Notes under the pieces: model-generated
The model's database searches: none
The model's input: the letters and a program-made list of their open reading frames with translations, nothing else
Told to the model about the DNA's origin: nothing
Translations under genes and position numbers: made by a program
Source: Ruminococcus sp.
GTDB taxonomy: Bacteria > Bacillota > Clostridia > Oscillospirales > Ruminococcaceae
Assembly: GCA_017960805.1 (NCBI GenBank)
Contig: JAGCYM010000104.1
Coordinates: forward strand, 1-51,609
Direction: 5' to 3'
Length of the DNA: 51,609 bases
Shown: piece by piece, positions 1 to 51,609 of the stretch
Layout: each line of letters opens with the position of its first letter
Position numbering within the stretch: the stretch's first letter is position 1

Positions 1-1
1 A

Positions 2-103
2 AATCTTGATGGTAATGGAACATTTCAGGGAGCGGTTATCGCTCTGATGTGTCTTCTGACTTTTGAAAGCCAACCGGACAGAGAATATATCCGTATTATA
101 TAA
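2..103 (+). CDS. 3' end of an unidentified gene (partial)
   Basis: An open frame enters from the left edge and encodes the last 33 residues of a protein, ending at TAA 101-103, four bases before a strong terminator. The fragment contains a D-G-N-G stretch followed by a hydrophobic helix, which faintly recalls half of an EF-hand or dockerin repeat. It is far too short to assign. The frame is supported mainly by its position against the terminator. Confidence 0.5.
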   Translation, partial: NLDGNGTFQGAVIALMCLLTFESQPDREYIRII

Positions 104-107
104 GAAT

Positions 108-141
108 CCCGCCGTTCACATTGAACGGCGGGAAATTTTTT
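108..141 (+). terminator. Intrinsic terminator
   Basis: A perfect 11-bp stem (108-118 with 122-132), GC-rich with a three-base loop, is followed by AAATTTTTT. It ends the gene entering from the left edge and separates it from the minus-strand block. Confidence 0.88.
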
Positions 142-183
142 AGTCACGTGATGATGAGAAAAGAATAAGTAACTATTATCTTG

Positions 184-891
184 TCATGTTTCAGATATTA
201 ACTTAATAATTGCATTCGCAAATTCTGCTGCGACACTGCTCTGGAAAACACTGAAGTTGAATTCATCGCCGGCGGTTTCATCTGCAGAATCTGATATTGC
301 TCTTAAAATGACGAACGGTACTTTGTTGAGAAAACATACTTGTGCAACAGCCGCTCCTTCCATTTCACAGCAAAGGCCTCCGAATTCAGAGCAGATACGT
401 TCTTTTGCTGCTTTATCTGAAATGAATTGGTCACCGCTGCAAATACGACCAGAAAGCACTCGTACATCAGGAAGGGTTTCTGAGAGAATTCTGCAGGCAG
501 AATTAACAAGTTCTTTTTCTGCTGGAAATGCTATAATACCTGTAAATGGTATCTCGCCTTTTTTGAATCCTATCGGCGAAACATCATAGTCATGCTGAAC
601 TGCTTCAGACGAAACTATAATATCACCTATATTCAGGCCTTTTAACAGCGATCCGGCAAAACCGGTATTAATTATTCTGTTTGCATTATAGAGACTAATA
701 AGAAGTTGTGCACATATTCCGGCATTGACTTTTCCCATACCGCATTTTACTATTACAACTTGTCTGCCTTCGAGATTACCGATGTGGAATACCATATCTG
801 CAACCGTTTCTGTCGAAGAGATGTCAGCTTCTTTAATAAGTCTTTCGACTTCCTCGTCCATTGCGCCAATAATTCCAATAGTATTATTCAT
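184..891 (-). CDS. mtnN: 5'-methylthioadenosine/S-adenosylhomocysteine nucleosidase
   Basis: This 235-residue enzyme hydrolyses the glycosidic bond of MTA and SAH, releasing adenine and methylthioribose or S-ribosylhomocysteine, in the cytosol (methyl-cycle recycling, AI-2 precursor). The start G-I-I-G-A-M-D-E-E (catalytic acid Glu14), the ribose-binding E-M-E-G at 176-179 and R-A-I-S-D with catalytic Asp201 are all visible, and the length matches the family. AGGAGAAG precedes the ATG. It stands alone, in the same direction as the cell-wall genes at 1-5.4 kb, and no partner such as luxS is seen nearby. Identification is secure. Confidence 0.95.
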   Translation of the reverse strand: MNNTIGIIGAMDEEVERLIKEADISSTETVADMVFHIGNLEGRQVVIVKCGMGKVNAGICAQLLISLYNANRIINTGFAGSLLKGLNIGDIIVSSEAVQHDYDVSPIGFKKGEIPFTGIIAFPAEKELVNSACRILSETLPDVRVLSGRICSGDQFISDKAAKERICSEFGGLCCEMEGAAVAQVCFLNKVPFVILRAISDSADETAGDEFNFSVFQSSVAAEFANAIIKLISET

Positions 892-986
892 GACTTCTCC
901 TTTTTATTTTTTTTGACATTTCTTATTTAAGATTTTGTTGAATGAAGCGAATTTGTATTAATATGTAGTTTTTTCTGAGGTTAAGA

Positions 987-3098
987 TTAATTTTCTTTCT
1001 TCCTTGCTATAAAAGCAGTACCACATGCGAGTGAGATAACTGTCAGAAGAAGAGCTGTTCCACTATCGCCTGTATTGGGGTTATTAGTGCTTTTGGCTGC
1101 TGTTGATGAGGCTGTTGAAGTTTTGCTTGTAGTGGTCGTAGATGTCGTGTTTGTAGAAGTTGTAGTTGCAGTTTCTTCTTTGTAGCTCAGCCCGTAACCC
1201 AGACTGTATAGCACTTCATTTGTATACTTAGCATTTTCATCAATCGCATATATGTCAACGGGAAGCTTTCCTGTGGGTGAATTGCCGCCTAATGCGGTTA
1301 TCAGTGCTGCTGGGTAATTTTCACCGTATGCAGTGTTTTCCTGTCCCTCTACGGGAAGATCGTTCATTCCGTTAGCGCAGTATGCTGCAAGTATAGCATC
1401 AGCTTCCGGGAAGCGCGCGGTATCATAGGGGATATTTGCACTGATCAGTACGACCTTTTTATCATTTTCATGAGCAAGGGATATAAGATCGTCGGCAAAT
1501 TTCGCCTGCCAGCCTCTGTTTTCGTTTGTTTTATCGAGATTATCTGTACTGTACATCTCAAAAGCAAGGATCACAATGTCACTGTTCTTAATATTTTCCT
1601 CAAATTCGGATGCATTGTGGTATCTGTGCCAAATGCAGTCTGCAGTTACGCCGTCTGCAACGATGCCCTCGCTTTTTAGTCTGTTAAGTGCAAACGCCAT
1701 AGTGTTCTCAACATTTGAATAAGGATAGAAATATGCGATCTTTCCGTTGTTCCCAAGATCGAGAGGCAGGAGATCATTGTCGTTCTTGATGAGTGTAATG
1801 GCTTTTTCAGCTATCTGTAAAGCCTTCTCCCTGTGCTCAGAAGATCCGACTGTTTTTAGTGCTTCTTCTGCGTTCGGATCAGTGTAGTCAAGTATTCCTC
1901 TTTTTTCTTTCATTGAGAGTATCCTCGTCACTGATTTGTTGATAGTTTCTTCAGAGATATTTCCATCATTGACTTCCTTTTCGATATTTTCAATATATAT
2001 TTCCATTTTGGAAATATCTTCACTGCATTGGATAGTCATCGGTTCAAGAAGAATATCTACATCGGCATTCATTGCAAGCACTGCGGCATCAACGAGGTCA
2101 AAATTCTTCTGGATAGCATCCATCAGCATTGAATCAGTTGTAACAACACCATCAAATTCGAGGTCGTTTCTGAGGATATCTGTGATTATCGTCTTTGAAA
2201 GTGTGGCAGGAATGTTTACGTTTTCGCCATTCAAGGTTGAGATATATGTTTCTGTCTCTATCTGCGGAAACTGTATATGAGCTGTCATTATCATATCAGT
2301 ACTATTGAGTACTTCCTCATTATACGGCTTCAGCTCAAGATTTTTTATCTCATCATAGCTTTTGTCAATTAGTGGCAGTCCTGTATGACTGTCAGTACCT
2401 GTATCGCCATGCCCTGGGAAGTGCTTGCATGTCGTGATGATACCTTCGTTTTGCAGTCCCTTTATATATTCAATACCCATTTTGCCCACTATATCAGGAT
2501 CAGATGAGAATGAGCGGATGTTGATGACCGGGTTGGAAGGATTATTATTTACGTCAAATACAGGTGCAAGATTGGTATTTATGCCGACAGAACTTAATTC
2601 ACTGCCAATGATCCTGGCATTTTCAAATGCGAGTGAGGGATCATTTGTTGCTCCAAGAGCCATATTTCCACAGGTCGGAGTACCTGTTCCGAGACGGTAT
2701 ATAATTCCGCCTTCCTGATCGGCGCTAATCATCATAGGTATTCCGCATTCGCTGTCAAGAGCCGCCTGCTGTATCTCGGATGTGAGAGCAATGCTCTGTT
2801 CTGTTGTCTGTATATTATCAGCAAACAGGCAAACTCCCGAGAAGTTATGGCCTTTGATAAACTGCTTCAGTTCCCCATTGAGGGTGGTAACGCTTACAGC
2901 CTCTCCATTGTCGTCAGACCACGGGCGTAGTGTTATCATAATCATCTGTTCAATCTTCTGTTTGGTTGACATCTGAGATAGAAGCTGTTCTACGTTTTTG
3001 TCACTGCTGTTATCGATTGCGGAAGCATTCAGTCCCATAGCTGAAAACTCAATTGCAGCTGCGCTCATAATTGCGAATAATTTTTTGGCTTTCCTCAT
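987..3098 (-). CDS. Sortase-anchored GH3 beta-N-acetylhexosaminidase (NagZ-like)
   Basis: Predicted secreted glycoside hydrolase family 3 enzyme of 703 residues. A start at 3098 is preferred over an upstream in-frame start at 3161 because it has AAGGAG in front and begins a clear signal peptide ending A-S-A. The NagZ signature K-H-F-P-G-H-G (225-231) is followed by the D-S-H dyad (Asp236, His238), and the nucleophile Asp lies in T-T-D-S-M (Asp322), which points to N-acetyl-glucosaminide or muropeptide hydrolysis rather than a plain beta-glucosidase. A GH3 C-terminal domain follows, then a Thr/Ser-rich linker and a wall-sorting signal, N-P-N-T-G-D, with a hydrophobic segment and basic tail. 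The sorting motif starts with Asn-Pro rather than Leu-Pro. It lies 59 bp after the LPQTG gene and may be co-transcribed with it. Confidence 0.88.
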   Translation of the reverse strand: MRKAKKLFAIMSAAAIEFSAMGLNASAIDNSSDKNVEQLLSQMSTKQKIEQMIMITLRPWSDDNGEAVSVTTLNGELKQFIKGHNFSGVCLFADNIQTTEQSIALTSEIQQAALDSECGIPMMISADQEGGIIYRLGTGTPTCGNMALGATNDPSLAFENARIIGSELSSVGINTNLAPVFDVNNNPSNPVINIRSFSSDPDIVGKMGIEYIKGLQNEGIITTCKHFPGHGDTGTDSHTGLPLIDKSYDEIKNLELKPYNEEVLNSTDMIMTAHIQFPQIETETYISTLNGENVNIPATLSKTIITDILRNDLEFDGVVTTDSMLMDAIQKNFDLVDAAVLAMNADVDILLEPMTIQCSEDISKMEIYIENIEKEVNDGNISEETINKSVTRILSMKEKRGILDYTDPNAEEALKTVGSSEHREKALQIAEKAITLIKNDNDLLPLDLGNNGKIAYFYPYSNVENTMAFALNRLKSEGIVADGVTADCIWHRYHNASEFEENIKNSDIVILAFEMYSTDNLDKTNENRGWQAKFADDLISLAHENDKKVVLISANIPYDTARFPEADAILAAYCANGMNDLPVEGQENTAYGENYPAALITALGGNSPTGKLPVDIYAIDENAKYTNEVLYSLGYGLSYKEETATTTSTNTTSTTTTSKTSTASSTAAKSTNNPNTGDSGTALLLTVISLACGTAFIARKKEN

Positions 3099-3157
3099 AA
3101 TTTTTCTCCTTTTAGTGTGCGAGAGGCCGCTGAATGAGCAGCGCTCCCGGCGTATTA

Positions 3158-5386
3158 TCATTCTGCGTTTTCTTTTCCGCTTCTTCTGACAAGTGCAAGT
3201 CCGCCGAGTGTCATTAGAGCGGCAAGACCAGCAACAGCCTTATTAATGTCTGACATACCTGTCTGGGGAAGATCAACTTTTTCGCCGGTGGAATCTGTAC
3301 CGATACCTGTATCGGGATCAACAGAATATGTATCAACAGTGTTGCCGTTTTCATCACTCAAGGTGATGTCATACTGTTCGTCGGACCATCCTGTTATCTT
3401 TCCGTTTGCGGACACGCTATTCTTATCCTGGTAATAATTTACTGACCATTTAACAAGGGCATTTTCTGATATCTTATGCTCGCTTACATCAACTGGTTTA
3501 AATACAGCAACAAGGTCAAGAGGTTCACTTACATCAATTGAAATGGTATTGCTTTCGGAATAAGTCTCGTTAATTGATGTATCTCTCCAGCAAACAAAGG
3601 CCCATTTATCATCAGGTTTAGCACTGAATAAAACAGTTTTTCCGGTGTGCACATTGTAAGCAACAGACTGCATTGGATGTTCAGCATCGAAAACAGGTGC
3701 GCTGCCGTCATCAGCTCCTGCTATCTGTCCCATGCCTTCAATGCCTGCTTTCAGTAATACTCGTTCTGCGAATACAGCAACAAGATCAAGCGGTGCTTCA
3801 GCGGTGAATTCTAATTTAGTATCAGTCGAAATGATCTCATTTGTTTCAGCATTTTTCCATCCGAGGAATTCATAACCTTCGTTAGCCTTGGCAATAAGTT
3901 TGACTGGTCTGCCTTTTACAATGTTGAAAGCAATCGACTGCATAGGGTAATCATCATCGAAGACAGGTTCGAGGCCGTTATCAGTTCCTTCTATCTGACC
4001 CCACCCTTCTATATTGGCTTTTATTACCACACGTTCATCCTTAATAGCTGAAAATGCGGTAAATGGTATTGCCTGATATGCGTAGCTAAGCTCTTCTTCG
4101 TCTGTCTCTTTCCATGTGATATTATAATCTATAGCAGTATCTTCATCACCTAAATAGGATTCCATTTTGTAGAGCTTTCCATTATCATGACTATAGCCAT
4201 AGCTTGGTTCAAGGACGTTTCTGCCTATATCATAGAATATTGTTAACCATGATGCCGCTCCGCTGGAACCTTCCTCAACGATAGAGTTTCGATTGGTAAG
4301 TTTGAAATGTACGCGCTCTCCCGCTGCGGCGATATGGTAATAGTTATCCTCATACTGAGTGTAGAGATCGAAGATGGTGCCATTGCCGTCTTCGTCGATC
4401 TTTCCGATAGCAAGCTCGTCTCTGCCGTCTCCGTTCAGGTCAGCAATAGCGAAGCCGCTGTTATCAAGGTTGATCGTATGGTCGAAATACCAGAGATAGC
4501 TAAGGTCATTCTGATCACCAAGAAGAACACCATATATAATATTGTTTTCCTCAGAATAATTACTGAAGCCATTTTCTACGCGCATTTTGACCTTGGTAAG
4601 GATAGGCGCATACACCTCTTCGGAGGTTAGTCCCGAAGGTGCCGTATCTTCTGCGCCAAACTCACCGAATGATATAAGATCAAGCGCAACTGACTGGTTA
4701 TTGTTCATGGCTCTACGGTAATCCATCTGGCTTATTGAAGACCATTCAGCTGCCAGACCTCTGTCTGCATCAGTTGTGAATGACTCGGCCTTGTAAAAAT
4801 CTCCCATATAGCTTAAATAAGCTGTATCGGCATTCAGCGAGCTCTCTCCGATATTCATAAAATAATAAGCGTTTTTAGCTTCGGCGAGCGTGCTGCTGAC
4901 AAGCAGTCTGCCATCATTTAGTATGTCTATGTAGTTAGCATTACCTCCGGAAGCAAGGTGGTATATCACGCCGTTACTATATGTGTAGATATCATACACC
5001 CTAACTTTACCGTTGTTATCTTTCGAGCCTGTAATAAGTTCACTTCTGCCGTCGTTGTTGATATCCTTGATACAGTAACCAGACATTGCAAGTCCGACAG
5101 TTTCGTAGTTATCATACCAAAGAGAGCTTAATGCTTCCGAATTATTATATAAGATGCCCTGCACGTTGGAGTTTTCGTTAAGATAATTCTCAAATCCTTC
5201 ACTAAGACGAGTGTATACACGGGTGAGGACAGGGGAGTATATAACCTCGGCTTCATCTTCTGAAAGTGCTGTTTCTGAATTGATTACATCATCTGCTAGT
5301 ACACTTCCAACTGAAACAGAGCATGTCGCAACAGTCAGTGCAAATGCGAATGCTGCTGCTCTCTTCCATGCATGGTGTTTTTCCAT
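3158..5386 (-). CDS. LPXTG-anchored surface protein with tandem repeats
   Basis: A 742-residue surface protein with a signal peptide (cut near A-D-D), a perfect AGGAGG site, and a C-terminal L-P-Q-T-G motif followed by a membrane segment and basic tail. The N-terminal half carries two copies of a module containing an integrin FG-GAP-like calcium loop (D-I-N-N-D-G-R-S-E-L and D-L-N-G-D-G-R-D-E-L). The middle has two copies of an InlB B-repeat-like module (I-E-G-x-G-Q-I, P-V-F-D, P-M-Q-S, then A-V-F). The final ~70 residues before the sorting signal form a small stalk. There are no catalytic motifs, so an adhesin or scaffold role is an inference. The downstream neighbour is the GH3 enzyme. Confidence 0.8.
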   Translation of the reverse strand: MEKHHAWKRAAAFAFALTVATCSVSVGSVLADDVINSETALSEDEAEVIYSPVLTRVYTRLSEGFENYLNENSNVQGILYNNSEALSSLWYDNYETVGLAMSGYCIKDINNDGRSELITGSKDNNGKVRVYDIYTYSNGVIYHLASGGNANYIDILNDGRLLVSSTLAEAKNAYYFMNIGESSLNADTAYLSYMGDFYKAESFTTDADRGLAAEWSSISQMDYRRAMNNNQSVALDLISFGEFGAEDTAPSGLTSEEVYAPILTKVKMRVENGFSNYSEENNIIYGVLLGDQNDLSYLWYFDHTINLDNSGFAIADLNGDGRDELAIGKIDEDGNGTIFDLYTQYEDNYYHIAAAGERVHFKLTNRNSIVEEGSSGAASWLTIFYDIGRNVLEPSYGYSHDNGKLYKMESYLGDEDTAIDYNITWKETDEEELSYAYQAIPFTAFSAIKDERVVIKANIEGWGQIEGTDNGLEPVFDDDYPMQSIAFNIVKGRPVKLIAKANEGYEFLGWKNAETNEIISTDTKLEFTAEAPLDLVAVFAERVLLKAGIEGMGQIAGADDGSAPVFDAEHPMQSVAYNVHTGKTVLFSAKPDDKWAFVCWRDTSINETYSESNTISIDVSEPLDLVAVFKPVDVSEHKISENALVKWSVNYYQDKNSVSANGKITGWSDEQYDITLSDENGNTVDTYSVDPDTGIGTDSTGEKVDLPQTGMSDINKAVAGLAALMTLGGLALVRRSGKENAE

Positions 5387-5476
5387 TTTTCAGACCTCCT
5401 AGATTATATTTTAGTGTTTCACGCTTGATACAGAAATCATGGTATCTTTTTTACTGATTTGTTTTAGTCATAGTTA

Positions 5477-6295
5477 TTATTCTTCACACAAATAATTAAG
5501 TATACGTTTCTTGAAGTCAGGCGCAGTATCGTAAATTGCGTGACCAAAGTCATTATACATATAAAGCTCAGTTCTTGAAGGATTCAAATGCTCTGATATT
5601 ATTCTTGACGGGACAGGACCTAGGACCTTGTCGTCATTCGAACCTATTACAAGCACGGGACATCTGATCTTTTCAAGTTCAGCAGTTATGTCAAGATTTT
5701 TCATCGATTCAGCCATAATAACAAAACGCTCAAGTTCCTTGTCGGATACTGATTTTGCCGCTTTTATAAAAAACTCCTTGAACTGCTCAAACACTTCTTC
5801 CGGATAAACAAGCTTGCCAAATGAAAGGTACAGTTCCTCACGTTTTCCAGCTTTTGCAAGTATGATCCAGTCAGAGAATATTCCAAACTGTTCTTCTGTT
5901 ACAATTGCAGTCGTTGAGGCAAGTATCAGCTTGCGGACAAGTTCAGGCTGATCGGCCGTGATATACATGGCGATTGCTCCGCCTTGAGAGGCGCCAAGTA
6001 TATATATGTCCCTAAGGCCTAAAGCATTTATCACTTCGGTTGTATCTCTTGCCATATCATGTACTGAATACTGCTTTGGTAACTCTTTTCTGCGGTCAAA
6101 CAGAAAAATAGTAAATTCATCGGTTAGAGGCATATAAGCTTCCTCGATTGCATCCGCTGAGGCAATAACACTCTGGATGCTCAGTCCGGGGATGATAAGT
6201 AATGTTTTTTTTCCGTGCCCGAATTTCAAATATTCCATAGAAAAAGAATTATTACTTATCGTTTTTATAATCATTTCAGACACTTTTTTCTCCAC
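5477..6295 (-). CDS. Alpha/beta hydrolase
   Basis: A cytosolic 272-residue alpha/beta-hydrolase fold protein. The oxyanion strand L-L-I-I-P-G, nucleophile elbow G-A-S-Q-G-G (Ser103), acid Asp221/222 (G-S-N-D-D) and catalytic His252 (D-F-G-H-A) form a complete triad. It starts 1 bp after the ABC ATPase gene stops, so it is almost certainly the third gene of the uptake operon. It might process the imported substrate (esterase, amidase or peptidase), but the substrate is unknown. No signal peptide is seen. Confidence 0.8.
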   Translation of the reverse strand: MEKKVSEMIIKTISNNSFSMEYLKFGHGKKTLLIIPGLSIQSVIASADAIEEAYMPLTDEFTIFLFDRRKELPKQYSVHDMARDTTEVINALGLRDIYILGASQGGAIAMYITADQPELVRKLILASTTAIVTEEQFGIFSDWIILAKAGKREELYLSFGKLVYPEEVFEQFKEFFIKAAKSVSDKELERFVIMAESMKNLDITAELEKIRCPVLVIGSNDDKVLGPVPSRIISEHLNPSRTELYMYNDFGHAIYDTAPDFKKRILNYLCEE

Positions 6296-6296
6296 C

Positions 6297-7394
6297 TTAT
6301 TTTTTTTGATTTTTTACAACGCATAACAACTTGTTTTTTTCGTTATCGAAGCTATGATCAACTTTGGAACAGCATTTTTTTATAATAGCTGCTGACAGCT
6401 CGTCTCCGTCTTTCACAAGGTCAAAGTTATCGCCTGAGTATGAGACCTCAAAGGAGATACTTTCATCGATCTCTGAGAACTCCGTTAGTATATTAATTGG
6501 GAACACTCCGTTCTTTTTTGAGATTCCTTGTGTTACTGATTCCTCAAATACAAGGAGAAGATTGTGTATAGCTTTTTCTGAAAGTGAATTGTTCCTTCCG
6601 AACTGCTCAAGCTGTGAAGAATATGCTATGAAGTCAAAATCAGGGCTTTCAATTACTTGTGGAAGCTGTTTTAGACGTTTAATGAATATTCGCGTCTTCT
6701 CCTTTTGGGGAGAACCGAATATTTCTTCCGGAGTTCCCTCCTCATAAATACCGCCATCATCCATATAAAATACTCGATTTGAAACGTCACGTGCAAATTT
6801 CATTTCATGAGTGACTATCATCATTGTCATGCCTTCTTTTGCGAGTGAGCGTATTACCTGCAATACTTCTCCTACCATAGTCGGATCAAGCGCGGAGGTA
6901 GGTTCATCGAAAAGTATCATCTCTGGCTTCATAGCAATAGCTCTTGCAATAGCAACACGCTGTTTCTGTCCGCCTGAAAGTTCATCCGGATAGCTCAATG
7001 CTTTTTCAGCAAGTCCAACTCGTTTAAGCAGAGCCGTTCCTTCATCATAGGCTTCATCCTTGCTGATGCCTAGCAGAGATACGGGGGCAGCTGTGATGTT
7101 GTCTATGACCGTTAGATTAGAAAACAGATTGAATGACTGAAATACCATCCCCATTTTCTGTCTGACTTTTTCCATTTTACACTTCGGGTCTGTAATAACC
7201 TTGCCATTGAAGGTAACTGTGCCTGAGGTTGGCTTTTCCAGTTGATTAAGGCAACGGAGGAGTGTGGATTTGCCTGTTCCTGATGGACCGATAATAGATA
7301 TGACATCGCCCTTGTTGATTTCAGCATTCACATCTTTGAGTGGAGTAACATTGGGATATTCCTTTCTAAGATGTTCTATCTTGACCATACTCAC
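6297..7394 (-). CDS. Polar amino-acid ABC transporter ATPase (GlnQ family) with an extra C-terminal domain
   Basis: Residues 1-243 are a standard GlnQ/HisP-type ATPase: Walker [10 protein letters not shown] near 36-44, Q-loop F-Q-S-F, signature L-S-G-G-Q (139-143), Walker B L-F-D-E-P-T, H-loop T-H-E. The family normally ends near 240-250 residues. Here about 120 more follow. That tail resembles an RsbW/HATPase_c_2 fold: it aligns with the RsbW-like protein encoded at 11203-11616 over the helix L-L-V-F-E-E-S-V and over A-A-I-I-K-K...K-L-L-C-V-V-K. The ATP-binding residues are altered (N-box Asn to Gln; the D-x-G position is lost), so it is probably a non-ATP-binding regulatory domain. The gene overlaps the permease gene by 4 bp (ATGA). 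Confidence 0.88.
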
Positions 7395-10300
7395 TTTTCA
7401 TTACCTCCTTCCACAGTTTTCTTCACAGATCGCGGGTCTATTTTTCTCATTAATAGTTTCAGTATCAGTGATATGAACCATGCCAGAATGAAATAAATAA
7501 ATGCAGTGGCAATAAGCGGAAAGAATGCTTCATATGTTCGGCTGCGTATGATATCGCTCATTTTTGTAAGGTCCTGGATCGCGATATATCCGACAATTGA
7601 CGTGCTTTTCAGTAGTGAGATTATTTCTCCGCGATAGACAGGAAGCTGTCTGGTTGCCGCCTGGGGGAATATGAAACGGAAGAAAGCCTGATTCTCAGAA
7701 TAACCAAGGGCAAGCGCAGCTTCTCTCTGACCGTTGTCTACGCTGTTGATACCTGATTGAAGTGTTTCGGAAACATAGGCTGCGAAATTTAAAGAAAAGC
7801 CAATGATCGCTACCCATATCGCCGGAAGTCCGGATTTGCTGAAAACAACATAATACAGTATCATCAGCAGCACTACCATAGGAGTGCCCTGAAGCAGTTT
7901 AACATATATGTCAGCTATTCTGCCTGCAAGGATACTGTCCGTGCGCCGGAAAAGACATATCAGGAATGCAAGAACAGACCCCAGAATGACGCTCAGTACT
8001 GTGATAATGCATGTTGTTCCGATTCCTTTAAGTATCAGTTTATATCGATTTTCGCGTATGAAATTTTTTTCAAAGCTTGTCTTTATTGAACCGATCCATG
8101 TTTCTTTTTCAGTTCTCGCTGATGAATCATCGCTGCTTGCGACCATTACAGCGTTATAAGCGATATACACCGGATCTGAGAAATCAATGACTTCCATACG
8201 TTCAGGTGTTTTGTTCAGATTAGAGAATATGCAGTCGATATCACCCGATTCAGCGGCTGTAACTATACCGACAAAGTCATATGTGCGGATCTCGACCTCG
8301 GCATTGAGATAGAGTGCGAACCGCTTTATAAGCTCAATATCATAGCCTGCAAGCTCATTATTTGCATAGAAACTGAAAGGTTCTACCAATCCTGTTGTTC
8401 CGACTGTTAATTTAATACTTGGCGAATCAGGTTCAGGAATATCTGGCATAGTGTAATTGCGTTCAAGTACCCAGCGATTGTATGCGTCGTCTGATGTACC
8501 ATCTTCTTTTATTTCAGCAAGAAAATCATTCAGTTTTTTCTGCAAGTCTGGGACAGATGCTTTTCGGGATATGCCGACTGCTATCTCAGAAGGTTCACCG
8601 AGGTTTTCAGGCAGCAGTTCCACACCATTTAAGCCATTCTCTATCGCAGTCTCCATCTGACTTCTTTCATATACAAATCCGTCTGTCTGTCCCTGCCGTA
8701 CGGATTCATAACCAGTGACATGGTCGCTGAACATCAGTACCTCCGCTTCTGGAAGAAGCTCCTCAACGGCGAACATTCCATATGTTCCGTTAACAACTCC
8801 AACTGTATATTCTTTATTATTGAGCTGCTGTGGAGAGGTGATATATTGCTGTGTATATGAAGTATTCTTCGTGATATCTGCATTTCTTGCAACAAGCACC
8901 ATTCCGCCGTTATAAAAGGAATCAGAGAAGTTGATAGTTTGTTTACGTTCTTCAGTAACTGAAAGACTTCCTGCAAGGATATCATATTTTCCCGAACTAA
9001 GACCTGTAAGAGAAGAAGACACATTAGCCTGCTCAAATTCGATGTCATATCCGTATTCATCACCGAATTCAAGTGCCATTTCTACAGCTAAACCACAGAG
9101 CCCTTTATCAGATGTATAATAAGAAAATGGAGTATTATCCGGAAGAACAACGACTTGTAGAGTGCCGTTTTTCCCTGAAAGCTGATATTCATCTAGATTC
9201 TTTAATGAATCATCGCTGCCGAGCCACTTGTCAAGAAGAGCGTCATAAATACCGTCTGTTTTAATTCCATTAAGATATTCATTGAACTCTTCCAACATTT
9301 TTGCGGTATTACTGTTTTTGCTGAAGCCAAAACAGTAATCTTCTTTTAAGAGTGGTTCATGTATATAGTCAACATCGATTTTTTCATTATGAACCATTCT
9401 GGCAACAGGTTCGTCCTCAACGAATGCGTCTATCTTATTATTTTCAAGTGCAGTTATCAGGTCACTCGTACTGTCGTAGTAGTAATATTTGGAATCAGGA
9501 AAATTATCAAGTGTAACAGCTTCAAAACTGGAGCCTGTTTTTATTCCGAAGCGTTTTCCATTAAAATCTGAAGCAACTGTATCCTTTAAATCTGTTTTTC
9601 TTTCTGCATCTTCTTCCTTTCGAACAACAGCCACGGCATCTGCTGTATAGTAAACATCAGAGAAATTAACACTCTCTGCGCGTTCCTCTGTTATCATTAT
9701 AGTACCTGAGGCAATATCGTACATCCCTGATGTGATACCAGGGATAAGTGAAGAGAATTCAGCATTGTCGATCCTGAGATCATAGCCGTATTCACGGCAG
9801 AATCGGGTAATGATATCCACCTCTATCCCGGCATTTTCCCCGTTAGCAATATATGAAAAAGGCTGCATGGTAGATGCTGTAATATAGCGAATAACTCCAT
9901 TTTCACCTGATAGGCCCGAAAAATCAACTTGTTTTACGCTTTCATCATCCCCGAACCACTTAGAAACTATATCGTCATATGTACCTTCATTATGAAGCTT
10001 ATTCAGAAATTCTTTCATCTGATCACGAAGATATTCCTTGTTGTCTGATTTCTGGAAAGCAAATCCGTAAGGTATTTCCATAAACACTTCATTGAGACAG
10101 GTCAGTGAGCTGTCATTTTTCATGAATTCCTCAGCGCTGGAACGAGGACAGGTGAATGCATCAATTATTCCAGAACTTAGAGCAACAGCCATATCAGGCT
10201 GATTATTAAACTGAAGTATCTCTGCATCCGGGAAACGTTCCTGTATCATTACTTCATACAGACCGCCTGTTATCGCACCTATCTTCTTATCTTCGGCATA

Positions 10301-10462
10301 ATAGGAAAAAGGTCTGTCCTCAACCTGTAAAATTGATTCTTTCGTGTGGTTGGTATCGGATGTCCTGCCATTTTTTCTATATATGAGATAGAGGAATGAG
10401 GATGATAAAAAAACAATAAGAAATGCGATTATAACATAGTCTGCTTTTTTTAGTCTTTTCAC
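7391..10462 (-). CDS. Giant fused amino-acid-binding protein and ABC permease
   Basis: A 1023-residue single-chain transporter subunit. Residues 8-28 form a membrane anchor without an evident cleavage site. Then come repeated SBP_bac_3 (solute-binding) units: a half unit (~45-178, only lobe II plus the C-terminal K-W-F-G end), two complete units (~185-418 and ~430-668), and another half unit (~682-785, only lobe I). A HisM/GlnP-type permease occupies ~808-1010, with the EAA loop ([11 protein letters not shown]). Lobe I markers such as T-E-E-R and N-F-S-D recur in each unit. GTG start with GGAGGGAAGG. It pairs with the ATPase downstream to import polar amino acids or related solutes, exact ligand unknown. 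The half units at both ends are odd and may complement each other. Confidence 0.85.
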
Positions 10463-10807
10463 AGCCTTCCCTCCTTTTTTGATTAATGGATTACTTCTTA
10501 AATATAATATATCTGTATATAATTATAATATATCATATATATTATTTTAGATTGTGAATAAACAATTAATAATTGAGATGAATTATTAACAAATATTAGG
10601 TGCTGATATAGTGCATTTTAACAAAATTTTTGATTCGATTTTTGACTTTTGTGCATCTTGTTCGAATGATAGCTGGAAACTAAAATAACAAACTGATAAA
10701 GAAAAAGGCTATTTTCTGATGTTCTAACAATTGTTGCATCATTTTTTTAATAAGAAAAGTCAGGAGATAGCGACTCATTGAACGATGTGCACATTACACA
10801 GTTTTGT
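10463..10807. other. AT-rich divergent intergenic region
   Basis: About 350 bases between two divergent operons. It is very AT-rich near 10500-10560, with several overlapping TATAAT-like strings usable by the minus-strand transporter operon, but no convincing -35 was found for that direction. No ORF, hairpin or known RNA motif is recognised here. Confidence 0.5.
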
Positions 10808-10836
10808 TTGACATAGTACAAGGAATATGTTATAAT
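10808..10836 (+). promoter_or_regulatory. Sigma-A promoter of the partner-switching cluster
   Basis: Consensus -35 TTGACA (10808-10813), a spacer of exactly 17 bp, and consensus -10 TATAAT (10831-10836). Transcription would start near 10843, leaving a ~50-base leader before the STAS gene. This argues against the longer TTG start at 10839. Confidence 0.88.
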
Positions 10837-10895
10837 GTTTGCGTAAAATGAGCTCTAAGATAACTAATTATCTGAGAGAAGAAAGGATGAGAATC

Positions 10896-11192
10896 ATGAC
10901 AGTTAACAAAGAAAGATCGAATACCACTTTTAACATCAGTATCAATGGAAGAGTTGATACAACAACTGCACCTGAACTTGAAAAAGAGCTGAAGTCTTGC
11001 TATGATGATTGCACTGAACTTATACTCAACTTTGCAGATGTTGAGTATATTTCTTCTGCCGGACTGAGAGTTCTGCTTTCTGCACAGAAGGCTATGAGCA
11101 AGCAGGGGAGCATGAAGCTTGTCAATGTTAGTTCTGATATAATGGAAGTTTTTGAGGTGACTGGGTTTTCAGATATTCTCACAATCGAGTGA
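10896..11192 (+). CDS. STAS-domain anti-sigma factor antagonist (SpoIIAA/RsbV type)
   Basis: A 98-residue single-domain protein of the partner-switching family. The hallmark V-E-Y-I-S-S-A-G-L-R-V-L (49-60) holds the phosphorylatable serine (Ser53 or Ser54). Known family role: the unphosphorylated form binds the RsbW-type kinase and frees its target, and kinase phosphorylation releases it. Start 10896 is chosen because AAAGGA lies at the right distance and the promoter start point excludes the upstream TTG. The RsbW-like kinase gene follows after 10 bp. No sigma factor gene is adjacent, so the final target is open. Confidence 0.9.
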   Translation: MTVNKERSNTTFNISINGRVDTTTAPELEKELKSCYDDCTELILNFADVEYISSAGLRVLLSAQKAMSKQGSMKLVNVSSDIMEVFEVTGFSDILTIE

Positions 11193-11202
11193 GGTGAATC
11201 AG

Positions 11203-11616
11203 ATGAAGGAACTGGAGCTGGAAGCATTGACAGATAATCTGTCAAAGGTACAAGCTTTTGTAGATGAACAGCTTGAAGAGGCAGGCTGTCCGATTAAGAT
11301 TCAGATTCAGATAGATATTGCAGTTGAGGAGATATTTATCAACATCGCACATTATGCTTATTCCACTGAAACAGGGAAGGCAACGGTTCGTATAGAGATA
11401 CTTCCTGATCCGCCTTCTGTTGATATTACTTTTATCGATAAAGGTATACCTTATGATCCGCTTGCTAAATCTGATCCGGATGTTACTCTTTCTGCGGAGG
11501 AACGTAAGATTGGCGGACTTGGTATTTTTATGGTCAAAAAGAGCATGGATGATGTGAAGTATCAGTATCTTGACGGACATAACATACTCACCCTGAAAAA
11601 AGGCCTGGTGATCTGA
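11203..11616 (+). CDS. RsbW/SpoIIAB-like serine-protein kinase
   Basis: A 137-residue GHKL-fold ATPase (HATPase_c_2). The N-box V-E-E-I-F-I-N-I (Glu43, Asn47), the D-K-G ATP loop (Asp79, Gly81) and the G-G-L-G-I-F lid (~104-109) are intact, so it should be active. Expected role: phosphorylates the STAS protein encoded just upstream and sequesters an unknown partner. The ATG at 11203, with GAGGTGA in front, is preferred over an in-frame GTG at 11194. Its stop overlaps the former start of the next reading frame, showing the kinase-phosphatase pair was once translationally coupled. A decayed second copy of its 3' end lies at about 12715-12802. Confidence 0.88.
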   Translation: MKELELEALTDNLSKVQAFVDEQLEEAGCPIKIQIQIDIAVEEIFINIAHYAYSTETGKATVRIEILPDPPSVDITFIDKGIPYDPLAKSDPDVTLSAEERKIGGLGIFMVKKSMDDVKYQYLDGHNILTLKKGLVI

Positions 11617-11910
11617 TAAAAAAACTGTTCGGACTGAATATCGGCGACTTGCAGCAGAAGATACTCAACCTTTTGCTTGTATTCATACTTGCTATAGTCG
11701 GTACTTTCTTCGATGCATCTGCGTATCTCTCGAATAATCTGACAAAAGTAGTTGATGATTCCGCTGAAAAGCAGAAGTCCTCGATGACGAAGATAAGCGA
11801 AGAAACTATGTTCAGAATGTTGAATGTTACGTTTACTTAGAGCAACAGGATGAAAGCGCATAATGTCAAAAAGCCTGAGCTGAAGTCAGGTAAATTGTGG
11901 AAGATTCTAT
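11616..11910 (+). pseudogene. Decayed N-terminal remnant of a SpoIIE-type phosphatase
   Basis: In frame from 11616 this region encodes a near copy of the first ~80 residues of the phosphatase encoded at 12803 (L-Q-Q-K-I-L-N-L, F-I-L-A-I-V-G, M-T-K-I-S-E-E-T-M). The start codon is ATA instead of ATG. CAA has become TAG at 11838-11840. Similarity continues beyond that stop to roughly 11910 and then disappears, so the rest was deleted. It is one half of a tandem duplication whose intact copy is downstream. The right boundary is approximate. Confidence 0.85.
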
Positions 11911-11988
11911 GAATAAAACTTCATTTATTATTGATGTCTTGGGTTAAGAAGAAAGGAATCAATAATTGTTTAATTCTGGAGGTAGAGC

Positions 11989-12306
11989 ATGAAGGATAAT
12001 ACAGAGTATCAGATCTTTATTGGATGTTGTGATTCGCAGCTCTCTGACGAGATTGTAAGCGAAGATGAACTTAAAGCTATGATTGTTCAGTTCTTTAAGA
12101 AGAAAGAGATTGATTTCTCCGTGTTTAGTTCTAAAGGAGGATACCTTCATGCTGACAGCAGTTTTGCTTATGAAAATTCTTTATGTATAAATATTATTGG
12201 CTCCAGTGATCTTGATATTATCCGGCTTGCAAAGAACCTCTCAATGTTTATGAATCAGGAATGCTCTTTGGTCGTAAAAGACATTATCAAAGCGGAATTA
12301 CGATGA
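11989..12306 (+). CDS. Small uncharacterised protein, copy A
   Basis: A 105-residue protein with a good site (GGAGGTAGAGC before ATG). No family is recognised with certainty. It begins Y-Q-I-F-I-G, has a central F-S-S-K-G-G-Y and ends in an alpha/beta pattern. It is paralogous to the next gene (Y-E-I-F-I-G, F-G-G-Y). The strand-helix-strand arrangement is loosely like small DUF3574-type proteins; that resemblance is by eye only. No signal peptide or membrane segment is seen. The two genes sit exactly between the halves of the decayed kinase/phosphatase duplication. Confidence 0.75.
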   Translation: MKDNTEYQIFIGCCDSQLSDEIVSEDELKAMIVQFFKKKEIDFSVFSSKGGYLHADSSFAYENSLCINIIGSSDLDIIRLAKNLSMFMNQECSLVVKDIIKAELR

Positions 12307-12317
12307 GGTGTTAGTGT

Positions 12318-12647
12318 ATGAGTGATGCTTTGTTTCAAAAGGGTATAAAATATGAGATTTTCATAGGTCTTAAAGATAAGGATACATATGATGAGATCCT
12401 AAACGTTGATAGTTTTAAGAAAGTATTGTCTGAAATATGCACTGAAAAACAGATAAGCTTTTCTTTGCTTACACAGTTTGGTGGATATTCTCATAATAAA
12501 GGATACACCACTGAAACCAGTTTGAGAGTGATTATTATAGGAATAAGTGAAGATGAGCTTATACTTCTTGGAAAGAAGCTGAAAGATATAGTTAATACTG
12601 ATACCATACTTATCACAAAAACAGAGATAGAATACAGTTTTATGTAG
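12318..12647 (+). CDS. Small uncharacterised protein, copy B
   Basis: A 109-residue paralogue of the preceding protein, 11 bp downstream and certainly co-transcribed. It shares Y-E-I-F-I-G-L near the N-terminus, a middle F-S-L-L...F-G-G-Y, then a strand L-R-V-I-I-I-G-I and a helix L-G-K-K-L-K-D. The GAGGTG site lies before the ATG. Cytosolic, function unknown. Its location in a partner-switching operon suggests an accessory or regulatory protein, which is inference only. Confidence 0.75.
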   Translation: MSDALFQKGIKYEIFIGLKDKDTYDEILNVDSFKKVLSEICTEKQISFSLLTQFGGYSHNKGYTTETSLRVIIIGISEDELILLGKKLKDIVNTDTILITKTEIEYSFM

Positions 12648-12714
12648 TCACCGAAATTTGTCGGCGTAAATTTGTAGAAAATCTATCTAACACAAAGACG
12701 AGAGTGAATAATGT

Positions 12715-12802
12715 GAAAAGGCTGAAAAGTGAATGGAAGATGTGAAGTATTAGTACCTTGACGGACATAACATTCTCAAACTAAAAAAGGTCTGGTGATC
12801 TG
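12715..12802 (+). pseudogene. Remnant of a second RsbW-like kinase gene (3' end only)
   Basis: The DNA closely matches the last ~85 bases of the kinase gene at 11530-11616: it encodes Y-L-D-G-H-N-I-L and K-K-G-L-V-I just before the phosphatase start. It is interrupted by a TAG shortly after the block begins, and nothing upstream resembles the rest of the gene. Together with the remnant at 11616 it shows an ancestral tandem duplication of a kinase-phosphatase pair. The left boundary is approximate. Confidence 0.8.
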
Positions 12803-14956
12803 ATGAAAAAATGGTTTGGACTAAAGATTGGCGGATTGCAGCAAAAGATACTCAATCTTGTTCTGATATTCATTCTTGCAATAGTCGGTGCGTATTTTGG
12901 TGCTTCTGTTTATTTGTCGCAAAATCTGACAAAAGTTGTGAATGATTCGACAGAAAAACAGATAGTTTCAATGACAAAAATAAGCGAAGAAACCATGTCA
13001 GGTATGCTGAATGCTTCGCTAACTCAAAGCAATAAAATGGAAGCAGATATCGCTAACAGCGTTTTCACTGAAGCGAAGGGTAATGTTCAGACTTTGCAGG
13101 AATATGCTGAATACATCTTCACTCATCCTGACGAGTTTTCGGACAAGTCTGTGTCATATCCGAAAAAGGAAAATGACGGCAAGCCCTCGGTTCAGTTACA
13201 GCACGAAGACGGGCTTGATCCTGCTGAAGACAGTTACCTCGGACTGGCTGGCAATATGGGCGAGATAATGCTTTCAATGTTTAAGAATTCAACTGTGGTC
13301 AATTCGTGTTTCATTGCGACTGCGGACGGATCTATAGTATTTGTTGATGATCGAGCAGGTTCATATTTCGATGAGAACGGAAATGTCGAAACATTTGAGA
13401 CACGCCAGAGGCCGTGGTACATAGGTGCTGTTGAGAATAAGGAAATATATTTCACTGGCGTTGAGCTTGATGCCTTCACGAATATTCCGGGACTTGTCTG
13501 TTCAGCACCTGTTTACGTTGATGGTGAGCTTGTCGCTGTTGTCGGAGCGGATATCTTTCTTTATCAGATTTCGGATTTTATGAAGGATTCTGCTAAATCA
13601 GGAAGCATTAACTGCATCATTAATGAAAAAGGTGAGCTCGTTTTCTCATCATTGGATGAGGGTACGTTCAAAACATCGACATCTGATCAGGCTGTTGACC
13701 TCAGAGAGCACCAGAACAAGGAACTTGCTGAATTTGTCACAAAGGCACTCAGCGAAGGATCCGGTCTTACTTCTCTCTCTCTCGGAGATAAAGAATACTA
13801 TGTCTGTGCTACTCCTATGGATTCTGTCGGCTGGACTGTTGCATCAGCAGTTGACAAGGAGCTTACTGATATACCGACGAAAAAACTTATTGCTGAATAT
13901 GAGAAGGTTAACAGAGAGGCACAGGATAAATACAGTGAAAGCGCTGGTAAATCACAGAACAATTTACTTATAGTTACTGTTGGCATACTGATTTTGGCAT
14001 CGGCCGCAGCTCTTTTGCTTGCTTCAAGAATAGTTAAGCCTATCGTGCGTATGACAGATCGTATCGGTGAGCTGAAGGATTCTGACCTTGCTTTCAAGAT
14101 GGAAGATGCATATAAAACAGGTGATGAAATAGAGGTACTAGCCGAGTCATTCGCAACGCTTTCAAAGCGTACTCTTGATTATATTGGTCAGATAACAAAA
14201 ATAACAGCAGAAAAAGAACGTATCGGCGCTGAACTTGAGCTAGCTACCAGAATTCAGGCGGATATGCTTCCGAATATTTATCCTGCATTCCCCGATCGGA
14301 AAGAATTCGATATATACGCTACCATGACTCCCGCAAAGGAAGTCGGCGGAGATTTTTATGACTTCTTCCTTATAGACGATGACCACCTCGGGCTTGTAAT
14401 GGCCGATGTTTCTGGCAAGGGGGTTCCTGCTGCATTGTTTATGATGATGTCAAAGATTCTGGTGAATAATTTCGCGATGTTGGGCGGAAGTCCATCAAAG
14501 GTGCTTGAGCAGGTAAATACTCAGATTTGCAAGAACAACGATGAAGAAATGTTCGTTACGGTCTGGTTCGGCGTACTTGAAATATCTACTGGTAAGGTTA
14601 AAGCTGCAAATGCTGGTCACGAATATCCGATGATCAAAAAAGCTGATGGAAGCTTTGAACTGTACAAGGATAAGCATGGATTCGTAATCGGTGGTATGGA
14701 AGGTATGCGCTATAAGGAGTATGAGTTTACACTTGAAAAGGGAGGAACACTGTTTCTTTACACTGATGGTGTTGCAGAAGCTACAAACGCAGAAAATGTG
14801 CTTTTCGGCACTGACAGAATGCTTGAAGCTCTCAATACAGAGCCGGAAGCAGTGCCCGAAAAACTTCTTGAAAACATGCGGAAGGCTGTTGACGATTTCG
14901 TAGGTGACGCTCCGCAGTTTGATGATCTGACTATGCTCGGAGTAAAACTGTTATAA
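12803..14956 (+). CDS. Membrane sensor phosphatase: dCache, HAMP, SpoIIE-type PP2C
   Basis: A 717-residue transmembrane serine phosphatase. TM1 ~14-37; extracellular dCache-type sensor ~40-385 with R-Q-R-P-W-Y (201-206) and a repeated Cache strand pattern; TM2 ~387-410; HAMP ~408-462; short coiled coil; PP2C/SpoIIE domain ~480-717. Metal-binding acids are in E-V-G-G-D-F-Y-D (513-520), M-A-D-V-S-G-K-G (533-540), Y-T-D-G-V and F-D-D-L-T-M, so the enzyme should be active. Family role: dephosphorylates the STAS antagonist when an external small ligand is sensed, releasing the partner switch. Cache domains often bind amino or organic acids. The CstA transporter follows after 17 bp, which hints at a related signal. 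Confidence 0.93.
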   Translation: MKKWFGLKIGGLQQKILNLVLIFILAIVGAYFGASVYLSQNLTKVVNDSTEKQIVSMTKISEETMSGMLNASLTQSNKMEADIANSVFTEAKGNVQTLQEYAEYIFTHPDEFSDKSVSYPKKENDGKPSVQLQHEDGLDPAEDSYLGLAGNMGEIMLSMFKNSTVVNSCFIATADGSIVFVDDRAGSYFDENGNVETFETRQRPWYIGAVENKEIYFTGVELDAFTNIPGLVCSAPVYVDGELVAVVGADIFLYQISDFMKDSAKSGSINCIINEKGELVFSSLDEGTFKTSTSDQAVDLREHQNKELAEFVTKALSEGSGLTSLSLGDKEYYVCATPMDSVGWTVASAVDKELTDIPTKKLIAEYEKVNREAQDKYSESAGKSQNNLLIVTVGILILASAAALLLASRIVKPIVRMTDRIGELKDSDLAFKMEDAYKTGDEIEVLAESFATLSKRTLDYIGQITKITAEKERIGAELELATRIQADMLPNIYPAFPDRKEFDIYATMTPAKEVGGDFYDFFLIDDDHLGLVMADVSGKGVPAALFMMMSKILVNNFAMLGGSPSKVLEQVNTQICKNNDEEMFVTVWFGVLEISTGKVKAANAGHEYPMIKKADGSFELYKDKHGFVIGGMEGMRYKEYEFTLEKGGTLFLYTDGVAEATNAENVLFGTDRMLEALNTEPEAVPEKLLENMRKAVDDFVGDAPQFDDLTMLGVKLL

Positions 14957-14973
14957 TATCTAAGGACAAAGCT

Positions 14974-16419
14974 ATGATTACATTTTTGATTGGACTTATT
15001 ATATTGTGTGTAGGAGGCTTTTGTTACGGAAGAATAACTGAAAAAGCAATGAAACCTTCCGACAGAAAAACTCCTGCTACAGAAAAATATGACGGTGTTG
15101 ATTTTGTTCCGATGAAGAAGTGGCGGAACAGTTTGATAGAGCTACTGAATATTGCCGGAACAGGACCTATCCTCGGCCCCATACAGGGCATCCTCTTCGG
15201 ACCGATTGCATTTATCACTATCCCTGTCGGATGTGTAATAGGCGGAGCATTTCACGATTATATGAGTGGAATGATTTCTGTACGCAATGACGGCGAACAG
15301 ATGCCATCACTAGTCAGGCGTTTTCTCGGCAAGTATATGTATGTATTGTATAATATCGTAGTGTGCCTGCTTCTCCTTTTGCTGGGAGTTGTTTTCATAT
15401 ACACTCCGGGGGACCTGTTTATCACGCAGATAATCGGTCAGGAGAGCACTCTCAAAAATCCTGTATTGTGGATAGTTTATGGTGTTATCTTTGCATACTA
15501 TATTATTGCTACTCTTCTTCCGATAGACAAGATAATCGGCAGGATATATCCTTTTTTTGGTGCGATACTCCTGATTTCTGCAATAGGCGTTTTCGTAGGC
15601 ATGTTCATAAAGGGCTACATGCTTGATGAAGTATGGGATGGTGGATTCTCACTTATAAATCCATATGGTGATCATTTCATTCCAATCTTTTTTGTAACTG
15701 TAGCATGTGGTATTGTTTCAGGATTTCATTCAACTCAGGCCACTCTTGTTTCGAGAACTATATCTGATGAACATGAGGGGAGAATGACATTCTACAATAT
15801 GATGATTCTCGAAGGCTTCATAGCTATGGTATGGGCTGCTGCTGCGATGGGAGCGGTAAATATAGGACTTGTCACTAACGACATGCTTCATGACAAAGCA
15901 ACATCAGTAGTCGGTATCATCTCAAAGGATATGCTTGGAAAAGTTGGAGGTATCATTGCAGTGATCGGCGTCATCGTACTTCCTATAACATCAGGAGATA
16001 CAGCTCTCCGTTCACTCAGGATAATTGTATCTGATGCTTTTCATATTGACACAACAAAGAAAAGGAACAAACTGCTCCTTGCGGTTGCAATCTTTGTGAT
16101 AGCGGCATCGATTCTTATATACGCCAAAGCAGATTCAAGCGGATTCAATGTACTGTGGAGATATTTCTCTTGGGCAAATGAATCAACTGCTGTATTTGCG
16201 TTTTCAATGATATGCATATACATGATGAAAAATAAGATGCCTTACATTATGGCATTGATTCCTGGAATGTTATATATGTTCATAGTCTGCAGCTACATAC
16301 TCAATGCACATATCGGATTCAATCTGCCGTGGAGTGTGAGTTATATTTTAGCGGGTATTCTGACTATAAGCTATGGTTTAGTGCTTGTATTTTACGGAAA
16401 GAAGCTAAGCAGAGAATGA
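14974..16419 (+). CDS. cstA: CstA-family carbon starvation transporter
   Basis: An integral membrane protein of 481 residues with many hydrophobic segments and the CstA core near the N-terminus (G-T-G-P-I-L-G-P-I-Q-G, then G-A-F-H-D-Y). CstA proteins take up pyruvate and/or peptides during carbon limitation. This is a short-type member (E. coli CstA is about 700 residues). It follows the sensor phosphatase by 17 bp in the same transcript. Co-transcription with a Cache sensor makes its substrate a candidate ligand for that sensor; this is inference. Confidence 0.88.
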   Translation: MITFLIGLIILCVGGFCYGRITEKAMKPSDRKTPATEKYDGVDFVPMKKWRNSLIELLNIAGTGPILGPIQGILFGPIAFITIPVGCVIGGAFHDYMSGMISVRNDGEQMPSLVRRFLGKYMYVLYNIVVCLLLLLLGVVFIYTPGDLFITQIIGQESTLKNPVLWIVYGVIFAYYIIATLLPIDKIIGRIYPFFGAILLISAIGVFVGMFIKGYMLDEVWDGGFSLINPYGDHFIPIFFVTVACGIVSGFHSTQATLVSRTISDEHEGRMTFYNMMILEGFIAMVWAAAAMGAVNIGLVTNDMLHDKATSVVGIISKDMLGKVGGIIAVIGVIVLPITSGDTALRSLRIIVSDAFHIDTTKKRNKLLLAVAIFVIAASILIYAKADSSGFNVLWRYFSWANESTAVFAFSMICIYMMKNKMPYIMALIPGMLYMFIVCSYILNAHIGFNLPWSVSYILAGILTISYGLVLVFYGKKLSRE

Positions 16420-16463
16420 ACTGAGTATTTCTAAAAAAAATTAGTGAAACGGAGGAAGACAAG

Positions 16464-17975
16464 ATGTCATTTGAAAAAAGGATTTACCGTTCTGATGCAG
16501 CAAATTGTGTGCTGTGTGGAGGCGCGCGCTGTGAGTCTGTCTGCTCCGTTAAGCTCCCGGCAAAGATACTTCGGGGAATATGGTTTGATAACAGCAGAAG
16601 TACAGCAGCGGATCTGCCGGAAGATAATCCTTGTATTAACTGTTCTGCTTCCTGTGAGGAAGCCTGTGTTAGATCAGGCAGGGTACCTATCCGAGAGCTG
16701 ATAATGAAACTGTACACTGATATCAGATCCGGACTTGATGTACCAGCTCCAAGTGATTATAGCAGACTGAAAGCAGATTTCTGTGGAATTGAGCTTGAGA
16801 ACCCTTTTCTATTGTCTTCATCTGTCGTAGCCAGCACATATGATATGTGTGCTAGAGCGTTTGAAGCCGGATGGGCCGGAGCTGCTTTCAAAACGATCTG
16901 TTCACTTGACATACATGAAGCTTCACCACGTTTTTCAGCAATTAAAGGCATAAACGGCGAGATCATAGGTTTCAAGAACATTGAGCAGCTTTCTGATCAC
17001 AGTGTCGCGGAAAATATGGAGATTTTCCGGAAACTGAAGCAGAACTATCCTTCAAAATTCATACTTGCATCAATCATGGGAAAGGATGAAGCTGAATGGG
17101 AGGAGCTAGCTGGATTATGTGAGCAGAACGGTGCAGATGCAGTCGAACTGAATTTTTCCTGTCCTAATATGGCAGAGGGGGGACTTGGTTCTGATATCGG
17201 ACAGATCCCTGAACTTGTTGAGCAGTTAACCAGAGCCGCAAAGCGTGGATGCAGTATACCTGTCCTTGCAAAGCTGACTCCTAATGTTGCATCAATGATA
17301 CCTGCCGGTGAAGCCGCAATGCGAGGCGGAGCCAATGGTATCGCTGCAATAAATACGATCAAGAGCATTACAGGAGTAAATCCTCATACATACGTTGCCG
17401 CCCCTGCTGTTCACGGAATGTCTGCGCTCGGAGGATACAGTGGAAATGCTGTTAAACCTATTGCGCTGAGGTTTGTCTCTGAGCTTGCAGGAGACAATGA
17501 GCTTAAAGGAATGCACATAAGCGGAATGGGCGGGATTGAAACCTGGAAGGATGCTCTTGAATTTATTCTGTTAGGATGCGGGTCAGTTCAGGTAACGACT
17601 GCTGTCATGCAGTATGGTTACAGGATAATTGATGATCTTAAAAGTGGGTTAAACTATTATTTAGCTGAAAAAGGATTCGGCAGTGTCAAAGAAGCAGTTG
17701 GTCTTGCGCTTGATGCAATCAGTGATACAACTGATGTTCTGGAACGTGATACTGTACTTTTTCCGGTATTTGACCATGATAAATGTATAAGCTGCGGACG
17801 ATGCTTGATCTCATGCAGCGATGGCGGTCACAGCGCGATTGAGCTGGATCAGTATGGAAAACCAAAGCTTATTGGAAGCAGATGCGTTGGCTGCCATCTA
17901 TGTCTTATTGTCTGTCCGGAAAGAGCTATAAAAAAGGCTAAAAAAAGAATAACAAGAAAAAATGGAATCCATTAA
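16464..17975 (+). CDS. Dihydropyrimidine dehydrogenase/DHODH-like Fe-S flavoprotein
   Basis: A 503-residue cytosolic redox protein. The N-terminal ~80 residues hold two four-Cys sets (Cys15/18/23/27 and 57/60/64/68), as in the iron-sulfur domain of DPD or GltD. A DHODH/PreA-type FMN barrel follows (~105-400), containing N-F-S-C-P-N (230-235) and A-K-L-T-P-N-V. Two C-terminal [4Fe-4S] motifs follow (C-I-S-C-G-R-C and C-V-G-C-H-L-C). The FAD/NADPH modules of full DPD are absent. The active-site Cys of DPD (in G-L-A-C-G-Q) is replaced by Ile245, so uracil reduction is doubtful. GGAGG precedes the ATG. The substrate is unknown; the electron partner could be the flavodoxin-fold protein downstream. 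Confidence 0.82.
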   Translation: MSFEKRIYRSDAANCVLCGGARCESVCSVKLPAKILRGIWFDNSRSTAADLPEDNPCINCSASCEEACVRSGRVPIRELIMKLYTDIRSGLDVPAPSDYSRLKADFCGIELENPFLLSSSVVASTYDMCARAFEAGWAGAAFKTICSLDIHEASPRFSAIKGINGEIIGFKNIEQLSDHSVAENMEIFRKLKQNYPSKFILASIMGKDEAEWEELAGLCEQNGADAVELNFSCPNMAEGGLGSDIGQIPELVEQLTRAAKRGCSIPVLAKLTPNVASMIPAGEAAMRGGANGIAAINTIKSITGVNPHTYVAAPAVHGMSALGGYSGNAVKPIALRFVSELAGDNELKGMHISGMGGIETWKDALEFILLGCGSVQVTTAVMQYGYRIIDDLKSGLNYYLAEKGFGSVKEAVGLALDAISDTTDVLERDTVLFPVFDHDKCISCGRCLISCSDGGHSAIELDQYGKPKLIGSRCVGCHLCLIVCPERAIKKAKKRITRKNGIH

Positions 17976-18017
17976 AGAAATGAGAAGAATATATTCTTAT
18001 GGCAGGAGGTACCTGTT

Positions 18018-18077
18018 TTGAAAGCACATAGAATGATCATAGCATTTGCTTTGATCTCTACTGCTGTTTTCATTTGA
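18018..18077 (+). CDS. Possible 19-residue hydrophobic peptide
   Basis: A TTG-initiated mini-ORF has an excellent AGGAGGT site 8 bases upstream and encodes a short basic start (K-A-H-R) and a hydrophobic run ending in Phe-Ile. It lies in the 135-bp gap between the Fe-S flavoprotein and reductase genes. It could be a translated leader, a membrane micropeptide or the stub of a lost secreted protein. Supported only by the ribosome binding site. Confidence 0.3.
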   Translation: MKAHRMIIAFALISTAVFI

Positions 18078-18110
18078 TATTTCCTGAATGAAATAACAGG
18101 GGAGGAAAAA

Positions 18111-18668
18111 ATGATACTATATATTAACTGCTGTGTTCGAAAAGATTCAAGAACTGACAGACTTGCAAGAGCTGTTCTGGAAAGAATGGGCTCTTATACT
18201 GAGCTTTTCCTTCCTTCTGTTGACCTGCATCCTCTGACAGAGGAAATGCTCGAAATGAGAACGGAACTTCTTGCTAAAGGTGCTTTTGATGATCCGATGT
18301 TCAGGTATGCAAGACAGTTTGCTGATGCAGATAAGATAATTATTTCAGCGCCGTTCTGGGATGGTTCTTTTCCATCAATCCTTAAAGTCTACATTGAAAA
18401 CATATATGCTGTAGGTATTGTGTCATGTTACGGAAATGACGGTATGCCTATAGGTATGTGCAAGGCAGATGAGCTGATATATGTTACAACTGCAGGCGGA
18501 CCATATATCCCTGATTTCAGCTATGGCTACATCAAAGCTATAGCGGAGCATTGCTTCGGGATTAAGCAGACTAAGCTGATAAAAGCAGAAATGCTCGATA
18601 TAGATGGTATGGATGCTGAAAAGATACTCGCTGATTCAATAGACAGTATTCAGGAAATGGAGGTATAG
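18111..18668 (+). CDS. Flavodoxin-fold NAD(P)H oxidoreductase (Flavodoxin_2 / azoreductase-like)
   Basis: A 185-residue protein with the Flavodoxin_2 pattern: an N-terminal strand followed by a phosphate-binding loop (C-C-V-R-K-D-S-R-T), S-A-P-F-W-D in the position of the flavin-contacting P-M-W/Y-N loop of AcpD-type enzymes, and T-A-G-G-P-Y near residue 131. It should bind FMN and reduce quinones, azo compounds or a protein partner. GGGGAGG precedes the ATG. It lies between a Fe-S flavoprotein and the STAS-kinase gene, which follows after 3 bp with its ribosome site inside the end of this gene. Confidence 0.82.
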   Translation: MILYINCCVRKDSRTDRLARAVLERMGSYTELFLPSVDLHPLTEEMLEMRTELLAKGAFDDPMFRYARQFADADKIIISAPFWDGSFPSILKVYIENIYAVGIVSCYGNDGMPIGMCKADELIYVTTAGGPYIPDFSYGYIKAIAEHCFGIKQTKLIKAEMLDIDGMDAEKILADSIDSIQEMEV

Positions 18669-18671
18669 CTT

Positions 18672-19823
18672 ATGAGCGCTAATATTATAAAGCTGACAGG
18701 CAGAATAGACTCAGGCAATGCTTCCGAATGGGAACAGAAAATAATGCAGCAAATTGATGCAGAAACAGAAAACGCTTTCGACGCATCAAATCTTGAATAT
18801 ATTTCCAGTGCAGGTCTGAGGGTTCTGATGAAAGTCAGGAAGCAGGCTGTAAATGAAATGCGGATATTTGATGTTTCTCCCGAAGTGTATGATATATTCG
18901 ATATGACTGGTTTTACAGAGCTTTTCAAAGTAGAGAAGCGCCTCCGTGAGTTATCTGTTGATGGCTGTGAGATCATCGGAAAAGGATTCTACGGTACTGT
19001 TTATCGTATTGATCCAGAGACTATAGTTAAGGTATATAATGAACCCGACAGCATACCTATAATTCAAAACGAGCAGCGTCTTGCAAAGCGTGCTTTCGTC
19101 AAAGGTGTGCCTACAGCAATTTCTTATGATATTGTCAGGGTAGGTGACAGCTACGGTTCGGTATTTGAGCTTCTCAAAGCAAGCTCATTTAATGATCATT
19201 TGATCAATGAACCAGCGAATTTCGACGTGCTTCTTAAAAAATATGTTGATTTTTTGAAAGTTGTACACAGCGCAGAAATGGACCCTGATACACTGCCTAT
19301 GGCCAGAGATACTTTCATAAGCTATCTTGATGTTATAAAAGAATATATCACTCAGGAACAGAATGACAGACTTAAAGAAATGTTGTCAGCTATGCCTGAT
19401 GATCTCCATATGATACACGGCGATTTTCAGATGAAAAACGTAATGCTTGTTGATGATGAACCAATGCTCATTGATATGGAGACAATAGCTACAGGTCAGC
19501 CTATATTTGATCTGCAGGCACTATATGTTACATATATTGCTTTCAGCGAGGATTGTCCGGATAATCTCAGTAGTTTTCTTGGCATTTCTGATGATCTGCG
19601 TGAACCGATATGGAATAGCATAATAGAGAATTATTATAATACTGTTGACACAAAAGAGCGTTCTATAATAAATGATAAGATCCAATTGCTTGCGACTATA
19701 CGTTTCCTTTATTTGATAGCCGTATCGGATCTGAAAAAAGGTGAACTTGGTGAAAAGCGCATACAGCGTTCTAAAGAGCATATTGGAGAACTACTTGACC
19801 GTATAAATTCTTTTGTGATATGA
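18672..19823 (+). CDS. STAS domain fused to an aminoglycoside-phosphotransferase-like kinase
   Basis: 383 residues. Residues 1-93 are a STAS domain with L-E-Y-I-S-S-A-G-L-R-V-L (41-52), nearly identical at the phospho-site to the stand-alone STAS protein at 10896. Residues ~96-383 are a small-molecule kinase of the APH/choline-kinase fold: G-K-G-F-Y-G-T-V-Y-R (103-112), lysine in I-V-K-V-Y, catalytic H-G-D-F-Q-M-K-N (249-256) and metal site I-D-M-E (267-270). It resembles the TIGR02172 paralogous family known from fibre-degrading gut bacteria. The STAS part could be phosphorylated by the RsbW-like kinase and so gate the C-terminal kinase; the substrate is unknown. GGAGGT lies 8 bases before the ATG. 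Confidence 0.87.
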   Translation: MSANIIKLTGRIDSGNASEWEQKIMQQIDAETENAFDASNLEYISSAGLRVLMKVRKQAVNEMRIFDVSPEVYDIFDMTGFTELFKVEKRLRELSVDGCEIIGKGFYGTVYRIDPETIVKVYNEPDSIPIIQNEQRLAKRAFVKGVPTAISYDIVRVGDSYGSVFELLKASSFNDHLINEPANFDVLLKKYVDFLKVVHSAEMDPDTLPMARDTFISYLDVIKEYITQEQNDRLKEMLSAMPDDLHMIHGDFQMKNVMLVDDEPMLIDMETIATGQPIFDLQALYVTYIAFSEDCPDNLSSFLGISDDLREPIWNSIIENYYNTVDTKERSIINDKIQLLATIRFLYLIAVSDLKKGELGEKRIQRSKEHIGELLDRINSFVI

Positions 19824-19896
19824 ACAGCATCAGAAATATCAGCATACATCAATTAGTTTGCTTACATCACTTCTAAATGAATCGAGATGACACGAT

Positions 19897-22800
19897 ATGA
19901 AAAAAACTCAAATAAAAGATTCAGTGAGAAACATAAGGAAACAATTTGTTTCCTATCTTTCTATCATTATCATCGCATTTCTTGCTGTTGTTGCATATCT
20001 TGGAATTAATTATTCTTCTGAGAGCATTTCTCAGAATGCCAGTCTTTTCTACAATGATAAGAATTATCGTGATGTCGAGATAGTATCAACACTTCTTCTG
20101 TCAGAAGATGATCTGTCTGCAATACGTTCAGTTGATGGAGTAAGTGATGCCGAGGGTATATATTTAACCAGCGGAATTATTGAAAAAGACAATAATCACA
20201 GAAGCGTTGATGTTATTTCATTGACGGAGCGTATAAATACGTTACAACTTCTTCAAGGTGATTTCCCTCAAAATGATCATGAATGTGTAATTGAAAAATA
20301 TCTGGCAGATGCTCTTAAATATAATATTGGAGATACCATTCAAATAAAAAACAAAGACGGAAATATTCCTAATTATCTTATCAATAATACCTTTATTATA
20401 ACTGGAATAGCGTTACATCCGGATCACGGTGGCAATTCATTTGCTGTTCCAGGAAATCGTAATGTTCTTATTGCTCCGGAGGCATTCGATAAAGAAGCAC
20501 TCGACAATTGCTATATGAAAGCATTGGTCGATATAAAAACAGATGAAACCAATCGCTTTAGCAAAAAATATTCTTCCAAAGTCAATGATACAGTGGAAAA
20601 GTTGCGATATCTTGCAGATGAACGTGAAACTTTGAGATATGAAAGTATAATAGGAAGATATCAGACCGAGATTGATAATGGTCAGAACAAACTTAACTAT
20701 GCAAAAGAAGAACTTGATAAGGCACGCAGCGAACTTGACGATAATCAGAAGAAACTGGATGACGCTAAAACAGAGCTTGAAAAAGCCAGAAAGAAACTGG
20801 ATAGCGGAATAGAAGAAGCAGAATCATCCAAAAAGGAATTGGACAGTGCTCTAAAGAAACTCAACGACGGTGAATCAAAGATTGCTGCTTCTAAACAACA
20901 GCTCGATGATGCTAAAGCACTTTTGAATGAAAGCAAGACTGAACTAGATAAAGCTAAATCAAAACTTGACCGCGGGCGTGAAGAACTGATTTCAAGTTAT
21001 CAGCAGATTGAAGAAGCTAAGTCAGAAATGCGTAATGAGCTGCGTCAGGAAATAACGTCAGCTGATAAAAATAATGAACACGAAATAAATTGGTACGAAG
21101 GATCAGAAGAAATTGACCCAGATGATCCTTCAGCTTCAGCAACTGCTTTTCCGGTTACTGACGAAATAACTATTGACTTGACAAAGCCATTGCGTGAAGG
21201 AGTAACAGAACTGGTTGATGAAATTGACATGACTCCGGAAGAACAGAATGAACTGATAATTAAATACAATATTAAGATTCCTGAGGATAAAGACCCTAAG
21301 GAAGCTCTTATCGACAAGATATGCGAAGAGTTAGAGCCTCAATATAATGAGCTTTCTTCAGCAGCGATTCAATGGGATGAACAACATCAGATCTATATTG
21401 AAGGACTTGATGAATATAATCGCGGAATGGATAAATACACTCAAGGTCTTGCCGAGTATGAAAGCGGCCTTGAAAAGTATACTTCAAGCCGCAAGGAGCT
21501 CGATGATGGCTGGAAACAGTATAATGAAGGCCTTGAAAAATACAATGCAGCAAAGAAAGAACTATCATCTGGTCAGGAAACATATGACGATAAACAGAAA
21601 GAATACCAGGACGGCCTTTCAAAATTTGAGGACGGCAAAAATCAATATGAAGAAGGTGTTTCTGAATACACATCAGGTGAAGAGAAGATTGAAAAAGCCT
21701 GGGATGACATGACAAATCAGGACAAATGTCATTGGATAATCCTTGATATGGAGGGCAACACATCCTATCTGCTTATTCAGAACAATATCCAGAGTATTAG
21801 GAATATGGGCATAACTTTTTCGCTCGTTTTTATTCTTGTCGGTGCAATGGTAATCTATGCAACACTTGGCAGAATGGTTGATGAACAGCGTAAGCTCATA
21901 GGCGCTACAAAAGCACTCGGTTTCTTCAATTGGGAAATACTCGGGAAATACCTTACTTATGGTATTTCCGGCACACTTCTTGGTATGTTCTTTGGAACAG
22001 CTGCTTCATATTATATTTTCCAGAAACTAATATCCAGTGCTTATGATAATATGTATACTTTTGAAGTGGATAAGCTTGGATTTAATATGTTAATGACACT
22101 GATCGTCTGGATAGCTGGTATTGCTGTATCAGGAATGACAGTTTCTATTGCATGCTCGAATCTGATACGTTCAACAGCTATCAGTCTGTTGCAGGGGAAA
22201 GTCCCACTGAAAAAATGGAAAAGTAGTAGAATTAATCGTTCTACTTCGTTGTATGGAAGACTTGTGTTGCTAAATATACTTTCTAGTAAGAAAAGAGTTA
22301 CTGTATCAATAGTCAGCATAGCAGGCTGCTGCACACTGCTTGTAGCTGGATTCACATTAAAGTATAGTGTACGAAAAGCGATAGACAATCAATTCAGCAG
22401 TATCCAGAACTATGACCTGCAATTTGAATTTGATAGTAAGATTTCTTCATCAGAACAGAAAATACAGGACATACTCAATGAAGCCGGAACAGAATGGACA
22501 GAAACAGGACAAAAAACGATCTATTATGATGCAGGTGGAAAGATTTCAGCAACAACTCTTATATGCGGTGATATTTCTGAGTTTTTATATTTCTATAATG
22601 CTGTCGATGTTGATACGGGTAAGCAAATATCAGATGACGGTACAGGGATATGGATATTCAACCGTGCTGCTGAGATAAATCATTTTTCTACCGGAGATGA
22701 AATCTCACTTTTTGATAATTCGATGAATGAATATAAGGCCCAGATCTCAGGAATTTATAATCTTTATATGGGCAGACAGATGTTAATGTCCAGAGAAGCT

Positions 22801-23358
22801 TACAAGGAAGTATTCGAAGTCGAAGCAAAGAATAATAAATTTTATGTTAAAACTAACGATGCAGATAAGGAAGCGTTGATTGAGCAAATCAAGAATATTG
22901 AAGGCATTGAGAAAATTAAGGTTGTTGAAGAGGACCGTGATTATTATCTGTCAAATACTGAAGTACTAAATTTCTTAGCTTTGCTTATGACTGGAATGGC
23001 TGGAATGATGGCATATTTTATTCTTCTCAACAATGTTAATATGTATGTGAATCAGAAAAAGAAGGAACTCATCATAATGCGTGTGAACGGATTTTCAATA
23101 CGTGAAGTATTAGGTTATGTTTCATATGAGCTTATTGCAACCACAGTGACAGGTATTCTTATCGGACTTGTAACAGGTTCACTGTTAGGATACCGCATGA
23201 TAAAACTGATGGAAACAGATATGTTGCATTTTGTAAGAAGCGTCCAGTTTGAGGCATGGGGATTTGCAATAGTGATAACAATACTATTCTCTTTAGTTAT
23301 CGGATTTATTGCTCTCAGAAAAATACCACACTACAAGTTGACAGATGCCACTCAGTAA
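19897..23358 (+). CDS. FtsX/MacB-type ABC permease with long extracellular coiled coils
   Basis: 1153 residues. TM1 ~18-40, an extracellular region (MacB_PCD-like ~45-240), then a Lys/Glu/Asp-rich coiled coil (~255-380) made of short heptad-like repeats (E-L-D, K-L-D). An acidic segment and a second coiled coil (~495-610) rich in Y-x-x-G-L-x-K-Y follow. Next come the first FtsX TM bundle (~635-790), a second extracellular domain (~830-1010) and the last TM bundle (~1015-1150). Such permeases usually work mechanically with a LolD-type ATPase, here encoded 12 bp downstream, to export or release cell-surface molecules. Weak ribosome site. The coiled-coil DNA is repetitive but coding throughout. 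Confidence 0.88.
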   Translation: MKKTQIKDSVRNIRKQFVSYLSIIIIAFLAVVAYLGINYSSESISQNASLFYNDKNYRDVEIVSTLLLSEDDLSAIRSVDGVSDAEGIYLTSGIIEKDNNHRSVDVISLTERINTLQLLQGDFPQNDHECVIEKYLADALKYNIGDTIQIKNKDGNIPNYLINNTFIITGIALHPDHGGNSFAVPGNRNVLIAPEAFDKEALDNCYMKALVDIKTDETNRFSKKYSSKVNDTVEKLRYLADERETLRYESIIGRYQTEIDNGQNKLNYAKEELDKARSELDDNQKKLDDAKTELEKARKKLDSGIEEAESSKKELDSALKKLNDGESKIAASKQQLDDAKALLNESKTELDKAKSKLDRGREELISSYQQIEEAKSEMRNELRQEITSADKNNEHEINWYEGSEEIDPDDPSASATAFPVTDEITIDLTKPLREGVTELVDEIDMTPEEQNELIIKYNIKIPEDKDPKEALIDKICEELEPQYNELSSAAIQWDEQHQIYIEGLDEYNRGMDKYTQGLAEYESGLEKYTSSRKELDDGWKQYNEGLEKYNAAKKELSSGQETYDDKQKEYQDGLSKFEDGKNQYEEGVSEYTSGEEKIEKAWDDMTNQDKCHWIILDMEGNTSYLLIQNNIQSIRNMGITFSLVFILVGAMVIYATLGRMVDEQRKLIGATKALGFFNWEILGKYLTYGISGTLLGMFFGTAASYYIFQKLISSAYDNMYTFEVDKLGFNMLMTLIVWIAGIAVSGMTVSIACSNLIRSTAISLLQGKVPLKKWKSSRINRSTSLYGRLVLLNILSSKKRVTVSIVSIAGCCTLLVAGFTLKYSVRKAIDNQFSSIQNYDLQFEFDSKISSSEQKIQDILNEAGTEWTETGQKTIYYDAGGKISATTLICGDISEFLYFYNAVDVDTGKQISDDGTGIWIFNRAAEINHFSTGDEISLFDNSMNEYKAQISGIYNLYMGRQMLMSREAYKEVFEVEAKNNKFYVKTNDADKEALIEQIKNIEGIEKIKVVEEDRDYYLSNTEVLNFLALLMTGMAGMMAYFILLNNVNMYVNQKKKELIIMRVNGFSIREVLGYVSYELIATTVTGILIGLVTGSLLGYRMIKLMETDMLHFVRSVQFEAWGFAIVITILFSLVIGFIALRKIPHYKLTDATQ

Positions 23359-23370
23359 GGAGGAATAGTT

Positions 23371-24594
23371 ATGTTAAATAAAAAATCAGCCATCTTGAAT
23401 GCAACGATGGAAATAATGGAAGAGCTCCTCCAGACTGATGATGTATATGAAGTTCTTTCAAAGTGTCTTGATATAATTGTAGATCTGGTCAAATGCGAAG
23501 CTGCTGTTGTTTGGATCGCTGATGGTAAGCAGGAGAGACTTTATCCGCTGTTTCACAGAGGCCCCGCTGATATAACAGGGGTAAGCGTTCAGAATGGCAG
23601 TGGCACAGAGGGACAATGTGTCACGAACGGGGAAACGATATTACTTAATGATACTGACAAAACCGATGATTTTGAGGGATCCGTCTTCGACGGGAACGGT
23701 TTCAAAACTAATTCTGTGATGTGCCTTCCATTGAAAGTACATAAAAAAACATATGGATGTTTTCAGATAATAAACAAGCTCGATACTGATGGATTTGACG
23801 AAGATGAACGTGTCATTTGTGAGCGTATGGCAGCACTTGCTGCTATGTCGATTGATGAGATGGGCGTTGAACTCGAAATCCCTGAGAAGAAAAATGTTCT
23901 AATATCACTCAAAGGAGTTACAAGGGAATTTCCTTCGGGTGATGGTGTAGTGAAGATTCTAAAGGGAATAGACCTTGATATCTATGAAAATGAATTTGTA
24001 GTTATCCTCGGAGAATCAGGTTGTGGAAAGAGTACAATGCTGAATATAATCGGTGGCATGGATCAGCTCACTGACGGAACTTTACTCATCGATGATAAGG
24101 ACTATTCACATCCTTCAGAGAAGGAGCTGACTGAGTACAGACGCTTGAAGCTTGGTTTCATTTTTCAGTCCTACAACCTTATGCCGAATCTTACCGCAAA
24201 GGAGAATCTGCAATTTATTGCTGATCTTGTACCAGATCCTCTTCCCGTGGATACGGCACTTGAAAAGGTCGGAATGGCCCACCGCGCGGATAATTACCCC
24301 TCACAGCTTTCAGGAGGTCAGCAGCAGCGAATAGCTATTGCTCGTGCCCTTGTAAAGCAACCGAAGGTCATACTTGCTGACGAGCCTACTGCTGCACTTG
24401 ACCTTCAAACAAGTCTTGAAGTGCTTGACGCTATCGAAACTATAGTCCGCAACAAAACTGCTACTGTCATAATGGTTACACACAATCCGGAAATAGGAAA
24501 AATAGCAGATCGTGTAATTAAGTTAAGAGCAGGAAAGGTCGCAAGTATAAAGACAAATCCTAATCCACTTCATGCTAAAGATCTTACATGGTAA
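23371..24594 (+). CDS. GAF domain fused to a LolD/MacB-type ABC ATPase
   Basis: 407 residues. Residues ~10-165 form a GAF domain (C-L-D-I-I-V-D-L-V start, G-V-S-V-Q-N-G, V-M-C-L-P-L, then I-I-N-K-L). Residues ~175-400 are an ABC ATPase: Walker A G-E-S-G-C-G-K-S-T (214-222), Q-loop F-Q-S-Y, signature L-S-G-G-Q-Q-Q-R, Walker B L-A-D-E-P-T, H-loop T-H-N. The usual LolD-type ATPase is about 230 residues and has no sensor. The GAF domain suggests gating by a cytosolic ligand or by redox state. Excellent AAGGAGG site; it pairs with the FtsX permease just upstream. Confidence 0.9.
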   Translation: MLNKKSAILNATMEIMEELLQTDDVYEVLSKCLDIIVDLVKCEAAVVWIADGKQERLYPLFHRGPADITGVSVQNGSGTEGQCVTNGETILLNDTDKTDDFEGSVFDGNGFKTNSVMCLPLKVHKKTYGCFQIINKLDTDGFDEDERVICERMAALAAMSIDEMGVELEIPEKKNVLISLKGVTREFPSGDGVVKILKGIDLDIYENEFVVILGESGCGKSTMLNIIGGMDQLTDGTLLIDDKDYSHPSEKELTEYRRLKLGFIFQSYNLMPNLTAKENLQFIADLVPDPLPVDTALEKVGMAHRADNYPSQLSGGQQQRIAIARALVKQPKVILADEPTAALDLQTSLEVLDAIETIVRNKTATVIMVTHNPEIGKIADRVIKLRAGKVASIKTNPNPLHAKDLTW

Positions 24595-24660
24595 AAAATA
24601 CGTCAACTGGTTACTATGAATTATATTATGAAAACAGATATTTAGAAGCAGGTGTAGCAA

Positions 24661-25869
24661 ATGAATAATTCTTTAATATTAAATAATAAGAAAGTTTTGG
24701 CCGTGGTATGTTCGGCTACAGCCGCTTTAGCAGTATTCAGCTTTGGGAAATTCTCTTCATTTGCTGAAGTTGAGGACAGCTCTAAATATTCTGATATGCA
24801 TAACTGGGCATACTTCGCAGAAGGAGACGGAAAAGAAGCAGATGTTTTTTTTATAGCTCCGACAGTTGATAAAAAAGACGAAGCGCAGATGGATATCAAC
24901 GATGAAGTCAACCGTGAAAGATTTGTCGGTGCTCTTGAAATGGAGAGAGGTATTTTTGATGAAAACACCCGCCTCTTTGCTCCTTACTACAGCCAGATTT
25001 CATTGAAAAGTGATGAACTTCCTGATGAAGAAAGAGAAGTTCTACTGAAGAGTGCTTATGCTGACGTTTCAGAGGCTTTCAATTATTACCTTGAAAATGA
25101 GAATAACGGAAGACCTATAATTCTTTTCGGATTTTCACAGGGTGCTGATATGTGCTACAGGATAATGAAGGAGTACTTTTCGGATGAAAAACTCAGCTCA
25201 CAGCTTGTCGCTACTTATGCACTCGGCTGGGGAATGAGCATTGAGGAAGTAACAGAATATCCGTATATGAAGTTTGCTCAGAGCGAAGATGATACTGGCG
25301 TTATCGTCAGCTTTGAATGTGAAGCTCCTGAGGTCACAGATTCTTTTATTTGTCCTGAAGGGAAAAAGATGCTCTCTATTAATCCTCTAAACTGGAAAAC
25401 AGATTCAACTCCTGCTGATAAGTCACTGAATAAAGGTGCGTGCTTCATGAAAAGATATAGCAAGGAAATCGATAATGAGATTCCCGAGCTTTGTGGCTGT
25501 TATATCGATGAAAACAGAGGCATACTGAAAGTTACTGATATAAGCAAAGATGAATATCCTGCTGGATTAGCTTCTCTGCCCGATGGTTCATATCATATCT
25601 ATGATTATCAGTTCTTTTTCCGTAATCTGCAAGACAATGTCAGCGTTCGAATAGCTGCTTATAATCAGAAGAACGTAGTGACAACATCATCAGCATCAAA
25701 CGAAGTCACAACAACTACATCTACATCAACTACGACTACAACCAGCAAGGTGTCAACCTCTTCAGCAAGTAGCAATCCGAAGACTGGAGACAGTGGAGCT
25801 GCGTTCCCAATAGCAATTATCGCATTATCTTTTGGTACAGCTTTCTTGTTAAGAAAGAAGAATAACTGA
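24661..25869 (+). CDS. Sortase-anchored DUF3089 alpha/beta-hydrolase-like protein
   Basis: 402 residues: signal peptide 1-35 (F-A-E-V), then a DUF3089-type domain with D-V-F-F-I-A-P-T (61-68), an S-A-Y-A-D-V helix (131-136), and a nucleophile elbow G-F-S-Q-G-A (Ser159). A Thr/Ser linker follows, then the sorting signal N-P-K-T-G-D, a hydrophobic stretch and R-K-K-N-N. This is the same unusual Asn-Pro motif as on the GH3 enzyme at 1 kb, so both probably use the same sortase. The hydrolase substrate is unknown. It may be read by transcription through the ABC genes, 66 bp upstream. Confidence 0.82.
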   Translation: MNNSLILNNKKVLAVVCSATAALAVFSFGKFSSFAEVEDSSKYSDMHNWAYFAEGDGKEADVFFIAPTVDKKDEAQMDINDEVNRERFVGALEMERGIFDENTRLFAPYYSQISLKSDELPDEEREVLLKSAYADVSEAFNYYLENENNGRPIILFGFSQGADMCYRIMKEYFSDEKLSSQLVATYALGWGMSIEEVTEYPYMKFAQSEDDTGVIVSFECEAPEVTDSFICPEGKKMLSINPLNWKTDSTPADKSLNKGACFMKRYSKEIDNEIPELCGCYIDENRGILKVTDISKDEYPAGLASLPDGSYHIYDYQFFFRNLQDNVSVRIAAYNQKNVVTTSSASNEVTTTTSTSTTTTTSKVSTSSASSNPKTGDSGAAFPIAIIALSFGTAFLLRKKNN

Positions 25870-25910
25870 TACATTTGAAGTTCAGATATTGCCTCTTCGA
25901 ATTATATAGC

Positions 25911-25943
25911 AAAAGTCGACTCATCTTTTTGAGCCGACTTTTT
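25911..25943 (+). terminator. Intrinsic terminator
   Basis: Stem AGTCG-A-CTCA with TGAG-C-CGACT (one mismatch) around a short T-rich loop, followed by TTTTT. It closes the plus-strand run that began at 10.8 kb. Confidence 0.8.
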
Positions 25944-25953
25944 ACATATTAAC

Positions 25954-26090
25954 GCTAGAAGTCTCCGACCTCTACAGGTGGGAGGTGAATAGCACTCCCC
26001 GTCAAAGAAATGACATTCCTCCGGCTTGCAGGAGGGCATCCCATCATCATTGATGATGAGAGTATCAGTCAAACAAAATGCATACAAATT
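25954..26090. mobile_element. Candidate IS200/IS605-type end or omega-RNA-like remnant
   Basis: A compact hairpin-rich stretch without any credible ORF. Three hairpins follow one another: 25963-25984 (CTCC.ACCT with AGGT.GGAG), 26018-26035 (CCTCC/GGAGG with inner GC pairs) and 26042-26058 (CATCATCA/TGATGATG). The combination of a T-A-G-A-A-G start, a GGGAG hairpin and clustered stems resembles ends of IS200/IS605-TnpB elements in Firmicutes, but no transposase or tnpB is present. Identification is by eye. Confidence 0.35.
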
Positions 26091-26351
26091 GTATAATTTA
26101 AAGGGATAGCATTAAATATGTATACAATATCGTGAGGTTGCACAGATTAAACGTTGTTTAATTGTTTATTGCGCCCATAAAAAATATTGATTTGTATCAT
26201 CCGTAATTCGATGATAGTTTAAATATCATGACAAACACAAATTAATTTGGAAAAGTGACTGATTAGTCTGAATGCACTAAAAACACACCGAAACTTTGTA
26301 CAGTTTTCTTTTCGATATTAATAGATTATTAATATTTTGCGAAGCAATACG
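26091..26351. other. AT-rich non-coding stretch
   Basis: About 260 bases between the hairpin cluster and the promoter of the HD-kinase gene. No credible ORF, stable hairpin or known motif was recognised. Confidence 0.5.
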
Positions 26352-26360
26352 TGCTATAAT
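26352..26360 (+). promoter_or_regulatory. Extended -10 promoter for the HD-kinase operon
   Basis: TGCTATAAT, an extended -10 element (TGn plus consensus TATAAT), lies about 105 bases before the HD-kinase start. No good -35 hexamer is present at 16-18 bp, as is common for extended -10 promoters. Confidence 0.55.
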
Positions 26361-26465
26361 ATACATATTGTAACCGTTAAATTTACTCAAATATTCGATC
26401 ATGTTGAGTATTTATCGTCGTAAGTGCCGATATGATGAATTCTGATAACCAAAGGATGAACTGCT

Positions 26466-27944
26466 ATGATGAATATGCTTGAAGAAGCCGTTATCTACGC
26501 AACTGTAATGCATCAGGGCAAGGTTCGCAAGTTCAATGGTATACCGTACATACTTCACCCTATGGAGGTGGCTCAGATACTGTCTACCATGACTGATGAT
26601 GCGGAGATTATAACAGCAGGTATCCTCCACGATATCGTTGAGGATACTGACGGTACTCTTAAAGAAATAGAGAAACGTTTCGGAAAAAGAGTCGCCGCTC
26701 TGGTAGATTCTGAATCTGAACGTTCTTATCCCGATGAGAACAAGAGCACTTCGTGGCAGCGCCGCAAGGAAGAATCGCTCATTGTACTGAAAAACAGCAG
26801 TGATATCGGCGTGAAGATGCTGTGGCTTGCGGACAAGCTTGCAAATATCCGCTCACTTGCAAGAGAATATTCAGAAAATGGCGAGTCAATTTGGAAAATG
26901 CTTCATCAAAGCGACCCTGCAATACAGTGCTGGTATTACAAGACCATTGCTGAAACTGTTGAGCTCTCGTTGAATAAGACCGGAGCTTTCAAAGAACTTA
27001 TTAAACACATCAACTTCATATGGCCCGGTACCTTTGATTCGGACAAAGCAAGATATAAGAAATATCGTGAAGTATCCGTTGACGGCTGTAAATTGCTTGG
27101 CAGAGGAGCTAAAGGCGATGTTTACCGATATGATGACGAACTTGTTATCAAGGTGTTCAACCAGAATAATACATATCACGATGTTGAGCAGGAAATAGCT
27201 CTCAGCCGCAAAGCCTTTATACTTGGTATGCCGACAGCAATATCATTTGGCATTGTATCAGTTGGCGAACGTTACGGAGCAATGTACGAGCTTGTGGAAT
27301 CAGAAACATTTTCACAGTGTATTGCGCGAGCTCCCAGTCAGGTCGAAACTTACGCGAAAATGATGGCAGAGCTTGCTCACACTATCCATAGTATAGAAGT
27401 CACAGAAGAGGACGCTTTTTCAGATGTTTCCGAAAGATATCTGAACTACGTCAGAAGCGGAATCGCTTATGAGAATGAAACTCTTGCCGAAAAGTGCAGA
27501 AAGCTGGTCGAGGGTATTTCACATTCTGATACACTTGTTCACGGAGACTTCCATACCGGAAATGTATTTCTGCAAAATGGCGAGCCGCTACTGATTGATA
27601 TGGACAGAGTATCGACTGGTCATCCTATTGCTGAACTGAGTGATCTGTATTATTTCTATGTGGTTCTGGGAGAGGAAGATGCTGCTGTTGTAGAGAAATT
27701 CATGGGATTCTCCTATGAGACGGCAAAACAGTTCTATCGCTATTTTTTGATAAACTATCTCGGAACTGATGATGAGAGCAAGTTCAATGAAGTTACGGAA
27801 AAAGCATCACTTCTTTGCTATATACGCATTATTCGCAAGATAAGGAAAAAAGTCCCTTTTTCAGAAACTGAACATCAAAAAATAAAATACTACATTGACA
27901 GAATTACCGAGCTGACAGATAAACTTGATACATTGTTATTCTAA
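26466..27944 (+). CDS. RelA/SpoT-like HD domain fused to a phosphotransferase-like kinase
   Basis: 492 residues. Residues 1-~180 are an HD domain of the (p)ppGpp-hydrolase type: A-T-V-M-H-Q-G-K-V-R-K (His16), H-P (31-32), L-H-D-I-V-E-D-T (54-61, metal and catalytic residues), and L-A-D-K-L-A-N-I-R (121-129). No synthetase or TGS domain follows. Residues ~203-492 form an APH-type kinase closely related to the one at 18672: V-D-G-C-K-L-L-G-R-G (205-214), G-D-V-Y-R, H-G-D-F-H-T-G-N (359-366) and I-D-M-D (377-380). Both halves look catalytically intact. A link between alarmone or nucleotide turnover and small-molecule phosphorylation is inferred. AAAGGA lies upstream; VOC genes follow. Confidence 0.87.
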   Translation: MMNMLEEAVIYATVMHQGKVRKFNGIPYILHPMEVAQILSTMTDDAEIITAGILHDIVEDTDGTLKEIEKRFGKRVAALVDSESERSYPDENKSTSWQRRKEESLIVLKNSSDIGVKMLWLADKLANIRSLAREYSENGESIWKMLHQSDPAIQCWYYKTIAETVELSLNKTGAFKELIKHINFIWPGTFDSDKARYKKYREVSVDGCKLLGRGAKGDVYRYDDELVIKVFNQNNTYHDVEQEIALSRKAFILGMPTAISFGIVSVGERYGAMYELVESETFSQCIARAPSQVETYAKMMAELAHTIHSIEVTEEDAFSDVSERYLNYVRSGIAYENETLAEKCRKLVEGISHSDTLVHGDFHTGNVFLQNGEPLLIDMDRVSTGHPIAELSDLYYFYVVLGEEDAAVVEKFMGFSYETAKQFYRYFLINYLGTDDESKFNEVTEKASLLCYIRIIRKIRKKVPFSETEHQKIKYYIDRITELTDKLDTLLF

Positions 27945-27990
27945 AATGCCCAAATCTGCAAATTATGCAGTTAAAAAGGAGGAAAACTTC

Positions 27991-28365
27991 ATGAAAATCA
28001 CTACTTTTAACCCACTGATCGTTACAGGCAACGCCGATGCAACTATCAAACTCTTTGAGGCACTCGGATTCGAGAGACGACATAAGATAACCGTTAATTC
28101 TGGCGGCAATGACATTGTAAATGTCCGTATGAAGAACGCTGACGGCTTCTATGTTGATGTTGCTCAGGTTGACGGGGTTACGCGCGATATGACAATGATA
28201 CGCATGAACGTTGATGATTTTGAAGAGGCTTATAACTTCCTCAGAGGAATGGGATTTAAGAATCCCAAGGGAGACCATACAGTTGATACAAAGTCTAATA
28301 GATCTGCCTGTCTCATTTCGCCGACCGGCTTTGCATTCGACCTCTGCCAGCACATAAAGGACTAA
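27991..28365 (+). CDS. VOC/glyoxalase-fold protein, copy 1
   Basis: 124 residues with the vicinal-oxygen-chelate pattern: strand T-T-F-N-P, helix I-K-L-F-E-A-L-G-F, central V-R-M-K-N-A-D-G-F-Y-V-D, and a C-terminal S-P-T-G-F-A-F-D-L. Metal-ligand His/Glu positions of glyoxalase I are not evident, so it may bind rather than transform a ligand. The start at 27991 is set by AAGGAGG. It lies 46 bp after the HD-kinase gene and is probably co-transcribed. Confidence 0.8.
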   Translation: MKITTFNPLIVTGNADATIKLFEALGFERRHKITVNSGGNDIVNVRMKNADGFYVDVAQVDGVTRDMTMIRMNVDDFEEAYNFLRGMGFKNPKGDHTVDTKSNRSACLISPTGFAFDLCQHIKD

Positions 28366-28394
28366 TACTACACAATATCAAGGAGTGAAAATAT

Positions 28395-28772
28395 ATGAAA
28401 ATAACGACTTTTAACCCACAGATAATCACAAAAAACGCAGAGCCTCTTGTTGATCTGTTTAAAGAACTCGGATTTGAAAAGCGTCACAATCAGGAAGGTA
28501 TAGGTGAAATGGGGGTTACCGGCATCCGCATGAAGGACGCTAACGGCTTCTATTTGGATATTTCTCAGGTCAATGCACCTGTTCCTCAGGATCAGGCGGC
28601 GATCAGAATGAATGTGGACAATTTTGATGAAGCTTTCAAGCTGCTTACAGAGCACGGATTTAAAAACTTCTATAATGATAAAACTGTGAATACACCTACT
28701 TCAAAATCAGCTATAATGATATCTCCATCAGGTTTTGTTATCAATCTTATCCAGCATATAAAGAAAGACTAA
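28395..28772 (+). CDS. VOC/glyoxalase-fold protein, copy 2
   Basis: 125 residues, a paralogue of the preceding gene (both begin M-K-I-T-T-F-N-P; shared R-M-K-x-A-x-G-F-Y, I-R-M-N-V-D, I-S-P-S-G-F). Recent tandem duplication is likely. CAAGGAG is upstream of ATG. VOC proteins act as dimers, so a heterodimer is possible. The substrate is unknown. Confidence 0.8.
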   Translation: MKITTFNPQIITKNAEPLVDLFKELGFEKRHNQEGIGEMGVTGIRMKDANGFYLDISQVNAPVPQDQAAIRMNVDNFDEAFKLLTEHGFKNFYNDKTVNTPTSKSAIMISPSGFVINLIQHIKKD

Positions 28773-28827
28773 TAATACTTACTATGCGTTGTAAGCTGTC
28801 AAAAAGGATACAAAACATATTTTTGTT

Positions 28828-28854
28828 ATGCCCTGATCTCAGATCAGGGCATTT
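28828..28854 (+). terminator. Terminator hairpin after the VOC genes
   Basis: A nearly perfect inverted repeat of 12 bases per arm (28828-28839 with 28841-28852) around a minimal loop, followed by only a short T-rich sequence. It ends the HD-kinase operon and may also block the opposite strand. Confidence 0.7.
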
Positions 28855-29063
28855 GACTTGTTTGTAAGCTTTTTGTCGATGAGCTTATAGTAAACATGAA
28901 TTTCTCTCGGACGGCTTCTATTGTCCTTGTTGTTCTTGTCAACGGTCCCATACTCGATGAGGTAAAGGCACATCTGACGGGTAAGCTCCGGTGCCCTTGC
29001 ATTCATTTTCAGGCGGCGGATATACTCCACAACGTCCTTCTCATCCCGTCTCCAGTCGGCTCT
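28839..29063 (-). pseudogene. C-terminal fragment of a serine recombinase (TnpX/DUF4368-like)
   Basis: The minus strand encodes a stretch with Y-I-R-R-L-K, E-L-T-R-Q-M, L-I-E-Y-G-T-V-D and R-E-I-H-V-Y-Y-K-L-I-D. This matches the C-terminal tail pattern of large serine recombinases of conjugative transposons. There is no catalytic domain upstream: beyond ~29063 the frame becomes antisense to another fragment. It is a mobile-element relic. Family assignment by eye. Confidence 0.45.
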
Positions 29064-29069
29064 TACAAT

Positions 29070-29291
29070 TGTAACACTTATTCCCAATATGACAAGGAAG
29101 TCTGCCACACGCACTACATCGTCCAGAGAATAATAGAAGAAATCGAGCTGAATGATATTCGCTCGATGATGCAGCTTGTTGAGGAAGATGAAGCGAAGGC
29201 GAGAAAACAGTTCCTTGCAAGAAAACAGAGACAGGAGAGCCAACAAATTTCCACGGACAAATCAAAACCACCCGTAAAACGGGTGGTTTGA
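29070..29291 (+). pseudogene. 3' fragment of an unknown, probably mobile-element, gene
   Basis: The plus strand encodes a Glu/Lys/Arg-rich helical tail (I-V-Q-R-I-I-E-E-I-E-L-N-D-I and E-D-E-A-K-A-R-K-Q) ending at TGA 29289-29291. No start or upstream domain belongs to it. It abuts the recombinase fragment head-to-head, showing a rearranged insertion site. Origin unknown. Confidence 0.35.
29264..29290. terminator. Bidirectional terminator hairpin
   Basis: CCACCCG (29268-29274) pairs with CGGGTGG (29280-29286), flanked by AAAA on the left and TTT on the right. On the minus strand the stem is followed by TTTTGATTT, so it can end the sigma/anti-sigma/DUF4097 transcript. Confidence 0.6.
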
Positions 29292-29395
29292 GAAAGCCCT
29301 ATAAGGGCATAATACGGACACTGCCCCTTAAGTGGGCTGAGAAAGGTCTGCCAACTGCATTTCATTCTCAGCTACCCCTAAAGGGTTTTTTATTA
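29292..29395 (+). other. Structured non-coding stretch, possible element end or guide-RNA scaffold
   Basis: Directly after the fragment stop come several small hairpins (GCCC-TATA-GGGC type, GCCCC...TGGGC, and a CTGAGAA/TTCTCAG closing stem spanning ~29336-29370), ending with ACCC-CTAAA-GGGT and TTTTTT (~29374-29393). The arrangement is RNA-like and resembles structured right ends of IS200/IS605-family elements. No associated gene remains. Confidence 0.3.
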
Positions 29396-29409
29396 TGGAC
29401 TGTACTGTT

Positions 29410-30342
29410 TTACTCTTCTATTTTGATCTGTATATCACCGGATGCTGTATCTATATCCATTGTGTTGTTTCCAGATCCGCTTATGTATGTATAATTCTTT
29501 TTGATAAGTGAAATTTCAGAATCAAAGTCTCCGGAAGCTGTATCAACATCAGCAGAGAACTCAGCATCCTTTGGTAAATGGATCGTGATATCACCTGATG
29601 CTGAATCCAGTTTCATTTCAGATGGTACTTTTTTGAAATGAAGTTCACATTTTCCACTTGATGTATCAGCAGATATTTTTTCAGAGCTATTTATATTCAG
29701 TTTGATTTCACCGGAAGACGTGTCAAAGTTGAGTTTATTAACGGTTTCTGCATTTACAGTGATGTCACCTGATGAAGCATCAGCTTCTATGCTTTCAGAT
29801 TCGCCTTTCTGATCGAGGATAATGTCACCTGAAGAAGAATCAAACTTGAATGTGTCTGCTGAGCAGTTGCTGAGCTTAGCTGTACCGGATGATGTATCGA
29901 CCTTGATGGTTGTGGCAGTAACGTCATTGAATGAAACATTTGCTGAAGATCCGTCGTAGTTGAGTTTATCGAGTTCTATAGTCTTAGGAAGACTGACCTG
30001 GAGTTTCTTTTCAGCATTAGTCAGATTGAAGTTCTCACCTGATTTACAGTAACGGATATGAAGAGTTTTTCCGTCAAGCCATGTATGTACTTTCTGTGAG
30101 TCCTTGAGCTCAACATTGCATGTTTCAGTAACTGATACAGTATCTTTATCATGATATGATACATTGACGTCTCCGGAGCTCCAGTCTATATCGATTGCAG
30201 TGATCTCGTCCTTTGTTTCGAAATCTCCGGCTGTGTAATTATTGCCGTGATCATACATTGTTACATTGGCAACACAGCTTGAGAGGCAGAGAATCATAAT
30301 AGCGGTCGTAATCGCAATAATAAGTTTAGATGTCATTTTCAT
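29410..30342 (-). CDS. DUF4097 beta-helix lipoprotein
   Basis: 310 residues: lipoprotein signal with L-S-S-C (Cys22), then a long array of beta-solenoid turns with the repeated D-x-S-S-G-x-I / A-S-G-D motif typical of DUF4097. Extracytoplasmic, membrane-anchored. Its start overlaps the anti-sigma factor stop by 4 bp (ATGA), so the three genes sigma, anti-sigma and DUF4097 form one unit. DUF4097 proteins often sit next to envelope-stress regulators; direct function unknown. AGGAGA precedes the start. Confidence 0.85.
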   Translation of the reverse strand: MKMTSKLIIAITTAIMILCLSSCVANVTMYDHGNNYTAGDFETKDEITAIDIDWSSGDVNVSYHDKDTVSVTETCNVELKDSQKVHTWLDGKTLHIRYCKSGENFNLTNAEKKLQVSLPKTIELDKLNYDGSSANVSFNDVTATTIKVDTSSGTAKLSNCSADTFKFDSSSGDIILDQKGESESIEADASSGDITVNAETVNKLNFDTSSGEIKLNINSSEKISADTSSGKCELHFKKVPSEMKLDSASGDITIHLPKDAEFSADVDTASGDFDSEISLIKKNYTYISGSGNNTMDIDTASGDIQIKIEE

Positions 30343-31334
30343 TTTTTAATCTCCTTTTTGTCCTTTTTAGAAAGTCTGATGAATCCGAATATAGCAAATA
30401 TTGCAGCTGTAATAATTCCTGTCACAAGAACGATCCAGCAGATCATACTGTTGAGACTGTCTGTGGTAGTGAGCGTTGTATCAAATCCTACGAAGTGAAG
30501 TCCTTGGCCTAGCAGCAGATATACTATCGTATCATTGAAGAAGTAGATGAGCGCTGCTGCGAGTATGCATGAGGCTGTTTTCAGCAGGCCATTCCATTTT
30601 GGGAGCCTGATCAGAGCAAACATTGCCCACATGAAGAGCAGGGGAGGAAGTGAGAATGCAAGAGCAGCCTGGAAGAAGAATAATGATTTTACCTTTAAGC
30701 CGATAAATAGCATCATAAGTGCAAATGTCAGGGTATATGTCCCGACAACAGTAAGTGCCTTGTTGTTCCCCAGCAGTTTTGAAACAGGCTTGGTGTTGAC
30801 AACAAGCGGCATGAACGGTATAGAGAGACCGAACAGAACTGCCGAAGATGCGATAAAGAACCAGTTACTGCGTGAATATATGCTGCATACAGCAAAGAGA
30901 ATAAAGAGACTTGCGGTAAAAGATCCTATAGTCCAGAGGAATTTGTTATCAGGTGCCATCAGGGGCACGATTATGAGTGATGCAGGAATAAGCATCGAAG
31001 CGAGCACTATGAAGAACCATGTAAGTCCGGCTCCTGTTGCAATGTTTACGATGAGGCAGACTAGAATCGGTATTGCGAATATCGCTCCGATAATGCTGCC
31101 TGCTATTGCGGAACGGCGTTTGAAGAATTTTGCCTGCTTGGATATTACTTCTGTGCGTTCCTTTGCGATTGCTTTGTCTATGGTTTCATCGCATTTCTTC
31201 ATATTCTCAAGTACTCCGGCGCATGCAGGGCACTCGCTCAGGTGCTGTTCGACTGCTTCTGCGCTTGACTTGCTGCAGGCTTTGTCCATATATAGCGGGA
31301 GCAGATCACTGATCATATCACAGTTATATTTCAT
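30339..31334 (-). CDS. Zinc-finger anti-sigma factor with membrane domain
   Basis: 331 residues. The N-terminal ~60 residues match a zf-HC2 anti-sigma domain (C-D-M-I-S-D-L-L-P-L-Y-M-D and H-L-S-E-C-P-A-C). The rest contains about eight hydrophobic segments, more than the single one of classical anti-sigma factors. Expected role: holds the ECF sigma factor at the membrane until an envelope signal arrives. It overlaps the sigma gene by 11 bp. Confidence 0.87.
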   Translation of the reverse strand: MKYNCDMISDLLPLYMDKACSKSSAEAVEQHLSECPACAGVLENMKKCDETIDKAIAKERTEVISKQAKFFKRRSAIAGSIIGAIFAIPILVCLIVNIATGAGLTWFFIVLASMLIPASLIIVPLMAPDNKFLWTIGSFTASLFILFAVCSIYSRSNWFFIASSAVLFGLSIPFMPLVVNTKPVSKLLGNNKALTVVGTYTLTFALMMLFIGLKVKSLFFFQAALAFSLPPLLFMWAMFALIRLPKWNGLLKTASCILAAALIYFFNDTIVYLLLGQGLHFVGFDTTLTTTDSLNSMICWIVLVTGIITAAIFAIFGFIRLSKKDKKEIKK

Positions 31335-31818
31335 TTTTATCCATCCTTTCCTTGAGCTTTAGTCTGGCACGATGATATGTAACTCTAGCCCATGTTTCGG
31401 TCTTCTGGAAGATCGCTCCTATCTGTGTGAAGGAGAGCTCTCCGAATACACGGAGCTCAAAGACTTCTTTGTACGGTTCTTCCATGTCGTGCAGTAGCAT
31501 ATGTATCCTGAATGACGTCTCTGAGTCAGTGATGCTCTGCTCGATATCGGTGCCGCTGTCTGCGATAGGCTCGTCAGGCTCGTCCTGAAAACGTGATGAT
31601 CTGCGTGTTTCGTCTATAAAGGAGTTTTTTGCTATAGCGCAAAGCCAGGATAAACATTCGGATTCGCCACGGAAGGTCTGCTTGGTAGTCATAGCCTTAT
31701 AAAATGTTTCCTGAGTTATCTCCTGAGCTTTATTGCTGTCCTTAGCGAGTGTCATCACATAGGAATATACCTGCATATAACAGGTTTCGTACAGCTTTTC
31801 GACAGTCTTTTTGTCCAA
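31324..31818 (-). CDS. ECF-family RNA polymerase sigma factor
   Basis: 164 residues with sigma region 2 (A-Q-E-I-T-Q-E-T-F, then F-R-G-E-S-E-C-L-S-W-L) and region 4 (F-E-L-R-V-F-G-E-L-S-F-T-Q-I-G). TTG start with GGAGGTG 6 bases upstream; the nearby ATG is out of frame. First gene of a sigma/anti-sigma/DUF4097 operon under its own ECF-type promoter. Confidence 0.92.
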   Translation of the reverse strand: MDKKTVEKLYETCYMQVYSYVMTLAKDSNKAQEITQETFYKAMTTKQTFRGESECLSWLCAIAKNSFIDETRRSSRFQDEPDEPIADSGTDIEQSITDSETSFRIHMLLHDMEEPYKEVFELRVFGELSFTQIGAIFQKTETWARVTYHRARLKLKERMDKNEI

Positions 31819-31851
31819 TCATCGCACCTCCTTCCTTGGCTTCTGTCAGTT

Positions 31852-31878
31852 AGACGGACAAAGTACAGAAACGTTACA
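31852..31878 (-). promoter_or_regulatory. ECF-type autoregulatory promoter
   Basis: On the minus strand TGTAAC (31878-31873) and CGTCT (31856-31852) are separated by 16 bases (from GTAAC to CGTCT), the arrangement of ECF sigma promoters. It lies ~35 bases before the sigma start, implying that the sigma factor transcribes its own operon. Confidence 0.7.
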
Positions 31879-31979
31879 AAAATTTTCCAATTTTTTTTAG
31901 ATTTTTTCCCGGCTTATAAAAATCGCTGTTTTTAGCCTAAAATTAGCATACATAACATCTGGGAATATACAAATATGAT

Positions 31980-31998
31980 GGGCGCACGGAATGCGCCC
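31980..31998 (-). terminator. Terminator-like hairpin after the sensor kinase
   Basis: GGGCGCA (31980-31986) pairs with TGCGCCC (31992-31998), just beyond the kinase stop. No strong U-run follows on the minus strand, so termination strength is uncertain. Confidence 0.5.
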
Positions 31999-32015
31999 TT
32001 GAATAATGTTTGGAA

Positions 32016-33233
32016 TCAGACTAGCTTTACTACAAGAGTTATATTGAAGCAACCATTCTGTATATCTGCATAAACTTCACCGTCCATGAGGCTCATAAGG
32101 CGCTTGCATATAAAGAGGCCGAGGCCATTGCCCGGTGCTTTGTCAGAATTGCGTCCACGCTGAAAACTTTCAAATATCTGAGTGAGCTCCTTTTCCTCAA
32201 GTGTGCAACCAGTATTTGACACTGTAATCAGTTCGCGTCCGTCCATATTGTCAAAGCTTACCCTGATCTGTTTTCCGTCACCATACTTCATTGCGTTTTC
32301 GATCAGGTTCTGAAGACATTCAGCCAGTCTGTCCGGATCACATTCGAGAAGGCAGTCTGAGTACTTATCAACTATGAACTCAGTGCCGCGGTCTGCTAGC
32401 TGAACAGCATATCTTGCTTCGATGCGTTCAATTATGTGGCTGAGGAATTCTTCACTTTCTGTTACCTCAAAGTTCATGAAGTCTTCACTTGCTGCCTTAG
32501 TGATCTGACTAACAAAGTTTTCTATCTCGTCTGCGCGCTTGTTTATACTTTCAGCTGCCTCACGGCGTTTTTCTTCATCTGTGTATATCCCTTTTTCAAG
32601 AGCTTTTGCATTTAGTTTTATAGCAGACAGAGGAGTCTTGATGTCATGGGAGAGTGATAGAAGCAGAAGCTTCTTGTCACGCTGCATGCTTAACTCCTTT
32701 TTTCTGCTGTCTTCAATGCTTTCTCTCAGAAGATTTACTCCCCACGTGAATCGTCCGAAGAATCTGCTTTTTTCTTCAGGCATCTGAACAGCGAGGTTGC
32801 CCCTTGCAAGTTCCTGAGGAATCGAATTAAGCTTTCCAAAAGGTAGTATGATGTGCTTTCGTATGTATATTAGTACACCTGCTAAGATAAGAAGTGCAGC
32901 TGCGAGAACACAGTTTAGTACAAGTATGGTATATCTGTTGCTGTCTATGGAATACTCAACACGGAATAATTGTCCTCGTGCTTCGATGATCGTATAGTGA
33001 TTGTCTGATATAAAAAGCCTGCCGTCCTCTTCAGTAAACACTCCTGTGATATGTGGATACTGTGAGATATCATATGTACCAGTCTCTTCTATATCGTCAG
33101 TAAGACGTTTTGCCTCTACGAGGTATAGACCTTCATCGTTCCTTATCTTCCTTATCATGTATACATTTGTAACAGCAGTAAGAATGATAAACAGGAGTGT
33201 AATGATTATACATAGTTTCTTGAATGCTTTCAT
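32016..33233 (-). CDS. Two-component sensor histidine kinase (first system)
   Basis: 405 residues: TM1 ~8-27, a short extracellular loop ~28-98, TM2 ~103-126, HAMP-like linker, HisKA with S-H-D-I-K-T-P-L, and HATPase with N-box L-I-E-N-A-M and G-box G-N-G-L-G-L-F. The small extracellular part fits kinases that sense through a partner transporter. It overlaps its response regulator by 4 bp, in a permease-ATPase-regulator-kinase set resembling Bce-type antimicrobial-peptide modules. Confidence 0.9.
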   Translation of the reverse strand: MKAFKKLCIIITLLFIILTAVTNVYMIRKIRNDEGLYLVEAKRLTDDIEETGTYDISQYPHITGVFTEEDGRLFISDNHYTIIEARGQLFRVEYSIDSNRYTILVLNCVLAAALLILAGVLIYIRKHIILPFGKLNSIPQELARGNLAVQMPEEKSRFFGRFTWGVNLLRESIEDSRKKELSMQRDKKLLLLSLSHDIKTPLSAIKLNAKALEKGIYTDEEKRREAAESINKRADEIENFVSQITKAASEDFMNFEVTESEEFLSHIIERIEARYAVQLADRGTEFIVDKYSDCLLECDPDRLAECLQNLIENAMKYGDGKQIRVSFDNMDGRELITVSNTGCTLEEKELTQIFESFQRGRNSDKAPGNGLGLFICKRLMSLMDGEVYADIQNGCFNITLVVKLV

Positions 33234-33892
33234 ACAAATTTATATCCTACGCCCCATACTGTGAGCAGGCGCTTTGCGTTCTTAGGGTCATCGCCAAGTT
33301 TCTGACGCAGACGGTTTATATGTACATGGAGGGTCTGAAGTTCTGAATCACTGTCGCTTCCCCATACTGTACTGAAAAGATACTCTTTTTTGAGAGCCTT
33401 TCCCTCATTTTCTATGAGGAGAGCTAAAAGATCAAATTCCTTTGCAGGCAGTTCGACTTTTTCTCCATCAATGACTGCAGTGCGGTCAGAAAGATTTAGG
33501 GTTACTCCGTCAGCGGATATTTCTTCTCTCTGATAACGTCTTTTGAATATTCCTTTTATTTTGGCTAAAAGGATATCTATATCGTAGGGCTTTTCAATGT
33601 AGTCATCTGCACCGAGATCAAGGCCGCTGAGCTTGTCTTCCTTATCTGTTCTGCAGCTTACGATGAGAATAGGAGTATCAGCATTCTCACGAAGCTTTGA
33701 GCACACGGCAAAACCATTCATATCCGGGAGATTTATGTCAAGTACAACAAGTTTTGCTCCATATTTCTCAAACAGTTCTAGTGCGCGTTCGCCACTTTCA
33801 ACAGATGAGACCGTATAACCTTCAGCACGGAGAAAATCAGTGAGAAGGGAGGAGAGTTCCTTGTCATCTTCTATAATAAGAATATCTGTCAT
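33230..33892 (-). CDS. OmpR/PhoB-family response regulator (first system)
   Basis: 220 residues from a start with GGTGGTGA upstream; the longer reading frame to 33964 would add an implausible hydrophobic leader. Receiver domain with acidic pair D-D near residue 10 and phospho-acceptor in V-V-L-D-I-N-L-P, conserved K in I-E-K-P-Y-D. A winged-helix DNA-binding domain follows (L-P-A-K-E-F-D-L-L, then V-H-I-N-R-L-R). Probably controls the ABC genes upstream of it. Confidence 0.92.
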   Translation of the reverse strand: MTDILIIEDDKELSSLLTDFLRAEGYTVSSVESGERALELFEKYGAKLVVLDINLPDMNGFAVCSKLRENADTPILIVSCRTDKEDKLSGLDLGADDYIEKPYDIDILLAKIKGIFKRRYQREEISADGVTLNLSDRTAVIDGEKVELPAKEFDLLALLIENEGKALKKEYLFSTVWGSDSDSELQTLHVHINRLRQKLGDDPKNAKRLLTVWGVGYKFV

Positions 33893-33982
33893 TAGTATCA
33901 CCACCAAATAATATTGTAACATAATACAGAATAGAAAGCAAGCAAAAGCGAAGATCATGTTCATCTAAAGATAACACAACAG

Positions 33983-34003
33983 GGGGTGCATGAAATGCAC
34001 CCC
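33983..34003 (-). terminator. Hairpin between ATPase and regulator genes
   Basis: GGGGTGCAT (33983-33991) and ATGCACCCC (33995-34003) form a perfect 9-bp stem with a 3-base loop in the 130-bp gap. The following bases are only moderately U-rich, so it may act as a partial terminator or RNA stabiliser separating ABC from regulator expression. Confidence 0.55.
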
Positions 34004-34022
34004 TTGAAGAGTAACAGATGGA

Positions 34023-34793
34023 TTACCATCCTTGTTCCATTAACCAGTTATTGAGACTGCGTTCACGTTCACGGAGTTCCTTTTCTCCTTCGTTAAAGTG
34101 TCCCATTTCCTTTTCACCTACTATCTTGCCGTCAACCAGATAGAGAACCCTGCTGCACTTGGCGGCTACCTTAGGATCGTGAGTAACACACATAACAGTC
34201 GTTCCGTCGTGGTTCAATGAAATCAGTTCTTTCATTACTTCATCTGAACTTGCGCGGTTCAGAGCTCCTGTAGGCTCGTCAGCGAAGATCATTTTGGGTG
34301 AGTTTATCATGCTTCGGCAGATACATGCACGCTGAAGCTGTCCGCCTGATACTTCGTTTATATCATTGCCTCCGATGTCGTCGATACCAAGACGACGCAT
34401 CAGTGCACGTCCTCTTTCTTCAGTCTTTTTGCGGCTTTCATCGTTCTTCTTTGATTTGACTGCCGGAAGGATTATGTTGTCCAGAATGCTGAGATTCTTC
34501 ATCATATACATCTGCTGAAAAATGAATCCCATTTCATCAAGTCTGAGCTTTGCAAGCTCTTTTTCTTTCAGCTTTGTAGTATCTTTTCCGTTAAATTTAA
34601 CTTCTCCTGATGTAATCCTGTCCATTCCGGAAACACAGTAGAGCAGTGTGCTTTTTCCTGATCCTGAAGGGCCCATTATAGCTACCATCTCTCCTTCATT
34701 GACAGTGAGATCAATGTTTTTCAGAACGTTATTCTGACGTTTGTTTATTATATATGTCTTGCAGAGATTTTTTGTCTGTAATACTGTACTCAT
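34023..34793 (-). CDS. ABC transporter ATPase (LolD/BceA-like)
   Basis: 256 residues from the ATG preceded by GGAGG; a start 15 bases earlier lacks a site. Walker A G-P-S-G-S-G-K-S-T, Q-loop I-F-Q-Q, signature V-S-G-G-Q-L-Q-R, Walker B F-A-D-E-P-T-G-A-L-N and H-loop T-H-D are intact. Pairs with the FtsX permease encoded just upstream. Likely role: antimicrobial-peptide resistance or lipid-linked detoxification in a Bce/Mac-type complex, judged from the neighbouring kinase and regulator. Confidence 0.9.
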   Translation of the reverse strand: MSTVLQTKNLCKTYIINKRQNNVLKNIDLTVNEGEMVAIMGPSGSGKSTLLYCVSGMDRITSGEVKFNGKDTTKLKEKELAKLRLDEMGFIFQQMYMMKNLSILDNIILPAVKSKKNDESRKKTEERGRALMRRLGIDDIGGNDINEVSGGQLQRACICRSMINSPKMIFADEPTGALNRASSDEVMKELISLNHDGTTVMCVTHDPKVAAKCSRVLYLVDGKIVGEKEMGHFNEGEKELRERERSLNNWLMEQGW

Positions 34794-34807
34794 TTTATAT
34801 TCCTCCA

Positions 34808-37165
34808 TTATTCTATACTAGCCGTATCAGATGCGGTTATTCTTCTCATGCCCAATGCTGTTATCAGTGCTCCTAATGCAGTTACTGTAAGCAGCAGAGC
34901 GGGGCAGAGAGCAAATATCTCAGCAGGACTGTAGTCAACGTCCAGATTGCTTATGTCTCCTATCATTGATGATACCCAACTGAGAAGATATGAACTTATA
35001 GGTAATACAAATACCGATGATATTATGCAAGCGATCAGTGAAACGATCACAAATCTGAGAACATGCTGGATGATAATGCTTCTGCTTGAGATACCTACAG
35101 CTTTCATCAGTGCTATCTCAGGCTTTTCCTTTGATATAAAGGAACGCTCCATGAGTATAACAATAAGTCCGGTAAGTATGATAGTCAGTATCATGTTGAG
35201 CTTTTTGAACGCATTTAGTGAATCGGATACCTGAGTCATCATTTTTACTGCATCCTTGCTTGTATAAACCTTGTCAGTCTCAAGTTTATCACGGATTTGA
35301 TCGATTGTATTGTTTATCTTTTCTTTATCCGGATCTCCATTGAGCTTTATCTGAATTCCGGTAGTTCCGTTTCCGACAACATCATTTAGATCAAAGCTTT
35401 TGTGAGAAATACACGCATATCCTCCGCCAAAGAACGATGAGATCTTTCCTGTGATAATGAATTCATAATCATTATCACCCAGTGTTACAATTATTCTGTC
35501 TCCTATTTTAGCGTCAATAGCATCCATAGCATATCCGGTCATAGCAATCTCGTCTGCCTTGCGCGGAGCGCTGCCTTCATCGCAAATGATTTCATATTCG
35601 TTGTTACCTATAACGCTTACAAAGAATATTTTAGTGCAGGACTTGTCTCCATGAACACAGCTGCTCTGACTTCCAAATGTAACACTGTATGTTCCATCGA
35701 TGTCAAGATCGTTCATGATTTTTTCTGTGTTTTCTATCGTCGTTCTGTATCCGCCAGGTTTAGTCATCAGATCTCCTAGAATTTCTGTATCCATGATCGT
35801 GATATCAGATACCGGGGCATTGAAGAAACGCATGAGTTTATCGCTTTTCAGAGTAGATGATCCTGTAGCCATAACATTCATCATGAACATACAAAGCGTG
35901 AATACCATTGTAATTATAAGGAACTGCTTGGGAGCACTCAGTACATCGTTCAAAGCAAGAAAAGCTGTTGAAGGGAGTCTGGAACTGCCAAGGTGGAGCA
36001 GACTTTTTTTACGGAAACGCTCTCCGGTCTGTCCGCTTCTTACAGCATCGATAGGCGAGAGCTTCTTTACTTTACGGGTACAGAAGAAACAGAAGAGCAT
36101 GATTATAGCGATTATGAATATGGCACTGATTACACTTAGTACTATGCCATTTTCGCTTCCGAGTACCATATTTTCAGAAACTGTCTTGAGCATGATATTG
36201 CTGAGCGGAATTGAGCAGAAGAATCCAATCAGTGATCCGACTACTGAGATGGCCAGATACTTTACTATGTAGATGCTGCGTATACTTGTATTATTTATTC
36301 CAAGTGCTTTCATTACGCCTATCTCGCGGTATTCTTCCTGAATAGTAAATCCTATGGTGAAACGTAGTACTATAAATGCTGTCAGCATTATGATAACACT
36401 TATTGCCATCATTATGTAAGCGACCATCATATCGAAGATGTATATTGTTTTGCTGGAGTCTCTTGTCGAAGCATAAACGTCTTCTGTCTTTTCTGCATAT
36501 TCAGTTATCGCATCAACGTTATCCGTCTTGATATACATAGAGTCATAGCGAAGAGAGGGAGCATCATAACCTTCTTCGATGTTTTTGAAATCTTCAGAGT
36601 TGACGATTAGATAAGGGAGTGCAGCATTTCCTGTCTGTATTACCGCTCCTTTGAATAAACCATCATATATTAACTTGTACTGGAAGCCATCAACATTTAA
36701 CTCAAATTCGTCGCCTTCCTTGACATCCAGATACTGTATGAATGTGGATGTGCAGTAGAAATGTCCTTTTTCAACACTTTTGATTACTTTGTTATCTGAA
36801 TCAAAGTATTTGATTCCCATTTCATTATATGAGAGGATAACGGCCGGGTTTATAAAGTTATCAAGCTTCTTTCCTTTAAATCTGAAGTACTTTGAACTGT
36901 AGATGTACATCGGACATTCAGTCCTGATCTCGCGTATTCCTTTGATATTTTCAATATTCTTTTTTTCTTCTGAGTCATGTGTTAAAGAAACAATGACTTC
37001 CGGAACATCAGAAATATTGAAAAAGTGTTCAATACCGCCGGTAACCGCTACGATGTTGTTTACACTAGCAGCAGCAAACATAGAGCACAGAATGACAAAC
37101 ATTAGAAGTATGGCATTCATTGTTCGTTTGCGCTTAAGATCTTTTTTCAGTATTCTCCAGAACAT
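34808..37165 (-). CDS. FtsX-family ABC permease (BceB/MacB-like)
   Basis: 785 residues: TM1 ~17-38, extracellular domain ~40-245, three TMs ~250-365 (with G-V-M-K-A-L-G-I motif), a further TM ~405-430, a second extracellular domain ~435-645, and three C-terminal TMs ~650-775 (second copy A-L-M-K-A-V-G-I). Two FtsX cores make it a self-contained permease. First gene of the four-gene module permease, ATPase, regulator, kinase. Confidence 0.88.
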   Translation of the reverse strand: MFWRILKKDLKRKRTMNAILLMFVILCSMFAAASVNNIVAVTGGIEHFFNISDVPEVIVSLTHDSEEKKNIENIKGIREIRTECPMYIYSSKYFRFKGKKLDNFINPAVILSYNEMGIKYFDSDNKVIKSVEKGHFYCTSTFIQYLDVKEGDEFELNVDGFQYKLIYDGLFKGAVIQTGNAALPYLIVNSEDFKNIEEGYDAPSLRYDSMYIKTDNVDAITEYAEKTEDVYASTRDSSKTIYIFDMMVAYIMMAISVIIMLTAFIVLRFTIGFTIQEEYREIGVMKALGINNTSIRSIYIVKYLAISVVGSLIGFFCSIPLSNIMLKTVSENMVLGSENGIVLSVISAIFIIAIIMLFCFFCTRKVKKLSPIDAVRSGQTGERFRKKSLLHLGSSRLPSTAFLALNDVLSAPKQFLIITMVFTLCMFMMNVMATGSSTLKSDKLMRFFNAPVSDITIMDTEILGDLMTKPGGYRTTIENTEKIMNDLDIDGTYSVTFGSQSSCVHGDKSCTKIFFVSVIGNNEYEIICDEGSAPRKADEIAMTGYAMDAIDAKIGDRIIVTLGDNDYEFIITGKISSFFGGGYACISHKSFDLNDVVGNGTTGIQIKLNGDPDKEKINNTIDQIRDKLETDKVYTSKDAVKMMTQVSDSLNAFKKLNMILTIILTGLIVILMERSFISKEKPEIALMKAVGISSRSIIIQHVLRFVIVSLIACIISSVFVLPISSYLLSWVSSMIGDISNLDVDYSPAEIFALCPALLLTVTALGALITALGMRRITASDTASIE

Positions 37166-37210
37166 ATCTGATACCTCATTTCTTTTTCTCTATGTTCAGA
37201 TTATATCATG

Positions 37211-37243
37211 TTAATTCTTAACAAGTCTTTAACTTTTGTTAAG
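37211..37243 (-). promoter_or_regulatory. Direct-repeat operator candidate upstream of the permease operon
   Basis: TTAAC-type repeats occur at 37218-37222 and 37229-37233, with TTAAG at 37239-37243 and TTAAT at 37211-37215. Spacing of 11 and 10 bases is typical for OmpR/PhoB-family dimers binding side by side. A minus-strand TATAAT lies just downstream (~37205-37200), so the repeats sit where an activator of the permease operon would bind. Confidence 0.5.
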
Positions 37244-37292
37244 CTTAGCCTTTCACATTTTTATGGAACTTATCATATTATGAAAAAACGGC

Positions 37293-38033
37293 TTGATAAA
37301 GCCGAATTTTGAATGTGTTGACTTGGGTGGTGTGAGAACTTTGACTAAGAAGGGAATAGATGTTTCCGAATGGCAGGGGGACATCAACTGGTTTGAAGTT
37401 GATAAAGATTTTGTGATAATCCGTGCTGGTTATGGTCGTGAGCTGTCTCAGAAGGATAAGAAATTCGAAAGAAACTATTCCGGAGCAAAAGGCGCTGGCA
37501 TACCATGCGGTGCTTACTGGTACAGTTATGCTATGAGTGAGGATGAAGCACGTAGTGAAGCTAAAGTTTTTTTGGAAGTACTAAAAGGGAAGCAGTTTGA
37601 ATATCCTGTATATCTTGATGTCGAGGAACAGAAAGTTCTTTCTCTTGGACGTGAAAAGGTCAGTGCGATAATTTCTGTTTTCTTGAAGGAGATGGAAAAC
37701 GCTGGATATTTTTCAGGTTTATATATGTCAGCGTATCAGCTTACCAATTATACTAATGAATATATTAAGAAGCGCTTTGCTGTCTGGGTAGCGAATTATG
37801 ATGTATCTAAACCAAATTATAGCGGCAGTTATGGTATGTGGCAGAGTTCGAGCAAGGGCAGCATTTCAGGAATTAGCGGAAATGTTGACATTGATGAGTG
37901 TTATGTTGACTATCCTAAGATAATCAAGGAGGCAGGGGATAACGGTTTTAGTAATGATGAGAAAAATGACAAAGTAAGTGTAACTATTAATATTGATGGA
38001 AGAACTTTCAGCGGAATGCTTGAAGAACAATAA
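37293..38033 (+). CDS. GH25 lysozyme (muramidase)
   Basis: Up to 246 residues. GH25 core with K-G-I-D-V-S-E-W-Q-G (Asp23 in this numbering), Y-P-V-Y-L-D-V-E (Asp109, Glu111) and the closing V-D-I-D near the C-terminus. It hydrolyses the beta-1,4 bond between MurNAc and GlcNAc. No signal peptide; the C-terminal ~20 residues (V-T-I-N-I-D-G-R-T-F-S-G-M-L-E-E) resemble tails of phage endolysins, so a prophage-derived or lysis-released enzyme is possible. The start is uncertain: the TTG at 37293 has no clear site, and a TTG at 37341, preceded by GGGTGGTG, is an alternative. Confidence 0.85.
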   Translation: MIKPNFECVDLGGVRTLTKKGIDVSEWQGDINWFEVDKDFVIIRAGYGRELSQKDKKFERNYSGAKGAGIPCGAYWYSYAMSEDEARSEAKVFLEVLKGKQFEYPVYLDVEEQKVLSLGREKVSAIISVFLKEMENAGYFSGLYMSAYQLTNYTNEYIKKRFAVWVANYDVSKPNYSGSYGMWQSSSKGSISGISGNVDIDECYVDYPKIIKEAGDNGFSNDEKNDKVSVTINIDGRTFSGMLEEQ

Positions 38034-38110
38034 TGCTAATATATTGATTCTAAATCTTAATTTATCAGAAAAGAAGAGCCTGTGAACAACAAGGCTTCAA
38101 CAATTGAGAA

Positions 38111-38135
38111 GGGGGGCTGCGATGAAGAGCCCCCC
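38111..38135. terminator. Hairpin between convergent genes
   Basis: GGGGGGCT (38111-38118) pairs with AGCCCCCC (38128-38135). It lies between the convergent lysozyme and lyase genes and probably terminates both, though neither side has a long U-run. Confidence 0.55.
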
Positions 38136-38192
38136 GTTTACATAGTTTCCTATATCTTGATTAGTATTGTCCGCTAAGAGCTGATGAGAATA

Positions 38193-40337
38193 CTAACCAT
38201 ATATCAGTTTTCGCCTCATCAGGCAGAGATCAAACATATCCAGTCTGTTGTCGTTGCAAAGATCAGCGGCTTTCCAGTTAGTAAGATTCGTATCCGGAAC
38301 AGCCAGCAGCCATTTCTGCAGAAGAACAGCATCTGCGACAGTTACTTTACCGTCTCCGTTAACATCTCCTTCTGTTATCTGAGGAGACCATTCGGAAATA
38401 GTTTTCAGAGATGGAGTCCAAGATGGTTGTATTTCTGATTGTTTTAGTGGTATGCAGGCTACTGAAATTGTTGTATTCTTGGTATTTGTCAGATGAACAG
38501 AGAGTTTTCTGTAATCGCTGTTATCTGCCTGATCAGGTACAACAGGAGATGTGGGAAGAGGTTCGGCATTCATTACAGTAAACTTACCTGCATCACTGAT
38601 GATCCCTACCCACATTTTTTCAGATCCAACAGTAACTACAGCGCTTCTGCCGTTTTCTGCGACATTGATCTGTCCTTTTGTGTGAGCGAACCAGTATATA
38701 TCACCCGGAGCTTTTAGAGAGATTTCATCCTGAATAATAACGCACTCCTTGTCCTTTATCATTTTCAGGCCTCGGATAACGCTTTCGGCTCCGCTTGAGA
38801 CATAAGCGGCGGTTAAATCAGTAACAGCATATGCTTCGTTTCCTCCGCTGAAGCTGCTTATGAGGCATTCTGCACCTTCCTCCTGATCAAGCTCTTGTGA
38901 TGGATTGATTGCAAGTGTGTTATGACCTTCAGCTCTTATCCGGTAGGAATACTGACGATTCGGCAGTTCGTAATATTCATTGCCCAGATCAGTAAAGAAT
39001 CTTGCGCCGTTGGACTCAATATAGAATGAGCCCAGATCGTAGTGCCCGTGATACTTATATTTATTCTCGCCTACATGAAGTGCTGCTACAATTCCACTTT
39101 CGTCCCATGAATTTCTGAAGCTGGCATTTGATGCTCCGACTTCACCCCAGTCAGTAGGAATGTCTTGGGCTGAAGCGGATGTCTTATCTTCATCTATCCA
39201 AAGAAGGTCAAGGTAGTTGAAGCTGTCATTTTTGATTTTCGAGAGACGAATGGCTGATATGTCATATGACTGATAATACTCACCTAACCAAAGGAGAACC
39301 GCCCAGCCTGTATCGCGGCTGTCACCGTCATCACCGAAACTGAAGGACTTTGAAGTGTTTGAACTCATATATCTTACAAAATCAACAGATTTACGAAGGC
39401 CATCATAATCAGCAAGGCCGTAGTCAGTTCCTGCAGCACTTGTCAGTGAGGAGGAATGCAGGCCAAGATAATATGTAGCGTAATCCCAGTAACCCAGTCC
39501 TTCACTGTATGTTCCGTCTTTAGCGCTGTAGGCACGGCGCACGAAGGAATATGCTTCCTTGTAAGCATAGGTCAGGATCTCAGAAGCTATGTTTCTTGTG
39601 TCAGTTTCATCTCCGACTGCAAGTGCCGCCATGCTCATGCTTCCGCAGCAGACTAGTTTCCAGTTATCTCCGGGATAATCCTGATACCAGCGGTAAGTGC
39701 GGCTTCTTGGCTTGTCTTCAAAATCTTCCATGACCTGATTGAAACCTTTTTCCATCAAGTTCTTTCTTATGAACGACCTTTGATTATCATTCATCCATTT
39801 ATAGAGCCAGTCATAACCAATTGCAAAGGCTGTACTCATTTCTGCAGTATCAAGGAAATGTCTCGGGTTCCAATCCTGGAAATTACATGCTGCTTCTAGT
39901 TCTGCGTAGCATCGCTGTGCGTATTTCTCATCACCGAAAATATTGTATGCCATAGCTAGCGCAGCTACGCGGCGCTGTATTCTTTTTGATGTTTCAAGTA
40001 GACGTATCCCGTCGGGAATCTCATATTGACATACGGGCATATCAAGGGTCCTGTCCGCTTCTTTTCGAAGTTTTTCAATAAGGATCGCTGTTACTGAATC
40101 ATCACCGATATGACTTTTCAGTTTTGCAAATTTCTCCTCCGACATGATGATACGCGGATGAGCATACATTCCGTTTTTTTCTATCATATCGCTGATAACC
40201 TTTTTCCCGTCAACAAATTCTCCATAGTTTTCCGCTTGAGAACTGTTTGAATCGTTTTCCTCCGCAATTGTGGTATATGGTATTATACCAATTATCATTA
40301 CAATTACAAGCAGAATGCTAAACAGATGCTTTTTCAT
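38193..40337 (-). CDS. Dockerin-bearing heparinase II/III-like polysaccharide lyase
   Basis: 714 residues. Signal peptide 1-25. An alpha/alpha-toroid-like N-terminal part (~50-380) contains H-P-R-I-I-M-S and the region around D-Y-P-G-D-N-W. A heparinase II/III-type beta domain follows (~400-560, with K-Y-H-G-H-Y-D and G-H-N-T-L). The C-terminal ~60 residues are a type I dockerin: two calcium loops, D-V-N-G-D-G-K-V-T-V-A-D and D-L-C-N-D-N-R-L-D-M-F-D, each followed by a helix. It should be secreted and attached to a cohesin scaffold, degrading an acidic polysaccharide of unknown identity. GGGGAG precedes the start. The strongest marker for a cellulosome-forming Ruminococcus. Confidence 0.87.
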   Translation of the reverse strand: MKKHLFSILLVIVMIIGIIPYTTIAEENDSNSSQAENYGEFVDGKKVISDMIEKNGMYAHPRIIMSEEKFAKLKSHIGDDSVTAILIEKLRKEADRTLDMPVCQYEIPDGIRLLETSKRIQRRVAALAMAYNIFGDEKYAQRCYAELEAACNFQDWNPRHFLDTAEMSTAFAIGYDWLYKWMNDNQRSFIRKNLMEKGFNQVMEDFEDKPRSRTYRWYQDYPGDNWKLVCCGSMSMAALAVGDETDTRNIASEILTYAYKEAYSFVRRAYSAKDGTYSEGLGYWDYATYYLGLHSSSLTSAAGTDYGLADYDGLRKSVDFVRYMSSNTSKSFSFGDDGDSRDTGWAVLLWLGEYYQSYDISAIRLSKIKNDSFNYLDLLWIDEDKTSASAQDIPTDWGEVGASNASFRNSWDESGIVAALHVGENKYKYHGHYDLGSFYIESNGARFFTDLGNEYYELPNRQYSYRIRAEGHNTLAINPSQELDQEEGAECLISSFSGGNEAYAVTDLTAAYVSSGAESVIRGLKMIKDKECVIIQDEISLKAPGDIYWFAHTKGQINVAENGRSAVVTVGSEKMWVGIISDAGKFTVMNAEPLPTSPVVPDQADNSDYRKLSVHLTNTKNTTISVACIPLKQSEIQPSWTPSLKTISEWSPQITEGDVNGDGKVTVADAVLLQKWLLAVPDTNLTNWKAADLCNDNRLDMFDLCLMRRKLIYG

Positions 40338-40508
40338 TTTTTCTCCCCCTCATTGAAATAAATGAAAAATGATTTCTATTTCTAATATACCATTATTTTT
40401 GATTATTTTCAAGATTCAATAGTTATTTTCAAGCAAACAGTATTAATCCGGCAAGCTGTAAGGACATATTAGTATAAAAAAGTTCATCGATAAGTTCCGA
40501 TGAAGAAG

Positions 40509-40535
40509 AACGGGACCTCAAGAAGAGGTCCCGTT
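40509..40535 (-). terminator. Intrinsic terminator of the second two-component operon
   Basis: Perfect 11-bp stem (40509-40519 with 40525-40535) and 5-base loop located 28 bases after the kinase stop. The minus-strand sequence after the stem is pyrimidine-rich but not a pure U-run. Confidence 0.75.
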
Positions 40536-40562
40536 CACTGGAAAATTCATTTGTAATATCAT

Positions 40563-42320
40563 TCAGAATTTCAGTTCTGACTTGAATTCTGAATCTGAAC
40601 ACGATATGTTTAATTTCATACCATTCATCTGAGCTGCACGCTCGGCAATTGTGAGGCCAAGTCCGCTTCCTTGAACATTGCTTCTTGAAGCATCTCCGCG
40701 AACGAATGGGTCTTTAAGCTTTTTAACATCAATTTTTGAAGCAACAGTATTTGTGATTACAAGCCTTTTCTTATTCAGCTCAGTTTTTATTGTTCCATTT
40801 TCTGATGTATATTTCACAGCATTTGAGATAAGATTTTCGATTATGGAATCAAAGGATGTTCGGTTAGTTTTTATTTCTGCAGAACCACTTGAATTTAATT
40901 TGATATTCTTTTCTTCCAGCTGAACTTCGTATTTCTTTACTGCTGAATCAAGGCATTCACTGACATTTATTCTTTCACGCCTGAGTTTTGAGCTGTTTTC
41001 GGAATTCAGCTGTAAAGTTTTGCTGATCATAGTATCTGTAGCTGCAACATTATCCAGAATTGAGTGCAGATACTTCTGCTTTTCGTCCTCTGTAAGGCTG
41101 CCTTCAAGAATATTCTCAGCATATCCTCCGATTGCAGTGAGTGGTGTCTTGATATCATGAGCGAGATTGTTGGTCAGATCGCGTTGATAGTCGTCCATTG
41201 CATATTTTGCTTTGTTTACTACATTTCTGCGCCATGAATACAGGAGTGCTATTATAAAGAGAAGTGAAGCTACTAGAATTGTATATGTCCAGAAATATCG
41301 CACAAGCGAAGGTTCATAATAGTTGATCGTAAAGCGGCTCATTAATCGGTATTTTTGCTTATCTATAGTGATATTTGTATTTCTGGCAAATACTGCGGTT
41401 CCATCTGAATTAAGAAGATATGAATAATTGGAATCATCGCTATTGGGCGCCGAGAATTCTGAATCAAAGCGATCAAGCACTTCTTTCTTATCTCCCCAGA
41501 AGCCGAAAAGTGCATATCTTGGATATTCATCACCAGTGATACCCTGATGTACGTCTGTAAGTTCGAAATCAGGATCATTTATATTTATTTCAAATCCTTT
41601 TGTTTCTTCTGTAACTTCTTCATTTTCAGTAATATAATACTGATTCTGTTCTTTGAAGAATCCCTTAGGATTATATTTTTCTATAATGAACGTTCCTTTA
41701 TGAGGGATAAATGTCTTCTCTTTTTTGTTGATATAAATACTGTCAGCTTTGATAGAAATATATGTGTTGACTTTGTCATTTCCACCTAGTTTATCGTATA
41801 ATTCAAAGAATTCATCGACTTCTGGTATGTTAAGTTTTTCGTTATCACATATGTAGAAGCTACGTTCTTTGTCATCTTCTCTATTCTTTTCGAACATAAG
41901 AAAAATCAGAAGATTTTGACGGCTGGATGCAACAATGTTTCCGTCTTCATCGACAAGTGCGGAAACAGCATGACAACCTTTGGAGTATTGCGGTACTAAT
42001 AAGACATTGTGATGACCGCTTGGATCAAATAATGGCAGCTGATCCAGCCAGACTTCAAAGTGTGTATACATTGATAAACGAGAATCTATTAGTTGTATTA
42101 CTTCTTCATGAGACAAGTCTTTTGAAGCACAGTTGCTTATGTAGTTCTGCTGGGCTATCATCTCATCGTCTAAAGCCTGTTCGACTTGATTATTAACAAC
42201 GTAGTGGATATATGACTGGAAGCCTACAGCAAATACACATGCTAGTGCTAACGCAACAGCTTCTGATTTCAGGAATATCCACCAGAATTTTTCGCGCTTT
42301 GCTTTCTTGAATATTTTCAT
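40563..42320 (-). CDS. Two-component sensor histidine kinase (second system)
   Basis: 585 residues: TM1 ~14-36, a large extracellular sensor ~37-340, TM2 ~343-365, HisKA with L-A-H-D-I-K-T-P-L, and HATPase with N-box L-I-S-N-A-V and G-box G-S-G-L-G-L. Membrane sensor, ligand unknown. It follows its regulator by 14 bp. No transporter or target operon is attached. Confidence 0.9.
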   Translation of the reverse strand: MKIFKKAKREKFWWIFLKSEAVALALACVFAVGFQSYIHYVVNNQVEQALDDEMIAQQNYISNCASKDLSHEEVIQLIDSRLSMYTHFEVWLDQLPLFDPSGHHNVLLVPQYSKGCHAVSALVDEDGNIVASSRQNLLIFLMFEKNREDDKERSFYICDNEKLNIPEVDEFFELYDKLGGNDKVNTYISIKADSIYINKKEKTFIPHKGTFIIEKYNPKGFFKEQNQYYITENEEVTEETKGFEININDPDFELTDVHQGITGDEYPRYALFGFWGDKKEVLDRFDSEFSAPNSDDSNYSYLLNSDGTAVFARNTNITIDKQKYRLMSRFTINYYEPSLVRYFWTYTILVASLLFIIALLYSWRRNVVNKAKYAMDDYQRDLTNNLAHDIKTPLTAIGGYAENILEGSLTEDEKQKYLHSILDNVAATDTMISKTLQLNSENSSKLRRERINVSECLDSAVKKYEVQLEEKNIKLNSSGSAEIKTNRTSFDSIIENLISNAVKYTSENGTIKTELNKKRLVITNTVASKIDVKKLKDPFVRGDASRSNVQGSGLGLTIAERAAQMNGMKLNISCSDSEFKSELKF

Positions 42321-42334
42321 ATTTGTCCCTCCTT

Positions 42335-43003
42335 CTATTTTTCAGTCAGTTTGTAGCCCCTTCCGACAGCTGTATGTATCTGACCTCCTGCACTTCCAAG
42401 AGCTTTTCTAAGACGTTTTATGTGGTTATCCACAACACGGTCAGCTCCGAAGTAGTCGCTTCCCCATACACGGTCGAGCAGTGTATCTCGGTTGACGGTC
42501 CATCCCTGATGTTCCATGAGATATCGCATTATTGCAAAGCCTTTTGGAGTGAGTTCAACTTCCTGTCCGTTTACGGTGCATACGAGCTTTCTGGTATCAA
42601 GCTGAATTGCACCGCATACAAGAAGTGTATTGTTGCTGCCTTCAGTACGCTTAACGATAGCAGAACACTTTCCATATAGGGCTGAGAGAAGGAACGGCTT
42701 GACAACATAGTCATCACAGCCAAGATCATATCCGCGGACTATATCTTCTTCTCTTCCTCTTGCGGTAATAAATACGACGGGGATGTCGCTGCATTTGCGT
42801 ATAGCACGGCATATCGTGAATCCGTCAGTTTCCGGTAGCATGATATCGAGCAGTACGAGTGAATAGTCACTTATACCTTTTTCGACAAGCTGAAGGGCGT
42901 CAGCTCCGTTGTGTACGGCGGTGACCTTTGCTCCCTTGTTTGTAAAATATTTCTGAGTGACCTCACATATCTGGAGGTCGTCCTCGATAAGCAGAATAGT
43001 CAT
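42335..43003 (-). CDS. OmpR/PhoB-family response regulator (second system)
   Basis: 222 residues: receiver with I-E-D-D, phospho-acceptor Asp in V-L-L-D-I-M-L-P, Lys in V-V-K-P-F, then a winged helix (L-T-P-K-G-F-A-I-M, H-I-K-R-L-R-K). A minus-strand TATAAT about 35 bases upstream and a GGAGCT site precede it. Controls unknown genes, possibly itself. Confidence 0.92.
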   Translation of the reverse strand: MTILLIEDDLQICEVTQKYFTNKGAKVTAVHNGADALQLVEKGISDYSLVLLDIMLPETDGFTICRAIRKCSDIPVVFITARGREEDIVRGYDLGCDDYVVKPFLLSALYGKCSAIVKRTEGSNNTLLVCGAIQLDTRKLVCTVNGQEVELTPKGFAIMRYLMEHQGWTVNRDTLLDRVWGSDYFGADRVVDNHIKRLRKALGSAGGQIHTAVGRGYKLTEK

Positions 43004-43098
43004 AAGATCAGAGCTCCTTTTCTTACTGTACCCATTATATCACAACGATGTGTCATTTGTATATCATTTTCTGATTATTTTTGTGTTATTATGAAAAT

Positions 43099-43124
43099 TC
43101 CCCTCTGCGTAAATGCAAAGGGGA
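43099..43124 (-). terminator. Intrinsic terminator
   Basis: A 10-bp stem (43099-43108 with 43115-43124, one wobble) and 6-base loop, followed on the minus strand by ATTTTC. It ends the gene at 43139 just 15 bases after its stop. Confidence 0.78.
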
Positions 43125-43138
43125 GAATTGATCATATA

Positions 43139-43957
43139 TTATTTGTAAAGCTCTGTACCGAAGAGTACCTTGTCGAAAAAGTCCTTGGTCTTTTCATCTC
43201 CAAGGTTTTTCTTGAATACATCTGTTGAAACTCCGCCGTTCTTAACAAGGTTATCACAGTATTCCTGGGTTATCTCTGTCTTTTCTGTTTCAGCTTCGTC
43301 AGAAAGCTTTTCCAAAGTTTTTTCATTACACATATAAGTATCAATTGCGTCAGAGAACATCTTTCTGATAATGGCATCATCTTTCTTTTTGCCTGCTTTA
43401 TGAAGCGCCACACTCAGAAGGTCATCATACCATGCAGGTTCTGTCGGTATGTCTTCAAGATCTGCATATCTGTCCTGGAATTCCCTGACATTATTCATTA
43501 CCGAATCATATTCAGATGCTGTGTTGTCAGAAGTGAGATCATAAAACTCGGCATAAGCTTTTCTGTTTCCGAGTATGTACATGAAATCCATTGAAAGCAT
43601 TGGCATATCCTTCTCGTATGGTGTGATGATATATGAAACCATCTGCATCATTCCCATATTGACCTTCATTACAGAAAGATTGCCAAGGTCTTCAACATCA
43701 TACTGATCAACATCAAACTTCATAAAGCCATACATTTTGATTTCTTTATATTCTCCGGCATCAAGTTCTGTCACGGTTGCATATTCAGAGAGTTTCTGCA
43801 TCCCTTCGTTCAGGGTATCATTCATTATTTTCATATTTCTGGATGCATTGACTGAGATTAATGCTGCGAGTGCTCCGATCAGAAGAGCGATTATAAGTAT
43901 TATTATAAGCAGGACTTTAGGCCATTTCTTCTTTTTCCCAGTTTTAGTGTTATCCAT
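43139..43957 (-). CDS. Membrane-anchored protein of unknown function, possibly bilin-reductase-like
   Basis: 272 residues: basic start, one membrane anchor (~14-34), the rest extracytoplasmic or cytosolic depending on topology. No family is recognised firmly. The middle has the order and spacing seen in ferredoxin-dependent bilin reductases: I-T-P-Y-E-K-D-M-P-M-L-S-M-D-F, then a strand, then a F-Y-D-L turn followed by a long helix, and W-Y-D-D-L-L. A membrane anchor would be unusual for that family and no haem oxygenase is nearby, so this is a weak idea. AGGAG before ATG; own promoter and terminator suggest a single-gene unit. Confidence 0.55.
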   Translation of the reverse strand: MDNTKTGKKKKWPKVLLIIILIIALLIGALAALISVNASRNMKIMNDTLNEGMQKLSEYATVTELDAGEYKEIKMYGFMKFDVDQYDVEDLGNLSVMKVNMGMMQMVSYIITPYEKDMPMLSMDFMYILGNRKAYAEFYDLTSDNTASEYDSVMNNVREFQDRYADLEDIPTEPAWYDDLLSVALHKAGKKKDDAIIRKMFSDAIDTYMCNEKTLEKLSDEAETEKTEITQEYCDNLVKNGGVSTDVFKKNLGDEKTKDFFDKVLFGTELYK

Positions 43958-43975
43958 TCTTTTCTCCTTGATGTT

Positions 43976-44017
43976 CCTGCGGCTGGATTATACTGCCGCA
44001 GGATATAATAATGTCAG
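43976..44017 (-). promoter_or_regulatory. Candidate promoter with -10 inside an inverted repeat
   Basis: Minus-strand CTGACA (44017-44012) and TATAAT (43992-43987) are 19 bases apart. The -10 lies in the loop of an 8-bp inverted repeat (43976-43983 with 43995-44002). It would drive the gene at 43957. The repeat could be an operator or a terminator remnant. Confidence 0.4.
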
Positions 44018-44193
44018 TATGCAGTCATGATATTTCTCACGTACTGCTTCATTTCATTTACTGACTCAACCGCGTGGGTGCCGCTTACTATTGCCCATTT
44101 CTGCCTGTCAGTCAGCGAAATGAATTTTTGAAAAGCCTCCGGGTCTGCGGCAAATGCCATCCTGAGACCTTCAGGCATATGAAAATGATCCAT
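44014..44193 (-). CDS. Small protein resembling the YdeI/OmpD-associated C-terminal domain
   Basis: 59 residues from an ATG with AGGAGGTGATCAC in front. M-P-E-G-L-R-M-A-F-A-A-D-P-E-A, then F-x-x-L-T-D-R-Q-K and a final helix match the pattern of the YdeI C-terminal motif (L-x-x-A-L-x-x-D-P-x-A, F-x-x-L), normally the tail of a larger protein. Here it stands alone. Function unknown. It lies 50 bp after queF and may be its last co-transcribed gene. Confidence 0.65.
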   Translation of the reverse strand: MDHFHMPEGLRMAFAADPEAFQKFISLTDRQKWAIVSGTHAVESVNEMKQYVRNIMTAY

Positions 44194-44203
44194 GTGATCA
44201 CCT

Positions 44204-44225
44204 CCTGCATTATAGTATATGCAGG
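44204..44225 (-). promoter_or_regulatory. Hairpin overlapping a ribosome binding site
   Basis: CCTGCAT (44204-44210) pairs with ATGCAGG (44219-44225). On the minus-strand transcript the 3' arm runs into the AGGAGG of the small gene starting at 44193, so it could limit translation. The loop holds TATAAT, so a promoter role is also possible. Confidence 0.35.
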
Positions 44226-44243
44226 AAGGGGACAAGTATCCGA

Positions 44244-44741
44244 TCAGCGGTTATTGATTTCTTCCGGGTTCATGTCATGCTTTGAGAGACGTTCCCATGC
44301 AACCTGCTCCCATTTTGTACCTGGCTTACCATAGTTGCAGTACGGATCGATAGAAAGGCCTCCGCGGGGAAGGAATTTTCCCCATACTTCAATGTATTTA
44401 GGCTCCATGAGCTTTATAAGATCATTCATTATGATGTTCACGCAGTCCTCGTGGAAGTCACCGTGGTTGCGGAAACTGAAGAGGTAAAGCTTGAGAGATT
44501 TGCTCTCTACCATTTTTACTGCGGGAACGTATGATATATATATCGTAGCGAAATCCGGCTGTCCTGTTATAGGACAGAGACTTGTGAATTCAGGACAGTT
44601 GAATTTGACAAAGTAATCTCTGTCTGGATGCTTGTTCGGGAAAGTTTCAAGTACTTCAGGGGAGTAGTCCTGTGAGTATTTTGTATTCTGATTTCCGAGG
44701 AGAGTGATGTCTCCTCTTTCTTTTTCAGTTCTTCCGGCCAT
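44244..44741 (-). CDS. queF: NADPH-dependent 7-cyano-7-deazaguanine (preQ0) reductase
   Basis: 165 residues, the short (B. subtilis-type) unimodular QueF. It reduces the nitrile of preQ0 to the amine preQ1. Thioimide-forming Cys56 ([10 protein letters not shown]) with Asp63, and the NADPH motif E-S-K-S-L-K-L-Y...S-F-R-N-H, are present. Last enzyme gene of the que operon, 1 bp after queC. Confidence 0.96.
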
Positions 44742-44742
44742 G

Positions 44743-45426
44743 TTATTCTCCTTTCAAAAGCGGATCGGTAACTCCGTTTGCCTCGAAAGCTGCAATTCTG
44801 TCACGGCAGGTTCCGCAGACTCCGCACGGACGATCTCCGCCTTCATAACAGCTCCATGTTAGTTCATACGGGACATTCAGCTCGAGTCCCTTTTTCACAA
44901 CATCCGCTTTGGTAAGTTTTACAAAAGGTGCTTCGATATGAAGCTGCTTACCGCTTCCAAGGTATATTGCTCTGTTCATAGCTTCATTGAATTCGTCGGA
45001 ACAATCCGGATATGCATTTCCCGCGGCATCGTCACTGTGAGCTCCATAGTAGATTATATCGCAGTCATTTGATAATGCGATGCTTGCTGCTGATGAAAGG
45101 AACAGACCATTTCTGAAAGGAACGTATGTGGAAACAGGTTTACCGTCAGTTTTCTTTAGCTGCTCCGCATAGCTTTCCTGCGGGATATCTCCGTTGCCTG
45201 TCAGCAAGGTACAGTCTGAATCAGAGAATATAAGTGCGAGATCGAGAGTGCGGAGTTCAACTCCGTAGTGAGCGGCGGTACGTTCTGCCGCCTTCATTTC
45301 CTTGTCGTGCTTCTGTCCATAGTATATGCAGAGAGCGAGTACATTTTCTGCTCCGTATTGATCAACAGCCATAGCGAGGCAGGTGGAGCTGTCGACGCCT
45401 CCGCTGAAAAGAACTAGTGCTTTCAT
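44743..45426 (-). CDS. queC: 7-cyano-7-deazaguanine synthase
   Basis: 227 residues. Converts 7-carboxy-7-deazaguanine to preQ0 using ATP and ammonia. PP-loop F-S-G-G-V-D-S-S (7-14) at the N-terminus and a zinc-binding Cys cluster near the C-terminus ([15 protein letters not shown]). Lies 36 bp after folE in the que operon. Confidence 0.96.
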
Positions 45427-45462
45427 TTTTTGAAACTCCTGTTTATGATTATGATCTTGTTA

Positions 45463-46023
45463 TTAATCGAGAAGTTCCTGAAGATCTTTTCTTGTCTTGA
45501 ACTCTCCGGTGTATGTTCTTGTTTCAGTTCGTGCTGAGGGATTACGTATACCTCTTGCAGTCATGCAGCTGTGTGAACCGACGATCTTGACTCCGACATC
45601 TGGAGTACCTGCTGCTTCAGAAATGATCTCCGCAATATCTCTGCCGAGTTTTTCCTGTAACTGAAGGCGCTTGGCAGCCATGTCGCAGATACGTGCTATC
45701 TTGCTTAGTCCCAGGACTTTACCGTGAGGTATGTATGCAACATTTACATACATGTCATACATAAGGGCAAAGTGGTGTTCACAGAAGCTGAATACAGAAA
45801 TATCTTTCATTACAACTGCTTCTGAAGCACCGTTATCTTCTGTGGTGAAAGCCTTTTCAAACATATCAGCTATGTCGTGGTTGCTGTACTGAATTCCTTC
45901 CAGCATTTCCTCGAGCATTCCTGCAACTCGCTGAGGAGTTTCCTTAAGGCCTTCTCTTTCAGGATCTTCACCGATCGCTTCCAAAATGCCACGAACGTGA
46001 TATTCAATTGCTTCTTTGTTCAT
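45463..46023 (-). CDS. folE: GTP cyclohydrolase I
   Basis: 186 residues. Makes 7,8-dihydroneopterin triphosphate from GTP. Zinc ligands in F-C-E-H-H and H-S-C-M-T-A-R-G are present, and the length fits type I enzymes. Placed between queE and queC, so it supplies queuosine synthesis here rather than, or in addition to, folate. It begins 2 bp after queE. Confidence 0.96.
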   Translation of the reverse strand: MNKEAIEYHVRGILEAIGEDPEREGLKETPQRVAGMLEEMLEGIQYSNHDIADMFEKAFTTEDNGASEAVVMKDISVFSFCEHHFALMYDMYVNVAYIPHGKVLGLSKIARICDMAAKRLQLQEKLGRDIAEIISEAAGTPDVGVKIVGSHSCMTARGIRNPSARTETRTYTGEFKTRKDLQELLD

Positions 46024-46025
46024 AA

Positions 46026-46688
46026 TTATACCCCTTTCTCTTCGGGATCCCAGATAAATTTATGCAGCTGAAGCTGTAATCTGACTCCGTTCATTTTCCT
46101 TCTTATCATGAAATCAACTATCTCTTTCGGATCGATACTTCCGAAAACAGGACTGATATATACCCTGCACTTTTCAGTCAGAGAGAATTTTTCTATTATC
46201 TCAGCGGCTTTCTCGAGGTCTTCTTCTGTTCCGGAAACAAACTTGACTGCATCGCATTCCTTAAGGTAATCATAGTTTTCAGTGAGCATAGCACTTTCCA
46301 TGCCGCTGGACGGGAGTTTGTAATCAAGCGTGAAAGCAGGACGATGTGGTTTACTGTTTAGTTCAGCTATAGAAATGCTTCCGTTAGTCTCTATCTCGAC
46401 ATTGCATCCTATCTTCTTCAGTCCTTCGATGATCTCATATATTCCATCCTGAAGAAGCGGTTCTCCTCCTGTAAGGGTCACATCTGTTATGCCTGTGTCT
46501 GAGACATATGATACGATCTGCTGTGTTGTCAGCATTTCCGCAGAACACTCAGAGGTGTTTGCCCATTTTGTATCACAGTAGCTGCAGTTAAGGTTGCAGC
46601 CCCGGAAACGTATGAAGACAGCCGGTTCTCCCGCGCGGATGCTCTCACCGTTTATGCTTACGAATTTTTCTGCTACAGGGAATATCAT
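46026..46688 (-). CDS. queE: 7-carboxy-7-deazaguanine synthase (radical SAM)
   Basis: 220 residues. Radical-SAM ring contraction of 6-carboxytetrahydropterin to CDG. The cluster motif is the canonical C-x3-C-x2-C (Cys31, 35, 38; G-C-N-L-N-C-S-Y-C-D). T-L-T-G-G-E-P-L follows. It overlaps queD by 4 bp. Confidence 0.95.
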   Translation of the reverse strand: MIFPVAEKFVSINGESIRAGEPAVFIRFRGCNLNCSYCDTKWANTSECSAEMLTTQQIVSYVSDTGITDVTLTGGEPLLQDGIYEIIEGLKKIGCNVEIETNGSISIAELNSKPHRPAFTLDYKLPSSGMESAMLTENYDYLKECDAVKFVSGTEEDLEKAAEIIEKFSLTEKCRVYISPVFGSIDPKEIVDFMIRRKMNGVRLQLQLHKFIWDPEEKGV

Positions 46689-47110
46689 CTTTCCACCTCA
46701 TAAACTGCACAGTTATCAGGTGTTTCATAAACTGTTACTGAGGTGACAGGAAGCTCCTGTGCTGTGAGCTTTCCGCAGAAAAAGCAGGCGAAGTTTTCAG
46801 CTGTAGGTCTGAAAGGAACTTCAATAAGTCGGAATTGTTCTTCATTCAGCGCTTCAATGGTAGCAGGTCTGAGCGAACCGCTCTCATATATCAGAGCGTG
46901 ATCGAAGTCATCTGCAAGAGAACGAACCGCTTTTTTGAGATCACCGAAATCGATGATCATTCCTCGCTTTTCACCATCCGTGATTAATTCTGCACTCTCG
47001 ATCTCTACCTCTATCTTCCAGCGATGTCCGTGTATATTTGCACATTTGCCGTTATAGCCTGAGAGAAAGTGCGCACTGTCAAATGCGGCTGATGTTTTCA
47101 GTCTGTACAT
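46685..47110 (-). CDS. queD: 6-carboxytetrahydropterin synthase
   Basis: 141 residues from the ATG with AGGGGTGA at proper distance; a TTG 6 bases upstream is the alternative. Converts dihydroneopterin triphosphate to 6-carboxytetrahydropterin. Catalytic Cys and zinc His in K-C-A-N-I-H-G-H, with a further zinc His in S-A-H-F near residue 14. First gene of the riboswitch-controlled operon. Confidence 0.95.
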   Translation of the reverse strand: MYRLKTSAAFDSAHFLSGYNGKCANIHGHRWKIEVEIESAELITDGEKRGMIIDFGDLKKAVRSLADDFDHALIYESGSLRPATIEALNEEQFRLIEVPFRPTAENFACFFCGKLTAQELPVTSVTVYETPDNCAVYEVER

Positions 47111-47161
47111 TTTCAAATCACCCCTGATTATCAGTCTGAAATCTCTTGATCATTACCTAAC

Positions 47162-47194
47162 AAAAAAAATACGCCTACGTGAAAGCAGGCGTAT
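47162..47194 (-). terminator. queD: Leader attenuator terminator upstream of queD
   Basis: On the minus strand ATACGCCTGC and GTAGGCGTAT form a ~10-bp stem (one wobble) with loop TTTCAC, followed by about eight U. It is located between the preQ1 aptamer and queD and would stop transcription when formed. An alternative pairing of the aptamer 3' end (CAGGGCAGTCC, ~47251-47240) with GGATACGCCTG would disrupt it, giving an antiterminator. Confidence 0.85.
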
Positions 47195-47241
47195 CCTAAT
47201 ATCATTATCAGCGCATAGTTAGACGCAAAAACGAATATGGA

Positions 47242-47288
47242 CTGCCCTGGTTTTGTTTAACGACAGGATGGCGCAAACGAACTGTCGG
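47242..47288 (-). ncRNA. preQ1-I riboswitch aptamer
   Basis: On the minus strand P1 CGACAG (47287-47282) pairs with CTGTCG (47266-47261). The loop begins UUC as in the class consensus and holds C-rich bases. The A-rich tail UUAAACAAAACCAGGG (47260 onward) closely follows the preQ1-I tail UUAACAAAACAAGG. The position between promoter and attenuator, ahead of five preQ1-synthesis genes, fits exactly. Binding of preQ1 would form the P2 pseudoknot, free the terminator and shut the operon off. Confidence 0.82.
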
Positions 47289-47293
47289 ATAAT

Positions 47294-47322
47294 ATTATAC
47301 CAGTTTGTCCATAAAATGTCAA
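47294..47322 (-). promoter_or_regulatory. Sigma-A promoter of the queuosine operon
   Basis: Minus-strand TTGACA (47322-47317), 17-bp spacer, TATAAT (47299-47294): a perfect consensus promoter. Transcription should begin near 47287, so the aptamer lies at the very 5' end of the RNA. Confidence 0.88.
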
Positions 47323-47361
47323 TACCTGAAATTCCTATAAGAACAGGCATCAACCGAAGCA

Positions 47362-48441
47362 TCAACCGAAAGCTGAATCACTGTATACAAGATATGAGGG
47401 GATTTCAGCACAGTCAGGGAAGTAGAAGCCCTCTATTATGGAATCACGTACATTGTATATCACAGTAACCTCGTGGGTTCCTGCAGTGATGGTCTGGTAT
47501 ATGATGCCATCCTTTGCCGAGTACGAGGGTTTTACCCAGACGCCGTACTGACCGATGAGCAGATCAGTTATCTTGTTTCCAGCCATTACAGAGTAGTTCT
47601 GACTGGTTATAAGGTCTTCAAAGGCTAATTGTGACAGCCAGAAGTTATACAACTGGTTTTCTGAAATTCCGAATTTAGTATTAATATATTGTGAGTATGA
47701 ATTATATTTGTTTTCTGTATAATGGAGTACACTTGCAGCATCACCAAGCTGTTCAATTCGGACTTGTTCAGCCATTATATTCCCGAGTTCATTTAATTCC
47801 GGATTGTTTTCCTGAGGTCTGTCATAATAATATGCATCTTTTCCATAACTGCTCTTGAAATCTGTGATCTGGTAGTAGCTATCTGAAATGTTTGGATAGA
47901 ATTCATCTGAGAAATTATTAAGCCTGTCCAGTCCGTTGTTCATTTCAGTACCGCTGAGCTGCTTATTATCTCCGTTATAGAATCTTATATATGCAATACT
48001 CATGTCATTTGTCCAGACTATACAGTCTAGGAATCGGGTCTGTTTTTTAGAGTTGATATACTGCCATTTTTCAACATATACATATCCGGTTTTGTCAAAT
48101 CGGAGGGCTTTGTCAAGTTCCTGTCCTGCAGGCTGGACTATAGCAGTTTTTTCATTCTGACTTGACATGGCTGTTATCATTGCTGCAGTCATCACCCGAA
48201 CTTCGGTGTTCTCATTTGCACTGTTGTACTGGGACTTTTTAACGACAAGTGACATAGGAGAGAACTGCTCATTTTCTTCTTTCAGGTAAACCGCATTTGT
48301 GTTCGAACGGTCACGTGCTACAACAACCTGTTCAGCAGTTTCATCCGGAAGGAAGTGGCCGATTATATCTGCACCGTAAAATCCCAGAGCGAGTATCATA
48401 GCGGTGAGGATCACAAAGATGAAATTGCGTTTCACAGACAT
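47362..48441 (-). CDS. Membrane-anchored two-component accessory protein (YycH/YycI-like by context)
   Basis: 359 residues: short cytosolic start, one TM (~8-27), then a long extracytoplasmic domain rich in Tyr and Asn. No family is recognised by sequence. The start lies inside the end of the sensor-kinase gene (10-bp overlap), and the order regulator, kinase, membrane-anchored protein is that of WalRK-YycH/YycI loci, where such proteins restrain the kinase. A similar role is inferred, not shown. Confidence 0.6.
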   Translation of the reverse strand: MSVKRNFIFVILTAMILALGFYGADIIGHFLPDETAEQVVVARDRSNTNAVYLKEENEQFSPMSLVVKKSQYNSANENTEVRVMTAAMITAMSSQNEKTAIVQPAGQELDKALRFDKTGYVYVEKWQYINSKKQTRFLDCIVWTNDMSIAYIRFYNGDNKQLSGTEMNNGLDRLNNFSDEFYPNISDSYYQITDFKSSYGKDAYYYDRPQENNPELNELGNIMAEQVRIEQLGDAASVLHYTENKYNSYSQYINTKFGISENQLYNFWLSQLAFEDLITSQNYSVMAGNKITDLLIGQYGVWVKPSYSAKDGIIYQTITAGTHEVTVIYNVRDSIIEGFYFPDCAEIPSYLVYSDSAFG

Positions 48442-49874
48442 TCCTCCCCTGGTATAGTGATAAATACGGTAGTGCCTTCATTCGGATGACTGTCTATTTC
48501 TACCTTAGCAGAATGCAGATTAGCGATCTTCTGGCAGAGCGCAAGACCAAGACCGGCACCGCCGGCTTTTCTGCTTCGTGACTTGTCAGCCATAAAGAAC
48601 GGTTCGAATGCCTTCTTTACGACTTCAGGTGTCATGCCTATACCATGGTCAGTTATGGCAATTACGGCATCACCTTCATACATAGCTGCATTTAGCTCGA
48701 CAGTCTCACCCTTCGGTGAAGCTTTTACGGCATTTTCGATTATATTGTACAGAAGAGATTTGAAGAGCTCTTCATCCGCTGAAATAGTAATATCCTGTGA
48801 CATACACTCGAGCCGTACATCGTTCTTGGCAAGGAGCGGGACAAGCGCAGTTTTGGTTTCACTGATCATTGACTGCAGGCTCACAGGGCGCTTTTCAATT
48901 TCTGTGCCGTTCATAGCAACAATGCCCATCAGTTTTCCGGAGAGTGAACGAAGTCTTTTGGTTTCCTCTACGATAACACCTGCATATTCGATACGTTCAT
49001 TGTCATCAACATGTTTCTTGATACGTAATATATCAGCAAATCCGAGTATTGATGTTAATGGTGTTTTCATCTCGTGTGAGAGGTTAGCTATAAATGTCTG
49101 ACGATCCTCGGCAATTTTTTCAAGACGGGTCGCATTTGTCTGGATAGAGTCTGCCATTACGTTCATGTTTTTGGCGAGTTCACGGAATTCCTGACTTCCG
49201 TGTTCACGGATCCTTATTCGGTAATTTCCGTCGGCGATAGTCTTTGTATAGACATTTAGCCTGCTCAGCGGGCTGAGCATGAGAAGGACTGTGATAAGCA
49301 GCACAAAGGAGATAGCTCCCGCGGAGATAACGCTTACCTTTCTTACGAAGTCAGTCTGTTTCTTCTTCATCGCATAGATTTCCGAGATATCCATAGCGGT
49401 TACTACGCTGTAGCTCATGCCTTCGGTCGTTATAGCAGAGCCTACAGCCATTTTATATCCGTTACTGGTATTGTAGACTGAAACGTAATAATTATCTTTT
49501 GACTGGTCGATATTTTCTATGAATCCGCTCTGTGTTAACTTGCTGAGCAGTTCTTGCATACCATTTACAGCGATGACGGTGCCTGAACTGTCAAACACGG
49601 CTGAATCGCGCATACGTCCGCTGCCTTCTACTACATCAGTGGCAATATGACGTATGTCATTTGGGGTGAGAGCTATTTTTTCGTTTGCGAGCTTTGCGTA
49701 TACGACAGCGTTCGAGAACGATGCCTCATAGAATTCGTGTTCATATATCGCATGCGTCTGCTCTCTCTCAAGGAGCAGGCGGTGACTGTTGTTGAGAAGC
49801 GTTACGGATATGATATTTACCGCGGCTATTATCAGAAACAGTGAGCTCAGGAAAATCTTTTGCCAGAGCTTCAT
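48432..49874 (-). CDS. Two-component sensor histidine kinase with HAMP (third system)
   Basis: 480 residues: TM1 ~7-27, extracellular sensor ~30-180 (Cache-like, with D-S-S-G-T-V-I-A-V-N), TM2 ~183-205, HAMP ~205-260, HisKA with L-S-H-E-M-K-T-P-L, HATPase with N-box I-I-E-N-A-V and G-box G-G-A-G-L-G-L. Overlaps its regulator by 4 bp and its accessory gene by 10 bp. Confidence 0.92.
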   Translation of the reverse strand: MKLWQKIFLSSLFLIIAAVNIISVTLLNNSHRLLLEREQTHAIYEHEFYEASFSNAVVYAKLANEKIALTPNDIRHIATDVVEGSGRMRDSAVFDSSGTVIAVNGMQELLSKLTQSGFIENIDQSKDNYYVSVYNTSNGYKMAVGSAITTEGMSYSVVTAMDISEIYAMKKKQTDFVRKVSVISAGAISFVLLITVLLMLSPLSRLNVYTKTIADGNYRIRIREHGSQEFRELAKNMNVMADSIQTNATRLEKIAEDRQTFIANLSHEMKTPLTSILGFADILRIKKHVDDNERIEYAGVIVEETKRLRSLSGKLMGIVAMNGTEIEKRPVSLQSMISETKTALVPLLAKNDVRLECMSQDITISADEELFKSLLYNIIENAVKASPKGETVELNAAMYEGDAVIAITDHGIGMTPEVVKKAFEPFFMADKSRSRKAGGAGLGLALCQKIANLHSAKVEIDSHPNEGTTVFITIPGEECL

Positions 49875-50536
49875 CTGTTATCACGGCTCTCAAGGCGGTA
49901 TCCGAGTTTAGGAATGGTGATCAGATAATCCTTCAGACCAAGCTTGCGGCGTACCTGCTGAACGTGGATATCAACAGAACGGCTCTCGCCTCCGAATTCA
50001 AAACCCCAGACACTTGACAGGAGCTGTTCACGCGATACAGCGATGTTCTGGTGCTGAAGAAAATATACTATGACATCAAATTCTTTGGGAGTGAGCTGAA
50101 CATGCTGCCCTTTCAGGGTTATTTCGTGTCTGTCAATATTTACAGTGATATCACCGTATGTGATAGTATCCTGTGTTTTATTTGAGCGACGGAGCACCAC
50201 ATCAATGCGCGCGAGAAGCTCAAGAGCCTCAAAAGGTTTTACTATATAGTCCTCGGCTCCAAGACGCAGTCCTTTGACCTTGTCAGATACTTCCTGCATA
50301 GCAGTAAGGAAGATGACTGGTGTGCCGCAGCCTTTTATGGCTTCCATAACCTCGAATCCATTCATCTCAGGAAGCATGATATCAAGTAGTATAAGGTCGT
50401 ATCCGCCCTTCAGAGCTTCTTCTGCGCCAGATCGTCCGTCATACCGGCATGTACCGTTATAATCGACCATGCTGAGTGCGGCGGTTATCATCTTTGCGAT
50501 GTTTTCATCGTCCTCAATTATAAGAATATTGATCAT
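49871..50536 (-). CDS. OmpR/PhoB-family response regulator (third system)
   Basis: 221 residues. Receiver with I-E-D-D-E-N, phospho-acceptor Asp in I-L-L-D-I-M-L-P, Lys in V-K-P-F-E; winged-helix output with L-T-P-K-E-F-D-V-I and H-V-Q-Q-V-R-R-K. First gene of a three-gene operon, transcribed away from the C39-like lipoprotein. Confidence 0.93.
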   Translation of the reverse strand: MINILIIEDDENIAKMITAALSMVDYNGTCRYDGRSGAEEALKGGYDLILLDIMLPEMNGFEVMEAIKGCGTPVIFLTAMQEVSDKVKGLRLGAEDYIVKPFEALELLARIDVVLRRSNKTQDTITYGDITVNIDRHEITLKGQHVQLTPKEFDVIVYFLQHQNIAVSREQLLSSVWGFEFGGESRSVDIHVQQVRRKLGLKDYLITIPKLGYRLESRDNR

Positions 50537-50561
50537 ATCTAATCCTCACAATGTGGAAATT

Positions 50562-50627
50562 TCGGAAAATGGGTTGACATTTCCGAGAAAATGTTGAATA
50601 ATAGTAGAGATGTGCATTTGTTGTCAA
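50562..50627. promoter_or_regulatory. Overlapping divergent promoters with a possible operator
   Basis: Plus strand: TTGACA (50574-50579), 17 bp, AATAAT (50597-50602). Minus strand: TTGACA (50627-50622), 18 bp, TATTAT (50603-50598). The two -10 boxes lie on top of each other, so only one polymerase can bind at a time. An imperfect inverted repeat (TCGGAAAATG 50562-50571, CATTTCCGA 50578-50586) covers the plus-strand -35. These serve the lipoprotein gene and the third two-component operon. Confidence 0.6.
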
Positions 50628-50719
50628 TTATTATTGTAACAGCAGAAAGTACAGATGTCAAAGGAAAAAGCATTTTTTTGCAAATTTTTTGCATTCGCCT
50701 AAGAGAGGAGGGGATGGAA

Positions 50720-51609
50720 ATGAAAAGAATAGCAGTTGCGCTGATTGCTGCTCTGACACTCTGTTCGTGCAGTCTTGAAGAAGATGAACTGTTACCTACT
50801 GAGTATTTGGATGAAACTGAAGCATCAACCACGCAGACTTTTGTTTTCACAGGATTGCCAGATATTCCGTCTCTTCATGCTGATACAAAGACTGAGTCTA
50901 CCGATGGATCATCAGAGTCTGAACCGGCTTCTGCTCCTGAGGAAGAAACTTCTGAAGTTCAACCTGCATCTGAAGCTCGTGAAACGTCAGAAATTCCGAA
51001 GTCTTCAGAAACTCCTCCTGAGGGTGTACGTTGTATAGAAGCACCATATATTTCACAGGACGGAAGTCCTGCGGGGTGTGAGCTTGTTTGTGCGTCGATG
51101 CTTCTTGCCTACTATGATTTCTACATTACCTCAGATGAACTTATAAGCGAAGGATATATCGATAACGTGCCTGTTGATACATATACTGATCCTGAACGCG
51201 GAGTTGTGATGTTCAGCGGAGATCCTAATGAAGCTTTTATCGGTGACCCTCATACTCCTTATGGATATGGATGCTTCAGCGGAGCTATCCGCTCAGCACT
51301 GCGAAAGTATCTTGATAATGAATTCTTTGATGCTGTAGATATCAGCGGTATTTCATTGAAGGATCTTTGTATGGAATACATAGACTGTGGAGAGCCTGTA
51401 TTGATATGGGCCAGCGTTGACATGGAACCTCTGGTCACTGACGATGCAAATATCTGGGAGATCAGAGAAACCGGAGAAATGGTCAGCTGGAAGTCAAATG
51501 AACACTGTTTGCTTCTTGTAGGTTATAATGATGAGAACTACTGTTTCCATGATCCGCTGAGAGGAGCATATACTCTTTATCCTCGCGAAGTGGCTGAATC
51601 ACGTTACCG
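50720..51609 (+). CDS. Lipoprotein with a C39-like cysteine peptidase domain (partial)
   Basis: At least 296 residues, open at the right edge. Lipoprotein signal with lipid-attachment Cys (T-L-C-S-C-S), then an acidic Ser/Glu/Pro-rich linker (~20-95), then a Peptidase_C39_2-type domain: D-G-S-P-A-G-C-E-L-V-C-A-S-M with the nucleophile Cys, and N-E-H-C-L-L-L-V-G-Y with the catalytic His. The domain would act outside the membrane, cleaving an unknown peptide or amide. Second ATG (50720) preferred, with AGAGGAGGGG in front. Divergent from and sharing a promoter region with the third two-component system, which may regulate it. Confidence 0.85.
   Translation, partial: MKRIAVALIAALTLCSCSLEEDELLPTEYLDETEASTTQTFVFTGLPDIPSLHADTKTESTDGSSESEPASAPEEETSEVQPASEARETSEIPKSSETPPEGVRCIEAPYISQDGSPAGCELVCASMLLAYYDFYITSDELISEGYIDNVPVDTYTDPERGVVMFSGDPNEAFIGDPHTPYGYGCFSGAIRSALRKYLDNEFFDAVDISGISLKDLCMEYIDCGEPVLIWASVDMEPLVTDDANIWEIRETGEMVSWKSNEHCLLLVGYNDENYCFHDPLRGAYTLYPREVAESRY

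What the first reader, a model, noticed from the sequence alone, without database searches (positions are those of the whole stretch)
26466..27944. RelA/SpoT-type HD domain fused to the same kinase family
The HD half keeps all metal and catalytic residues of (p)ppGpp hydrolases but lacks a synthetase domain. The second half is closely related to the kinase half of the STAS fusion (V-D-G-C-x-x-x-G-x-G, H-G-D-F). Two copies of one kinase family in 10 kb with different signalling domains suggest a modular regulated kinase family tied to stress signals.
Basis: partly seen in the sequence, partly recalled or inferred. Interest (0 to 1): 0.75.

Follow-up and report, generated by a model that had tools for sequence, protein, structure and literature searches.

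The report
Alarmone-hydrolase–kinase fusion from a signalling operon
A gut-bacterium protein joins an alarmone-hydrolase-type enzyme to a small-molecule-type kinase; related bacteria carry the two as neighbouring genes inside a phosphorylation-switch operon, which suggests a so far undescribed way of wiring a stress switch to enzymes.

Summary
Window 26466-27944 encodes 492 aa: an HD_4 (alarmone-hydrolase type) half with its catalytic residues and no synthetase match, plus an APH-fold kinase half. The fusion recurs in the 80 relatives kept of 172 found (one interrupted by a stop), in Bacillota, Actinomycetota and Spirochaetota.

The larger finding lies outside the given coordinates. For 13 of 53 unfused kinase genes examined, a separate HD gene lies in the same operon, commonly with STAS, SpoIIE-type phosphatase and RsbW-type genes or domains. 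Two Treponema operons hold the fusion itself beside these three. The window carries them at 10839-19823. A PHP phosphoesterase gene stands in other operons; HD and PHP never share one (0 of 55 genes; 3 more agree), though a relatedness-aware test is not significant.

Best reading: an output enzyme of a partner switch, kinase substrate unknown. The boldest reading not excluded is a writer/eraser pair for a ribose-phosphate signal. Ten capped literature searches listed no description. The TIGR02172 label fails its cut-off.

The parts
26466..27035 (+). HD half of the fusion (aa 1-190): HD_4, small-alarmone-hydrolase type, catalytic residues kept
27054..27941 (+). APH-fold kinase half of the fusion (aa 197-492): glycine loop, K229, HGDFHTGN, LIDMD
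10839..11192 (+). Stand-alone STAS protein (mechanical TTG start at 10839; ATG at 10896 more likely by eye), SSAGLR motif
11194..11616 (+). RsbW-type HATPase (PF13581); 68% identical over 133 aa to the HATPase domain fused behind STAS-kinase in L146
12803..14956 (+). dCache-SpoIIE (PP2C-type) phosphatase sensor, 717 aa
18111..18668 (+). Flavodoxin_2 protein; relatives in 3 of 55 fetched module regions and beside STAS-kinase in L034 and L035
18672..19823 (+). STAS-kinase protein (383 aa), second kinase of the family
19897..23358 (+). ABC permease (FtsX/MacB_PCD type); relative near STAS-kinase-RsbW in L191 only (1 of 55 regions), so its link to the module is weak
23371..24594 (+). GAF-ABC ATPase; 56% identical relative in L191 beside the permease; link to the module weak
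27991..28365 (+). VOC/glyoxalase-like small protein 46 bp downstream (Pfam match below cut-off); VOC-like genes lie in 34 of 83 fusion loci
28395..28772 (+). Second VOC/glyoxalase-like small protein

Best explanation
The protein is a natural fusion of two enzymes that relatives encode as separate neighbouring genes: a small-alarmone-hydrolase-type HD enzyme and an APH-fold kinase. The kinase family is an output of a partner-switching circuit. Shown by sequence: STAS proteins with the phosphorylatable serine, an RsbW-type HATPase and a SpoIIE-type phosphatase are encoded with STAS-kinase or HD-kinase, and lie in the window too. Inferred: the phosphatase (sensor) and the RsbW-type kinase set the phosphorylation state of STAS; STAS controls the APH-fold kinase by binding; and the HD enzyme removes a 3'-pyrophosphate (or a ribose 2'/3'-phosphate) from a nucleotide in the same pathway. 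In the fusion the HD stands where STAS stands in STAS-kinase, so hydrolase and kinase would work as one bifunctional enzyme. The kinase substrate is not known.
For: Both active sites are kept in 77 fusion proteins. A separate HD gene is in the operon of 13 of 55 kinase genes, several overlapping STAS-kinase or within a few bases of it (L187 -47, L179 -62, L145 +1), and again in L310. Fused and operon-linked HDs with one orphan HD (L285) are one side of a branch, support 65/95, against 15 other SAH rows. In 391 class genomes the eight best HD matches are fused to or beside the kinase; the ninth is not. Fused kinases form one clade, 17 rows, 100/100. Treponema L092: STAS > HD-kinase > SpoIIE > RsbW, gaps 24, 46, -17; L084: HD-kinase > STAS > SpoIIE > RsbW, gaps 81, 11, -13. 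The window holds STAS, RsbW, SpoIIE and STAS-kinase at 10839-19823; its RsbW is 68% identical to a fused one. STAS serine motif 58 of 58, kinase HxDxxxxN 63 of 65, and LHDxxED plus (A/G)DKLxN 13 of 13 in separate HDs (first-histidine pattern 11 of 13).
Against: Partner-switch genes lie within the fetched flanks of only 18 of 80 fusion loci, and in 4 of 11 fusion genomes the fusion is the only kinase of the family found at 1e-25, so it may work alone. One related HD (L285) has no kinase nearby. 21 of 55 kinase genes have neither HD nor PHP in the operon, though some end at a contig edge and L253 has PHP beyond the chaining distance. The tree support for one HD group is moderate. The RsbW-type protein may act on a distant sigma factor instead.
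Confidence: 0.5

Rival explanations
1. The HD half is mainly a sensor: alarmone binding (with slow hydrolysis as reset) gates the kinase, which phosphorylates a protein or metabolite, so the fusion reads (p)ppGpp directly.
For: The HD occupies the N-terminal place of STAS, a regulatory domain, and the stretch between the halves is strongly conserved. Fusion genomes also carry long Rel-size and small synthetase frames, so alarmones are probably present.
Against: Catalytic residues are kept almost without exception, and in other operons an unrelated enzyme class, PHP, is found and HD is not, which suits an enzyme better than a sensor.
Confidence: 0.22
2. The kinase half is a toxin-like enzyme that phosphorylates tRNA, nucleotides or a translation factor, and the HD half is a fused antidote, as SAHs counter toxic synthetases.
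For: SAHs are often found with toxic synthetases for self-resistance (abstract of PMC9765508). STAS/RsbW-like pairs are known to control a toxin enzyme, VapKSC (passages of PMC13373217). The fusion is patchy (3 of 60 same-genus genomes, some incomplete) and has crossed phyla. In Treponema JC4 it is followed by a HATPase-like gene and a RelA/SpoT synthetase.
Against: The synthetase neighbour was found in 1 of 136 loci scanned. 19 of 55 kinase genes have PHP and no HD, and 21 neither. Defence models match only weakly.
Confidence: 0.12
3. An ordinary metabolic or detoxifying small-molecule kinase (antibiotic, sugar or choline type) that happens to be joined to a housekeeping hydrolase and spreads as a useful gene.
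For: The nearest solved kinases are hygromycin-B kinase, YtaA, choline kinase and APH chains, all weak. Cross-phylum spread and VOC-like neighbours in 34 of 83 loci would suit a detoxification gene.
Against: Recurrent STAS/HATPase fusion and SpoIIE operon context; no solved-structure match is better than 4.9e-5.
Confidence: 0.12

Closest known systems
Small alarmone hydrolases, MixSpo/RelH group (Lmo0812, RelH of C. glutamicum and L. levettii)
   Same: HD_4 domain, catalytic motifs, no synthetase; best solved matches; group names from passages of PMC10434055
   Different: SAHs are typically 180-210 aa; here the HD is fused to a kinase, its unfused relatives sit in partner-switching operons, and they separate from 4yf1 and 7qoe in the tree
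RsbU/RsbV/RsbW and SpoIIE/SpoIIAA/SpoIIAB partner switches
   Same: SpoIIE-type phosphatase, STAS with conserved serine, RsbW-type HATPase
   Different: STAS, and often the HATPase, is fused to an APH-fold kinase (STAS-KIN-RSBW in 27 of 55); no listed sigma factor within 15 kb of the kinase in 20 other genomes (list cut off, some contigs shorter)
CapK/CapS and VapK/VapS/VapC (STAS plus anti-sigma-type kinase with non-sigma outputs)
   Same: Anti-sigma-type kinase phosphorylates a STAS protein whose output is a repressor or a VapC-like nuclease (passages of PMC13373217)
   Different: Outputs there are DNA binding or a nuclease; no APH-fold kinase, SAH or PHP enzyme is mentioned in the passages seen
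TIGR02172 (Fibrobacter paralogous family)
   Same: Aligns over the kinase half, 112.2 bits
   Different: Below the curated cut-off of 228.2; model of 226 positions covers the kinase only; 0 papers in the library name it
3',5'-nucleoside bisphosphate phosphatase / RNase RNM (PHP family)
   Same: Best NCBIfam matches of the PHP protein of L190, 105.5 and 101.1 bits; nearest solved chains include 3e0f, 9etk, 2yb1 and 7ug9
   Different: Below cut-offs of 400 and 375; substrate here unknown
SAHs that also act on NADPH (XccSAH, Mesh1)
   Same: XccSAH hydrolyses alarmones and, less efficiently, NADPH to NADH (abstract and passages of PMC9765508)
   Different: Words 'kinase' and 'fused' do not occur in that paper's main text; NADPH activity of the present HD not tested

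Membership tests
Small alarmone hydrolase (SAH) | HD_4 domain matching RSH hydrolases, no SYNTH domain | tested here: met
   PF13328 85.3 bits against cut-off 27.2, no PF04607 match listed for the protein
Small alarmone hydrolase (SAH) | Catalytic and metal residues kept | tested here: met
   All kept in the window; 77 of 77 for H31, H55, D56, E59; D60 67 of 77
Small alarmone hydrolase (SAH) | Stand-alone protein of about 180-210 aa | tested here: not met
   492 aa fusion; unfused operon relatives are 188-200 aa
Small alarmone hydrolase (SAH) | Placement inside the MixSpo/RelH group | tested here: inconclusive
   Nearest solved chains are of that group, but kinase-linked HDs separate from 4yf1 and 7qoe in the tree
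Small alarmone hydrolase (SAH) | Hydrolysis of (p)ppGpp | not testable with these tools
   needs an enzyme assay
APH phosphotransferase superfamily (PF01636) | Model above cut-off; HxDxxxxN and a second Asp motif | tested here: met
   52.7 bits against 23.2; H359, D361, N366, D378 77 of 77
TIGR02172 | Score over the curated cut-off of 228.2 bits | tested here: not met
   112.2 bits
Partner-switching module | STAS with phosphorylatable serine, RsbW-type HATPase and SpoIIE-type phosphatase encoded together | tested here: met
   Window 10839-14956 and 18672-19823; STAS motif 58 of 58
Partner-switching module | Cognate sigma factor as output | tested here: inconclusive
   No listed Sigma70_r2 match within 15 kb of the kinase in 20 other genomes; list cut off and some contigs short
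Partner-switching module | Phosphorylation-dependent partner exchange | not testable with these tools
   needs biochemistry
toxSAS-type toxin-antitoxin | Synthetase gene beside the SAH | tested here: not met
   Not in the window; a relative of the JC4 synthetase found in 1 of 136 loci, JC4 itself
Aminoglycoside resistance kinase | Clear match to a characterised antibiotic kinase | tested here: not met
   Best solved match of the kinase profile is E 4.9e-5 over 65 positions

The most novel reading that the evidence does not exclude
The kinase writes and the HD (or, in other lineages, the PHP enzyme) erases a ribose 2'- or 3'-phosphate on a nucleotide, so the module is a partner-switch-controlled nucleotide second-messenger system, and the window fusion is its writer and eraser in one chain.
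Probability: 0.18. Interest if true: 0.92.

Novelty: new variant of a known kind. Interest (0 to 1): 0.72.

Why it matters
Known partner switches end, as far as I recall, in sigma factors or a few other regulators; CapK/CapS and VapKSC are recent non-sigma cases. Here the same switch parts are fused to and encoded with a kinase, and the kinase with an alarmone-type hydrolase. If confirmed, two bacterial stress circuits, partner switching and alarmones, would meet at enzyme level in gut bacteria, and the HD/PHP alternation would make the unknown kinase product searchable.

Tried and rejected
Defence reading: PADLOC gave only weak matches (Csx1 18.1 bits, MkoA 14 bits). Plasmids and phages: no record covers 80% of the protein, and each of the 20 rows shown matches the HD half only. 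Promoter and terminator scans around the gene gave about what shuffles give. A conserved neighbourhood of the fusion was sought: VOC-like genes (and ORFs that overlap them on the other strand) apart, the widest cluster lies in 12 loci. Long Rel proteins, on a long branch, fell beside the fusions in the first HD tree (85/57); I read this as a long-branch effect and rebuilt without them, a choice made after seeing the result. HDs of fusions and operons without L285 are not one clade in the best tree; an AU test does not reject it (p 0.156). HD/PHP exclusion: the hypergeometric P of 4.7e-4 ignores relatedness; the tree-aware pair test is not significant (median p 0.25, range 0.125-1, too few pairs to reach 0.05). 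A fresh sample meant as a test gave only three new kinase genes: one HD, one PHP, one neither. The control for partner-switch genes near fusions (0 of 44 loci, 157 kb) is weak: the control loci are short, mostly the gene itself, and L200 and L285 are one place counted twice. After re-reading I raised the toxin rival from 0.10 to 0.12, because VapKSC shows partner-switch proteins controlling a toxin.

Full report
Observation. The ORF at 26466-27944 (+) encodes 492 aa without a stop. Residues 8-139 match HD_4 (85.3 bits) and 209-407 match APH (52.7 bits), both above cut-off. The HD half aligns best to Lmo0812 (4yf1), then 7qoe, Rel 1vj7 and 7qoc (profile search). The matching residues of Rel are kept; their roles are recalled. 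In 77 fusion proteins (window and 76 loci; four loci were missed by that ORF map), H31, H55, D56, E59 and the kinase residues K229, H359, D361, N366 and D378 are invariant; D60 varies in 10. A second scan found an ORF with both domains in 83 of 83 loci (window, 80 loci, L143, L189); that of L045 starts behind a stop at codon 17.

Spread. A scan of genome contigs found 172 relatives and kept the best 80, matching over nearly the whole length, best segments 66-82% identical; many titles name rumen or other gut samples of ruminants. Of 79 fusion rows in a quick tree, 61 are Bacillota, 9 Actinomycetota (one clade, 99), 5 Spirochaetota (at least two places) and 4 in no group; on this midpoint-rooted tree the two smaller phyla lie among Bacillota rows. 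Within the window's genus 3 of 60 genomes hold the full fusion (some are incomplete). Patchiness plus nesting argues for transfer between phyla. Wrongly binned contigs are possible, but records not marked as MAGs, such as Treponema sp. JC4 and Oribacterium strains, carry it too.

The kinase family. With a kinase profile (A2), 24 of 391 class genomes and 46 of 394 order genomes match at 1e-25. Of the 30 loci given for, 26 are STAS-kinase (6 with a C-terminal RsbW-type domain), 3 HD-kinase and 1 a bare kinase beside a SpoIIE-type gene. Against this, matches of the wider TIGR02172 model are mostly short ORFs.

The operons. I fetched 55 larger regions: 15 of the 31 places, 41 of the 55 (one shared), favouring close matches, in 54 regions, plus one region with an HD and no kinase (L285). 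They hold 55 kinase genes: STAS-KIN-RSBW 27, STAS-KIN 25, HD-KIN 2, KIN 1. In the operon (same strand, gaps up to 400): RSBW 37, SpoIIE-type 28, PHP 19, HD 15 (13 separate, 2 fused), a HATPase-like protein 13 (my name; no Pfam match), MATE-like 10 (my name), DUF218 membrane protein 10, flavodoxin 3 (families). HD and STAS-kinase genes overlap or nearly touch in several. So the fusion joins genes that lie side by side in relatives. The places left out include more distant kinases, for which PHP was not looked for.

HD and PHP. HD in 15, PHP in 19, both in 0, neither in 21 of 55. Of the 21, several end at a contig edge and L253 has PHP beyond the chaining distance. On the kinase tree HD/PHP needs at least 5 changes; in the quick tree HD loci L177 and L180 lie inside PHP-rich clades. 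The simple probability is 4.7e-4, but the tree-aware test is not significant. Three further genes agree. The PHP protein's nearest named families act on 3'-phosphorylated nucleotides or RNA ends, below their cut-offs (activities from family names and partly recalled). PHP motif HxH..SDG is kept in 17 of 20 PHP ORFs. This is the reason for the writer/eraser reading; it is suggestive only.

The window. The other parts lie upstream of the finding: STAS 10839-11192, RsbW-type 11194-11616 (68% identical to the fused domain of L146), dCache-SpoIIE 12803-14956, flavodoxin 18111-18668, STAS-kinase 18672-19823. They are not one tight operon here: other genes lie between SpoIIE and flavodoxin, and 6.6 kb lie between STAS-kinase and the fusion. 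The close relative L035 has RsbW, SpoIIE, flavodoxin and STAS-kinase in one tight operon, with the fusion divergent 321 bp away. In Treponema L092 and L084 the fusion itself is in an operon with STAS, SpoIIE and RsbW; in JC4 it is followed by a HATPase-like gene and a RelA/SpoT synthetase. Partner-switch genes occur in 18 of 80 fusion loci and 0 of 44 short control loci (control weak).

Trees. Fused HDs are one clade (100/99); fused and operon-linked HDs with L285 are one side of a branch (65/95) against 15 others. Fused kinases are one clade (100/100, 17 rows).

Mechanism. Shown: gene content, fusions, conserved active sites. Inferred: that STAS controls the kinase, that the HD hydrolyses an alarmone or ribose phosphate, and that both serve one pathway. 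A RelA/SpoT synthetase domain was found in 14 of 15 genome handles, all but G087 (G008 and G1114 give the same places, so they look like one genome); the window's own incomplete genome gave one weak match only. No listed sigma factor lies within 15 kb of the kinase in 20 other genomes, but that list was cut off and some contigs are shorter.

Literature. TIGR02172: 0 papers. Nine more searches, on SAH with phosphotransferase, HD with aminoglycoside phosphotransferase, STAS with phosphotransferase, partner switching with hydrolase or ppGpp, PHP, and SAH with anti-sigma terms, listed no paper whose title or visible abstract describes this module; some searches showed only 15 of 1,486, 12 of 198 and 10 of 154 papers. 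I saw passages and one section of PMC10434055, passages of PMC3153485, PMC8256260 and PMC13373217, and the abstract and passages of PMC9765508. [quoted passage not shown] The library holds open-access papers only.

Noticed in passing
window 11537-13049: Direct repeats (267 nt at 76% and 64 nt at 86%, spacing about 1187) put a truncated copy of the SpoIIE-gene start and two small ORFs (11989-12306, 12318-12647) between the RsbW-type gene and the full SpoIIE gene; L035 has the two genes 4 bp apart.
   Followed up: partly
G000:C8:16097-16869 (L003): A broken second copy of the fusion's kinase part (67% identical over 179 aa, stops elsewhere in the stretch) lies next to three VOC-like genes in the same genome.
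   Followed up: no
window 27991-28772; 34 of 83 fusion loci: Small VOC/glyoxalase-like genes, often in tandem, are the most recurrent neighbours of the fusion; Pfam matches are below cut-off.
   Followed up: partly
L145 329-3825: In G087 the RsbW-HD-STAS-kinase operon is followed by genes that look like hrcA, grpE and dnaK (by eye).
   Followed up: no
L143 2562-3074: A MazG-family pyrophosphohydrolase gene lies 8 bp behind the fusion in G343.
   Followed up: no
L204 88-2046: Another SAH-type HD sits at the C-terminus of a 652 aa protein whose first part looks like an ADP-ribosylglycohydrolase (by eye).
   Followed up: no
window 30339-31818: An ECF-sigma-like ORF and a putative membrane anti-sigma ORF (by eye) lie about 2.4 kb behind the fusion, on the other strand.
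   Followed up: no
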